A DNA stretch of 49,612 bases, taken from Candidatus Glomeribacter gigasporarum BEG34 (GTDB taxonomy: Bacteria; Pseudomonadota; Gammaproteobacteria; Burkholderiales; Burkholderiaceae). Every line of letters starts with the position of its first letter. Within the stretch, counting starts at the first letter, position 1. This document shows, in pieces, positions 1 to 49,612 of this stretch. A program made the translations under genes and the position numbers. The stretch is from contig NZ_CAFB01000047.1 in NCBI RefSeq assembly GCF_000227585.1, positions 1-49,612 of the forward strand, read 5' to 3'. The notes under the pieces are model-generated. The model saw nothing but the letters and a program-made list of their open reading frames with translations. It was not told the DNA's origin and searched no databases.

Positions 1-11
1 AAACGCCTGTC

Positions 12-116
12 TAGAGCCTTTTTCAGTGAGATTGCACAAGGAGCGAGCGCGCAGACAGTATGAGCCAATACGGCGAGCGCGAAGCGACGCAGTGCAAGCC
101 GCTGAAAAAGGCTCTA
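12..116. repeat. Element A copy A1 (about 105 bp)
   Basis: A palindromic repeat whose left end TAGAGCCTTTTTCAG is mirrored by the right end CTGAAAAAGGCTCTA. It belongs to the mid-size class (about 104 bp) of the family seen throughout the window and has the shared core around GCGCGAAGCGACGCAGTGC. The right-hand CTA is the stop codon (TAG on the minus strand) of the PBP7-like gene. Positions 1-8 (AAACGCCT) match the end of palindromic family C, so another repeat may abut it. Confidence 0.85.
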
Positions 117-1280
117 AGTGCCTGGGTATGGAGCAGGGATACCTGTCTGAGTCATCTGTTTCACATCCGGCATATGGATGAGCCAGCTTCGGATGCGCTG
201 CGCATCGCCTATTCTGGAATATTTTCCGGATGAATCAAGCAATACAATAATCAATGGACGGTTCTGGAGCGTTGCCTGCATCACCATACATCTGCCGGCC
301 TCATTAATGAAGCCGGTTTTTTGTACGCCAATCTCCCACGCATTGCTAGCCGTCAGCGCGTTGGTATTATGGTAGGTCAATGTTTTGCGGCCAGTAAATA
401 CGCTATGTTCCCGATCCGTTGAGAACGCGCGAATCAGTGGATATCGATATGCAGCGCGCACCATTCTGGCCAGATCGCGCGCGCTCGAAACGTTACGGCT
501 TGTCAAGCCCGTGGAATCGGAAAAATAGGTGTCAGCCATGCCGAGTGCGCGCGCCTTTCGATTCATCGCGGCGATAAAGGCCGAGCGGCCGCCTGGATAA
601 TAGCGCGATAATGCTGCTGCGGCGCGGTTTTCAGAAGCCATCAGCGCAATATGCAGCATATCCTCGCGCGACAGGCGCGAACCCACTGTCAGACGAGAGC
701 CTGTTCCTTTTTCATAATCGCGATCTCTGTCGGTCACTTCGAGTATTTCGTTCAAAGGCAAATACATATCGAGCGCGACCATTGCCGTCATTAATTTGGT
801 AATGGATGCAATGGGCAACACCGCCCGTGAATTTTTTTCAAATAAGGACTGTTGAGTATTCTGGTCGATCACATATGCGACGCTAGAGCGTAACGCCAGT
901 GCGTCTGGCGTTTCATGCAGGCCGAATGCCTGACCGAAAGAAGGCCGCGCCGGCATAAATGCCGCTTTGCGGATCGCAGCATGCTGCGCGATGATGTGAG
1001 GCGCCGGACGGCGCGCGCGCACTGAGCGATGCGCGCCGGATGTGCGGCGGGATACTAAAGCCTTTGCCCTGAATTTGCTTGGCCGGCGGGCGCGGGTTCT
1101 GGAAGAAGCGCGAGAAGCGTGTGAGGCCGCTTTGCGTTTATGCGCCGCCGGTTTGGCGTGAGCGGCTGCGGACGTCGCGCGCTGCGCGTGCGCGGAAGCT
1201 GGACGGGCATTGAGGTCTGTGGCTGCAAAAGCCGCCGCACAGCCCAGAAAGTGCACGGAGAAAATAAAGCGGTGCCACAT
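114..1280 (-). CDS. pbpG: D-alanyl-D-alanine endopeptidase/carboxypeptidase (PBP7-like)
   Basis: A serine peptidase of the S11 low-molecular-weight penicillin-binding protein group that trims peptidoglycan peptides in the periplasm. The three active-site motifs are visible: SITK at residues 159-162, SEN at 216-218 and KTG at 321-323. The chosen ATG gives a signal peptide (MWHRFIFSVHFLGCAAAFA) and 388 residues; an upstream ATG at 1391 would add 37 residues that do not look like an export signal. Between signal and catalytic domain lies an unusually Ala/Arg/Ser-rich, probably disordered stretch (residues about 25-100). The stop codon is TAG and coincides exactly with the end of repeat A1. PbpG is preferred over DacA because of the short C-terminus without an amphipathic anchor. 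Confidence 0.85.
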   Translation of the reverse strand: MWHRFIFSVHFLGCAAAFAATDLNARPASAHAQRATSAAAHAKPAAHKRKAASHASRASSRTRARRPSKFRAKALVSRRTSGAHRSVRARRPAPHIIAQHAAIRKAAFMPARPSFGQAFGLHETPDALALRSSVAYVIDQNTQQSLFEKNSRAVLPIASITKLMTAMVALDMYLPLNEILEVTDRDRDYEKGTGSRLTVGSRLSREDMLHIALMASENRAAAALSRYYPGGRSAFIAAMNRKARALGMADTYFSDSTGLTSRNVSSARDLARMVRAAYRYPLIRAFSTDREHSVFTGRKTLTYHNTNALTASNAWEIGVQKTGFINEAGRCMVMQATLQNRPLIIVLLDSSGKYSRIGDAQRIRSWLIHMPDVKQMTQTGIPAPYPGT

Positions 1281-1428
1281 GGAACGGATGGGAGTCTTTT
1301 GGGCGCACACGATGGGAGCGGAAAATTGGATCAGAAAGCGGAAGCAGGGAAAATTTCTGAGAAGTGTAATGAAACAATTAAAAATTAGCAATATTAAGAA
1401 CTTAGGGCGCTTATCTAAGCTAACTTCT

Positions 1429-1456
1429 CAGAACCTGTTTACGCTCTGTCACAAGC
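1429..1456. repeat. Half copy of palindromic family B
   Basis: CAGAACCTGTTTACGCTCTG matches the left arm of the complete family B palindrome near 12.4 kb (AGAACCTGTTTACGATCT). No matching right arm is seen, so this is a truncated copy or scar. Confidence 0.5.
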
Positions 1457-1498
1457 GCCTGGAAGGATTGGAGGACGAAGCGCGGGGAACCGGCGCAT

Positions 1499-1531
1499 AA
1501 AAAAAGCCGCCTCAAATGATCATGAGGCAGC
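1499..1531 (-). terminator. Rho-independent terminator of tRNA-Phe
   Basis: Read on the minus strand just downstream of the tRNA, GCCTCATGATCATTTGAGGC forms a hairpin and is followed by GGCTTTTTTT, the classical stem plus U-run. Confidence 0.75.
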
Positions 1532-1544
1532 CTCGAAAAAGCGG

Positions 1545-1617
1545 CGGCTCGGGAAGGAATCGAACCATCGACACACGGCTCTTCAGGCCGCTGCTCTACC
1601 GACTGAGCTACCGAGCC
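1545..1617 (-). tRNA. tRNA-Phe (GAA)
   Basis: The minus strand folds as a cloverleaf: acceptor GGCTCGG/CCGAGCC, D-arm GCTC-AGTCGGTA-GAGC, anticodon stem GCGGC/GCCGT around loop CTGAAGA (anticodon GAA), and T-loop TTCGATT. Several positions are atypical for bacterial tRNA-Phe. Residue 37 is G rather than A, the discriminator base is G rather than A, the T-stem has a T51-T63 mismatch, and no CCA is encoded. It may be functional, with CCA added post-transcriptionally, or a decaying extra copy. Confidence 0.8.
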
Positions 1618-1656
1618 ACAAAAATCAAATTATAACAAACACAGGCTACACAGGCC

Positions 1657-3054
1657 CTAGAGCTGCGCGCCGACCATATCGCGCGGCTTTACCCAGGCGT
1701 CGAACTGCGCTTCGCTGACATAAGCAAGCGCCAGCGCGGCGGCTTTTAAAGTCGTGCCTTCCTGGTGCGCTTTTTTGGCGATCTGCGCGGCCTTGTCATA
1801 ACCAATATGCGGATTCAGGGCCGTGATCAGCATCAGGGACTCATTTAACAAGGTCTCAATCCGCGCGCGGTTCGGCGTAATTCCAGCCGCGCAATGGTCA
1901 TTAAAGCTGCGCGCGCCGTCGGCCAATAAACGGATTGACTGCAATATATTGTGGATGATCATCGGGCGAAATACGTTCAATTCAAAATGGCCGCTCGCGC
2001 CGCCGAAGTTCACCGCCACATCGTTGCCAAACACCTGCGCGCATAGCATCGTCATCGCCTCGGATTGGGTCGGGTTCACCTTGCCCGGCATGATCGAACT
2101 ACCCGGTTCATTTGCAGGGATCGATAATTCGCCTAGCCCGCATCTGGGGCCGCTTGCCAGCCAGCGCACATCGTTGGCGATTTTCATCAGGCTGGCGGCA
2201 ACCGTCTTCAATGCGCCATGCGCGTGCACCAATGCATCGGCGGCAGCGAGCGCTTCAAATTTATTCAGCGCGCTGACAAAGGGCAGACCGGTGAACTGGC
2301 TGATTTCCTGCGCCGCACGCGTTGCGAACTCCGAATGCGCATTGAGTCCGGTGCCGACCGCGGTGCCGCCGAGTGCTAACTCGTACACATGCGGCAATGC
2401 GGCTTCCAGATGGCGAATGCCATGATCCAGTTGCGTGACATAACCGGAAAATTCTTGCCCCAACGTCAACGGCGTTGCGTCCTGCAAATGCGTGCGGCCA
2501 ATTTTCACAATGTCGGCGAAGTCGCGCGCTTTATCGTCCAGCGTCCGGCGCAGCGCCTGCAGCGCGGGCAATACGCGATTGACAATGCCTTCCGCGCTCG
2601 CGATATGCATTGCGGTTGGAAATACATCGTTTGAGGATTGGCCGCGGTTGACATCGTCGTTCGGATGAATCGCGCGCGCGCTGCCGCGCCCGCCCCCGGC
2701 AAGTTCACTGGCGCGGTTCGCAATGACCTCATTCAGATTCATATGAGTCTGCGTGCCAGAGCCGGTTTGCCAAATCGCGAGCGGAAATTCTTCAGCATGC
2801 CGCCCGGCAATGATTTCATCGGCGGCGGCCATAATCACGCGCGCCTTTTCTTCCGGCAATACGCCCAGCGCGCGATTCACCGCGGCGGCGGCGCGCTTGA
2901 CCAGCGCCAGCGCGCGAATCAGCTCGGGCGATGGTTTTTCGGTGGAAATACTGAAATTCCGCAGCGAGCGCTGCGTTTGCGCGCCCCACAGGCGCGCCGC
3001 GGGGACGGCGATTTCTCCAAAGGTATCGTGCTCAAGACGTGTGGTTTCCATCAT
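1657..3054 (-). CDS. fumC: Class II fumarate hydratase
   Basis: Converts fumarate to L-malate in the TCA cycle as an oxygen-stable cytoplasmic homotetramer. The 465-residue length is normal for FumC, and the superfamily signature [11 protein letters not shown] is intact near residue 320. The N-terminus reads [18 protein letters not shown], so either of two adjacent Met codons may be the start. The N-terminal region [10 protein letters not shown] and the substrate-contact stretch [14 protein letters not shown] are also conserved. It is transcribed divergently from the beta-helix gene and ends close to the tRNA-Phe gene. No truncation is seen, so an intact TCA step is expected here. Confidence 0.96.
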
Positions 3055-3136
3055 TCGGGCTCAATATCATCCTGTGTTGATGCTTACTTTATACTCACGC
3101 TTTACCTGATCCTGAAAAACAAAGGAGGAGACTACG

Positions 3137-4538
3137 ATGCGGTTTTTTTGCTGCCGATTCTTAAGCGCAGCCAGTCTGTTTGTGATGATAACAGCTTACG
3201 CCAGCTTTCCCGCCTATAAAGCGCTCAATAGCAATACCTATTTTATCCGGTCGGGCGCCGCCGGTTCTAAATGTACTCTTGAAGAACCTTGCGGAAGCCT
3301 GAATCAAAAACTCGTCGAGCAGGCGGGCAAGAATGCCCGATTTTATCTTGCGGGCGGGCATCGCTACGATTTAGGGGGGCGCTTAGTCCTGAGTCAAGGT
3401 CAATCCCTGTTTGGCCGCACTCAGGACTTCAAAAAGGTCAGCGCGGGCAATGAGCGGCCAGAACTGATCGGCGGGCTCACGATTCAGGGCAAGAATCATG
3501 CGCAACCTGTCATCTTGCAGGCCCTTCAACTGGTCAATGGGGCAGAGGTCCAGCGGTTTGGAGTGGATATTGAAAAGGCCCGGGATGTCCGAATTGAGGA
3601 TGTGCGCATTGGCCAGCGCGATTTTGAAAAAAACTTTGCAAGAGGAATCCAAATCAGCGGCAGTACTGATATCCAGATACAGAATTCCTCTATTTATGCC
3701 AGTTCGACCGTTCTGGACGGGTATGGTCTTTTTGTGGAAGGAAACGCCTCCAATATCCTCCAATATTGAAGTCCGCGCAAACCGCTTTGATGTCCGCGCG
3801 CCGGGACATTATGCGCGCGCTGTGTATGCAAAAGACGCCGCTTCTCTCAAGCTGAACGCGAATATATTCGATGTGCGCTCGGAAGGGCAGGAAGCGTATG
3901 GCGTGCTGGCCGCAAACAAAGCCTCCTTGAGCTTGATGGGCAACCATTTCAAGGTCTTCTCAAAAGGAAATGCGGCGCATCTTATCGCTGATGTAGGCGG
4001 TCTGCATGCGCAAGGCGAAGCCTCCTTAACCCTCAGCGGCAATGCCTTTGACCTTCGCCTGGAGGAAGGAAGCAGCGGCGTGATTCGGGATGCTATTGGG
4101 GCCGTGACAATAGGAAACGCATCGCTGAACCTGGATAGCAATAACACCTTCAATATCTACTCAGCGCTCAATGGAACCGGCGTAAAAGCCTATGGCAAAG
4201 CGCCGCTGAGTATCAATGGCAGCGCCTTTGCGGTAACAGCTAAACATAGCTTTGGCCTCCGGGCGCAGGGCGGCGTGGCGCATGCAATCGCAGACAATCG
4301 ATTCCTGCTCAAAACAATGCGGGAAACGGGAGGGCGTGTATTTGGCATCACTGGATCTCTGAACTTTAAGGGCGTCAAAAATAATCGTTTTGAGTTATCT
4401 GGCCCAGAGAGCGCGGAGATCGTACTCGGTCTCTACACGGGTCATAAAGTGATAGATGATCAAAAACTGGACAAAAATCAAATAGACGCATCGCCTGTTA
4501 AAGATGCGCATGGCAATACATTCTCCAGAGTCCGGTGA
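3137..4538 (+). pseudogene. Secreted right-handed beta-helix protein, frameshifted by a 10-bp tandem duplication
   Basis: The first open frame (3137-3769) starts with a good AAAGGAGG Shine-Dalgarno and a signal peptide (MRFFCCRFLSAASLFVMITAYA). It then runs into solenoid-type repeats and stops at TGA 3767-3769. The continuation lies in another frame to 4538 and carries many short repeats of the type NxFxV/ASLxLxGN, typical of parallel beta-helix folds. The break is a perfect 10-bp tandem duplication (CCTCCAATAT at 3747-3756 and 3757-3766). Removing one copy restores a single frame of about 463 residues. The protein has no catalytic motif I recognise; it could be an exported surface or host-interaction protein. 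The frameshift may be a decayed state or a reversible off-state. The family name is inference from repeat pattern only. Confidence 0.7.
3747..3766 (+). repeat. 10-bp tandem duplication (CCTCCAATAT x2)
   Basis: Two perfect adjacent copies. The extra copy shifts the beta-helix reading frame and creates the TGA stop directly after the second copy. Confidence 0.95.
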
Positions 4539-4553
4539 GATAGGGCCATACAT

Positions 4554-4657
4554 CTAGAGCATTTTTCAGTGAGATTGCACAAGGAGCAAGCGCGAAGACA
4601 GTATGAGCAATACGGCGAGCGCGAAGCGACGCCGTGCAAGCCACTGAAAAAGCTCTA
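4554..4657. repeat. Element A copy A2 (about 104 bp)
   Basis: Ends TAGAGCATTTTTCAG and CTGAAAAAGCTCTA; same size class as A1. It sits between the convergent beta-helix gene and gatA. Its right-hand CTA is the gatA stop codon read on the minus strand. Confidence 0.9.
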
Positions 4658-6163
4658 GGCGAATTGCGCCGGCGCTTGGCGATGCCAATCCGTCGCGCGC
4701 TGAAATGCGTCCGCAATCTGGAGCATGCGCGCCTCATCAAAATAATTGCCGATAAGCTGCATCCCGACCGGACGGTTTTGCTGTGCGCCTGCGCTAAAAC
4801 CGCAGGGCAGACTCATTGCCGGCAAGCCCGCCAGATTGGCCGATAAAGTATAGATATCGGCCAAGTACATTTGGAGCGGATGATTCATTTTTTCGCCCAG
4901 ATTCCAGGCCGCCGTCGGTGCAGTCGGGCCGACCAGCACATCGCATTGCATAAAGGCGCGCTGGAAATCCTGCGCAATCAGGCGGCGGATTTTCTGCGCC
5001 TGTTTGTAATAGGCGTCGTAATAGCCATGCGAAAGCACAAAGGTGCCGGTCAGAATGCGTCGTTTGACTTCAGCGCCAAAGCCTTCGCTGCGCGTTTTTT
5101 TGTACATATCCGTTAGATTGCGGTAAGCGGCGGCGCGGTATCCGTACCGAACGCCGTCAAAACGCGCCAGATTCGACGATGCTTCAGCCGACGCAATGAC
5201 GTAATACACCGGAATCGATAATTCTGTACTGGGTAAGGAGACGTTGATCAGCGTTGCGCCGAGCGTCTGATAGGTGTTAAGCGCTGCATCGAGCGCGCGC
5301 TGCACGTCTGCGGCCAGACCACTGACGCAATACTCTTTGGGCAAGCCAATTCGCAGGCCGTGCAACGGCCGCCCAGGCTGATTTTCAGCAGAAGGCGCCT
5401 CCTCCAGCCACGCGCAGCCCAGCTTGCGCGTGAAGTCTTCTGGCGCGCGCGCAAGACTGGTGGAATCGCGCGCATCGAAATCGGCGAGCGCGCTGAGCAG
5501 CAGCGCGCAATCCGTCGCGCAGGCGGCCATCGGCCCGGCCTGATCAAGCGATGAAGCAAAGGCAATCATGCCGTAGCGCGAGACGCGGCCATAAGTAGGT
5601 TTGATGCCAGTGATGCCCGTCAATGCCGCCGGCTGGCGGATTGAGCCGCCCGTATCGCTGCCGGTTGCGGCGGGCGTCAGGCGCGCCGCAACCGCGGCGG
5701 CTGAGCCGCCGGAAGAGCCGCCCGGCACGGCTTTGATATCCCACGGATTCCTGACTGCGCCAAAGAAAGAATGCTCATTCGACGAACCCATCGCGAACTC
5801 GTCCATATTGGTTTTTCCGATGCAGACCATGCCCGCATCGGCGAGCTTTTCGACAATGGTGGCATCGAACGGGCTGATGTATTGAGACAATATTTTTGAC
5901 GCCGCCGTGGTTTTCCAGTGGCACGTGACAAAATTGTCCTTATGGGCAATGGGAATGCCGGTAAGCGGCCCTGCTACGCCGGATGAAATAAGTGCATCGG
6001 CGCGTGCGGCTTGCGCCAGTGTGTGTTCCGGATTGAGGTCGATAAAGGCATTCAGGCTTTGCGCCGCCTGGATGCGGGTCAGAAAATGTTGCGCCAGTTC
6101 AACAGCGGAAAAGGCTTTGGCGTCAAGCGCGGCGCGCAGTTCGGTCAGATTTTTACGATGCAT
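4655..6163 (-). CDS. gatA: Asp-tRNA(Asn)/Glu-tRNA(Gln) amidotransferase subunit A
   Basis: The amidase subunit of the GatCAB complex, which releases ammonia from glutamine to convert mischarged Glu-tRNAGln or Asp-tRNAAsn. The amidase signature with its Ser-cisSer-Lys triad is visible: the lysine in HKDNF, and serines in [10 protein letters not shown] and [11 protein letters not shown]. The ATG at 6163 ([16 protein letters not shown]) is chosen because it matches the usual GatA start; the frame extends eight codons further. The protein is 502 residues. Neither gatC nor gatB is adjacent, although they normally flank gatA in Burkholderia, so the operon has been split. The stop codon is provided by repeat A2. 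Confidence 0.95.
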
Positions 6164-6256
6164 GGATAATGTAATCAAAATGTGCAAATAAGCATTGCTA
6201 TTGCAGAGAAATGTGACATGAAGTGGGGTACACTCAAATTTTTTTCAAAAGCCAGC

Positions 6257-7546
6257 ATGATCAAGCGGTTCAATTTTAAAGCGGCTATCGCATTTTGTTT
6301 GAGCGCTTTTAGCTTATTTGCACATGCGCAACTCAATATTGATATCTCCGGCGTTGGCTCCCGCCTGTTCCCGATTGCCATCGCGCCGTTTAATCATGAG
6401 GATGCCGCGCCTCAGAAAGTAAGCGATATTATTCGCGCCGATCTCGCGCGCAGCGGCCATTTTACGAATATCGACGCGGGGCCGGCGCCGGTTCCGGATG
6501 CCGGGCCAATCGACTGGAGCGGCTGGAAAATAAAAGGCGCGGACGCCTTTGTGACGGGCCGCGTCACACGCCTTGCCAATGGCCGGTACGCGCTCCATTT
6601 CCGTCTGTACGACACAGTCAAACAGGCGGACCTGGGCGGGCTTTCCCTGACCGGCCCGGCCAGCGCACTGCGCATGAATGCGCACCGGATCGCCGACGAG
6701 ATTTGTTTTAGACTGCTCGGCGAACGCGGCGTATTTGCAACGCGCATGGCGTATATCATCCGTAGCGGCAATCGCTATCAATTACAGATTTCGGATTCAG
6801 ACGGCCAAAACGCGCAGATTGCGCTGAGCAGCGCCGAACCCATTATTTCACCCGCCTGGTCGCCCAATGGGAACCAACTGGCCTATGTTTCATTTGAACA
6901 CAAAAAACCGGTGGTCTATGTCCAATATCTGACGAGCGGACAACGCCGGGTCGTATCGAACCAGAAGGGAAATAATAGCGCGCCTGCCTGGTCTCCGGAT
7001 GGAAAACGGCTGGCGCTGGCGCTTTCCCTATCCGGCAACACGCAAATCTATCTCGTCAATGCGGATGGAAGCGGTCTGCGGCGTTTGTCGAATAACAGTC
7101 ACATCGATACCGAGCCCCAATTTTCTCCGGATGGGCAATGGATTTACTTCACCAGCGACCGCGGCGGAATGCCGCAAATCTACCGGATGTCGAGCCAGGG
7201 GGAAGCGCGCGCGGGCGGCGCGCAGCGCGTCACCTTTAATGGCGGCTACAATACAACGCCGCGGATCAGTCCGGATGGCCGTTTACTCGCCTATATTTCA
7301 CGCGCAGGCGGGGCATACAGGCTGCTCATTCGGGATTTGCAAAGCGGAGAGACAGCGGCCCTGACGCAGACTCAACGCGATGAAGCGCCCAGTTTCGCTG
7401 CAAACAGCCAGTATATTCTCTATGCAACGCATCTGAATGGGCGCAGCGTACTTGCCATCGTTTCGACCGATGGCCGCATACGCCAGACGCTTTCGGTCAG
7501 CGGCGGCGATGTGCGCGAGCCTTCCTGGGGGCCTTTTGTAAATTGA
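6257..7546 (+). CDS. tolB: Tol-Pal system periplasmic protein TolB
   Basis: Periplasmic beta-propeller partner of Pal in the Tol-Pal envelope system, which links inner and outer membranes during cell division. The start at ATG 6257 gives a clean signal peptide ([24 protein letters not shown]) and 429 residues. An N-terminal domain is followed by WD-like blades with repeated [16 protein letters not shown] and EPQFSPDG motifs. It heads a tolB-pal-cpoB run. TolQ, TolR and TolA, which normally precede tolB, are not next to it; the neighbour upstream is the divergent gatA. Confidence 0.96.
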
Positions 7547-7589
7547 GTCAATTGAATGATTTGGCGATCAAAGATATAAGGAGAAATAA

Positions 7590-8123
7590 ATGTTGTCAAA
7601 ACTGCGTTTTATTTTTGGGGTTCTCCTGATGGGTGCGCTGGCCGCGTGCAGCAGTCCGAAAGTCGATCAAAATACGGCCGCTCGCAGGGATTTGGACAAT
7701 AGCGGCGCACAAACAGGTGCGCAAACAGGCGCGATAGGCGCGGATCGCGGACAGGAGGCAGCGCCCGATCCGCTCAATGATCCCAATAGTCCATTGGCGC
7801 AGCGCAGCATTTATTTTGGGTTCAACCGCTATGATCTCGCGGAGGAAGATCAATCTCTGCTGCTGCAGCACGCACGTTACCTGAAAGAGCATTCGCAACG
7901 CCGTATCTTGATTCAAGGCAATACCGATGAGCGCGGCACTTCTGAATACAATCTCGCGCTGGGGCAGAAGCGGGCCGAAGCGGTGCGCCGCGCTTTGGCG
8001 TTGATGGGCGTCAACGGTGAGCAAATGGAAGCCGTCAGTCTGGGCAAGGAAAAACCGCAAGCATTTGGTCACGATGAGGCCGCGTGGAGCCAGAACCGAC
8101 GCGCGGATATTGTGTATCAATAA
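7590..8123 (+). CDS. pal: Peptidoglycan-associated lipoprotein Pal
   Basis: Outer-membrane lipoprotein that binds peptidoglycan and TolB. The signal peptide ends in lipobox LAAC with the lipidated cysteine at residue 20, followed by a flexible acidic and Gln-rich linker. The C-terminal OmpA-like domain holds the peptidoglycan-binding motif region GNTDERGTSEYNLALGQKRA and a final NRRADIVY. The length of 177 residues is typical. A strong Shine-Dalgarno AAGGAG precedes the ATG, 43 bp after tolB, consistent with one operon. Confidence 0.96.
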   Translation: MLSKLRFIFGVLLMGALAACSSPKVDQNTAARRDLDNSGAQTGAQTGAIGADRGQEAAPDPLNDPNSPLAQRSIYFGFNRYDLAEEDQSLLLQHARYLKEHSQRRILIQGNTDERGTSEYNLALGQKRAEAVRRALALMGVNGEQMEAVSLGKEKPQAFGHDEAAWSQNRRADIVYQ

Positions 8124-8129
8124 GCGCCA

Positions 8130-8879
8130 GTGAGCGGCATGTTTGGGTTGAAGTTTCGGGCGGCGCTCACGGCCAGCGCGCTATGCGCTGCACTGTTGGG
8201 CGCCGCTTCCTCTCATGCCGGATTGTTCGATGATCATGAGGCGCGCCGCGCGATTCTAGACCTTCAATCCCGTCTGGATGCGCTGGAGAGCCAACTGTCC
8301 GCCGCGCCGCGCGCCCTGCTCGAGCAGTCAAACCGGCTTGAACAACTGCAGCAGCAGATTGCGGAGCTGCGCGGCCAAATGGAAGCGCTGAGTCACCAGT
8401 TTGACTCGATGCAGCAAAGAACCAAGGACGCCTACGCGGAGCTTGATCGCCGTCTGCAACCGCTTGAGCCGCAGCAGCGCACGGTGGATGGTATCCAGGG
8501 CACGGTGCAGCCGGGCGAGGCTGAAGCCTTTGATACCGCGTTGCAGCTTTTCCGGAAGGGTGATTTCAAACGTGCAGAAGCGCTGTTCAAAAATTTTATC
8601 GCGCAATATCCTGCCAGCCCTTACCAGCCTACGGCCCAATATTGGCTGGGAAATGCGCTATATGCACAGCGCGAATACAAAAGCGCGATTGCAATACTTG
8701 AGCGCGTCGTAAAGCGGTATCCAGCGCATCCGCGCGCACCTGAAGCATTGCTTGCGATTGCGCAAATCCAGCTTGAGCAGGGACAGAAAAGCGCTGCACG
8801 TAAAACCTTGCAGCAGATTATTGACCGGTATCATGATACTGAGGCGGCGCAGAGTGCGCGCCGCCAGTTAGCGCAATGA
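8130..8879 (+). CDS. cpoB: Cell division coordinator CpoB (YbgF)
   Basis: Periplasmic protein that coordinates Tol-Pal with peptidoglycan synthesis during septation. It has a signal peptide (LTASALCAALLGAASSHA), an N-terminal coiled coil rich in Leu and Gln (residues about 40-110), and a C-terminal TPR domain (residues about 130-249) with motifs such as YQPTAQYWLGNALYAQ. The start is taken as GTG 8130, six bases after pal; ATG 8139 is an alternative. The length of 249 residues is normal. It is the last gene of the tolB-pal-cpoB set. Confidence 0.93.
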   Translation: MSGMFGLKFRAALTASALCAALLGAASSHAGLFDDHEARRAILDLQSRLDALESQLSAAPRALLEQSNRLEQLQQQIAELRGQMEALSHQFDSMQQRTKDAYAELDRRLQPLEPQQRTVDGIQGTVQPGEAEAFDTALQLFRKGDFKRAEALFKNFIAQYPASPYQPTAQYWLGNALYAQREYKSAIAILERVVKRYPAHPRAPEALLAIAQIQLEQGQKSAARKTLQQIIDRYHDTEAAQSARRQLAQ

Positions 8880-8903
8880 TCTTAAATCGCTTTTTTTATT
8901 CGC

Positions 8904-9590
8904 ATGAGTAAGCAGCCGCGCCCTCTTTTCCAGGTTTTAGAGCATTTTTCACTGATTTTCCCTATGTCGCTTCTCTGCTCTGTGTATTCGGGATCGCTGC
9001 GGGGTCGCCTCCATCGCTTTGCGATGGAGACCTGCTCCGCCCGCATCGATCCCCATACTGTCTTCGCGCTCGCTCCTCGGGTAAATCGACTGAAACATGC
9101 TCTAACCGTCAAACGCCTGATTTTTGGCATTACGGCGTTAGCGCTGGGTGTGGCCGCCTGGTTCGCGTTCAATGCGAATCAGCGCGCGCCAAAAACAAGG
9201 TTCACGTTGCTCTCTGGCCAGAAAATCTCAACAGCGCAGCTGACTGGAAAAGTGTATCTTGTGAATTTCTGGGCGACGAGTTGCAGTGCTTGCAGACGAG
9301 AAATGCCTCAAATGATCGAAACTTACGAGACTTTCAAGAATCAGGGCGTGGAACTGATTGCGGTTGCAATGGCTTACGACCCGCCCGCGCATGTCAGACA
9401 CTATGCTCAGGAGATGCGCCTGCCTTTTAAGGTCGCCATTGACGATGGCAGCGCTGCGCGTCAATTCGGCGATGTTCAGTTAACGCCCACCACCTTTGTG
9501 GTCAGCAGGGATGGACGTATTCTGAAGCGTTATATTGGGATACCTGATTTCAGCGCATTGTACCAGATCATTCAATCCGCGCTAGGTTGA
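8904..9590 (+). CDS. TlpA-like membrane-anchored thioredoxin with element A in its N-terminus
   Basis: A thioredoxin-fold disulfide reductase, probably periplasmic. After a hydrophobic segment (LIFGITALALGVAAWFAF) comes the fold with active site CSAC inside NFWATSCSACRREMPQ, and later the cis-proline region LTPTTFVVSRDG. The frame opens at ATG 8904 (MSKQPRPLFQV), then reads in frame through repeat A3 for about 56 codons before reaching the membrane segment. No ATG or GTG lies between the repeat and the membrane segment, so translation must start in or before the repeat. The Shine-Dalgarno is weak. The original N-terminus may have been shorter. A membrane anchor preceded by a long basic, Cys-containing tail is unusual for the family. 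Its exact client is unknown. Confidence 0.85.
   Translation: MSKQPRPLFQVLEHFSLIFPMSLLCSVYSGSLRGRLHRFAMETCSARIDPHTVFALAPRVNRLKHALTVKRLIFGITALALGVAAWFAFNANQRAPKTRFTLLSGQKISTAQLTGKVYLVNFWATSCSACRREMPQMIETYETFKNQGVELIAVAMAYDPPAHVRHYAQEMRLPFKVAIDDGSAARQFGDVQLTPTTFVVSRDGRILKRYIGIPDFSALYQIIQSALG
8938..9104 (+). repeat. Element A copy A3 (167 bp), in frame in the thioredoxin gene
   Basis: Full-length copy from TAGAGCATTTTTCAC to the mirrored CTGAAACATGCTCTA. Read on the plus strand the phase is TTA-GAG-CAT, giving Leu-Glu-His-Phe-Ser at the start and Lys-His-Ala-Leu at the end, with no stop between. Confidence 0.92.
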
Positions 9591-9592
9591 AC

Positions 9593-9667
9593 TAGAGCAT
9601 TTTTCAGCGGCTTGCACTGCGTCACTTCGCGCTCGCGAAAGTAGCAATCTCGCTGAAAAATGCTCTA
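9593..9667. repeat. Element A copy A4 (75 bp)
   Basis: Short-class copy, ends TAGAGCATTTTTCAG and CTGAAAAATGCTCTA. It fills the gap between the convergent thioredoxin and adk genes, and its right CTA is the adk stop codon. Confidence 0.92.
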
Positions 9668-10327
9668 GGTTGATAATGCCCGCTCAATGCGCGCCCGCAC
9701 TTCCTCAACGCTGCCTTGTCCGCAAATACGCTGGTATTTGGGAGCGGTGAGCGCGCCTTCTTGTTGGTTTGACCATTTAGCAAAATAATCCATCAGCGGT
9801 TTTGTCTGCGCTTCATAAATGGCCAGACGTTTGCGGACCGTTTCTTCCCGGTCATCGTCGCGCTGCACAAGCGGCTCTCCAGTGAGATTGTCCCGTCCAT
9901 CGATCTGGGGCGGATTCAGAATGACGTGATAGCTGCGTCCGGACGCGGTATGCAGGCGGCGTCCGCCAATTCGCCGGATAATCTCATCGCCCGGCACATC
10001 GATTTCAAGTACATGATCAATCGCAATCCCGGCGCGCCGTATCGCTTCCGCTTGTGGAAGCGTGCGCGGAAAACCATCGAAAAGATAGCCATGAGCGCAA
10101 TCCGGCTTCTGAAGCCTTTCTTTCACCAGATCAATGATCAGCGGATCGGGAACCAGTTCTCCCGCGCCCATGTATTGACACGCCTTGATTCCAAGCGGCG
10201 TGCCTTCATGGACGGCTGCGCGCAACATATCACCGGTTGAAATCTGGGCGACTGAAAATTTTTTCCGGATGAAGTCTGCCTGTGTGCCCTTACCCGCGCC
10301 AGGAGGACCGAGCAGGATCAAGCGCAT
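9665..10327 (-). CDS. adk: Adenylate kinase
   Basis: Catalyses ATP + AMP to 2 ADP in the cytoplasm. The P-loop [10 protein letters not shown] is at residues 7-16 after the start MRLILL, the AMP-site motif DGFPRT is present, and a long-form LID follows ([14 protein letters not shown]). The 220 residues match the usual long bacterial form. The start at 10327 is fixed by the conserved N-terminus; the open frame extends much further upstream without similarity to the family. It is the last gene of the lpxK-Trm112-kdsB-adk group, with 89 bp after kdsB. The stop codon is the TAG at the edge of repeat A4. Confidence 0.97.
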
Positions 10328-10416
10328 TGTTGTATTTTCAGGCAATGTGTTTATTCTTGTATCCGTCATAAATAAAAAGCACGCTGAGTAAGAGCGCGCT
10401 GAAAATCGAATACCCA

Positions 10417-11208
10417 TTATGCCATGCCGTCGCGCTCGGCAAACAGAGCGCGGACGCGGGCAAGGTCGGCGCATGTATCGACGCCCGGCGCGGGCGCCTG
10501 ATGGGTGACGAGCACTGCAATGCGTTCTCCGTACCAGAGTGCGCGTAATTGTTCGAGCGCCTCAATGGTTTCTATTGGCGCGGGCGGTAATTGCACGAAG
10601 CGGCGCAGGAATGATGCGCGGCAAGCGTACAAGCCAATGTGGCGATACACTGTATGAGGCACAGGGAAAGACGCATATTGTCCGTTCCAGCATGCGGGCC
10701 ATGCCTGGAGATTCCAAGGGATTGGCGCGCGCGAAAAATACAGGGCATGACCGCGCGCGTCGAGCACCGCCTTGACAATATTCGGATTTAATATTTCGGC
10801 GGTTTCAGTCACCGGGTGAACAGCGGTGGCCATCGCGCTATCGCTGCGGCTGGCCAGATGCGCGGCAACCTCGCCTATCAGCGCGGGCTCAATCAGCGGT
10901 TCATCGCCCTGTACGTTGACAATGAGCGTGTCATCGCTCCAGCCGAAATAGCGCGCAGCTTCAGCAATCCGGTCTGTGCCCGACTGGTGATCGCTGCGCG
11001 TCAACAGGGCTTCATACCCATGCGCGTGCGCCGCATCGCAGATGCATTGCGCATCCGCCGCAATCAGGACGCGCGCCGCCCCCGATGCGCGCGCCTGCAT
11101 GGCGACGCGCACGACCATCGGGAGGCCGCCAATATCCGCCAGCGCTTTGTGAGGCAAACGGGATGCAGCCAGACGGGCCGGAATGACCACAATAAAAGGC
11201 GGCGCCAC
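10417..11208 (-). CDS. kdsB: 3-deoxy-manno-octulosonate cytidylyltransferase
   Basis: Activates Kdo with CTP to CMP-Kdo for lipopolysaccharide inner-core synthesis. The nucleotidyltransferase N-terminus [17 protein letters not shown] is at residues 7-23, followed by SGTDRIAEA and [11 protein letters not shown], all typical KdsB motifs. The start is GTG at 11208, two bases after the Trm112 stop, which implies translational coupling. It has 263 residues, the normal length. Confidence 0.96.
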
Positions 11209-11210
11209 GT

Positions 11211-11381
11211 TTACCCTTCGACTATGCGCCGCGCTTCCTCAACCAGCAGCGCCGGAATGCCATCCCGAATCGGGTAAGCCAGCTTATCGACCGTGCAGAT
11301 CAATTCCTGGTCGGCGCGCACATGGGTGAGCGGCCCTTTGCAGAGCGGACATACCAGAATTTCAAGCAAACGTTTATCCAC
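11211..11381 (-). CDS. Trm112/YcaR family small protein
   Basis: A 56-residue protein starting at GTG 11381 ([18 protein letters not shown]) and ending [11 protein letters not shown]. The CPLC pair and the C-terminal IRDGIPALL motif define the Trm112 (UPF0434) family. Only one Cys pair is visible, so zinc binding would be partial. It overlaps the end of lpxK by 8 bp and is followed after 2 bp by kdsB, as in other Burkholderia genomes. Its role in bacteria is not established; chaperone-like partnership with a methyltransferase is known for the eukaryotic relatives. Confidence 0.9.
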
Positions 11382-12381
11382 GAATTTTCTCCATAATAAG
11401 CGTCAGCAGGCGTGGATCGAGCGTTGTGTGAACAGGCACCGCCCAGAAGCGCGCATCGCCCCCGGCGCGGCATTTGACCGCATCCTTTTCAGTGACCAAG
11501 ATGATATCCGCGCTTACTTTGATAAAGGGATTGCACTGCCAGGCGAAATGGTCCGGGAGCGCCTGGGTTTGCAGTGTCAAGCCAATGCCGCGCAGCATCG
11601 AAAAAAAGCGTTCGGGCGCGCCAATTCCAGCGGCTGCCAGAATGCGCGCTCCGATAAATTCAGCCAAAGGCCGCCGCCGGTCTGGATGGCTGATTTGCCA
11701 GGCATCGCCAAAGCGCAGTTGGAATGCAAAGGTATTCGGCCAGGACGGTCGCGCAGCGTGCGCGTGAACCAGCGTCGCATCGCGCGCGCGCGCAAGCGGC
11801 TCACGCAGCGGCCCGGCAGGCAAAAGCCAGCCATTACCGCCCAGGCGCTCGTCGAACACCGCCAGTTCAACATCACGCGCAAGCTGGTAATGCTGCAAAC
11901 CATCATCGCTGATGATCAAATTGATTTCCGGATGCGCGTCGCATAGCGCGCGGGCAGCGGCGGCGCGGTCCGGACACACCCATACCGGCGCGCCGGTGCG
12001 CTGCGCAATCAGCAGCGGCTCATCGCCGACTTCGCGGGCGTCCGCGTTGAGTGTCACAGCCCGCGGCGCTTTGATGCGCGCGCCATAACCGCGCGAAATG
12101 ACGCCCGGCCTAAAGCCCTGCTTGCGTAATGCTTCAACCAGCGCAATAACAACGGGGGTTTTGCCGGCGCCGCCGACCGTGAGATTGCCGACGATCATCA
12201 CGGGCTGAGCGCTTCTAAAAGTCCGGCGCCAGCCAGCCGAAAAACTGGCGCGCCGCGCCGTCATTACAATCCAGAATATCCGCGACAACGGCCACAGTAT
12301 CCAGGCAAAGACCCCGCGGCGCTGCCATTCACGCCATAGAAACTGCTGCAAGATGGGCGCGTTTACTGTCATAAAACGCAT
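11374..12381 (-). CDS. lpxK: Tetraacyldisaccharide 4'-kinase
   Basis: Phosphorylates the 4' position of the lipid A disaccharide precursor at the inner membrane. The N-terminal hydrophobic helix ([18 protein letters not shown]) anchors it, then the P-loop [11 protein letters not shown], the SRGYGA motif and the catalytic region [16 protein letters not shown] are intact. It has 335 residues from ATG 12381, or 332 from the in-frame ATG at 12372. It leads the lpxK-Trm112-kdsB-adk transcription unit. The exb/tol-type transporter genes often found upstream in relatives are absent; repeat family B and a barstar-like gene lie there instead. Confidence 0.95.
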
Positions 12382-12389
12382 GCATATCT

Positions 12390-12537
12390 TAGAACCTGTT
12401 TACGATCTTACTGCGCACCCGTGATACAGGGTCGGGCGGTGCTCGGAATCCTCACATATATCAAATATGCTCCGCTTCCTGCGCTCCGTCCTTCCCTGTC
12501 TGACGGGCGCTCGTGACAGATCGTAAACAGGTTCTTA
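12390..12537. repeat. Palindromic family B, complete copy (148 bp)
   Basis: Left arm AGAACCTGTTTACGATCT is mirrored by the right arm AGATCGTAAACAGGTTCT. It is flanked by TTA on one side and TA on the other, so TA targeting is possible here too. The interior (TATCAAATATGCTCCGCTTC region) is unrelated to element A. It lies upstream of lpxK and downstream of the barstar-like gene. Confidence 0.85.
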
Positions 12538-12545
12538 CAAATGGC

Positions 12546-13097
12546 TTATTGCTCGAATGAGAAAAAAGCCCGAAACTGCACTTGCCGGTCGGCCCAGAAT
12601 TCCGCCGCATCCCGGAACACGTCTAATAGGGACTCCCGCGCTTCTTTATCAAATTTGGGCGTGGCTGGCAGAGCCTCGAGCACAATCACGAAGCCAGGTT
12701 GAGGGCCGGCTTTATCAATCAGCTCTGTCAAACTCTTGTACAGGGATTCATAATTCTTGCCCGCAGATTGGGGGAGCAAAAAAGCGGACACGATGGTTTC
12801 GAGCACGGCCGCTTTTGTTTGCGCAGCGGCGCAGGATGTATATAAGAAATGCTGCTTGAGCCGGCCCGCCTCCTCAGCCAGATCGGCTACGCGGAATGCG
12901 CGAATCGACTGCACAATATTGGGCCGTACAGTCTTAAAAAGACTCGTTGCTGTTTCATCGAATGAAAAAGGGGAGCGCGCTTTGCGTTCGCACGCGCCTT
13001 TGTGTCTGAGCGCAACGCGCCGAAGGGAGGCGGCGTCGCGGTTTTTCAATAAAACGCTCTCAAGATAGGAATTGTGCACAGTAACATAATCGCTCAT
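12546..13097 (-). CDS. Barstar-family protein
   Basis: A predicted cytoplasmic protein of 183 residues if started at MSDYVTVHNSYLE; an upstream ATG at 13145 would add 16 residues. The C-terminal half is barstar-like: the helix TKAAVLETIVSAFLLP, then NYESLYKSLTELI, GFVIVLEALPA and LLDVFRDAAEFWADRQVQF. In the barnase inhibitor family this fold blocks a secreted or toxic ribonuclease. The N-terminal 90 residues are a Burkholderia-type extension with no further assignment. No ribonuclease of the barnase or N1 type is encoded in the window, so its partner is unknown or lost. Confidence 0.75.
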   Translation of the reverse strand: MSDYVTVHNSYLESVLLKNRDAASLRRVALRHKGACERKARSPFSFDETATSLFKTVRPNIVQSIRAFRVADLAEEAGRLKQHFLYTSCAAAQTKAAVLETIVSAFLLPQSAGKNYESLYKSLTELIDKAGPQPGFVIVLEALPATPKFDKEARESLLDVFRDAAEFWADRQVQFRAFFSFEQ

Positions 13098-13170
13098 ACC
13101 GTTATCATTCCCAAAGCAAGTCTTATCCGCTGAATGCCGGCGCAAAATGGGCGCCTAAAGCTGCGTATTA

Positions 13171-13196
13171 TAAGGGGGAGCAATAAGGGGGAGCAA
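13171..13196 (+). repeat. 13-bp tandem duplication (TAAGGGGGAGCAA x2)
   Basis: Two perfect adjacent copies in the intergenic region between the divergent barstar-like gene and mpl. The GGGGGAG core could mimic ribosome-binding sequence, but it is about 100 bp from the mpl start. Confidence 0.9.
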
Positions 13197-13212
13197 TCTG
13201 TTTGCGCTATCC

Positions 13213-13240
13213 TTCAGGCGTTTCGCGCAGCCGCGCTAGT
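13213..13240. repeat. Partial copy of palindromic family C
   Basis: GGCGTTTCGCGCAGCCGCGC matches the left arm of family C (GGCGTTTCGTACAGCCGCGC at 20.4 kb). No right arm is present. It lies upstream of the mpl start. Confidence 0.55.
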
Positions 13241-13285
13241 CGGTCCAAAACATTTTTTCAGCAAATTTCCTGCTTTCCAGTTTCC

Positions 13286-14683
13286 ATGCACATTCACATC
13301 TTGGGTATTTGCGGCGCCTTTATGGGCGGGCTGGCGGCGCTTGCGCGCGCGGCTGGCCATCATGTCACGGGATGTGACGCGGACGTTTATCCGCCGATGA
13401 GTACGCAGTTGCAAGCGCAGGGTATTGAGTTGCTCAGCGGCCACGATCCCGCTCAACTGTCCGTAAAAGCGGATCTTTATATCGTGGGCAATGCGATTAC
13501 GCGCGGGAATGCGCTGATGGAAGCGATTCTTGACCAGGGCTTGCCCTATATTTCAGGCCCGCAATGGCTGGCTGAACATGTGCTGTCCGGGAAATGGGTG
13601 CTCGCTGTCGCGGGTACGCATGGGAAAACGACGACCGCTGCAATGCTCGCCTGGCTGCTCGACGATGCGCAGTTGAACCCTGGTTTTCTGGTTGGCGGCG
13701 TTCCGCTGAACTTTGGCGCCTCGGCGCGGTGGACGGAGTCGAATTTTTTCGTGATTGAAGCCGATGAATACGATACGGCATTCTTTGATAAGCGCTCCAA
13801 ATTTGTTCATTACCGTCCCAGGACGGTGATTCTCAATAATCTTGAGTACGATCATGCCGATATCTTCTGCGATCTGGCGGCGATAGAGACGCAATTTCAC
13901 CATTTGGTGCGTACGGTGCCGCGCACCGGAAAATTGATTGTGAATGGCGAAGATGCCGCGCTGAAACGGGTGCTGGAACGGGGTTGCTGGAGCGAAGTCG
14001 AATATTTCGGCATCGAAGAAGGCTGGCATGCGCGCGCTGGCGACACGCAGGCGTCCCGGACGCGCGGCGTCGTCTATTGGCGGAAACAGCACGCAGGCGA
14101 CATTGATTGGCCAATGTCGGGCGTGCATAACCAGCTCAATGCGCTCGCGGCGCTCGCAGCGGCCCGGCACGCAGGCGTGATGCCTGCGCGGGGCGCGCGT
14201 TCAATGGCCCATTTTGCGGGCGTTAAACGCCGGATGGAACAATATGGCATTGCGGACGGCGTCACCGTGTACGATGATTTTGCGCATCATCCGAGCGCCA
14301 TTCTTGCCACCATCGTGGCCTTGCGCGCGCGCGTGGGCGCACAGGCGCGGATTCTGGCCGTGCTTGAGCCGCGCTCGAATACGATGAAGCTGGGCGTGAT
14401 GAAGGCGCAATTGCCCGCCAGTCTTGAAGGCGCCGACCTGATTTTCGGGTATGGCGCGGCAACGGGCCGCCATGCGCTCGGCTGGGATTTGCAGGCGGCG
14501 CTCGCGCCGCTCGCCGGACGCGCCCAAGCCTTTGATGAAATAGATGCGCTGGTCTGCGCCGTGAGCGCCGCCGCCCGACCGGGCGATCATGTGCTCATTA
14601 TGAGTAACGGCAGTTTCGCCAATGTGCATGCGAAACTGATGGAGCGGTTAAGAACCCGCACAGGCGCGCGCCATAGATCGTGA
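13286..14683 (+). CDS. mpl: UDP-N-acetylmuramate:tripeptide ligase Mpl (peptidoglycan recycling)
   Basis: Joins the recycled tripeptide L-Ala-gamma-D-Glu-mDAP to UDP-MurNAc. The start MHIHILGICGAFMGG is the conserved Mpl N-terminus. The ATP motif GTHGKTTTAAM, the ADEYDTAFFDKRSKF region and the C-terminal DDFAHHPSAI motif place it in the Mpl rather than the MurC branch. It has 465 residues. The last ten residues ([10 protein letters not shown]) and the stop codon derive from a short family B repeat, replacing the natural C-terminus. The RNase II-family gene follows after 25 bp. Confidence 0.95.
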   Translation: MHIHILGICGAFMGGLAALARAAGHHVTGCDADVYPPMSTQLQAQGIELLSGHDPAQLSVKADLYIVGNAITRGNALMEAILDQGLPYISGPQWLAEHVLSGKWVLAVAGTHGKTTTAAMLAWLLDDAQLNPGFLVGGVPLNFGASARWTESNFFVIEADEYDTAFFDKRSKFVHYRPRTVILNNLEYDHADIFCDLAAIETQFHHLVRTVPRTGKLIVNGEDAALKRVLERGCWSEVEYFGIEEGWHARAGDTQASRTRGVVYWRKQHAGDIDWPMSGVHNQLNALAALAAARHAGVMPARGARSMAHFAGVKRRMEQYGIADGVTVYDDFAHHPSAILATIVALRARVGAQARILAVLEPRSNTMKLGVMKAQLPASLEGADLIFGYGAATGRHALGWDLQAALAPLAGRAQAFDEIDALVCAVSAAARPGDHVLIMSNGSFANVHAKLMERLRTRTGARHRS

Positions 14684-14693
14684 ACAGGTTCTC
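14649..14693. repeat. Short copy of palindromic family B at the 3' end of mpl
   Basis: TAAGAACCC on the left and AGATCGTGAACAGGTTCT on the right match the arms of the 148-bp family B copy at 12390. The middle is deleted to about a dozen bases. It encodes the mpl C-terminal tail and its TGA stop. Confidence 0.7.
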
Positions 14694-14708
14694 ATCTGTG
14701 GAGACAGA

Positions 14709-16628
14709 GTGAATATCTTTTTTGAGGAATCTGGGGCTCTCAAGGCGGGAGCGGTTTTATCCCGTCAGGACGCTGCATTTCAGGTTGAATTGCCGGGCGG
14801 GCGGCGTCTGAAGGTCAAAGAGCGGGATGTGTTTCTTGAGTTCGCAACGCCTGCGGCGGTGGATCTGATGCAGACAGCCCATATGCAGGCGCAGAACATC
14901 GATCTTGATTTCTTATGGCAATGCGCGAGCGATGAGATCTTTCATTTCAACGCGCTCGCGAATGAATATTTTGGCGCGGGCGCAACCTCCGAAAACCGCG
15001 CCGCGCTCGCGCTGCGCGTGCATCACGCGCCCATTTATTTCCGGCGCAAGGGGCGGGGCCAATATCAGCGCGCGCCGGAGGCGCAACTGAAGGCGGCGCT
15101 GGCCGGGCTGGAACGGCGCCAGCAACAGGCCGAGCAGCAGGCGATCTATGAAGCGGAACTCAAAGCGCGCCGCTGGCCGGCGGCGTTCGACGGCAAAGCG
15201 CTAACGCTTCTGACCAAGCCGGATAAAAACGCCATCGAGTCCAAAGCACTGAATGCCGCAGCAGCAGCGCTGGGTATTTCCGCCGGACAATTGATGATCG
15301 ATTGCGGCGCGATTGCGTCGGCGCGCGCGCTGCATCACGCATATTTTCTGGCGGAATATTTTCCGCATGGCGCGGGTTTTGGAACGGCGGCCCCGTACAT
15401 CGCGAACGCGCCGCTGGATGAATTGCCGCAAAGCGGCGCGCGCGCATTCTCAATTGACGATCTATCGACGACGGAGATTGACGACGCTTTTTCAGTCGAA
15501 GCATTGACGAATGGCCGGTTGCGGATCGGGATTCATATTGCCGCGCCCGCGTTGGGCATTGCGCGCGGCGATTTCATCGATTCTCAAGCGCGCGTGCGTT
15601 TATCGACCGTTTACGCGCCCGGCGAAAAAATCACGATGCTGCCAGAGACCGTGGTGGAGCAGTTTACGCTCAAGGAAGGGGGCGACCGGCCAGCGTTATC
15701 GTTATATCTGATTGTCGATGGAACCTCGTATGAGGTGATTGCGACTGAAACGCGCATTGAGCGCGTGTATGTAGCGCACAATCTGCGTCATAACACGCTG
15801 GATACGGCGGTGACGGAAGAAACTTTAGCCTTAGAGGACAACGACTATCCGCATCGGGACGGGATCGCCGCGCTCTGGCCCTTTGCGCAAAAACGGCATG
15901 AGCTGCGCCAGCAGGCACGTATCGGCTATGGGTTGAAGCGTGAAGCGCCGGGAATCGTCGATTTCAATTTCACCATCGAAGCAGAACGGGTCATTATTAC
16001 GCCGCGTCGGCGGGATTCGCCTCTTAACCGAATCGTCGCTGAACTGGCGATTCTTGCCAACAGCCTGTGGGGCAAGCTGTTGGCTGAATATGGCGTCCCT
16101 GGCATTTACCGCGCGCAGCAGCGCGCGTTTGGACCGGTTCGGACGCGGATGCAGATCACCCCGGCCCCGCATGAAGGATTGGGCGTTGCGCAATATGCAT
16201 GGAGCACTTCGCCGCTGCGGCGTTATGTCGATCTGGTCAATCAGTGGCAATTACTCGCCTGCGTGCGCAATGGCGTGACCGCAAAACTGGTAGCGCCGTT
16301 TAAGCCCAAGGATGCGGATTTATATGCAATTGTGCAGAATTTTGATGAAACCTATTCTGCCTATCTGGATTACCAGCGCCGCATGGAGCGCTTCTGGTGT
16401 TTACGCTGGCTCAGACAGGAACAGCGCACCCGCGTTTATGCAACGCTGATCAAGGAAAATCTGGTCCGCTTCGATGAGATTCCGCTGCACGCGCATATTC
16501 CCGGACTAGGCGCGCACGCGCCAGGCGCGCGGTTGCTGCTGGAAATCATTGCGGTGGATGAAGTCATGCTCGATGTGTCATGCCGGCTGGTTCAGGCGCT
16601 GCCGCATCATCATGAAACACCGGGCTAG
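14709..16628 (+). CDS. RNase II/RNB-family 3'-5' exoribonuclease
   Basis: A hydrolytic exoribonuclease that degrades unstructured RNA from the 3' end. The RNB catalytic stretch has the metal-binding aspartates in SIDDLSTTEIDDAFSVE, and the second signature YAWSTSPLRRYVDLVNQWQL is near residue 500. It has 639 residues with a GTG start, 25 bp after mpl. The N-terminal portion lacks the clear twin cold-shock domains of RNase R, so the Burkholderia RNB-domain group fits better than Rnr. The stop codon TAG at 16626-16628 is the edge of a truncated element A. Confidence 0.88.
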   Translation: MNIFFEESGALKAGAVLSRQDAAFQVELPGGRRLKVKERDVFLEFATPAAVDLMQTAHMQAQNIDLDFLWQCASDEIFHFNALANEYFGAGATSENRAALALRVHHAPIYFRRKGRGQYQRAPEAQLKAALAGLERRQQQAEQQAIYEAELKARRWPAAFDGKALTLLTKPDKNAIESKALNAAAAALGISAGQLMIDCGAIASARALHHAYFLAEYFPHGAGFGTAAPYIANAPLDELPQSGARAFSIDDLSTTEIDDAFSVEALTNGRLRIGIHIAAPALGIARGDFIDSQARVRLSTVYAPGEKITMLPETVVEQFTLKEGGDRPALSLYLIVDGTSYEVIATETRIERVYVAHNLRHNTLDTAVTEETLALEDNDYPHRDGIAALWPFAQKRHELRQQARIGYGLKREAPGIVDFNFTIEAERVIITPRRRDSPLNRIVAELAILANSLWGKLLAEYGVPGIYRAQQRAFGPVRTRMQITPAPHEGLGVAQYAWSTSPLRRYVDLVNQWQLLACVRNGVTAKLVAPFKPKDADLYAIVQNFDETYSAYLDYQRRMERFWCLRWLRQEQRTRVYATLIKENLVRFDEIPLHAHIPGLGAHAPGARLLLEIIAVDEVMLDVSCRLVQALPHHHETPG

Positions 16629-16636
16629 AGCATTTA
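16626..16636. repeat. Truncated element A end (A5)
   Basis: TAGAGCATTTA is the first part of an element A arm, ending at the start of the aroE remnant. Its TAG is the stop codon of the RNB-family gene. Only one arm remains. Confidence 0.55.
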
Positions 16637-16638
16637 CT

Positions 16639-16887
16639 ATGCGTTATGCGGTGATCGGCACTCCAATTGAACATAGCCAATCCCCCTGGATTCATCGCTG
16701 CTTTGCCGCTCAGTTGGGTGAACACATCGATTATGCGCCCCTTCAAGCGCCTCTGGACGGCTTTGCCGCCTGCGCGCGGCGGGCAGACTAGCAGGCGGCG
16801 GAATCCTTTTTTGTGTGGCGCGGCCAACGTCCGGACAGTGCACCGGTGATTGAACAGTTGCGCGCCCGGATGCTTAAAATGGCTTGA
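16639..16887 (+). pseudogene. aroE: Shikimate dehydrogenase remnant with most of the gene deleted
   Basis: The first 50 codons (MRYAVIGTPIEHSQSPWIH and onward) are the normal AroE N-terminus with the shikimate-binding SxS-type motif. A TAG stop at 16789-16791 follows. The same frame then continues for about 31 codons as QAAESFFVWRGQRPDSAPVIEQ, which is the normal AroE C-terminus. About 200 internal codons, including the catalytic lysine and the NADP-binding fold, are missing, so no enzyme can be made. It follows the RNB gene as in Burkholderia. The end overlaps convergent hemJ by 14 bp. Confidence 0.88.
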
Positions 16888-17314
16888 CAACAACCAACAC
16901 CACGATGGCTGAGAAAATCAACATTGGCAGCTCATTGAATATTCGATAGCCAGGCGCATGCCGCGGCGCGCGCCCTTGTTCAAAGCGGATAAGCAATATG
17001 CCGCACGCCGTGTGATAGGCGATCAATAAAAAGACCAGCCCCAATTTGGCATGCAGCCAGCCACTGCCCGGACCGCGCCCAATGCCAGCGATCAGCCATA
17101 GCCACAGTCCGAAACTGATGGCCGGAACCGAGATCAGAGTTGCAAAACGGAAGAGTTTGCGGGCCATCAGCAGCAGGCGCGCACGCGCCGCTGGCTCCGT
17201 TTCAAGCGCCAGATTAATATAGAAGCGCGGCAGATAAATCAGGCCCGCAAACCATGCGGTGACGAAAATAACATGAAAGGCTTTAATCCATAACATAAGG
17301 GACTTGTCTCCCAT
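16874..17314 (-). CDS. hemJ: Protoporphyrinogen oxidase HemJ
   Basis: Small integral membrane protein converting protoporphyrinogen IX to protoporphyrin IX in heme synthesis. It has four hydrophobic segments in 146 residues. The conserved histidine in WIKAFHVIFVTAWFAGL and the helix-end motif YLPRFYI identify the HemJ (UPF0093) family, and a second conserved stretch is GWLHAKLGLV. The start may be the ATG at 17314 or the one six codons later. It converges on and overlaps the aroE remnant. Confidence 0.9.
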   Translation of the reverse strand: MGDKSLMLWIKAFHVIFVTAWFAGLIYLPRFYINLALETEPAARARLLLMARKLFRFATLISVPAISFGLWLWLIAGIGRGPGSGWLHAKLGLVFLLIAYHTACGILLIRFEQGRAPRHAPGYRIFNELPMLIFSAIVVLVVVKPF

Positions 17315-17343
17315 ACCATTGTAATCCTCGAGGATAACTGAAT

Positions 17344-18060
17344 ATGGACGCGCCTAAACCTCCAAAAATATTGATCGTGGATGATGATGCCCGGCTGCGT
17401 GATTTATTGGGTCGTTATCTGACGGAGCAGGGGTTCAATGTGCAGCTCGCCGAGCATGCGCTGGCGATGGACAGGATGCGCATGCGCGAGCGCTTTGATC
17501 TGCTGGTGCTGGATTTAATGTTGCCCGGCGAGGATGGACTGGCGATTTGCCGCCGGCTGCGCGCCGTCCCGGACCGCACGCCGATCATTATGTTGACCGC
17601 CAAAGGCGCGGATGTAGACCGGATTATTGGGCTTGAGATGGGCGCGGATGATTATTTGCCCAAGCCGTTCAATCCGCGCGAGCTGGTTGCGCGCATTCAT
17701 GCGGTGCTGCGCCGCCGCGCGCCGCCAGAGTTGCCGAGCGCGCCTTCTGAACAGACTGAAATCTTCAAGTTCGGCGATTTTACGCTCAACCTTGCAACGC
17801 GCGCCTTGACTAAAAACGGTCAGGAAGTGCCGTTGACAACCAGCGAATTTGCATTGCTTAAAGTCTTTGCGCGAGCGCCGCGTCAACCGTTGTCGCGCGA
17901 CAAATTGACGGAACTCGCGCGCGGACGCGAATATGAAGTGTTCGACCGCAGCCTGGATGTGCAAATCTCGCGGCTGCGCAAATTGATTGAACAGGATTCG
18001 GGCAATCCCCGCTTTATTCAGACGGTGTGGGGACTGGGATATGTATTTATCCCGAATTAA
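17344..18060 (+). CDS. ompR: OmpR-family response regulator
   Basis: DNA-binding response regulator of 238 residues. The receiver domain has the acidic pair in IVDDDARLRDLL, the phospho-acceptor aspartate in LLVLDLMLPGEDG, the conserved Thr in MLTAKG and Lys in LPKPF. The winged-helix output domain has FDRSLDVQISRLRKLIE and ends in the typical GLGYVFIP. It shares a 20-bp overlap with the downstream kinase. OmpR itself is the closest known relative by sequence pattern; targets in this organism are not visible. Confidence 0.93.
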   Translation: MDAPKPPKILIVDDDARLRDLLGRYLTEQGFNVQLAEHALAMDRMRMRERFDLLVLDLMLPGEDGLAICRRLRAVPDRTPIIMLTAKGADVDRIIGLEMGADDYLPKPFNPRELVARIHAVLRRRAPPELPSAPSEQTEIFKFGDFTLNLATRALTKNGQEVPLTTSEFALLKVFARAPRQPLSRDKLTELARGREYEVFDRSLDVQISRLRKLIEQDSGNPRFIQTVWGLGYVFIPN

Positions 18061-19387
18061 ATTCCTAGAGATCATCTGCGGCGGACTGTTCCGGCGCACC
18101 TTTTTGCTGATTGCGCTGTTGCTTTCGGCGAGTCTGGCGGCGTGGGTTGAAGGCGTGCGCATTCTTGAACGCGAACCGCATGCGCAGCGCGTCGCATTGC
18201 AATTGGCGTCCATCGTCAAACTGACCCGCGCGGCGGTGCAGTATGCGCATCCCGATTTGCGCGCGGCGCTGCTGCGGGATATTGAACGGAACGAAGGCGT
18301 CAGTCTCTATCCGCGCACGCCGGACGATGTGGCGCTTGGAACCGCGGCGCGGCGGCCATTAAGCCGGATGATCGAAGCCGATGTCCGCCAGTATTTGGGC
18401 GCGGATACGGTGATTGCGCGTTCAGTGAATGCGAAGCCCGGCATCTGGATCAGTTTCAGGATTGGAAATACTCACTACTGGGCCGCGCTTGACCGCGCGC
18501 ATCTCGATATTGTCACGGGCCTGCGCTGGCTCGATTGGGCGCTGATTGCATTGGGATTGTCGCTGCTGGGCGCGATGCTGATGACGTATTTTGTAAATCG
18601 CCCGTTTGCGCGACTGGCGCGCGCAGCGCGCCAGATCGGCGCGGGCCGGATGCCAGAGCAATTAGCTGAACAGGGCTCAGGCGTGATTGCCCAGACGAAT
18701 CGCAGTTTCAATCAAATGGCGCGCGATTTGCGGCAACTGGAGGAAGATCGCACCTTAATGCTGGCCGGGATTTCGCATGATCTGCGCACGCCGCTGACCC
18801 GTCTTCGGCTTGAAGTTGAAATGAATTCAACGGATGCGGCGGCGCAGAGCGCGATGATTGCCGATATCGAGCAGATAGATGCCATTCTTGCCTCTTTTCT
18901 GGAATACGCGCGCCCGCTGCCGCGCCCGCTCGCTAAAGTCGATCTGGCGCTGCTGGTGCGTCAGGCGGCTGCCCGCTTTGCGCGCAAAGATTCGATGGAG
19001 ATCGCGCTGCAACTGGCCGAACCCGCCATGATTCAGGCGGATGCTGCCGATCTGCGCCGAATTCTCGATAATGTGCTTGAGAATGCGCGCAAATACGGGC
19101 GCAGCGCGGAAGACGCGATTGTGCATGTACAGATCGCGCTGCGCAGACAGCAGAATCAGATGGAATTATTGATCCGGGACTGCGGGCCAGGCATTGCGCA
19201 GGATCAGCTTGAGCGCGTGACCAGACCCTTTTACCGCGGCGTTGCGGCGCGTAGTCAGAGCGATGGCGCGGGGCTTGGGATGGCGATGGTACAGCGTCTG
19301 GTTAGCCGCTGTCAGGGCGCGCTCCAACTGCGTAACTGCAGCCCGGAGCCAGGTCTGGAGGTGAAATTGACTTTTCCGCGCACTTAG
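18041..19387 (+). CDS. envZ: EnvZ-type sensor histidine kinase
   Basis: Membrane sensor kinase partner of the preceding regulator. The ATG at 18041 gives 448 residues and overlaps the regulator gene, indicating translational coupling. There is one membrane helix near residues 20-38, a periplasmic region of about 120 residues, and a second helix WALIALGLSLLGAMLMTYFV. A HAMP segment follows, then the phospho-accepting histidine in GISHDLRTPLTRLRLE, the N box NVLENARKYG, and G boxes DCGPGIA and GAGLGMAMV. All catalytic boxes are intact. The TAG stop codon coincides with the left end of repeat A6. Confidence 0.92.
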   Translation: MYLSRIKFLEIICGGLFRRTFLLIALLLSASLAAWVEGVRILEREPHAQRVALQLASIVKLTRAAVQYAHPDLRAALLRDIERNEGVSLYPRTPDDVALGTAARRPLSRMIEADVRQYLGADTVIARSVNAKPGIWISFRIGNTHYWAALDRAHLDIVTGLRWLDWALIALGLSLLGAMLMTYFVNRPFARLARAARQIGAGRMPEQLAEQGSGVIAQTNRSFNQMARDLRQLEEDRTLMLAGISHDLRTPLTRLRLEVEMNSTDAAAQSAMIADIEQIDAILASFLEYARPLPRPLAKVDLALLVRQAAARFARKDSMEIALQLAEPAMIQADAADLRRILDNVLENARKYGRSAEDAIVHVQIALRRQQNQMELLIRDCGPGIAQDQLERVTRPFYRGVAARSQSDGAGLGMAMVQRLVSRCQGALQLRNCSPEPGLEVKLTFPRT

Positions 19388-19550
19388 AGCATTTTTCAGA
19401 GGCTTGCACTGCGTCGCTTCTCCGCAGTCGGTATTCGAGATCGCTGCAGGGTCGCCTCCATCGCTGCGCGATGGAGACCTGCTCTGCCCGCATCGATCTC
19501 TATACTGTCTTCGCGCTCGCGCCAGTGCAATCTCACTGAAAAATACTCTA
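19385..19550. repeat. Element A copy A6 (166 bp)
   Basis: Full-size copy with ends TAGAGCATTTTTCAG and CTGAAAAATACTCTA, lying between the convergent kinase and lepB genes. Its TAG is the kinase stop codon. It carries the internal hairpin CTCCATCGCTGCGCGATGGAG that is typical of the 167-bp class. Confidence 0.92.
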
Positions 19551-19557
19551 GGATGCG

Positions 19558-20385
19558 TCAGTCAAACTGGCCAATCCGCTTCAGCTTTGAAAAATTCATC
19601 CAGATAAAAAACGCGCGGCCGATCAGGTTCCGATCCGGGACGAATCCCCAATAGCGGCTATCGGAGCTGTTATCGCGGTTATCCCCCATGACAAAATACT
19701 GGCCTGGCGGTACGGTACAGATCACGCCCTCCAGTGTGTAGGCGCAATGATCTTTGAACGGGAAATCGTATGTATTGATAATAACGCCTGGCGCAGCCGG
19801 ATTTTTCAGCAGGACATGGCTGCGCGCATCCACGGTTTCACGGTATTGCCGCGTATACGCCATCCGCTCCTCGTCAAAATAATCAGGCAAGGCGATCTCC
19901 GGCACCGGCTGGCCATTGATCGTCAACTGTTTGTTCAGATATGCAACGGCATCGCCGGGCACGCCGATAATGCGCTTGACGTAATCGATGCTTTCATCTT
20001 TGGGATAACGGAATACGGCGACTTCACCGCGCCGCGGATTGCGGTTCTGGACCAGTTTGATGTTCAGCACCGGCAAGCGCAGGCCATAATCAAATTTATT
20101 CACCAGAATGAGATCGCCAATATCGAGCGTCGGCAACATTGAACTGGACGGGATTTTGAAGGGCTCAACGATAAAGGAGCGCACAATGAATACGGCCAGC
20201 AGAACCGGAAAAAAACCCGCTGAATATTCAAGCCAGACAGGCCGCCGCAAGGCTTCCTTTTGAGTCTGCGCATCGGCATGGCCGGCTGCCAGGCGGCGCC
20301 GGCGCGGCAGGAAAAATAGCTTGTCCGCGCACCACACACTCCCTGTAACGAGTACCAGAATGGAAAAGATCAGCGTAAAGTTCAT
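19558..20385 (-). CDS. lepB: Signal peptidase I
   Basis: Inner-membrane serine protease that removes signal peptides of exported proteins. The catalytic serine is in KIPSSSMLPTL and the general-base lysine in YVKRIIGVPGD; the C-terminal box GDNRDNSSDSRYWG is intact. Two N-terminal hydrophobic segments (FTLIFSILVLVTGSVW and FFPVLLAVFIV) flank a basic loop. It has 275 residues. It follows lepA on the minus strand with family C repeat between them, as part of the degP-lepA-lepB order. The rnc-era genes normally downstream are missing. Confidence 0.96.
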   Translation of the reverse strand: MNFTLIFSILVLVTGSVWCADKLFFLPRRRRLAAGHADAQTQKEALRRPVWLEYSAGFFPVLLAVFIVRSFIVEPFKIPSSSMLPTLDIGDLILVNKFDYGLRLPVLNIKLVQNRNPRRGEVAVFRYPKDESIDYVKRIIGVPGDAVAYLNKQLTINGQPVPEIALPDYFDEERMAYTRQYRETVDARSHVLLKNPAAPGVIINTYDFPFKDHCAYTLEGVICTVPPGQYFVMGDNRDNSSDSRYWGFVPDRNLIGRAFFIWMNFSKLKRIGQFD

Positions 20386-20401
20386 ATTTTTACCTTTTTC
20401 G

Positions 20402-20502
20402 GGCGTTTCGTACAGCCGCGCTGGCGGCGTTGCGCCTCCTTGCCGTACTAGTTTGTACTGTCTGCGTCGGCGCGTCTTGCCAGCGCGGCTGTACGAAACG
20501 CC
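20402..20502. repeat. Palindromic family C, complete copy (101 bp)
   Basis: Left arm GGCGTTTCGTACAGCCGCGC is mirrored by GCGCGGCTGTACGAAACGCC. The centre contains TTGCCGTACTAGTTTGTACTG. It sits between lepA and lepB. Partial copies occur near 13213, near 38740, and probably at positions 1-8. Confidence 0.85.
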
Positions 20503-20507
20503 TATCT

Positions 20508-22316
20508 CTATTTATCTTCAACCTGCAAAACCGCCAAAAAAGCATCCTGAGGAATCTCCACGCGGCCCACCTGCTTCATCCGTTTTTTACCGGCCTTCTG
20601 TTTTTCCAGCAATTTCTTTTTGCGCGTGATATCGCCGCCGTAGCATTTGGCGAGCACATTCTTGCGCAATGCCTTGACGTTTTCGCGCGCAATGATCTGT
20701 GCGCCGATCGCGGCCTGAATCGCCACATTGTACATTTGACGCGGAATCAGCTCGCGCATTCTGGCCGCTAAGGCGCGGCCGCGCGCCTGGCTTTGCGAAC
20801 GGTGCGCGATGATAGAGAGTGCATCGACCTTGTCGCCATTGATCAACAGATCAATTTTAACAACGTCGGAGGCGCGGTACTCGCTGAATTCATAATCCAT
20901 CGATGCATAACCGCGCGAGACGGATTTCAGCCGGTCAAAAAAATCAAGCACAATTTCGGCCATCGGCATTTGATAGCTTAAGTGCGCTTGCCGGCCGTGA
21001 TAGGACAAATCCGTCTGAATGCCACGCCGCTGCGTGCACAAGGTGATGACTGCGCCTACATATTCGTGCGGCGCATAGAGTTGGACGTTCACCATCGGTT
21101 CGCGGATCTCTTCTATCTTTGCGGACTCTGGCAATCGCGCTGGATTTTCAACCCAGACGCGCGCGCCGTCGCGCTGCAACACTTGATAGACCACTGTCGG
21201 CGCGGTGGTCAATAGCTCCATGCCGAACTCGCGTTCCAGCCGTTCCTGCACAATGTCCATATGCAACAGGCCGAGAAAACCGCAGCGGAAACCAGAACCG
21301 AGCGCTTGCGATGATTCCGGCTCGTACTGGAGCGCGGCATCGTTCAGTTTTAATTTTTCCAGCGATTCGCGCAGCGCCTCATATTGGTTTGCTTCAATCG
21401 GATACAGCCCGGCGAACACCTGCGGCTTGGCTTCCTTAAAGCCCGGCAGAGGAGCGGAAGCAGGATGGCCCGCCAGCGTGACCGTATCGCCGACTTTCGC
21501 TGCGGTGAGCGTTTTGATGCCCGCGATCACAAAGCCGACTTGACCGGCAGACAGGCTTTCTCGCAATTGCGATTTGGGCGTAAAGACGCCGATTTGTTCG
21601 ACTGAGAATTGCGCGCCGCTCGCCATGAACATCATGCGGTCTTTCACGCCCAGCGTGCCGTTGACAATGCGCACCAGCACCACGACGCCCACGTAATGAT
21701 CGAACCATGAATCAATGATGAGCGCCTGCAGCGGCGCATCTGGATCGCCGGACGGCGGCGGAATGCGGGCAATCAGGGTTTCAAGCAGATCAATGAGGCC
21801 CGCGCCGGTTTTAGCGCTGCATTGCACCGCGCCCGACGCATCCAGTCCAATGATGTCCTCAATTTCTTTGCCGGCTTGCTGCGGATTTGCGCTCGGCAGA
21901 TCGATCTTGTTGAGCACGGGCACAATTTCAAGTCCCAGATCGATTGCGGTATAGCAGTTCGCAACCGTTTGCGCTTCCACGCCCTGACTCGCATCCACAA
22001 CCAATAACGCGCCTTCGCATGCCGATAAGGAACGGCTGACTTCGTATGAAAAATCGACGTGCCCAGGCGTGTCGATCAGGTTGAGCTGATACGGTTCGCC
22101 GTTAAGGGCGCGATAGACGAGCGCCGCGGTTTGCGCTTTGATCGTAATCCCGCGTTCGCGCTCAAGCGCCATTGAGTCAAGCACCTGGGCGGACATTTCC
22201 CGCTCGGAAAGGCCGCCGCAATGCTGGATGATCCGGTCCGCAAGCGTCGATTTACCGTGATCAATATGCGCGATGATGGAAAAGTTCCGGATCTGGCGCA
22301 TCGATGAATGGGCCAC
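20508..22316 (-). CDS. lepA: Elongation factor 4
   Basis: Ribosome-associated translational GTPase, involved in ribosome biogenesis and rescue of stalled translation. GTPase motifs are intact: [18 protein letters not shown] and NKIDLPSA. The C-terminal LepA-specific domain contains [21 protein letters not shown]. It has 602 residues from the first ATG; the in-frame ATG five codons on ([16 protein letters not shown]) matches the family start better. It follows degP after only 5 bp, implying co-transcription. Confidence 0.96.
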
Positions 22317-22321
22317 GCGCT

Positions 22322-23842
22322 TTAGCGTTTGCGCGGACTGACTGGACGCAGCGGTACAAACTGCGTCAGATCGCCGCGGCGAATCAGCACAGCCACCATT
22401 TTGTTGGACTCAAGCGCGCGGACAATAGATTCAAATTGCCGCGCATTGCGGATATCCGTATCGCCTACGCGCAGGACAATATCGCCGCGCTGTATGCCCG
22501 CGCGCGCGGCTGGCCCATCCACCGCTTCCACGCGGACGCCTTGCGTTAATTTCAATGCCCCCCGCTGTTCCGCTGGAATATCGCTGACTGTCAAGCCCAA
22601 AGCGTTTTCATATGACGACTCCGGCGCGCGGCTGGCGCGCGCGGATTTAGAAGCCAGTTCGTCAATCGCGATTGCAAAGCGCTGTTGTTTTCCTTTACGC
22701 CAGACGGTCATCGTTGCACGCGCGCCTGGTTTCATCTGTCCGACCAGGCGCGGCAAATCCGTTGCGCTCTCAATCGCCTGGCCATTAAAGCTCAGAATAA
22801 TATCGCCCGCCTGCAGACCTGCTCTTTCAGCCGGTCCGCCAAGTTCAACGCTGCTCACCAGCGCGCCCTGTGCGCGCGGCAGACCGAGCGAAGTCGCCAC
22901 CTCTTGCGTGACCGGTCCGATATAGACGCCGATCCGGCCGCGCACCACTTTGCCAGTGCGTTTTAACTGCTCAACGACGGACATCGCCTCATCAATCGGA
23001 ATGGAAAAAGAAATACCTGCAAAAGAGCCGGTACGGCTGTAGATTTGTGAATTGATGCCGATGACCTCGCCTTGCAGATTGATCAGCGGACCGCCCGAAT
23101 TTCCTGGATTAATCGCGACATCGGTCTGGATAAAGGGCAGATAGTCTCCGGTATTCCGCCCCTTGGCGCTGACAATGCCAGCGGTCACCGTACTTTCCAG
23201 TCCAAACGGCGAACCAATGGCCACCACCCATTCGCCGACCCGCACTCTGCTCGATGCGCCAATTTTCACAGTCGGCAACTGACTGGCATTGATTTTGAGC
23301 AGCGCGACATCGGTCGGTTTATCCGCGCCGATCAGTTTCGCCTTGAATTCGCGTTTATCGGGCAGGGTGACATAAATCGTATCGGCGTCTTCGACCACAT
23401 GCGCATTGGTCATCACATCGCCATCGGAGGACAGAATAAATCCGGAGCCGATGCCGCGCGGGCGCTCAACCGGGGGCGGCGCATCCCGCGGCGCGCGTCT
23501 GTTCCGGGAATCCGGCTGCGGGCTGCGGGGCATTGGAATGCCAAAGAAACGGCGCAGCAGATCAGAAAATTCATCATCGTCGTCAAAACCGGGCGGCAGC
23601 AGGAAAGGGTTGCCCTGCATCATCTGAACGCGCCCCGTGGTGCGGATATTCACCACCGCCGGCCCGACCTTTTCGACGAGCGTGGAAAAATCGGGCAGAC
23701 CCGCAGCGGGTAACGCGCTTGGCGCGCTCAACGGCAGCGCCGAGGCGCGCGCCGCCGGCAGAGCCATTAAAACGGCGCTTAAAACCGCTGCCTTAGAGTA
23801 TTTTGCAAATGCTCTAAATCCGTGCAAACACAAGCGTGCCAT
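22322..23842 (-). CDS. degP: Periplasmic serine protease DegP/MucD family
   Basis: HtrA-type protease and chaperone for misfolded envelope proteins. The catalytic triad is visible as His in MTNAHVV, Asp in PTDVALLKI and Ser in GNSGGPL, followed by two PDZ domains (residues about 270-360 and 400-490). Starting at ATG 23842 gives a signal peptide ending [10 protein letters not shown]; another ATG lies at 23860. The first codons overlap the end of fabF. Part of the signal peptide (RAFAKYS) is encoded by a 23-bp element A scar. In Burkholderia this gene follows rpoE-rseA-rseB; those three genes are absent here and fabF abuts it directly. Confidence 0.94.
23794..23816. repeat. Minimal element A scar A7 (23 bp)
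   Basis: TAGAGTATTTTGCAAATGCTCTA keeps both arms of element A with the interior removed. It provides the fabF stop codon and encodes part of the DegP signal peptide in another phase. Confidence 0.75.
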
Positions 23843-25052
23843 TGGTTCCCCCAAAGCCAAATGAATTTGATAAGGCGTAGTCGATTTTCATGTCGCGCGC
23901 GGCATTCGCACAATAATCAAGATCGCATTGCGCGTCCGGGTTCAGCAGGTTGATGGTCGGCGGAGAGATTTGATGCTGCATCGCCAATACCGTAAATACG
24001 GCTTCGACGCCGCCGGCAGCGCCCAGTAGATGACCGGTCATCGATTTGGTTGAATTCACGACGATTTTTTCTGCATGCGCGCCGAATGTCCGCTTGACAG
24101 CGAGCGTTTCGCTTAAATCGCCGAGCGGCGTTGACGTGCCGTGCGCATTGATATAGTCAATCTGATCAGGATTTAGGCCGGCGTTTTGCAGCGCATTCGC
24201 CATACATAAGGAAGCGCCCGCGCCGTCTTCGCACGGCGCAGTCATATGATAGGCATCGCTGCTGCGGCCATAACCGGCGAGCGCGCAATAGATGCGCGCG
24301 CCGCGCGCGCGCGCGTGTTCATACGCTTCGAGCGCTAGCATGCCTGCGCCTTCGCCCAGCACAAAGCCGTCGCGTTCTTTGTCCCAGGGGCGGCTCGCTC
24401 CTGCCGGGTCATCGTTGCGCTGTGAGAGCGCACGCACGGCTGCAAAGCCGCCGATTCCAAGCGGGGAAATCGTCGATTCGGCGCCGCCCGCGATCATCAC
24501 GTCAGCATCGCCGTATTCAATCATTCGCATCGCTTCGCCAATCGAATGCGTGCCGGACGTACAAGCGGTTGCAATCGCGAGATTCGGCCCTTTAAAGCCA
24601 AAACGGATCGATAAATGCCCTGAAATCATATTGATGATGGAGGCGGGCACGAAAAACGGCGAAATGCGCCGCGGTCCGCGCTGCAGCAATCCGGCATGCG
24701 TTTCTTCGATCAAGGGCAAACCGCCAATGCCCGAACCGGCAATCACGCCAATCCGGTGCGCATTCTCCACGTTGACTTCGATGCCGCTATCATGTATCGC
24801 TTGAATACCGGCCGCCAGCCCGTAATGGATGAAGGTATCCATATGACGCGCTTCTTTGGAAGATAAATAAGGGCTGAGATCAAAGCCTTTCACCTCTCCG
24901 GCGAAACGGGACGGAAAACCGGATGCATCGAAACGGGTAATCGCGGCAATCCCCGAACGGCCAGCGAGCAGATTCGCCCAGCCCGCCTCCACTGTATTTC
25001 CAACCGGAGAAATATGTCCAAGACCTGTAATCACAACACGGCGGCGATTCAC
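23814..25052 (-). CDS. fabF: 3-oxoacyl-ACP synthase II
   Basis: Elongating condensing enzyme of fatty acid synthesis. The active-site cysteine is in [14 protein letters not shown], and the two histidines are in [12 protein letters not shown] and [14 protein letters not shown]. The GTG at 25052 ([18 protein letters not shown]) is chosen because it matches the family N-terminus and has AGAGGAAAA upstream; the open frame continues 32 codons upstream without similarity. The protein is 412 residues. It follows acpP with a gap of about 96 bp, the normal order. Its stop codon is the edge of scar A7. Confidence 0.95.
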
Positions 25053-25148
25053 GCCCTTTTCCTCTCTTCTAAATATTAAAAGCCACAGCGCCTGCGAGAA
25101 TCCCACCTCAAGCGCTATGGCCGATACTGACTGTAAAAATGGAATCAC

Positions 25149-25388
25149 TCAAACTTTCACGTTGGCGCGCGCATATTCAACGGCTTGCTGCACTGTCGTA
25201 ATCGATTCCGCGTCCTTGTCCGGGATTTCCATGCCGAATTCGTCTTCAAGAGACATGACGAGTTCAACGGTGTCCAAGGAATCCGCGCCCAGGTCTCCGA
25301 CAAAGCTGGATTCGTCTTTGATTTCCGTAACGGCTACGCCAAGCTGTTCGGCGACAATCTTCTTGACGCGCTGTTCAATATCATCCAT
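25149..25388 (-). CDS. acpP: Acyl carrier protein
   Basis: Carries growing acyl chains on a phosphopantetheine arm. The attachment serine lies in [12 protein letters not shown], and 79 residues with high acidity fit the family. SD-like GGAGTG precedes the ATG. Downstream is fabF. Upstream, where fabG and fabD are expected in Burkholderia, lies alaS instead. Confidence 0.97.
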
Positions 25389-25453
25389 GCACTCCTCCGG
25401 AACAGATTCGTAAAAATCAAGCGGGGCATTTTATCAGGTTTAGCACCCACCCA

Positions 25454-28312
25454 TTACTTTGCGGGGCTATATCTCTCAGTGAGATTGAGCTGATTTTCCA
25501 CCCACGCTTTGACAGTGTGAAGCGCGCTGGACAATTGCGCGGGCTGCGTTCCGCCGGCCTGCGCCAGATCAGCGCGCCCGCCGCCTTTGCCGCCGATTCT
25601 TTGCGCGACGAAATTGACCAGTTCTCCGGCGTGTATGGTCTGATTGCAAGGCGAGGTCACGCCGCCAATCAGATTCACTTTCCCATCATGAACGCTGGCG
25701 AGCACGACAACTGCATGTTTGAGCTGGTCTTTCAGTGCGTCAACCGCGGCGCGCAGCGCGCGCGCGTCCGCATTGTCCACCTGCGCAGCGAGCACCTGGA
25801 CGCCGCCAATCTCAACCACCTGCGCGGCGAGCGCGTCGCGCTGGCGCGCCGCCTGCGCGGCCTGCCATTGAGTGCGCTCTTTTTCAAGAGTTTTCAGTTG
25901 CTGCTGCAATTGTTCAATCCGCGCGCAGAGCGCTTCAGGCATGGTTTTCAGCGCGCCGGCTGCGGCTAACAATTGTGTTTCAAGCATTTGTACATGGCGC
26001 AATGCGGCTTCTCCGGTGACCGCTTCAATGCGCCGGATGCCCGCCGCTACGCCGCTTTCAGACACAATCCTGAACAGACCAATATCGCCGGTGCGCGCCA
26101 CATGCGTGCCGCCGCACAATTCGCGCGAAAAACCGATGTCCAGCACGCGCACGGAGTCGCCATATTTCTCGCCGAACAACGCCACCGCACCGCTGCGAAT
26201 GGCTTCGTCATACGGCATCGTGCGCGCTTTTGTGGGCGCGTTGCGCAGAATTTCGGCGTTGACCAGCGCTTCAACGCGCTGGATTTGTGCGCGATTCAGC
26301 GGCGCGGAATGAGAAAAATCGAAGCGCGTTTTATCTGCATCGACGCGCGAGCCTTTTTGCTGCACATGCGCGCCCAGCACCTCGCGCAATGCGTGATGCA
26401 TTAAATGAGTGGCCGAATGATTGCGCATCGTGCGCGCGCGCCGCGCCTGCTCCACTTCGGCGCGCACCGCATCGCCGACGCTCAGTTCTCCATATTCGAG
26501 CGTGCCATGATGTCCCGCGGCGTTTGCCTGTATTTTAAATGTGCCGGTGACGGCAAAGCGCGCGTCACGCGCGCTGAGCATACCTTGATCTCCGACTTGC
26601 CCGCCCGACTCCGCATAGAACGGCGTGGTATCCAGAACCACAACGCCGCGCTGGCCAGCGTATAAGCGTTCAACTGCTTCGCCTTCCGCATAGAGTGCAA
26701 CGATTTTTGAGGCGTCGGCGCGCAAACTCTCGTATCCAGTAAAGGCGGTCTTACCGCCGCGATATTCGATTTTTCCCTGTTCCGGATTGAATTTTCCGGC
26801 CGAGCGCGCGCGCTCTTTTTGGCGCGCCATTGCGGCGTTAAATGCGGCTTCGTGGACGCCCACACCGCGCGCACGGCAAATATCCGCCGTCAGATCAAGC
26901 GGAAAGCCATAGGTATCGTGCAGTTTGAATGCGAGCTCGCCGGATAAAAGCGGAGAAACCATATCGCTACGCGCGTGAACGCGCGGCGCAATGCTGCTCA
27001 GCTCCGCTTCAAGCATTGCCATTCCGCTGGCAATCGTTTCGAAAAAGCGCGCTTCTTCCTGATGCAGGATATCCGTTGTCCGCCGCTGCGCTGCCGCGAG
27101 TTCCGGATAGGCGCTGCCCATCTCGCGCGCCAAATCCACAACGAGGGCGTGAAAGAACGGCGTTTTGCAGCCGAGCTGATAGCCATGCCGGATAGCGCGG
27201 CGGATAATCCGGCGCAGCACATAACCGCGGCCTTCGTTACTGGGTATTACACCGTCTGTAATCAAAAAAGCACAGGCGCGGATATGGTCGGCAATCACCT
27301 TTAGTGCCGTTTCTAGAGCATTTTTCATCGGCTTGCCCTGTGTCGCTTCGCCGTTCTGTGTATTCGGGATCGCTGCGGGGTCGCCTCCATCGCTGCGCGA
27401 TGGAGACCTGCTCCGCCCGCATCGATCCCCATACTGTCTTCGCGCTCGCGCCAGTGGCAATCTCACTGAAAAATGCTCTAGCGGCTTGCGCGGCGGCGCG
27501 GCGGTCATGCCGGTCGCGCGCGTGGCGGCGCGAATCAGCGCCTGAAACAGATCGATGTCGTAACTGCTCTGCACATGTTGCAGCACCGCGGCAATCCGTT
27601 CCAGCCCCATGCCCGTATCGACGCACGGCTTGGGGAGCGGCGTGAGCGCGCCGTCGGCGCTGCGGTTGTATTGCATAAAAACGAGATTCCATATCTCGAT
27701 ATAGCGGTCGCCATCGGCGTCTGGCGAACCGGGCGGCCCGCCCGGAACATGCGGGCCGTGATCGTAAAAAATTTCCGAGCACGGCCCGCAAGGCCCGGTT
27801 TCGGCCATTTGCCAGAAGTTGTCGGAACTGTAGCGCGCGCCTTTATGGTCGCCGATCCGCACAATGCGCGTGGCGGGCACGCCGATCTGTTGCTGCCAGA
27901 TGGCGTACGCCTCATCGTCTTCGTGATAGACCGTTACCCACAATTTTTCTGGCGGCAGCCGGTACACGTCCGTTAATAATTCCCAGGCGTAATGAATCGC
28001 TTCACGCTTGAAGTAATCGCCGAACGAAAAATTACCGAGCATCTCGAAAAAGGTATGATGCCGCGCGGTATAACCGACGTTTTCAAGATCGTTATGCTTG
28101 CCGCCTGCGCGCACACAACGCTGGACGCTCACCGCTCGCGTATACGGACGGGCATCGCGGCCGGTGAACACGTCTTTGAACTGCACCATGCCGGCATTCG
28201 TAAACAGCAGCGTTGGATCGTTGCCTGGGATTAAAGGCGAGGAACGCACCACCGTATGGCCCTTCGATGCGAAAAAGTCTAAAAACCGGGCGCGAATTTC
28301 GGCGGCGTGCAT
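25454..28312 (-). CDS. alaS: Alanyl-tRNA synthetase carrying an in-frame repeat insertion
   Basis: Charges tRNA-Ala and hydrolyses mischarged products. The start [19 protein letters not shown] matches the family; a TTG 15 codons upstream overlaps the end of fpr. The class II catalytic core ([19 protein letters not shown]), the editing domain ([16 protein letters not shown] and [13 protein letters not shown]) and the C-terminal domain are present. The protein is 952 residues, longer than the usual ~875. Much of the excess is a stretch of about 55 residues (near residues 278-333) encoded by repeat A8, inserted just before [14 protein letters not shown]. The insert starts LEHFSVRL and ends GKPMKNAL. 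No stop or frameshift is introduced, and the rest is conserved. As the only alaS seen, it is presumably functional. Confidence 0.95.
27314..27480 (-). repeat. Element A copy A8 (167 bp), in frame inside alaS
   Basis: Full-size copy, both arms intact (TAGAGCATTTTTCAT / CTGAAAAATGCTCTA), with CTAG formed at both edges. Read on the minus strand in the phase CTA-GAG-CAT-TTT-TCA it is open throughout and is translated as part of AlaS. Confidence 0.95.
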
Positions 28313-28353
28313 GAGCTCGCTGGAATATAAAAAATGATTAACGTCACTCCTGG

Positions 28354-29127
28354 TCAATCCACGAACGCTTTTTCAACCACATAATGCCCTGGCTGCGCGG
28401 CGCTGCTCTCCTGAAAGCCTCTCGCTTGAAGCAGCGCGCGCGTATCTTTGACCATTTGCGGGCTGCCGCAGAGCATGAGTCGGTCCTGCTCAGGCGTAAA
28501 GGGCGAGAGCCTTAAGTCTTTAAATAAGGTTCCACTTTCAATCAAATCGGTCATTCGCCCTTGATGGATAAAGGGCTCCCGCGTCACGCTCGGGTAGTAA
28601 ACCAGCTTTTCCCGCACCCATTGGCCGAGGCGTTCATGTTGCGGCAAGGTTTGCGTGATATATTCCCGATACGCCAGCTCGGCGGCGAGCCGGCACGTAT
28701 GCGTCAGTATGATGCGCTGGTAGCGCTGATAGATACGGGCATCCTTAATAATGCTGAGAAAGGGCGCAAGACCCGTGCCAGTTGCCAGCAGCCAGAGCGT
28801 TGCGCCGGGCAACAGATGGTCAATCACTAAAGTGCCGACCGGCTTCTTGCCCACATAGACTGAATCGCCTGCCTGGATATATTGTAAATGCGACGTTAAG
28901 CGCCCGCCCGGCACCTTGATTGACAAGAATTCTAAACTTTCCTCATCATTTGCGCTGACCATGCTGTAGGCGCGCATCAGCAGTTTGCCTTCGACTTCAA
29001 TCCCAACCAGCGTAAATTGTCCGTTTTCAAACTGGAAAGAAGGATCGCGGGTGCAGGTAAAACTGAAGAGTGTATCTGTCCAATGATGGACGCTTAATAC
29101 CGTCTGCGGGTGAATTCGATTCATCAT
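28354..29127 (-). CDS. fpr: Ferredoxin-NADP reductase
   Basis: FAD enzyme moving electrons between NADPH and ferredoxin or flavodoxin. The FAD-binding motif RAYSMVSA and the NADP motif [13 protein letters not shown] are intact, and the C-terminus ends [10 protein letters not shown] as in the bacterial subclass. It has 257 residues. Two Met codons start the frame. It lies upstream of alaS on the same strand and downstream of the CBS gene. Confidence 0.93.
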
Positions 29128-29196
29128 GGGCGAAGGCTAGCATGCAAAATAGACAAACTCTATCATTTTACCTTCGCCCGCACCACGAAGCGCTGC

Positions 29197-29667
29197 TTAT
29201 GCGCCTTCTGTTTCTACGCCCTCGCACTTCGCCTGTTTTTTAATGAGTTCAGCGCATTCGCTCAAGCATTGACTGAGCAGAATCAGCACATCATCCAGCG
29301 CGATCAGACCGCATAAAGCGCCCTGCTCGTCCACCACTGGCGCGCGCCGCACGCATTTCTCATCCATGCGGCGCGCCGCTTCCTGTAATGAATCTGAAGC
29401 GCGCAGAATCAACAAATCCCGGCTCATGATATCAGCGACCGTCTGGCTCGATGGATCCGCGCTTTTTGCCACGACCTGAACGACAATGTCCCGATCCGTC
29501 ACGATGCCGACCGGATGTTGCTGCGCATTCACAACCACAATACTGCCAACATTCCTATCACGCATTTTCTGCGCCGCCTTTTGAACGGAATCTTCGCCAG
29601 CAAGCGTTGCGATCTGTTTTTTACTGATATCGCTTAGCATCATTTGACACACTTCATGCATCATCAT
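29197..29667 (-). CDS. Tandem CBS-domain protein
   Basis: A 156-residue cytoplasmic protein consisting of two CBS domains (residues about 15-65 and 80-135), with motifs VGSIVVVNAQQHPVGIVTDRDIV and RRAPVVDEQGALCGLI. Such proteins bind adenosine nucleotides and sense energy state. A GGGAGA Shine-Dalgarno precedes the first of three ATG-like codons. It follows the BON gene by about 55 bp on the same strand and may share its FNR-controlled promoter. The exact partner is unknown. Confidence 0.88.
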   Translation of the reverse strand: MMMHEVCQMMLSDISKKQIATLAGEDSVQKAAQKMRDRNVGSIVVVNAQQHPVGIVTDRDIVVQVVAKSADPSSQTVADIMSRDLLILRASDSLQEAARRMDEKCVRRAPVVDEQGALCGLIALDDVLILLSQCLSECAELIKKQAKCEGVETEGA

Positions 29668-29721
29668 TGAGCTCTCCCGGTGACTGAGGTTGGCCTTTTC
29701 TATTTTCTAAGTTGCATTTTT

Positions 29722-30378
29722 CTAAGTTGCATAATGGATCACCAACTGATTGTCGACATGCGTCACGCCCGGTACTGACCAAGCGCCGCGGCTCGCTTCT
29801 TCCAGCTCAAACCAAGAGCGTACTTCGCCTTTGAGAGTGACGCGGCTGCCTGATGCGTCCACCTGAATCCGGTCGGCATCCAGTTGTGCATGCCGATGAA
29901 ATTCCCGATGGATTTGCGACTGCACGTCGCGCGGCAGGATATGGCTTTGTAAAGTGATGTGGTTTTCAATGCTTTTGACGCCGGAGAGCCATTGAACGGC
30001 TTTCGCCGCCGCTTCGCACTGGTACCACCAATCCACCGTACCGCTCAAGGTGACGCATCCGCTTTCAACGCTGACCTGAATCCGGTCCCTGGGTACCGCA
30101 CTATTCCATTTCAGCGCATTCAGCGCGGCGGTGGCGATGTCCGTATCGGACCGTTGCCATTCAGGCGTGAGTTTGATTCTGAGTTCATTGGCAATGCCTT
30201 TCACGCCAGAGACGCTTTGCACGGCCCGCTCAGCGGCATGTTTTTCAAATAAGCTGCCGACTTCGCCGCCTAGGGTGACGACTGCGCCATCGACCCGGAG
30301 GGTGATATCGGACGCATCGACGCTGGGTTCGAATGTGAGTTTGTCCATCACATCCGTATAGAGTTGCTCGCTTTTCAT
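29722..30378 (-). CDS. Triple BON-domain protein
   Basis: 218 residues made of three BON domains (about 5-70, 78-145, 150-216), each ending in a VxGVxxIxNxL type motif such as [13 protein letters not shown] and [16 protein letters not shown] domains bind phospholipids in OsmY-like stress proteins. No signal peptide is visible, so a cytoplasmic or membrane-peripheral place is likely. It has a strong AAGGAGG Shine-Dalgarno. A near-perfect FNR box and a -10 hexamer lie upstream in class II spacing. The neighbours FNR, Hsp20 and CBS suggest an oxygen-limitation stress module. Confidence 0.9.
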
Positions 30379-30434
30379 ACTGATCCCTCCTTTTAAGAAG
30401 TTATTTCATAAATGACTTGAAGTGATTTGCTTTA

Positions 30435-30483
30435 TTTAAAAAGTGTAGGGCGCTTTTTCAGGCGGGTCATTGATCTGGATCAG
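30435..30483 (-). promoter_or_regulatory. FNR-dependent promoter of the BON gene
   Basis: The FNR box TTGATCTGGATCAG lies at 30470-30483 (one mismatch to TTGAT-N4-ATCAA). On the minus strand a -10 hexamer TACACT is at 30447-30442. A start about 7 bases beyond it (near 30435) places the box centre at about -41.5, the class II activator position. Confidence 0.75.
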
Positions 30484-30523
30484 AGCGGTTGCCCGCGCGC
30501 TGCCATCAAAAGACTGTGCGCGC

Positions 30524-31252
30524 TCAGGAAGCCAACTCGGCCAATTCTGCGGTTTTGTGAATCACAATCTGTTTTTTATCGGTAGTAATCAGCCCTCGCT
30601 GCCTAAAACGGGTCAAAACGCGGCAAACCGTTTCGGTCGTGAGCTGCAAATAACCGGCAATGTCGTGACGAGATATACCGAGCCAGTGAGGGACGCTAGA
30701 CTGTCCAAGTTGCGCGCAACGTTGCGATACAGTAATCAGAAAAGCCGCCAGTTGCTGCTCGGCGGATTGAAAATGATTCAGCAAGGTCCGGTTGAATAAT
30801 TGCCTGCTCATCATGTTCAGAAGATTCTGTTGCAGCCTCGGCATGTGTTTGATCCGTTCAAGCAGACTGTCAAACGGTATCCGGCACACAGTGCTTTTTT
30901 CAATGGAGATCGCGCAATAGCGGTAAGTATGCTGACTGAGCGCATACAATCCAACCGTTTCGCCTGGAAAATAGAACTCAATCACTCTTTCCTTGCCCGC
31001 TCGGTCAATCGTGCATTCTTTCAGCGCGCCGGAGCGCACCGCATATAAATCACGCGCCGGCTGGCTTGAATTGCAGACTACGCTGCCTTTTTCTAAGTAC
31101 AACTCTTCCTCGATCATCGAATCGAGAACGCTGCACACTGGAGCCGTTCCGCCTTTGAACGCGCAAACGCGATAGGCTGCACAATCGCTGCATGAGTTTT
31201 TAACCACAGCTTTGTTTGTCCAACGGAAATATCGGCATTGCGAATCCATCAT
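30524..31252 (-). CDS. fnr: FNR-type oxygen-sensing transcription regulator
   Basis: Crp/Fnr-family activator of 242 residues. Cluster ligands are visible: C21, C24 and C30 in CSDCAAYRVC, and C123 in KSTVCRIPF, matching the four cysteines of E. coli FNR, so a [4Fe-4S] oxygen sensor is expected. A cNMP-type beta-roll and dimer helix follow. The recognition helix reads TTETVCRVLTRF: Glu and Arg of the ExxSR motif are kept but Ser is replaced by Cys. It is divergent from hsp20, with an FNR box in between, and lies upstream of the BON gene, which has a second box. Confidence 0.93.
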   Translation of the reverse strand: MMDSQCRYFRWTNKAVVKNSCSDCAAYRVCAFKGGTAPVCSVLDSMIEEELYLEKGSVVCNSSQPARDLYAVRSGALKECTIDRAGKERVIEFYFPGETVGLYALSQHTYRYCAISIEKSTVCRIPFDSLLERIKHMPRLQQNLLNMMSRQLFNRTLLNHFQSAEQQLAAFLITVSQRCAQLGQSSVPHWLGISRHDIAGYLQLTTETVCRVLTRFRQRGLITTDKKQIVIHKTAELAELAS

Positions 31253-31291
31253 TCAAAAATTTGATTCTCCGATATCTGAATTCAATAGTCA

Positions 31292-31340
31292 TTGATCCAT
31301 ATCAATGTAGTGAGTATGCAATCAGAATATACTGATTATT
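31292..31340 (+). promoter_or_regulatory. FNR-dependent promoter of the Hsp20 gene
   Basis: A perfect FNR box TTGATCCATATCAA is at 31292-31305. The -10 hexamer TATACT is at 31328-31333, and a start near 31340 puts the box centre at -41.5. The Hsp20 ATG is 39 bp beyond that start. The box also lies 40 bp upstream of the divergent fnr start, so it could repress or autoregulate fnr. Confidence 0.82.
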
Positions 31341-31378
31341 TTGATTTTTCATATATACACATTTTTGGAGATAGAACG

Positions 31379-31882
31379 ATGAAAAATCCTTTAGCGCATT
31401 GGAAACGACCGTTGCCGGTTCCCGTTCAAGTTCGCCGGAACCTGTTTTCGCCATTTGATTCCATTTTTGAACGGATGATGGAAGACTTCTATCGTGATTT
31501 TGAACGCCCCTCCGCTTCTTTCGGAGACTGGGAAAATCTGATGCTTCATCCATGCGTGGATATCATCGATACTCAAAATGCGTTTAAAGTGGAAGCGGAA
31601 GTGCCAGGCATGGGCCCCGAAGACTTGAAAATTTCAATCAGCGACCATGTACTCACGATCAAAGGCGAAAAAACCGTCTCCCAGAAAGATAAGGGCCAGA
31701 ATTACGCGATGCGCGAGATCGCTTACGGTTCCTACCAGCGGAATATCCCCTTGCCGGAATCCGCGGATACTGAAAAAGTGAAAGCCACTTTTAAAAAGGG
31801 CATGCTCTGGATTGAAATTCCCAAAAAAGCAGGCAGTCCAGAGCGTTACCGGGAAATCACGGTAGAGTCCGCCGCGAGCTAG
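31379..31882 (+). CDS. Hsp20-family small heat shock protein
   Basis: ATP-independent holdase chaperone of 167 residues. The alpha-crystallin domain (about 55-150) has VKVEAEVPGM-like strands, the LKISISDHVLTIKGEK core and the closing KGMLWIEIPKKA. The ATG at 31379 has TTGGAGAT as Shine-Dalgarno; the frame continues upstream, but that region holds the FNR promoter. The TAG stop is the left end of repeat A9. Its class II FNR promoter suggests induction by low oxygen rather than by heat alone. Confidence 0.93.
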   Translation: MKNPLAHWKRPLPVPVQVRRNLFSPFDSIFERMMEDFYRDFERPSASFGDWENLMLHPCVDIIDTQNAFKVEAEVPGMGPEDLKISISDHVLTIKGEKTVSQKDKGQNYAMREIAYGSYQRNIPLPESADTEKVKATFKKGMLWIEIPKKAGSPERYREITVESAAS

Positions 31883-31953
31883 AGCATTTTTCAGTGAGAG
31901 TGCACTTTCGCGAGCGCGAAGCGGCGCAGTGCACGCCGCTGAAAAATGCTCTA
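31880..31953. repeat. Element A copy A9 (74 bp)
   Basis: Short-class copy between convergent hsp20 and bamC. The left TAG is the hsp20 stop codon and the right CTA is the bamC stop codon, so a single element terminates both reading frames. Confidence 0.95.
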
Positions 31954-33219
31954 ATGCAATTGCTGGCGCAGCAATTGCAGAATATGCCGCGCGGGCGCTG
32001 ATGTATCCGCGTCTGCCTGCGCATTCTCAATAAAAATCCGTGTTGTGCCGGCATCCAGCGACTGGACTTTTAGTAGGTACCGCTGCGCCTGTTTGTCTTC
32101 TTTTTTCGGGAAGATCCGGCGCCACACGCGGGTTCGCCTGGGCTGCGCTGGCTTGGAAGGCCCAGCGTCATAACGCAGGATGTAAATGCCTTGCAGACGG
32201 TTGCGCTCAGCGATGGTCAGGTTTGCGCGCTCCAGCGCCAGGCCTGTTTGCGGCCAGACCTGATCAAATGGCGCATTCAGATTGAGTTGCGCAGGCGCTA
32301 GAGCATTTTTCATCGGCTTGCCCTGTGTCGCTTCTGCGTTTTCGGTATCCGGGATCGCTACGGGGTCGCCTCCATCGCTGCGCGATGGAGACCTGCTCTG
32401 CCCGTATCGATCCCCATACTGTCTTCGCGCTCGCTCCTTGTGCAATCTCGCTGAAAAATGCTCTAGCGCTTGCATGGAAGGCGTCATTGCACGCTCCTCC
32501 TCCTCTTCCTTAAGCGGCCGCTGTTCTCCGTGCGCGCCTTCGCCCGTCAATGTCCGGGGCATGCCCTCGCCCGCCAGCGCATACATCAAACGCTGCAGAT
32601 ATTCCGCTTCCAGACCCGAATCATTCGGCGCGGCCTGCCATTGCGCCGTTTCCTTTGCGAGGCCCAGCGCCTCGCGCTGAGCCTGATGATGAATCGAAAT
32701 CCAGGTCTGGCCGTTCGCCTTGGCGAGAAGCCGAGTACGGAATTGATGCTTTTCAGAAGCCATATAAGCGCCGCCAAGCCGGTCTACTTTCGACAGGGTA
32801 TTACGGAGGATGCCCTGGTCAAGACGGGCGCGGGATATCTTCCAGTCTGTTTCAAGAACGCCGCGCGGGGCAGCATCCGCCAGCAGCCTAAAACCCTGCG
32901 CCTGCCAGAATGCACGCAGTTGAGGCCAAAGTTGCTCCGGCGTTTTATGTTCCACCACCAGCCAGCGCGCATGATCGGCGCGCTCAATATGCATGCCAGA
33001 CACAGGCGTAAGTACGCGGCTCGATACCTCAGCCGGATTTTCCGGCGCATTCACAATATCGGGCGGCATTTCCAGCGCGGATATCTTCGATTTTCCGGTA
33101 CTCTTGTAGTCAATCTGCGTTGTATTGGGCAGGCTGCACCCCGAAGCGGCAAGGCCTGCAATCGTTGAGAGCGCTATAACGCGGAATAAAGCGTGATGAA
33201 GGTGGGCTTTCACTTTCAT
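31951..33219 (-). CDS. bamC: Outer membrane assembly lipoprotein BamC with in-frame repeat insertion
   Basis: Lipoprotein of the BAM complex, which inserts beta-barrel proteins in the outer membrane. The lipobox LAASGC places the lipidated Cys at residue 28, followed by [17 protein letters not shown], the conserved unstructured segment that contacts BamD. Two helix-grip domains follow. Between them, at residues about 252-307, lies a stretch encoded by repeat A10 (LEHFSARL ... KPMKNAL). The total is 422 residues, longer than the family because of the insert. The stop codon comes from repeat A9. The gene is divergent from rpe. Confidence 0.92.
32299..32465 (-). repeat. Element A copy A10 (167 bp), in frame inside bamC
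   Basis: Full-size copy with CTAG at both edges, read in the same orientation and same phase as A8 in alaS. The encoded peptides of A8 and A10 align closely (shared [32 protein letters not shown]). Confidence 0.95.
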
Positions 33220-33263
33220 TGGGTGATCGGAAAGAATCGGAAAAAAAACAGGAAGATCGTATC

Positions 33264-33956
33264 ATGACGCGCCATCGCATCGCCGCGAGTATTTTGTCCG
33301 CCGATTTTGCCCGCCTGGGCGAGGAAGCGCGTCAAGTGGCGGACGCGGGCGCGGACTGGATCCATTTCGATGTCATGGATAACCATTATGTGCCGAATCT
33401 GACTGCCGGCCCGATGGTCTGCGCAGCGCTGCGCAAATATTCAGAGTTACCGCTCGACGTGCATTTAATGGTGCGTCCAGTGGATCAAATCGCCATCGAA
33501 TTTGCCAAGGCAGGTGCGCATATCATCAGTTTTCATCCCGAAGCCTCTGAGCATATCGACCGCACGCTGGCATTGATCCATGCGCACGGATGCAAAGCGG
33601 GCCTTGCCTTCAATCCAGCGACCCCGCTGCATGCACTGGACCACGTGATGGAACGGCTTGATTTGATTTTGATCATGTCGGTCAACCCCGGCTTCGGCGG
33701 CCAGGCGTTTATTCCGGAAGCGCTGAACAAACTGCGCGCGGCGCGCGCGCGTATCGATGCCTATACCCAGCGCACCGGCCGGGAAATTCGCCTCGAAATC
33801 GATGGCGGGGTCAACGCGGACAATATCGCCGCCATCGCGACCGCCGGCGCCGATACTTTTGTTGCGGGTTCAGCAATTTTCAGGCAGCCCGACTATCGCG
33901 CCGCGATTCAGGCGATGCGCAGCGCGCTCGCGGACTGCGCCGTGAACGCTCAATGA
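33264..33956 (+). CDS. rpe: Ribulose-phosphate 3-epimerase
   Basis: Interconverts ribulose 5-phosphate and xylulose 5-phosphate in the pentose phosphate pathway. Motifs include [13 protein letters not shown], the metal ligand region [32 protein letters not shown] and EIDGGVN. The ATG at 33264 has AGGAAG upstream and gives 230 residues. The ispE start overlaps its stop as ATGA, showing translational coupling. In Burkholderia rpe normally precedes gph-trpE, so its link to ispE is a rearrangement. Confidence 0.96.
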
Positions 33957-34828
33957 CTGAGATGACACCGCATCTATCCTGCCTGGCGCCGGCAAAATTG
34001 AACCTGTTTCTGCATATTACAGGCCGCCGGCCCGACGGTTATCACACCCTTCAGACGGTCTTCCAATTGCTGGATTATGGCGATACGCTGCATTTCCGGG
34101 TGCGTGACGATGCCGTCATCCGGCGCGCCACTGCTTCTCTGGAGGTGCCGGAGGAAAATGATCTGGCCATCCGGGCCGCGCGCCTGCTGCAAACACAGTC
34201 GCGCTGCCCTTTGGGCGTTGAGATCGGCATTGACAAGCGCGTGCCCATCGGCGCCGGACTGGGCGGCGGCAGTTCGGATGCGGCTTGCGTATTGCTTGCG
34301 CTCAACCGGCTTTGGAGACTGAATCTGCCGCGCGTGCAATTGCAGCGTCTCGCATTATCTCTGGGCGCGGACGTGCCTTTTTTTGTGTTTGGACGCAATG
34401 CATTTGCCGAAGGCATTGGCGAACGCCTGCACGCTATCGATCTGCCCAACCGTTATTTCTTGATCGTCACGCCGGATGTACAGGCGGCAAGCGCCGATAT
34501 TTTTGCAGCGCCAGAATTGACACGCAATACGAAAATCATCAAAATTGCAGATTTCCTTGAGCAGCGGCGCAATCCGCTTTGGCCAGATCATTTTGGACGC
34601 AACGATATGCAACCGCTTGTCGCCCAAAAATATGCGGAAGTTGCGCATCTCCTGGACCGGTTCGGACGCATCGCGCCAGCGCGGATGACGGGAACGGGGT
34701 CAAGCGTATTCGCCGCCTTTAAAGATAAAGAGCGCGCTGACTCCGTGCAGTCCAAACTACCGCAAGGCATGCACAGCATTGTGGCATCGGGCCTGGCTAT
34801 ACATCCTTTGTTTACTTTCTCATATTAG
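33953..34828 (+). CDS. ispE: 4-diphosphocytidyl-2-C-methyl-D-erythritol kinase
   Basis: GHMP kinase of the MEP isoprenoid pathway, phosphorylating CDP-ME. The substrate motif [20 protein letters not shown] is at the N-terminus, the ATP loop [17 protein letters not shown] follows, and the C-terminal [14 protein letters not shown] closes the active site. It has 291 residues. The ATG overlaps the rpe stop by 4 bases. The stop codon TAG is the left end of repeat A11. The gene is followed by tRNA-Gln and prs, the usual Burkholderia order. Confidence 0.95.
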
Positions 34829-34927
34829 ACATTTTTCAGTGATTTTCCCTGTGTCGCTTCGCGCGCGCCGTATTGCTATACTGTCTTCGCGCTTGCGCCA
34901 GTGGAAAATCGACTGAAAAATGCTCTA
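34826..34927. repeat. Element A copy A11 (102 bp)
   Basis: Starts TAGACATTTTTCAG and ends CTGAAAAATGCTCTA. Its left TAG is the ispE stop codon and its last A is nucleotide 1 of the tRNA-Gln gene, so it fills the whole space between the two genes. Confidence 0.92.
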
Positions 34928-35003
34928 GGGGAGTCGCCAAGTCGGTTAAGGCACCGGATTTTGATTCCGGCATTCGAGGGTTCGAATCCTTCCTCCCCTG
35001 CCA
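34927..35003 (+). tRNA. tRNA-Gln (TTG)
   Basis: Complete cloverleaf: acceptor AGGGGAG/CTCCCCT, discriminator G, encoded CCA, D-arm with TCGGTTAA, anticodon arm CCGGA-TTTTGAT-TCCGG (anticodon TTG), and T-arm with TTCGAAT. Nucleotide 1 is A, donated by the end of repeat A11, and pairs with T72. Most proteobacterial tRNA-Gln genes have U1-A72, so the terminal pair is reversed here. Confidence 0.93.
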
Positions 35004-35014
35004 AACTCCATTTT

Positions 35015-35054
35015 TCCTGTTTTTTTAGCGGCTTGCCCTGTTGCCGGGACTCTA
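35015..35054. repeat. Degraded element A fragment upstream of prs
   Basis: TTAGCGGCTTGCCCTG resembles the internal left part of other copies (for example CAGCGGCTTGCACTGCGTC in A4), and CTCTA precedes the prs ATG directly. It replaces the normal leader of prs; no good Shine-Dalgarno is seen. Confidence 0.4.
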
Positions 35055-36008
35055 ATGAATAATAATCGCCTGATGATATTCACAGGCAATGCCAACCCTG
35101 AGCTTGCCCGCGCTGTTGCCGGAATTCTGGATCTTCCAATCGGCAAAGCCGCTGTCAACCGCTTTTCGGACGGTGAAGTCCGCGTTGAAATCCAGGAAAA
35201 CGTGCGCGGCAAGGAAGTCTTTGTGTTGCAGTCCACCAGCGCCCCGGCAAACGATCATCTAATGGAGCTGGTGATTATGGCCGACGCACTGAAACGCGCA
35301 TCGGCAGGCCGCATTACTGCGGCCATTCCCTACTTTGGTTATGCGCGCCAGGACCGGCGGCCGCGTTCCGCGCGCGTTGCCATTTCCGCCAAAGTCGTTG
35401 CGAATATGCTGCAGATTGCCGGAGTGGACCGGATTGTGACGATGGATTTGCACTCCGATCAGATTCAGGGCTTCTTCGATATTCCGGTGGACAATATCTA
35501 TGCAACCCCTCTTTTACTGAGCCATCTGCGCACCCAGAACGATGACAATCTGCTCGCCGTCTCGCCCGATGTGGGCGGTGTCGTGCGCGCGCGCGCGCTT
35601 GCCAAACAACTGGGCGCTGAGCTTGCGATTATCGACAAACGCCGTCCTCAACCCAACGAGACCGAAGTCATGAATGTAATTGGGGAAACCAAAGAGCGTA
35701 CATGCATGATCATCGATGATATCGTTGACACGGCGGGAACGCTGTGCAAAGCCGCGCACGCCTTAAAGCAGCGCGGCGCGCGCCGCGTTTTCGCGGCGGC
35801 CACGCATCCGGTATTATCCGGAGATGCGATTCGCCGCATCATTGCTTCGGAACTGGATGAACTGATTGTGACTGACACGATTGCGCTGCGCGAAGACGCG
35901 CGTCATTGCCAGAAAATCCGTCAACTATCGAGCGCGACGCTATTCGCTGAAACATTTTCGCGGATTTGCTATGGCGGGTCGTTGATGTCGTTGTTTGCGG
36001 ACAGCTAG
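35055..36008 (+). CDS. prs: Ribose-phosphate pyrophosphokinase
   Basis: Makes PRPP from ribose 5-phosphate and ATP for nucleotide, His and Trp synthesis. Conserved stretches include [35 protein letters not shown] and the PRPP loop [13 protein letters not shown]. It has 317 residues, the class I length. One conserved region reads [13 protein letters not shown]. Its leader is largely repeat-derived and the Shine-Dalgarno is poor. The TAG stop is followed by AGAGCCTG, which resembles an element A edge but has no partner arm. rplY follows after about 50 bp. Confidence 0.96.
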
Positions 36009-36059
36009 AGCCTGTCCACAAATTGTAGCGAGCGGGTCTATCTTTAACGGGAGAGTATG

Positions 36060-36686
36060 ATGAAAGTGATCGCGCAATCGCGCAGCCAGCAGGGTACGGG
36101 CGCGAGCCGCCGTCTGCGTCGCAGCGGAAAAACGCCTGGCATTATTTATGGCGCGGGCAGCGCGCCGCAACTGATCGCACTGGACCAAAACGCGCTTTTT
36201 CATGCGCTTGAGAAAGAGGCGTTCCATGCTTCGATTCTCGACCTTGAACTGGACGGCGCATCGCAACCGGTACTCTTGCGAGATGTTCAACGCCATCCGT
36301 TCAAACCGGCGGTGCTCCATATCGATTTTCAGCGCGTTGAGGCGGAGAAGAAAATTCACAAAAAAGTGCCGCTTCACTATTTGAATCAAGAAATCTCAAA
36401 AGCGGTTAAGCTGGGCGGAGCCATCATTACCCATGTGATGACTGAAATTGAAATCATCTGTCTGCCCGCGCATTTGCCTGAATTTATTGAAGTGGATTTG
36501 TCGGAACTGAGCGCAGGTCAATCTCTGCATATCAAGGACGTATCGCTGCCGTCTCATGTTGAACTCGCGCTCTATCTGTCTCAGGAAAATCCTGTGATCC
36601 TGTCCGCCACCGTGCCCTCTGCAACAGAAGAGGCTGGCGCGGAGAGCGCAACCAGCGAAGGAAATGACACGTCAGCCGCTGCATAG
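36060..36686 (+). CDS. rplY: Ribosomal protein bL25 (Ctc form)
   Basis: 5S rRNA-binding large-subunit protein with the extra C-terminal TL5/Ctc domain, 208 residues. The N-terminus [30 protein letters not shown] in short is the bL25 signature region ([11 protein letters not shown]). The second ATG at 36060 is chosen over 36057 because of spacing to GGGAG. The C-terminal tail is Ala/Ser/Glu rich and probably disordered. Its TAG stop coincides with the left edge of the composite repeat A12. Confidence 0.94.
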
Positions 36687-36872
36687 AGATGACTGGCGGG
36701 AGCCTTTTTGGATGAGCAATACGGCGGGCGCGAAGCGATATAGCCAAGCGACTTTAGTTTGAGACAAGGAAGCAGCCGCGAAGACAGTATGAGTAATACG
36801 GTGAGCGGCGATGACGCCGTATCGAACTAAAGTCGCTTGGCGATACAGGGCAAGCCGCTGAAAAAGGCTCTA
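36684..36872. repeat. Element A copy A12 with a second palindrome nested inside (189 bp)
   Basis: Outer parts are element A: a left arm TAGAG...AGCCTTTTT, interior GCGCGAAGCGA, then ACAGGGCAAGCCGCTGAAAAAGGCTCTA on the right. The interior is interrupted at 36741-36843 by an unrelated palindrome. The left TAG is the rplY stop codon. Confidence 0.75.
36741..36843. repeat. Palindromic element D nested in A12 (103 bp)
   Basis: Arms GCCAAGCGACTTTAGTT and AACTAAAGTCGCTTGGC. TA dinucleotides flank it (36739-36740 and 36844-36845), and deleting it plus one TA rejoins a normal element A interior. This is direct evidence of insertion with TA duplication. Confidence 0.8.
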
Positions 36873-36882
36873 GAGAAGTGAT

Positions 36883-37473
36883 GTGATCAAGCTGATCGCC
36901 GGTCTTGGCAATCCAGGCGGGGAATATGCGGCAACGCGCCATAACGCCGGTTTCTGGGTCATCCACGCAATCGCGCGCAACGCAGGCGCTATATTGCGCC
37001 CGGAAGCGCGTTTTCACAGCGATGTCGCGCATATCAGCTTTTGCGGCCTGAGTTTGCGCTTGCTGCAGCCTCAGACTTTTATGAACCGTTCCGGCCTCTC
37101 TGTGTGCGCGCTGGCGCAGTTCTACAAAATCCTGCCCGAAGAAATTCTGATTGCGCATGATGAGCTTGAGCTTCCGCCCGGCGCGGTCAAACTCAAGCGG
37201 GGCGGTGGCAGCGGCGGACACAATGGTTTAAAGGACATCACGCTGCGCTTATCCACGCCGGATTACTGGCGGCTGCGCATCGGTATTGGCCATCCGCGTG
37301 CTTCCTTATCCAAAGAGGCCCAGAGCAAAGTCGCCGATTTTGTACTCAGTCCGCCGCCTCCTGAAGAACAGGCGCTCATCCACGATGCAATCCGCCGCGC
37401 GCTTTCAGTATTGCCCGATATTGCGGCTGGCAATACTGCACAGGCAATGAACCGGCTGCATTGCCGCGCCTGA
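36883..37473 (+). CDS. pth: Peptidyl-tRNA hydrolase
   Basis: Cleaves peptidyl-tRNA released from ribosomes and is essential. The catalytic His is in TRHNAGFWV, Asn in FMNRSG and Asp in HDELELPPG; GGSGGHNGLKD is also intact. It has 196 residues with a GTG start 11 bases after the end of repeat A12. The order prs-rplY-pth is the usual Burkholderia arrangement. Confidence 0.96.
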   Translation: MIKLIAGLGNPGGEYAATRHNAGFWVIHAIARNAGAILRPEARFHSDVAHISFCGLSLRLLQPQTFMNRSGLSVCALAQFYKILPEEILIAHDELELPPGAVKLKRGGGSGGHNGLKDITLRLSTPDYWRLRIGIGHPRASLSKEAQSKVADFVLSPPPPEEQALIHDAIRRALSVLPDIAAGNTAQAMNRLHCRA

Positions 37474-37484
37474 GAGGGAAGCTT

Positions 37485-37651
37485 TAGAGCATTTTTCAGT
37501 CGATTTGCCCGAGGAGCGAGCGCGAAGACAGTATGGGGATCGATGCGGGCGGAGCAGGTCTCCATCGCAAAGCGATGGAGGCGACCCCGCAGCGATCCCG
37601 AATACACGGAGCAAAGAAGCGACATAGGGAAAATCAGTGAAAAATGTTCTA
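37485..37651. repeat. Element A copy A13 (167 bp)
   Basis: Full-size copy with ends TAGAGCATTTTTCAG and GTGAAAAATGTTCTA, between convergent pth and sctT. Its right CTA is the sctT stop codon. Confidence 0.93.
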
Positions 37652-38431
37652 AGTGAATAACTGATGAATTAACATCCCAATAGCGCTAAACCACTCAAAA
37701 TAATCTTCCAGCGCCAGCCGCATACTCATGCTCAGCGCCAGACAGGCAAGCAACGACTTGACGGGCATTGCGATAAAAAACACGTCCAGACGCTCGGCAG
37801 TCTGATTGATCAAGCCGAGCGAGAAGTCCACCATCATCATCACTGCAACCGCAGGGAGCGCAAAACGAACGCCCAAATCCACCATCAACTGCCACTGCGC
37901 AATGATGAAAGCCGCGGTAGCGCGGCTGAGCGATAAAGGCGCGCCTATCGGCAATATCGTATATGAACGATAAATCGCCTCAAGCAACTGGTTAAAACCG
38001 CCGTCTACAAAAAAAAGCGCAGTGATCAACTGCGTTAACAACAGAGAAAATAAAGAGACTTGCCCGCCGGTCGTCGGATTGATAATTTCAGACAAACCAG
38101 AGCCGCGCACTGTGTCAATCAATTCGCCGGCCACATTCATCGCCCAGAATGGAACCGCCGCCATCAGTCCAATCGCCAGGCCCGCGGATAGCTCGCTGAT
38201 GCCCGTGATTAGAAACGCGGAAGCATTGTAAGCGCCCAAACCTTCCGGCGCGGCCACCCAGGCATGGGGCAATACCGGCGTTGCGATCAACAAAGCGAGC
38301 GCATTCCTGGCGAGCGCGCCGCCCAGGGAGCGAGCGCTCATCACCGGCAGCAAAACCATCACTCCAAAAGGACGCATCATGCACAAGGCCAGCGTCTGCA
38401 ACCACGGTAACCAGGCGGTGATCTGCATCAT
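37649..38431 (-). CDS. sctT: Type III secretion export apparatus protein SctT
   Basis: Multi-span inner-membrane protein of the type III secretion export gate (SctRST), family FliR/YscT/HrcT, 260 residues. Conserved stretches are GLSEIINPTTGGQVS and the C-terminal FSLGLINQTAERLDVFFIAMPVKS, which fit SctT better than flagellar FliR. Several hydrophobic helices cover the rest. Its ATG overlaps the tusA stop as ATGA. No other secretion gene lies in the window, so it is isolated here from its cluster. The TAG stop is the edge of repeat A13. Confidence 0.85.
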   Translation of the reverse strand: MMQITAWLPWLQTLALCMMRPFGVMVLLPVMSARSLGGALARNALALLIATPVLPHAWVAAPEGLGAYNASAFLITGISELSAGLAIGLMAAVPFWAMNVAGELIDTVRGSGLSEIINPTTGGQVSLFSLLLTQLITALFFVDGGFNQLLEAIYRSYTILPIGAPLSLSRATAAFIIAQWQLMVDLGVRFALPAVAVMMMVDFSLGLINQTAERLDVFFIAMPVKSLLACLALSMSMRLALEDYFEWFSAIGMLIHQLFT

Positions 38432-38673
38432 GATTTTTGAATCAACACACTCCACTCCCCATCCTGCGCGCGCACTTCGATCATCTGATGCCCCGCCTGT
38501 TTGGCAAAGGCCGCGAAATCGCGCACAGACTGCGGATCGGTCACGCGCACTTTTACAATCTGTCCGCTCTGCAAGCTTGAGAGCGCCTTTTTAAGGCGCA
38601 GGACTGGCAGCGGGCAGTGCAGTCCGCAGGCATTCACTTCTGCATCGATCTTTTGATTCTGATCTACCGTCAT
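38428..38673 (-). CDS. tusA: TusA/SirA-family sulfur carrier protein
   Basis: An 81-residue protein with the CPxP motif (GLHCPLPVLRLKKAL), where the cysteine carries persulfide sulfur for tRNA thiolation or molybdopterin synthesis. The rest matches the fold (SGQIVKVRVTDPQSVRDF). It is translationally coupled to sctT, which is an unexpected pairing. Its start codon is embedded in an element A scar. Confidence 0.9.
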   Translation of the reverse strand: MTVDQNQKIDAEVNACGLHCPLPVLRLKKALSSLQSGQIVKVRVTDPQSVRDFAAFAKQAGHQMIEVRAQDGEWSVLIQKS

Positions 38674-38690
38674 TTTTGCAAGATGCTCTA
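38671..38690. repeat. Element A scar A14 at the tusA start
   Basis: On the minus strand the sequence reads TAGAGCATCTTGCAAAAATG, close to the 23-bp scar A7. The final ATG is the tusA start codon. Confidence 0.5.
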
Positions 38691-38693
38691 GGC

Positions 38694-38785
38694 TGTGTTC
38701 TCAATTAGGCAAGGCGCGCCTTTGCTGCCAGCCAATGAGTAGGCAAGGAGCGCTGCGCCGACGAGCGCGGCTGTGTGAAACGCCG
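38694..38785. repeat. IS5-type end fragment joined to a family C fragment
   Basis: GTGTTCTCAATTAGGCAAGGC at its left nearly matches the sequence just after slt (GTGTTCTCAATTAGGCGAGG), which borders an IS5-family transposase remnant, so it is probably an IS end. From about 38740, GCGCGGCTGTGTGAAACGCC matches the right arm of family C. No gene is present in this gap. Confidence 0.5.
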
Positions 38786-38788
38786 GTC

Positions 38789-39352
38789 TTACTCATAGCG
38801 TGCGCATTCGCTTAATATCACGTCCAGCGGAATATCGTGCGCCTCGCGCGGCAACTGCTTGACGCGCCCGCATTCATAGCTGATTCCGACTGCAACCGGA
38901 CGCGGCTGCAAAGCGGCAAGGGTGCGGTCATAATAACCGCCGCCGTAGCCGAGCCGGATGCGCGCCGCGTCAAAGCCAAGGCACGGAATCAATAGCAGAT
39001 CGGGATAGGCGGGCATCCCGTCAGCGGGCGCCGGAATCTGGAAGCGTCCTTTTTTCATTTTTGATGCCGGTGTCCAGCGATAAAAACTCAACGGCGCATG
39101 CACGCTGCTCACCGCCGGCAGCGCCGCGCTGCGCTCCGACGCCTGCTGCAACCAATGCTGAATCACGGCGCGCGCATCGAATTCGCCGGCCACTGGCCAG
39201 TAAAAAGCCGCGCAGCGCGGCGCATATTCAATGAGAAGCTGCGCAAGACGCGCCGAGAGCGCCGCATCCCGGCCAGCATCTTCGCCGCGCCTTTTACGGA
39301 TTGCCAGTAAAGCAGTGCGCAATGCGGCCTTGGTGCGAAACTCCTGAAACAT
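38789..39352 (-). CDS. ygfA: 5-formyltetrahydrofolate cyclo-ligase
   Basis: Converts 5-formyl-THF to 5,10-methenyl-THF using ATP. The 187 residues include the ATP/folate motif RIRLGYGGGYYDRTL and the upstream DLLLIPCLGFD. It is divergent from slt, as in Burkholderia. Normal length, no sign of decay. Confidence 0.93.
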   Translation of the reverse strand: MFQEFRTKAALRTALLAIRKRRGEDAGRDAALSARLAQLLIEYAPRCAAFYWPVAGEFDARAVIQHWLQQASERSAALPAVSSVHAPLSFYRWTPASKMKKGRFQIPAPADGMPAYPDLLLIPCLGFDAARIRLGYGGGYYDRTLAALQPRPVAVGISYECGRVKQLPREAHDIPLDVILSECARYE

Positions 39353-39413
39353 AGCAGACTTGCATGCGATGCGTTATTTAAAGTTCAATACTCCTTTCAC
39401 CGGGTTCCCGCCT

Positions 39414-41384
39414 ATGTCCAGACGCCTTCGCCTTATTCAGCTTTTGATGGCGGTTGCTGCGCTTTATGTACTGCCTGCGTGCCACGCGGCGCATAGCCGG
39501 CTGCGCGCCGGCGCGCAGAATCCTGACCAGATTTTTATCGCGCTGCGCGCTGCGGCGCACAAAAATGACGCCGGGCGCGCGCTCGAACTGGCGGCGCAAA
39601 TTCCGGACTATCCCGTGCCTTCTTATCTGGATTATTTTACGATCAAGCCGCGGCTGTTTGATGCTTCCGGACGCGCGCGTCTGGACGCGCCCGATGCGCC
39701 GGTGCTGGCTTTTCTGAAGAAATACGCCGGCACGGCAATCGCCGACCGGATGCGTAACGATTATCTGCTCGTACTCGGCGCGCGCCGCGCCTGGCGCGAC
39801 TTTGAGGCGCATTATCCCCAATTCGCGCTCGACGACGATCCGCAGGTCAAATGCTATGCGCTGATTCCCCGCGCTATGCGCGGTGAAGATATTGCGCAGA
39901 AAGCGCATGCACTATTGCGTATCGCGCCTAAAAAATACGGCGAAGGCTGCACGGACTTGGTGATGACCCTAGCGCAGCAGGGCCAGTTCGCGCCAGAAGA
40001 TGTGTGGCCGTACCTGCGCTTCGCCTATGAGATGGGCGAAATTGCAATCGGCAACCGGATGGCCGCTGCACTCGGCGCGCAACAGCCGGATTCGGAGTAT
40101 TTAAGCCTGGCCGCATCGCAGCCCGCGCGTTTGCTGGAGCGGATTCAACCGGATACCCATCCCTCCGAGGCGCAGCTTGCGCTGCTCGCCGTTGCGCGTC
40201 TGGCGCGCACCTCGCCTGGCGAGGCGGCGCAGGCGTTCTCCCGCATCGCGCCGCAATTGCCGCCGCCATTGCGCGCCGCCGGCTGGGGCGGCATTGCCTG
40301 GCGTGCCGCGCTTGAACAGATGCCAGATGCGCTTGGCTGGTATCGCTTGTCCAAAGACGCACAACTTTCAAACACGGCCCTTGAATGGCGAATACGCACC
40401 GCCTTGCTGGCGGGCGACTGGCCAATGGTGCGCTGGGCGATTGAATCCATGCCGGACTCACTGCGCACTCAATCCGCGTGGGTCTATTGGTATGGCCGCG
40501 CGCTTGATGCGGCAAGCGATAAAGAGCGCGCGACGCAGAGCTTTGAGCGGATTGCCTCAGATTTTGATTTTTACGGACAGCTGGCCACTGAAGCGCTGGG
40601 CCGTACCGTCACGCTGCCGGCGCGCGTCTCCGTGACCGAAGACGAAATCGCACCGATACGCGCACTGCCTGGATTTGCGCTGGCGCAGCGTTTTTATGCG
40701 CTGAATCTGTATTTTGAAGGCCATCGGGAATGGAACTGGACGCTGCGCGGAATGAATGACCGCCAGCTGCTCGCGGCTGCGGAATATGCAAAGCGAATCC
40801 AGCTTTATCATCGCGCCATCAATACCGCCGACCGGACCCGCGTTCAGCACGACTTTAGCCTGCGCTATCTTGCGCCGCTGCGCGAACTCACGGTGCGCTA
40901 TGCGCGCTCGACCCAGCTCGGCCTCCACTGGATTTACGGTTTGATCCGGCAAGAGTCGCGCTTTATCATGAACGCGCGTTCGAGCGCGGGCGCCGGCGGG
41001 CTGATGCAGCTCATGCCCGCAACCGCGCAACTGGTGGCGCGCAAAATCGGACTCGGCACATTGCCCTCGTCCACGGTCGATGCAGCCGATACCAATATCC
41101 TGCTCGGCACGCAATATCTTGCCATGATGAAGGCGCAGTTCGGCGGCTCCGAGGCGCTGGCATCCGCCGCTTACAATGCCGGGCCAGCGCGCGTGCGGCG
41201 CTGGCGCGCGGCGCTGGCGCGCCCGGTCGAAGGCGCAATCTTCACGGAAGCCATCCCATTCAGTGAAACGCGTGACTATGTGAAGAAGGTGATGGCAAAC
41301 ATGATGTATTACGCCGCTTTATTTGAAGGCCGCGCTGGCTCACTGCAAAACCGCCTGGGCACGGTTGCGCCAGATATTCATTAG
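39414..41384 (+). CDS. slt: Soluble lytic murein transglycosylase
   Basis: Periplasmic exo-acting glycosidase that cleaves peptidoglycan with formation of anhydroMurNAc. The start at 39414 gives a signal peptide (LIQLLMAVAALYVLPACHA) and 656 residues; ATG codons at 39360 and 39369 are alternatives. A long alpha-helical superhelix domain precedes the catalytic SLT domain. The catalytic Glu is in GLIRQESRFIMNA, and GGLMQLMPATAQ and YNAGPARVRRW follow. The next gene expected in relatives (cca) is replaced by IS remnants immediately after the stop. Confidence 0.93.
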   Translation: MSRRLRLIQLLMAVAALYVLPACHAAHSRLRAGAQNPDQIFIALRAAAHKNDAGRALELAAQIPDYPVPSYLDYFTIKPRLFDASGRARLDAPDAPVLAFLKKYAGTAIADRMRNDYLLVLGARRAWRDFEAHYPQFALDDDPQVKCYALIPRAMRGEDIAQKAHALLRIAPKKYGEGCTDLVMTLAQQGQFAPEDVWPYLRFAYEMGEIAIGNRMAAALGAQQPDSEYLSLAASQPARLLERIQPDTHPSEAQLALLAVARLARTSPGEAAQAFSRIAPQLPPPLRAAGWGGIAWRAALEQMPDALGWYRLSKDAQLSNTALEWRIRTALLAGDWPMVRWAIESMPDSLRTQSAWVYWYGRALDAASDKERATQSFERIASDFDFYGQLATEALGRTVTLPARVSVTEDEIAPIRALPGFALAQRFYALNLYFEGHREWNWTLRGMNDRQLLAAAEYAKRIQLYHRAINTADRTRVQHDFSLRYLAPLRELTVRYARSTQLGLHWIYGLIRQESRFIMNARSSAGAGGLMQLMPATAQLVARKIGLGTLPSSTVDAADTNILLGTQYLAMMKAQFGGSEALASAAYNAGPARVRRWRAALARPVEGAIFTEAIPFSETRDYVKKVMANMMYYAALFEGRAGSLQNRLGTVAPDIH

Positions 41385-41387
41385 GTC

Positions 41388-41695
41388 GTGTTCTCAATTA
41401 GGCGAGGCATACAAATACAGGAGATACTGACGATAGCCGCATCATGAAAATCAAGCGTTTCAAAACGTGTTGCAACGCATAGAAAGTGCTTGATCCAGTT
41501 AAAAGTGCGCTCGAGCAGATTTCTGGCTTTATACAGATGCCGGTCAATTGTTCTTGGGCATAGACGATTGTTTGGGGAGGGATGAGCGCCTGTATGACGT
41601 ATTTGTTGAGCCAGGCGATGAATTCATCAGAGTCATATTCCTGATCTGCAAACAATAGAGGCATCTTCGGAGCTTGCGCAATGAGTGGTTTAGCG
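41388..41695 (-). pseudogene. IS5-family transposase 3' fragment
   Basis: On the minus strand PLLFADQEYDSDEFIAWL and, after a frameshift, IDRHLYKARNLLERTFNWI are hallmarks of IS5-family transposases (the final DDE glutamate lies in ARNLLERTF). The two parts lie in different frames, so it is dead. The sequence GTGTTCTCAATTAGG at its edge recurs at 38.7 kb and is probably the IS terminus. Confidence 0.8.
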
Positions 41696-41942
41696 GCCTG
41701 ATCATTGGGGAAATGGCCGCGGTTTTTGACGATTTTGCGCAGTTGCCTATGCAGGCTTTCAATCGCATGGGCCGTATAAATCATTTTCCGGACTTCAAGC
41801 GGATAGGAGAAGAAGGAATGACCTGTTCCCATTGACGTTGCGGTGATTTCTGTACTTGAGCGAGCAATGGGTCTATCCGTTCATCTGAAAATATTTTGTC
41901 TGGATATTTTTTGTCCGCTGTGCGCTTCTTCATTTCGATCAT
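41696..41942 (-). pseudogene. IS256-family transposase, internally deleted
   Basis: The N-terminal part (MKKRTADKKYPDKIFSDERI) is joined by deletion and a frameshift to the C-terminal part (FFSYPLEVRKMIYTAHAIES and NRGHFPNDQAA). The central catalytic region is missing. It reads directly into the IS5 fragment as one chimeric open frame. Confidence 0.75.
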
Positions 41943-42002
41943 GAGCATTCCTTTTGGGTTTCATCTTCTCATGACCTCGACACACAAAATTCATGACAGG
42001 CT

Positions 42003-42470
42003 CGTATCATCGGCACAGTCCACAGTTCAAGTGACCCTGTGCACAGATATTCGGAACGGCAAGATTGGAGGGCGCGAAGCGCGAAGCACTTACCCAATTT
42101 CAGCCAATCTCATTCAGTTGTGGCTGAGCCAATATGATCGGGCGAACTGAATGCTGAAGAAGCGGCTGCCACAACGATCTCGGAATACGAAACCCAAATC
42201 GCAGCATTGGAGCGCAAAGCCGGGCAACTCACGATGGAGATCGACCTGCTCAAAAAGATGCCACGGTTGCGATCCGAAAGCAGCAGCGAGACCTCATCCA
42301 TCGTCAGCGGCCCGCTGCCTGTTCAGTCCAATGGGGGTGTCGGATGATTCAGCTCCCACGGAGCACTTTTTCATTGTACTCAGCCGCAAGCGCCTCGTTT
42401 GAGTGATGAACAGGTTGTAGAGCGGATAGATGCCATTCAGGACGAGCTGTCAGGCTACGGCTATCGCCGT
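42003..42470 (+). pseudogene. 5' fragment of an older IS3-family copy
   Basis: This stretch is a diverged copy of the first half of the adjacent IS3-family element: CTCATTCAGTTGTGGCTGAGCC and GACGAGCTGTCAGGCTACGG-type stretches recur in the intact copy. It contains the orfA equivalent with frameshifts and the start of orfB. It stops abruptly at the left end of the complete element. The rest of the older copy is not found on the other side. Confidence 0.8.
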
Positions 42471-43750
42471 GTGGAGTGAACCCCTGAGACTGGACAGCTT
42501 AGAGGAGAAAAATTGATACGCTTGCTGAGCCTATTATAAGGAACAGCATAATGTCATCGAGAAGCCTCTACCGTCGGCACAGTGCGCAGTTCAAGTTGCC
42601 ACTGTGCACAGATATTCGTAATGGCAAGATTGGGCGGCGCGAAGCGCGACGTACTGACCAGATTTCAGCCAATCTGATCCAGTTGTGGCTGAGCCAGTAT
42701 GATCGAGGTGAACTCAACGCTGAAGAAGCGACCGCCACCACGATTTCGGAATATGAAGCCCAAATTGCGGCGTTGGAGCGCAAAGTCGGTCCACTCACGA
42801 TGGAGATTGACTGGTTTAAAAAAACGCCACGGCGACCTCTCGATACCAACAGCGTCATCTCATCCATCGTCAGCGGCCCCTTGGCCTCTCCATCCAGCGG
42901 GGGTGTCGAATGATTCAACTTCCGCGCAGTACCTTTTATTATCGCGCCCAGACGCAAGCGCCCAACTTGAACGATGAACCGCTTGTAGAGCGGATAGAGG
43001 CTATTCAGGACGAGCTATCGGGCTACGGCTATCGACGCATCACCCGTGCTTTACAAGCGCAAGGCTATAGTGTCAACCACAAGCGGATAGCTCGAATCAT
43101 GAAGCAGTACGGTTTGGGAATTAAACCTAAACGCCGATTTGTTCGTACTACAGATAGCCAGCATGATTGGCCAATATTTCCTAATCTGTATTGCAATCAG
43201 GTTCCTGCTCGACCGGATCAGGTTTGGGTGGCTGATATTACGTTCACCGTATCGACACAGGATTTGTCTATTTGGCAGTGATTCTGGATGCCTGTAGTCG
43301 AAAAGTGGTTGGATATGCCATCGGACGGCAGATTGACACCCAGTTGACTCTAGCCGCTCTGAAAGCAGCTGTTGTCAACGCCAGCCGGTGCCAGGGACTT
43401 GTATCCACCATAGTGACCGTGGAAGTCAGTATGCCAGTGCAGAATATCGGCGCGCCCTGCATGAATATGGCTTGATGGGTTCGATGAGTTCAGTGGCTAA
43501 CCCTTACGACAATGCGCAAGCAGAAAGTTTTATGAAAACCCTTAAGGTGGAAGAAGTCTATTTATCTGGTTATGAGTCCTTTGTAGACGTAACCACGCGG
43601 CGGCCGATATTTATTGAGGAGGTCTACAATACCAAGCGCTTACATTCAGCTCTAGGCTATTTATCTCCCCATCCATTTGAAGTAAAACGCGCTCGGCAAG
43701 TGGGTCAATTTTTCTCCTCTAAGCTGTCCAGTCTCAGGGGGTCACTCCAC
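42471..43750 (+). mobile_element. IS3-family insertion sequence (1280 bp)
   Basis: Bounded by 46-bp terminal inverted repeats (42471-42516 and 43705-43750) beginning GTGGAGTGA and differing at about one position. It contains orfA and a decayed orfB. No target duplication is apparent (CGT on the left, TAG on the right), so the site was probably rearranged after insertion. Confidence 0.9.
42551..42913 (+). CDS. IS3-family transposase OrfA
   Basis: 120 residues. The segment ISANLIQLWLSQYDRGEL looks like the helix-turn-helix region, followed by a Leu/Ile-rich coiled coil (EYEAQIAALERKVGPL), typical of OrfA. The stop overlaps the orfB start as ATGA, an arrangement used for coupling in IS3 elements. 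Confidence 0.85.
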   Translation: MSSRSLYRRHSAQFKLPLCTDIRNGKIGRREARRTDQISANLIQLWLSQYDRGELNAEEATATTISEYEAQIAALERKVGPLTMEIDWFKKTPRRPLDTNSVISSIVSGPLASPSSGGVE

Positions 43751-43753
43751 TAG
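42910..43753 (+). pseudogene. IS3-family transposase OrfB, two frameshifts
   Basis: The N-terminal part (LSGYGYRRITRALQAQGY and VWVADITFTV) runs to 43281. The rve integrase core continues in other frames as LAVILDACSRKVVGYAIG (from about 43270) and then [14 protein letters not shown] with [16 protein letters not shown] (from about 43388). The DDE residues are therefore spread over three frames. It may be inactive unless supplied with OrfB in trans. Confidence 0.85.
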
Positions 43754-44044
43754 GGGGACATTTTTCAACTGAACTTTACAGTACTGGTTCGCCAAGGGCT
43801 GCCAGACCGCGCCGTCGAAGCGCTCGAAGCGCTGGTTCGCTTCACTCCAGCGCTTGGTCCCCACGGGCGTGTTGTGGGAGGTGGCGTCTTCGAGCCAGCC
43901 GACCAGCAATGCGATCCACTTCCGAATCCGCTTCAGCACAGAGACGTAATGATCCTGCAGTTGGGGCGTGTTGAAATCCACGGTGCCGATACCTCGCCTC
44001 TTCCAGACAGGGGGCGCGTATGCGCTTATGGATAGCCTAAGCAT
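43742..44044 (-). CDS. Phage tail-fibre-like fragment
   Basis: A 100-residue frame with [20 protein letters not shown] and the [20 protein letters not shown] stretch, a type of motif I associate with prophage tail-fibre proteins. Its 3' end runs into the right end of the IS element, so it is probably truncated. Upstream on the same strand, an open stretch ending QAACNA (stop near 44036) with a CxxC pair looks like another small phage gene without a visible start. Assignment is tentative. Confidence 0.35.
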
Positions 44045-44492
44045 TACAAGCCGCTTGTAAATCCTTCACGGTCTCTGGCGCTGCATTTCCCGATAGGACC
44101 CGCATGTGCCGCCATTCACCTCCAAGCGCCCGCAAACGTCTGCAGTCTTTGCAGAGAAATTTGCTATGATAAAAGAATGTACTCTGCCCCCTTCATTCAA
44201 GGCCAACTGCTCTTGTTGGTTTTTGAGTATGTTTGAAACGTCAAACAGCGCGGGAATTCGAGCAATTCTGCGATGACTGCGCGATCCTTTTTGAGGGCGT
44301 CGTAACGGAGGGATTTATAATTTCCTTTACTCTCCGTTCTCAAAAAAGACGCTCAAACCACGTCATTTCACCCTTCGCAGAAAGATAGGTTTAGAGAGCC
44401 GATCCACGGTCAATTGTAAGATGTCGTAACGACACTCTATTAAAAGTTGTATTAGCGCAGCAACGGAATTTAGTCACTCAACAAAGCAGAAC
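44045..44492. other. Gene-poor stretch between phage debris and the restriction gene
   Basis: No convincing gene. It holds the tail of a minus-strand open stretch (KFLCKDCRRLRALGGEW), a short plus-strand open stretch without recognised similarity (44232 to about 44387), and an inverted repeat AACGGAG...CTCCGTT near 44310-44338. Base composition is lower in G+C than the region before 41.4 kb. Confidence 0.5.
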
Positions 44493-45368
44493 ATGATCAC
44501 AACAAAAGAAAGCTTTCGTGACTACAAAGCTGAGGCTGAAGCGTGGATCACCCTTGCGACTGGCGAGTATTACCCGGACATATTGTCTGATGCCTGCCGA
44601 CTCTATGAGCCAGTATTGCTTGAATTCGAACGGCTGCTAAAGGCAGCTCACTCCTCGACCTTCTTTTTTACATCAATCATGGAGATTCAGAATCAGTGGA
44701 TGAGGACACAACTTTGCCGAATATTCAAGAAATACGTGAGTCCGCAAATACCAGTTGAGATGCTAAAGCGCAAGAGTGATGTAGCCAAGATTTGTACGCA
44801 GTTTGGCAATGCTTTTCGAAATATAGTTGAGGTACAGCAAAAGTTCGAGAGTCGCTCCATGCCTGATGAGGTGTTATGCGCTGTGTTATAGGAGTACAAG
44901 GATCGTGATAAGAAGGGCTACGACATGACCGAACGGCTGTTTGACATTCTGCGTAGCCAGCACATCGGATATGTTATCGCTGGCCCGGAGCGAGCTGGGA
45001 AAGACGTGCTTATGGGTAAGGTATTCAAAGACTACCCGAAACCGGATCGACCTGTTGATTTCGTTATTATCGACAACGGTAAGGTACTTGCTATCGGTTT
45101 GGCTCGATACGACTCAGACCGAGGCGGTGCACAGGAAGATGACCGTATTGGCCAGTACCGGGAGGTTGCTCAAGAAATTCTCGGTTATGCTGATCGCCAT
45201 AGGATGCCACGCATTAAAGTCATCTGCGTGAACGATGGGCCTGGACTCCTACTTGGCTCAATGTGGAACGACTAGGCTTATATCGAAGACCAATGGCCGG
45301 GACGTGTGAAGGTAGTGACACTGCGGATGATACCAGACCGCACTACCGCAGAATGGGTGAGATCCTGA
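44493..45368 (+). pseudogene. Type II restriction endonuclease with two in-frame amber codons
   Basis: A single reading frame of 292 codons is interrupted only by TAG at 44889-44891 and TAG at 45273-45275; both interruptions leave the frame unchanged. It begins MITTKESFRDYKAEAEAWIT and ends TTAEWVRS with TGA one base before the methyltransferase ATG. The central DFVIIDNGKVLAIGLARYDSD could be a PD-(D/E)xK-type core (Asp, then a spaced acidic/Lys pair), but I do not recognise the family. The role is inferred from position next to the methyltransferase. It is probably inactive as three peptides unless the amber codons are read through. Confidence 0.65.
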
Positions 45369-45369
45369 T

Positions 45370-46701
45370 ATGGCAGTGCCCCTCCCCAGTAAAGTTAATT
45401 GTTTTATTAGGGCGCAGAAGCAACCTGCTGAGCAGGGTATGCGCCTCGAATACCCTGGTAAGAAGCCAGCTGAGGTCATTCTGGAGACTCCACCTGGTCA
45501 CTATAAGCCGAGTGCCGCCTATAATTCTGGCAAAAGCCGCCTTTATCATGGCGAAAACCTGGACGTGCTCGCGGCACTGATGCAGGATGAGACTGTGGCT
45601 GGTAAGGTCAAGCTGGTTTATATTGATCCACCCTTTGCCACTTCAGCCACCTTTGAGTCGCGTGAGCAAAAGCATGCTTACGATGACCATCTTATTGGCT
45701 CGGCATTTGTTGAAGCCCTGCGAGAGCGTCTAATTTTAATTCACCGCCTGCTAGCCGATGACGGATCACTCTACCTGCATCTTGATGATCGCATGATGTT
45801 CCACATGCGTGTCATCCTTGATGAGATATTCGGAGTAAAAAATTTTCGCAGCTGCATTACGCGGAAGAAATGCAACCCGAAAAACTACACTCGCAAGACC
45901 TATGGCAGAGTAGCTGACTATATCCTCTTTTACTCGAAGACGGACACCTATATCTGGAATCGTCCAGTCGAACTTTGGGATGATGTCCGAGCAGCTAAAG
46001 AATATCAATACATTGATGAGCAGGGGCGCCGGTACAAGAAGGTGCCAGTGCATGCCCCTGGCGTGCACAGCGGCGAGACTGGAAAAGCGTGGCGGGGGAA
46101 AATGCCGCCCCTCGGCAAACATTGGCAGTACCCACCAACTGTACTAGACGAGATGGATACTCATGGTGAAATTTACTGGTCACCAACTGGAAATCCACGC
46201 CGAAAAATCTATCTTGAAAACAGTGCAGGTATTCCGCTACAGAATATCTGGATGGATATGCGCGATGCGCACAACCAGAACATGTGCATCACTGGCTATC
46301 CAACCGAGAAGAACTTTGCACTATTAGCTCGGATTATTAAGGCATCATCAAATCCAGGCGATCTTATTATGGACTGCTACGCTGGGTCGGGTACCACACT
46401 TGCGGTGGCATCTAACCTTAAACGTCAGTGGATTGGTGTTGATTGTAGCAATGAAGCTATTAAAACCACTCTGCGCCGCTTCAAGCTAGGAACCAAACGC
46501 GTGGGTGACTTTGTAAACCCTAAAGAGAAAATAGGGCTTCCATTGCACACTTCAATTACCGACTTCACGCTTTATAAACCTGTGACACCGAAAGCCGAGG
46601 CCAAGGTGCAAACATCTATAAAGCGGGCTAAGCGTATTGTACACGAGAACACATTGACTCAGGCTGGAAAAGCGCTTCAGAGACGTGAACAGTATGTTTG
46701 A
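45370..46701 (+). CDS. Type II DNA methyltransferase (beta-class N6-A or N4-C)
   Basis: 443 residues. The catalytic motif DPPF (in VYIDPPFATSATF) precedes the AdoMet motif CYAGSGTTLAVASNLKR, the order of the beta class. ATG 45370 follows the nuclease stop by one base; ATG 45439 (MRLEYPGKKPAE) could be the true start. The coding frame is intact, unlike its partner, as expected when a nuclease is lost first. Codon use is visibly less GC-biased than in the housekeeping genes, suggesting acquisition. Confidence 0.9.
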   Translation: MAVPLPSKVNCFIRAQKQPAEQGMRLEYPGKKPAEVILETPPGHYKPSAAYNSGKSRLYHGENLDVLAALMQDETVAGKVKLVYIDPPFATSATFESREQKHAYDDHLIGSAFVEALRERLILIHRLLADDGSLYLHLDDRMMFHMRVILDEIFGVKNFRSCITRKKCNPKNYTRKTYGRVADYILFYSKTDTYIWNRPVELWDDVRAAKEYQYIDEQGRRYKKVPVHAPGVHSGETGKAWRGKMPPLGKHWQYPPTVLDEMDTHGEIYWSPTGNPRRKIYLENSAGIPLQNIWMDMRDAHNQNMCITGYPTEKNFALLARIIKASSNPGDLIMDCYAGSGTTLAVASNLKRQWIGVDCSNEAIKTTLRRFKLGTKRVGDFVNPKEKIGLPLHTSITDFTLYKPVTPKAEAKVQTSIKRAKRIVHENTLTQAGKALQRREQYV

Positions 46702-46704
46702 ATT

Positions 46705-46738
46705 CTCTAAGAAACTGTCTTAAAAACAGCTTCTTAGA
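46705..46738 (+). terminator. Hairpin after the methyltransferase gene
   Basis: TCTAAGAAACTGT pairs with ACAGCTTCTTAGA four bases after the stop codon. There is no T-run afterwards, so it may be a terminator or an IS-type inverted repeat. The following stretch to 46994 shows no gene. Confidence 0.4.
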
Positions 46739-46994
46739 TATTCGCAAACACCCTCATTCGCCCCCATCCCCCCGCAACTACCCTCTTTCGCCAGCAGTGT
46801 GCTTTAACGACCCCACAAAAAAAGTTTGCCTAAAGGGGCACCTGCTCTACTCCTCATAAAGCAGCGACAGACAGTGTACCGAGGCATCCTGGCATGGTCA
46901 CTGATCAGTGCTCAGACCGTCTGTAAGCTAATGAGGAATGATATCAACGATTTCGTATCATCTGCCTAGTGGCAGACCATTGTAAATCCGCTCA

Positions 46995-48389
46995 TCATGG
47001 CGGAGCGGGTCCGAGCAGTTGCGCTTCAAACCAGCACTTCGCCGCCTGCCAGCCTGCTTCCGCTCCGGCACGTAGACGGCGCGCTTCTTCGCGGCGGCGG
47101 CGCGCTTCGGCGGCAATGGTTTCTTGTACGGCGGGGGTTGGGACTGGGAACACTAAATTCGTGACGTCCTCGTGGGTGAGACGCGGGTGGGTGTTTCCCG
47201 TCATCATATACTGGGTTTGTGCAAGCGTCAGGCTGCTGCGGAGGATGGCCGCAAGGTAATCAGGATGCAGGGCTTTACTGTCCTTGATGCGTAGAACGTA
47301 AAACTCCGGTGAACAACACCCACCGCTTTCCGCTGCATGCACCTTGTTCAGGTAGGCCCCCAACCGTGCGAACAGCACATCGCCACGCTGGAAAACGAAA
47401 CAGGTTCCCGTTACCTTCTTATTGGTTAGCACGAGTTCGCCCGTATGGCTTTGCACATGAGCGAGACTCAGGCAGCCGGGGCCAGGCGACTGGATCGGGT
47501 GGCGAATGAAATCGACGAGCTGCGCCAGCCGTGGACAATCCAGCGCCTGTGCTGAATGTTCAAGGGCGTGCAGCGCGAGGATGCGTTCTGGATGGAAATA
47601 GTCCGCATTGAGCCGCGCCTGGCTGCCGCAGTCCAACTTTCGCACCGCAAAAACCTTGCGTTCATCCTTAGGGGGTAGGGCAAGGCCGAGCGTCGCAAGA
47701 AGATAACTGTCGAAGTCAGCGAGCAGAGCGTTAGCTTCTGCGAGCTTGGCACGGCGTTCTGCGCGTGCGGCGTCCATTTCTGAAACGAGTCTTGCCTGTT
47801 TGCCGATATCGGGTAAGGGAATCACCAAATTCACCACGTCCTCGTAGGTGAGACGCGGGTGAGTGTTACCGGTCATCATGTGTCGGGTTTGTGCAAGCGT
47901 CAGGTTGCTGCGGAGGATAGCCGCGAGGTAATCAGGATGCAGCGCTTCGTGATTCTTGACACGCAGAACATGAAACTCCGGCGAACACCCCCCGTCGCTT
48001 TCCGCCGCGTGAACCTTATTCAAGTAGGCTCCCAACCGAGCAAACAGCACATCGCCGCGCTGGAAAACAAAACAGCTTCCCGTTACCTTCCTATTGGTCG
48101 GCACGAGTTCGCCCGTATGGCTTTGCACATGGGCAAGGCTCAGGCAGCCGGGGCCAGGCGACTGGATCGGGTGGCGAATGAAATCGACGAGCTGCGCCAG
48201 CCGTGGGCAATCCAGCGCCTGGGCTAGCTGTCGAAGGGCGCGCAGCGCGAGGAGGCGTTCCGGATGAAAATAGTCAGCATTTACTCTGCCTGAGATACTG
48301 CCCCGCTGCACAGCAAAACATTGTGCTTGGCCGTTTTCAGCAGGGCCTAGACGAAAAAAGGCGTGGGGTCCTTCTGAAATGCCCGCCAC
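46995..48389 (-). CDS. hsdS: Type I restriction-modification specificity subunit HsdS with duplicated target domains
   Basis: Determines the DNA sequence read by a type I system together with HsdM and HsdR. The 464 residues consist of two near-identical halves, each with NADYFHPER, a long conserved core (RLAQLVDFIRHPIQS, FVFQRGDVLFARLGAYLNKVHAAES) and NTHPRLT, followed by coiled-coil spacers (ERRAKLAEANALLADFDSYL and RRREEARRLRAGAEAGWQAA). Corresponding DNA positions are 672 bp apart. The GTG at 48389 overlaps hsdM by 43 bp; a later start is possible. Equal half-sites would give a palindromic target. No hsdR is seen in the window. Confidence 0.9.
   Translation of the reverse strand: MAGISEGPHAFFRLGPAENGQAQCFAVQRGSISGRVNADYFHPERLLALRALRQLAQALDCPRLAQLVDFIRHPIQSPGPGCLSLAHVQSHTGELVPTNRKVTGSCFVFQRGDVLFARLGAYLNKVHAAESDGGCSPEFHVLRVKNHEALHPDYLAAILRSNLTLAQTRHMMTGNTHPRLTYEDVVNLVIPLPDIGKQARLVSEMDAARAERRAKLAEANALLADFDSYLLATLGLALPPKDERKVFAVRKLDCGSQARLNADYFHPERILALHALEHSAQALDCPRLAQLVDFIRHPIQSPGPGCLSLAHVQSHTGELVLTNKKVTGTCFVFQRGDVLFARLGAYLNKVHAAESGGCCSPEFYVLRIKDSKALHPDYLAAILRSSLTLAQTQYMMTGNTHPRLTHEDVTNLVFPVPTPAVQETIAAEARRRREEARRLRAGAEAGWQAAKCWFEAQLLGPAPP
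47000..48300. repeat. 672-bp-spaced direct repeat inside hsdS
   Basis: The segment around 47463-47550 recurs around 48133-48222 with few differences. The same offset holds across the target-domain coding regions, marking an internal gene duplication of one target-recognition domain plus spacer. Confidence 0.85.
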
Positions 48390-49612
48390 TGCGCAACGAG
48401 GCCAGTATCGGGGATGATTTCCCGATGCCGCTCGCTCCAGTCAGGCTTCTTCGGGTTGGCCGCGCTCCATTCGTAAAAGACGCGGTAGTCAAACAAATCG
48501 CACCGCTGGATTTCTACCTTCTCTTTTTCAGGCGTCTCGCTTTCCACCGTCACGCTAAAGGTTTTGCGTCCGGTAGCGTCATAGCCGATATTCTCAGCCA
48601 ATGCCATAAAAATAGGCGCATCGTCGGGAACAGTCTCGCCTTCAGCCAGGCGGCGCATGAAGACGAGGCTGGCCTTTACGCCAGCGTCATAATGCGCGAA
48701 AGCGAATTGCGGCAGCGAGACCACAGCCAGCAACTGAAAATGGGTCAACAGCCAGTTGCGTACCCCTTGCAGTGAGGCATTGCTGAGGATGCCGTCGGGC
48801 AACACAATGGCGACTCGGCCCGTGCCGGGTTTAAGGGAAGCATGTACCCGTTCCAGAAACACGATTTCGGTCTTGATGCTAGCGCGGAGTTTGATACTCT
48901 TGCTCCTCCGTTTAGCGCCTCCTTCGCCTGGGATGGATTCATTTGATTCGATTCCAGTGGCGTTTTTGGATAGGAAGTGCCTTAATTCAAACTGCTCCAA
49001 GTAGCCTTCGTTTTTTTCTACGCGCTTGACTGCGGCGCCAAAGGGCGGGTTGGTCAGCACCAGGTCAAACTTGCCTTCAGCCAGTCCAGGGTTTTCATGT
49101 GTGAGCTTGGGGAAAAAATCCAGCGCATCATGACCGACAATATTCGTATGGCCGTCATCGTGGATAATCATATTCATCTTGGCGACGCGGGCTAGCTCTT
49201 CATTAATTTCCAGGCCGAACAGATTATTTTGGGCGAACTCATGCCAATACCGGTAATGCTCGAGGATGTCCTCCTGCTTCTTGTGATCTGCCTCGCGGCG
49301 CACGTGATCAAGCGCATACAGCAGAAACCCGCCGGAGCCGCAGGCGGGATCCAGCACGACATGCGTGCGTTCAGGGTTAAGCACTTCCACCGCGAAAGCG
49401 ATCAATTCGCGCGGCGTAAAGTATTGACCGAAATCGCCTTTAAAAAAGCCGCCCATGAATTCCTCAAAAGCCACGCCCTTGGTGTCGAGTTCGGTGCGGT
49501 CAAGGGAAATGCCTTCCAGATGTTCCACACACTGGGCAAGAACAGGCGGGTCGGTGTTAATTTGCTCAGTGAACACGCCAGGCTCCCGTGCCTGCTCAGC
49601 TTGATAGAGTCT
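48347..49612 (-). CDS. hsdM: Type I restriction-modification DNA methyltransferase HsdM (5' end outside window)
   Basis: N6-adenine methyltransferase subunit. The AdoMet motif DPACGSGGFLLYAL and the catalytic NPPFG are intact. The frame is open to the window edge and continues upstream of the first ATG at 49576 (RLYQAEQAREPGVFTEQ), so the N-terminal domain lies beyond the window. At least 421 residues are visible. It precedes and overlaps hsdS on the minus strand, the normal hsdM-hsdS order. Confidence 0.95.
   Translation of the reverse strand, partial: RLYQAEQAREPGVFTEQINTDPPVLAQCVEHLEGISLDRTELDTKGVAFEEFMGGFFKGDFGQYFTPRELIAFAVEVLNPERTHVVLDPACGSGGFLLYALDHVRREADHKKQEDILEHYRYWHEFAQNNLFGLEINEELARVAKMNMIIHDDGHTNIVGHDALDFFPKLTHENPGLAEGKFDLVLTNPPFGAAVKRVEKNEGYLEQFELRHFLSKNATGIESNESIPGEGGAKRRSKSIKLRASIKTEIVFLERVHASLKPGTGRVAIVLPDGILSNASLQGVRNWLLTHFQLLAVVSLPQFAFAHYDAGVKASLVFMRRLAEGETVPDDAPIFMALAENIGYDATGRKTFSVTVESETPEKEKVEIQRCDLFDYRVFYEWSAANPKKPDWSERHREIIPDTGLVAQWRAFQKDPTPFFV

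Follow-up and report, generated by a model that had tools for sequence, protein, structure and literature searches.

The gene for alanyl-tRNA synthetase (alaS) of Candidatus Glomeribacter gigasporarum BEG34 contains a palindromic repeat, and the question raised by this locus is how such an element can lie within an essential enzyme without breaking it. The window, by which is meant the whole stretch of DNA that was analyzed, comprises 49,612 nucleotides of contig NZ_CAFB01000047.1 and belongs to a draft host genome (G000) of 1,726,950 bases in 124 contigs that is 95.3% complete, with a sample G+C content of 56.1%. The organism is described in the available part of PMC4285135 as a Burkholderiaceae endosymbiont of a Gigaspora fungus with a genome of 1.72 Mb and 54.82% G+C. 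A sequence-only reading of the window had claimed that a 167-bp palindrome adds about 55 residues to AlaS without a stop or a frameshift, that it is inserted in the manner of the Rickettsia palindromic elements (RPEs), that it is peculiar to this lineage and that it is tolerated at a loop.

The insert in alaS

The alaS ORF occupies positions 25454-28357 of the minus strand and opens at a TTG at 28357; the likely ATG lies at 28312, giving a gene (25454..28312, minus strand) for an alanine--tRNA ligase of 952 amino acids. Within it, on the same strand, lies an imperfect, MITE-like palindrome of 167 bp with TA at both ends. The sequence-only reading was right as to the element itself, but its span of 27313-27481 includes one base too many on each side, the exact position being 27314-27480. 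Frame reading bears out the remainder of that description, since the net gain is 165 bp, or 55 codons, which are free of stops and keep the frame, giving a predicted reading of 55 residues. Despite the insert, the TIGR00344 alaS profile is still covered in full (1-847 of 847). Folded as RNA, the element reaches -86.1 kcal/mol, whereas 200 shuffles average -51.8 (sd 4; z = -8.57) and none of them is as good.

The earlier interpretation presupposed that this is the sole intact alaS, and a second one was not found in the host genome (1.73-Mb draft, 95.3% complete). An AlaS query gives 59 matches there: alaS itself, one match of 25% identity to AlaS residues 635-770, which is probably the editing domain of another synthetase, and the remainder on the element part of the query. 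Between the host and its sister species (G008) the dN/dS of alaS is 0.148 overall and 0.073 in the catalytic part.

Absence of the insert from orthologs and from the sister species

Alignment of AlaS with its orthologs, the check proposed in the sequence-only reading, reveals the insert (residues 293-344) in 0 of 80, and thus no relative in this set carries the peptide. The sister species, the sole other genome of the genus encountered in the sample, has an alaS that matches residues 16-289 and 348-961, the two matches lying 15 bp apart in one frame of 909 amino acids with no insert. At the insertion point the DNA reads TTA GAA in the sister species and CTA (element) ... CTA GAA in the host. 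The loop directly before this point is longer in both members of the genus than in the orthologs displayed.

A DNA search of 299 family genomes, the host's own included, finds matches in five, and full-length copies are confined to the host and its sister species; the three other genomes hold pieces of the element of 29-48 bases (E 6e-4 to 9e-4). The pattern of the element end likewise has 38 matches in the sister species and none in eight other family genomes, in one of which the reversed control has a single match. No record resembling the element was found in plasmid and phage collections, and Rfam at gathering thresholds reports two tRNAs in the window and nothing else. The claim that the repeat is peculiar to this lineage is thus supported by the 80 orthologs that are free of the insert, by the insert-free alaS of the sister species and by the restriction of full-length copies to 2 of the 299 genomes.

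Ten host elements have both flanks on one sampled stretch of the sister genome, and eight of these sites, alaS included, are free of the element there, with the flanks 8-55 bp apart. The other two carry element sequence, namely a remnant in a Fer4_5 (ccoG-like) gene and a 164-bp copy on the stop codon of rpoB. This position is filled in both members of the genus, by 103 bp in the host (L109, 9018-9120) and by 164 bp in the sister species (L176, 6887-7050), and represents either an old common insertion with internal change or a site that was struck twice. The Fer4_5 gene holds a two-element composite in the host (L126, 1374-1645) and the remnant in the sister species (L192, about 2124-2180), and element-derived coding sequence may therefore date from the common ancestor. 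A further 164-bp copy of the sister species (L178, 2247-2410) lies in phase within an ORF and contains two stops, suggesting that copies in genes may later decay or truncate those genes.

Position of the inserts in protein structures

In a PDB alignment the AlaS insert falls in a gap between residues 274 and 278 of E. coli AlaRS. In an AlphaFold2 model of AlaS, built on a 61-sequence alignment, residues 288-344 stay under a pLDDT of 50 and lie between the helices 269-282 and 343-367; confidence is also low for two segments of the catalytic domain (40-59 and 81-104). Compared with 3HXU, the catalytic fragment from E. coli, the model has a TM score of 0.85, normalized by target. The predicted disorder between two helices, together with the alignment gap, supports the earlier placement of the insert at a loop. 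The peptide itself is hydrophilic and appears basic and Arg-rich.

Similar positions are found for other inserts of the family. By PDB alignment the CarA insert is a gap between E. coli residues 181 and 187 and the GlmS insert a gap between residues 134 and 141, and the SucB insert lies between the E3-binding and catalytic domains. For RsmB, the alignment with the E. coli relative is significant only downstream of the insert.

A family of palindromic elements

The end of the element, TAGAGCATTTTTCAG, occurs 279 times at no more than one mismatch in 1.73 Mb (139 forward, 140 reverse), and the reversed control pattern does not occur. Within 441,255 bases, made up of the window and the stretches around listed copies, there are 95 paired elements, of which 93 are without nested partners; the nested partners L101 11602 and L126 1542 were removed before counting, and the final automatic count keeps the shorter of nested pairs. 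A hold-out set comprises 22 further elements at exact-end matches outside these discovery stretches; one of the hold-out stretches shares 0.9 kb with a discovery stretch, the element itself lying outside the shared part.

The paired elements measure 54-272 bp, have 15-bp inverted ends and cluster at sizes of 71, 75, 104 and 164/167/170 bp. A pyrimidine (C/T) precedes the left TA in 92 of 94 elements and a purine (A/G) follows the right TA in 92 of 94, the flanks being otherwise featureless. This composition, with TA at both ends, indicates that the target is Y-TA-R and that the TA is duplicated. The elements are thus short, without a transposase, and provided with terminal inverted repeats and a target-site duplication, the features by which MITEs are recognized. 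The abundant 75-bp class shifts the frame. Among long copies, which were chosen for their similarity to the alaS copy in DNA (best 40 of 215 candidates) and in peptide and are therefore not a random sample, 40 of 45 add a multiple of three bases (3n). Because 26 of the 31 long copies outside genes do so as well, the length classes alone are no proof of translation.

IS630 uses TA as its target, and the TA duplication would fit an IS630 or Tc1-mariner assignment; however, DDE_3 (PF13358), the IS630-type transposase, has no match in the host genome at E<=0.001, and the family is not filed under IS630. A parent transposon with the element ends was not found among the solo ends and 13 adjoining stretches examined, and the six DDE_Tnp_1 matches lack these ends. 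One candidate parent (L114, 2038-2573) was rejected, being by eye an IS remnant, presumably ISL3-like, that interrupts the end of an element and has an 8-bp repeat at its flanks.

The window itself holds a number of copies besides that in alaS. A 167-bp copy (32299..32465, minus strand) lies in frame in a BamC/NlpB-like lipoprotein gene (ORF 31951-33219, minus), and a 74-bp copy (31880..31953) lies at the stop codon of the same ORF, the stop at 31951-31953 being element sequence. Stop codons are likewise supplied by a 105-bp copy at 12..116 for ORF 114-1391 (minus), by a 75-bp copy at 9593..9667 for ORF 9665-10474 (minus), by a 166-bp copy at 19385..19550 for the EnvZ-like ORF 17987-19387 and by a 167-bp copy at 37485..37651 for ORF 37649-38455 (minus). 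A damaged copy of about 103 bp, read by eye at 4555..4657, provides with its right end the stop codon of ORF 4655-6187 (minus) and stands outside the automatic counts, its right end being too diverged. A 167-bp copy at 8938..9104 lies close to the beginning of a redoxin-like ORF (8904-9590, plus), either in its N-terminal part or upstream of the true start, and a diverged copy of about 102 bp (34826..34927) ends at the first base, the 5' end, of a predicted tRNA-Gln (34927-35003).

Repeats of other kinds are also present in the window. About 440 bp are duplicated within 42032-43037 at a spacing of 565-568 bp and 77-87% identity, a 60-nt inverted repeat pair lies at 42471-42530 and 43691-43750, and a 300-nt direct repeat, 84% identical with its copies 672 bp apart (47146-47445 and 47818-48117), lies within ORF 46995-48389.

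Copies within genes

The sequence-only reading proposed a search for further in-frame copies, and these were found in unrelated housekeeping genes (CarA, GlmS, SucB, CobN, YhdP, RsmB, BamC, MutS, NadC). In-frame palindromic insertion into protein genes in the style of the RPEs, as that reading supposed, thus extends here to genes of unrelated function. More specifically, 13 elements are flanked on each side by 100 or more open codons, and all 13 ORFs have a Pfam match: YhdP, CobN, AlaS, a PMT-type glycosyltransferase, MutS (104 bp), CarA (170 bp), GlmS, SucB, a HemX-like protein, a hybrid histidine kinase (71 bp), RsmB, BamC and a Fer4_5 membrane protein (composite, 272 bp). Additional in-frame recipients are NadC, with 97 codons on one side, and MacB, from the hold-out set. 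Sixteen other ORFs with shorter open stretches were scanned, and a Pfam match was obtained for seven of these and for none of the remaining nine.

If the inserts are translated, only 3n sizes are expected to survive inside genes. An automatic rule counts a copy as interior if the frame without the insert stays open for 50 codons or more on each side and the copy does not sit on a stop codon; by this rule 19 of 63 frame-keeping elements are interior versus 1 of 30 frame-shifting ones (93 discovery elements; Fisher p = 0.0026). The hold-out set gives 2 of 11 frame-keeping and 1 of 11 frame-shifting, which is no separation and is not significant alone; the frame-shifting case (L200 1222) lies on inspection between two separate ORFs. 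Discovery and hold-out sets pooled give p = 0.0028 as classified and 0.0004 with this case corrected, and L100 6675 (frame-shifting, 55 and 85 codons) was kept as classified. The contrast depends on the cut, as is apparent from an earlier series of frame-keeping copies (of 63) versus frame-shifting copies (of 30): 24 vs 3 at 50 codons (p = 0.007), 16 vs 1 at 75 (p = 0.01), 13 vs 1 at 100 (p = 0.03) and 8 vs 1 at 150 (p = 0.26). The lone shifting copy at 75 codons or more in that series (L130 16890) is a stop-codon copy that was earlier counted inside a gene.

Interior positions are used by 20 of 93 copies, as compared with 52% of empty YTAR sites, an under-use that is expected if most interior insertions are harmful. 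The presence of frame-keeping and frame-shifting size classes together in one genome amounts to a natural experiment on the selection that acts on DNA landing in essential enzymes.

Copies at stop codons

Stop codons are a commoner niche of the element than gene interiors, and one that is absent from the sequence-only reading. Exactly on a stop codon, supplying its TAG, lie 37 of 93 copies as compared with 13% of the empty YTAR sites of the same DNA (p = 5e-11); in the hold-out set the figures are 8 of 22 and 10% (p = 0.001). This exact class requires TAA or TAG after the right TA. In 40 of 93 elements an open frame of 100 codons or more runs into the leading stop of the element, and 37 of these 40 retain the former stop, TAA or TAG, directly behind the right TA.

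The geometry of the target fits this arrangement. Within an ORF a YTAR site can occupy two codon phases only, because in the third phase TAR is a stop codon; in agreement with this expectation, the 793 YTAR sites in 147 long ORFs fall into two phases (450 and 343). Since the element opens with TAG, the stop is restored in the third phase. An NCBIfam scan (E<=1e-60) of ten ORFs with stop-codon copies matched nine, and for RpoB, UvrD, PriA, Dxs, HslU and LysC the last residue falls no more than two positions from the end of one or more of the matched profiles; the C-termini of these six proteins are thus natural. The enrichment of stop codons also holds in comparison with the remaining sites outside gene interiors (odds ratio 2.9, p = 3e-5; hold-out 3.7, p = 0.025), and could reflect either selection or insertion preference.

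Orientation and open frames

Four of the six frames of the element consensus are free of stops, which is not exceptional, as four open frames arise in 2 to 6% of shuffles. Depending on which of these frames is read, between 14 and 17 of the 17 genic long copies and between 14 and 23 of the 23 other long copies are open, and an element is thus usually open in the two phases available within an ORF. The long copies inside genes are oriented, with 12 of 14 in the sense direction and 10 of 14 in one single frame, versus 6 sense and 9 antisense among long stop-codon copies (interior vs stop p = 0.02). The claim of orientation rests on the automatic count of 12 of 14. A hand-picked list of 15 interior copies gives 13 for orientation and 11 for the single frame, at least one of its entries being doubtful: L114 8792 is also classed as a stop-codon copy, and for L102, L103 and L111 the proof of interior position is weaker. 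The codon phase of interior copies is unbiased (11 of 15 vs 57% expected, p = 0.30). The orientation bias is consistent with selection on the peptide, more so than with a preference during insertion. No claim is made that the element itself is under coding selection, pN/pS being 0.68 in genic copies and 0.64 in others, with no clear difference between the two either in pN/pS by frame or in variability by codon position.

Origin of the insert and alternative explanations

The alaS insert is very probably a non-autonomous, MITE-like palindrome that was mobilized in trans to Y^TA^R and is read as a tolerated, disordered loop. The observed target points to insertion at Y^TA^R with duplication of the TA, and a transposase, presumably of the DDE type, would act in trans. 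Survival in genes would follow from size classes that are mostly 3n and from a consensus that is stop-free in both phases open to YTAR within an ORF; in the third phase, where YTAR is itself a stop, the leading TAG of the element would take its place. In AlaS the intact frame suggests that the 55-residue peptide is translated as a disordered loop. It would follow the catalytic core and precede the next helical domain, at a place where the genus has an enlarged loop to begin with. The alaS copy would be tolerated rather than useful, a neutral or mildly harmful parasite that is filtered by selection on the host protein.

An alternative explanation, and a quite unlikely one, is that the hairpin is spliced, excised by RNase III or bypassed by the ribosome and never appears in the protein. 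Ribosome-skipped elements occur in yeast mitochondria, and the hairpin, at -86 kcal/mol, is very stable. RNase III processing has been proposed for QMITE2 of Coxiella burnetii in the available text of PMC5896051. Such removal or skipping would, however, allow frame-shifting sizes and stops, yet 19 of the 20 discovery interior copies keep the frame and the strongest of them are open; it also predicts no orientation bias, and a bias is seen inside genes but not at stop codons. Co-option of the insert, which might for instance serve AlaS as an additional basic tail for binding RNA, is very unlikely. The basic, Arg-rich appearance of the peptide and the element-derived Fer4_5 sequence common to both species speak for such a use, but the alaS insert is species-specific, a closely similar peptide is found in unrelated enzymes and the pN/pS of genic copies is no lower.

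Membership in a true RPE family, acquired horizontally, would explain the similar size, palindromic shape and in-frame insertion (as described in the available part of PMC10969869), but is highly improbable given that nothing similar exists in the plasmid or phage collections and that, among the 299 family genomes, full-length copies occur in two of a single genus. In one profile search, moreover, the four frame peptides gave no match at E<=10 to NCBIfam, a library presumed to include RPE models, and thus no RPE relationship at the level of peptide profiles. A 124-contig draft with a high-copy repeat might be suspected of an assembly error, or alaS of being a decaying pseudogene, but both flanks of the insert are alaS, in frame, and match the element-free site of the sister species, and the ORF is intact, under the dN/dS given above and the sole alaS found, all of which renders this possibility extremely improbable.

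Thus, a mobile palindrome tolerated within the protein is the preferred explanation, and the placement of these hairpins suggests how a genome parasite may live among genes without breaking them. More tentatively, and with the balance somewhat against it, the family may be fitted to the genetic code, such that the YTAR target, the TAG end, two stop-free phases per strand and 3n lengths yield a full-length protein wherever a 3n copy lands in a gene or at its end. If so, the whole coding sequence would be habitable, which may explain the persistence of more than 100 copies in a reduced genome. The appeal of the arrangement lies in a simple rule that ties together the target site of a transposon, the end of the element and the stop codon. 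AlaS, GlmS, CarA and SucB with and without the loop of about 55 residues, together with the list of recipient genes, offer proteins for further tests.

Comparison with known systems

The combination of target site, element end and frame was not found in the available text of the open-licence literature on RPEs, MITEs and stop codons, and no repeat study of Candidatus Glomeribacter gigasporarum was found in open-licence literature. Several bacterial repeats are nevertheless similar in part. MITEAba12 of Acinetobacter is a bacterial MITE of comparable size (113 bp). QMITE1 and QMITE2 of Coxiella burnetii are MITEs that overlap ORFs, at times in frame in the middle of an ORF; as described in the available part of PMC5896051, they differ in having direct repeats of variable sequence, and the mid-ORF in-frame copies named there are in hypothetical genes. 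ERIC and RU-1, RU-2 and RU-3 of enterobacteria are small mobile hairpins whose open frames are fused in frame to ORFs at 24 loci (PMC2759123, available part); compared by description, they differ in being mainly intergenic, with fusions mostly outside genes of large superfamilies.

The pneumococcal BOX repeat resembles the present family in supplying stop codons to its host: the very 3' end of the gene, stop codon included, lies within a BOX repeat in 36 cases (PMC3049150, available part). The host is different, however, and, on a comparison by description, the set of in-frame interior copies distinguishes the present family, no comparable set being described for BOX in the text available. The RPEs resemble it in the other respect, as short palindromes that are inserted in frame in protein genes. 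They are palindromes of about 150 bp in several families, with 44 copies in R. conorii, nearly half of them within ORFs, and a conserved peptide for each family (PMC10969869, available part). The present family differs in its host group; it is characterized by its Y-TA-R target, its combination of 3n and non-3n classes and the many host stop codons that it supplies. Protein-invading palindromes are best known from Rickettsia, and the present case places them in a betaproteobacterial lineage.
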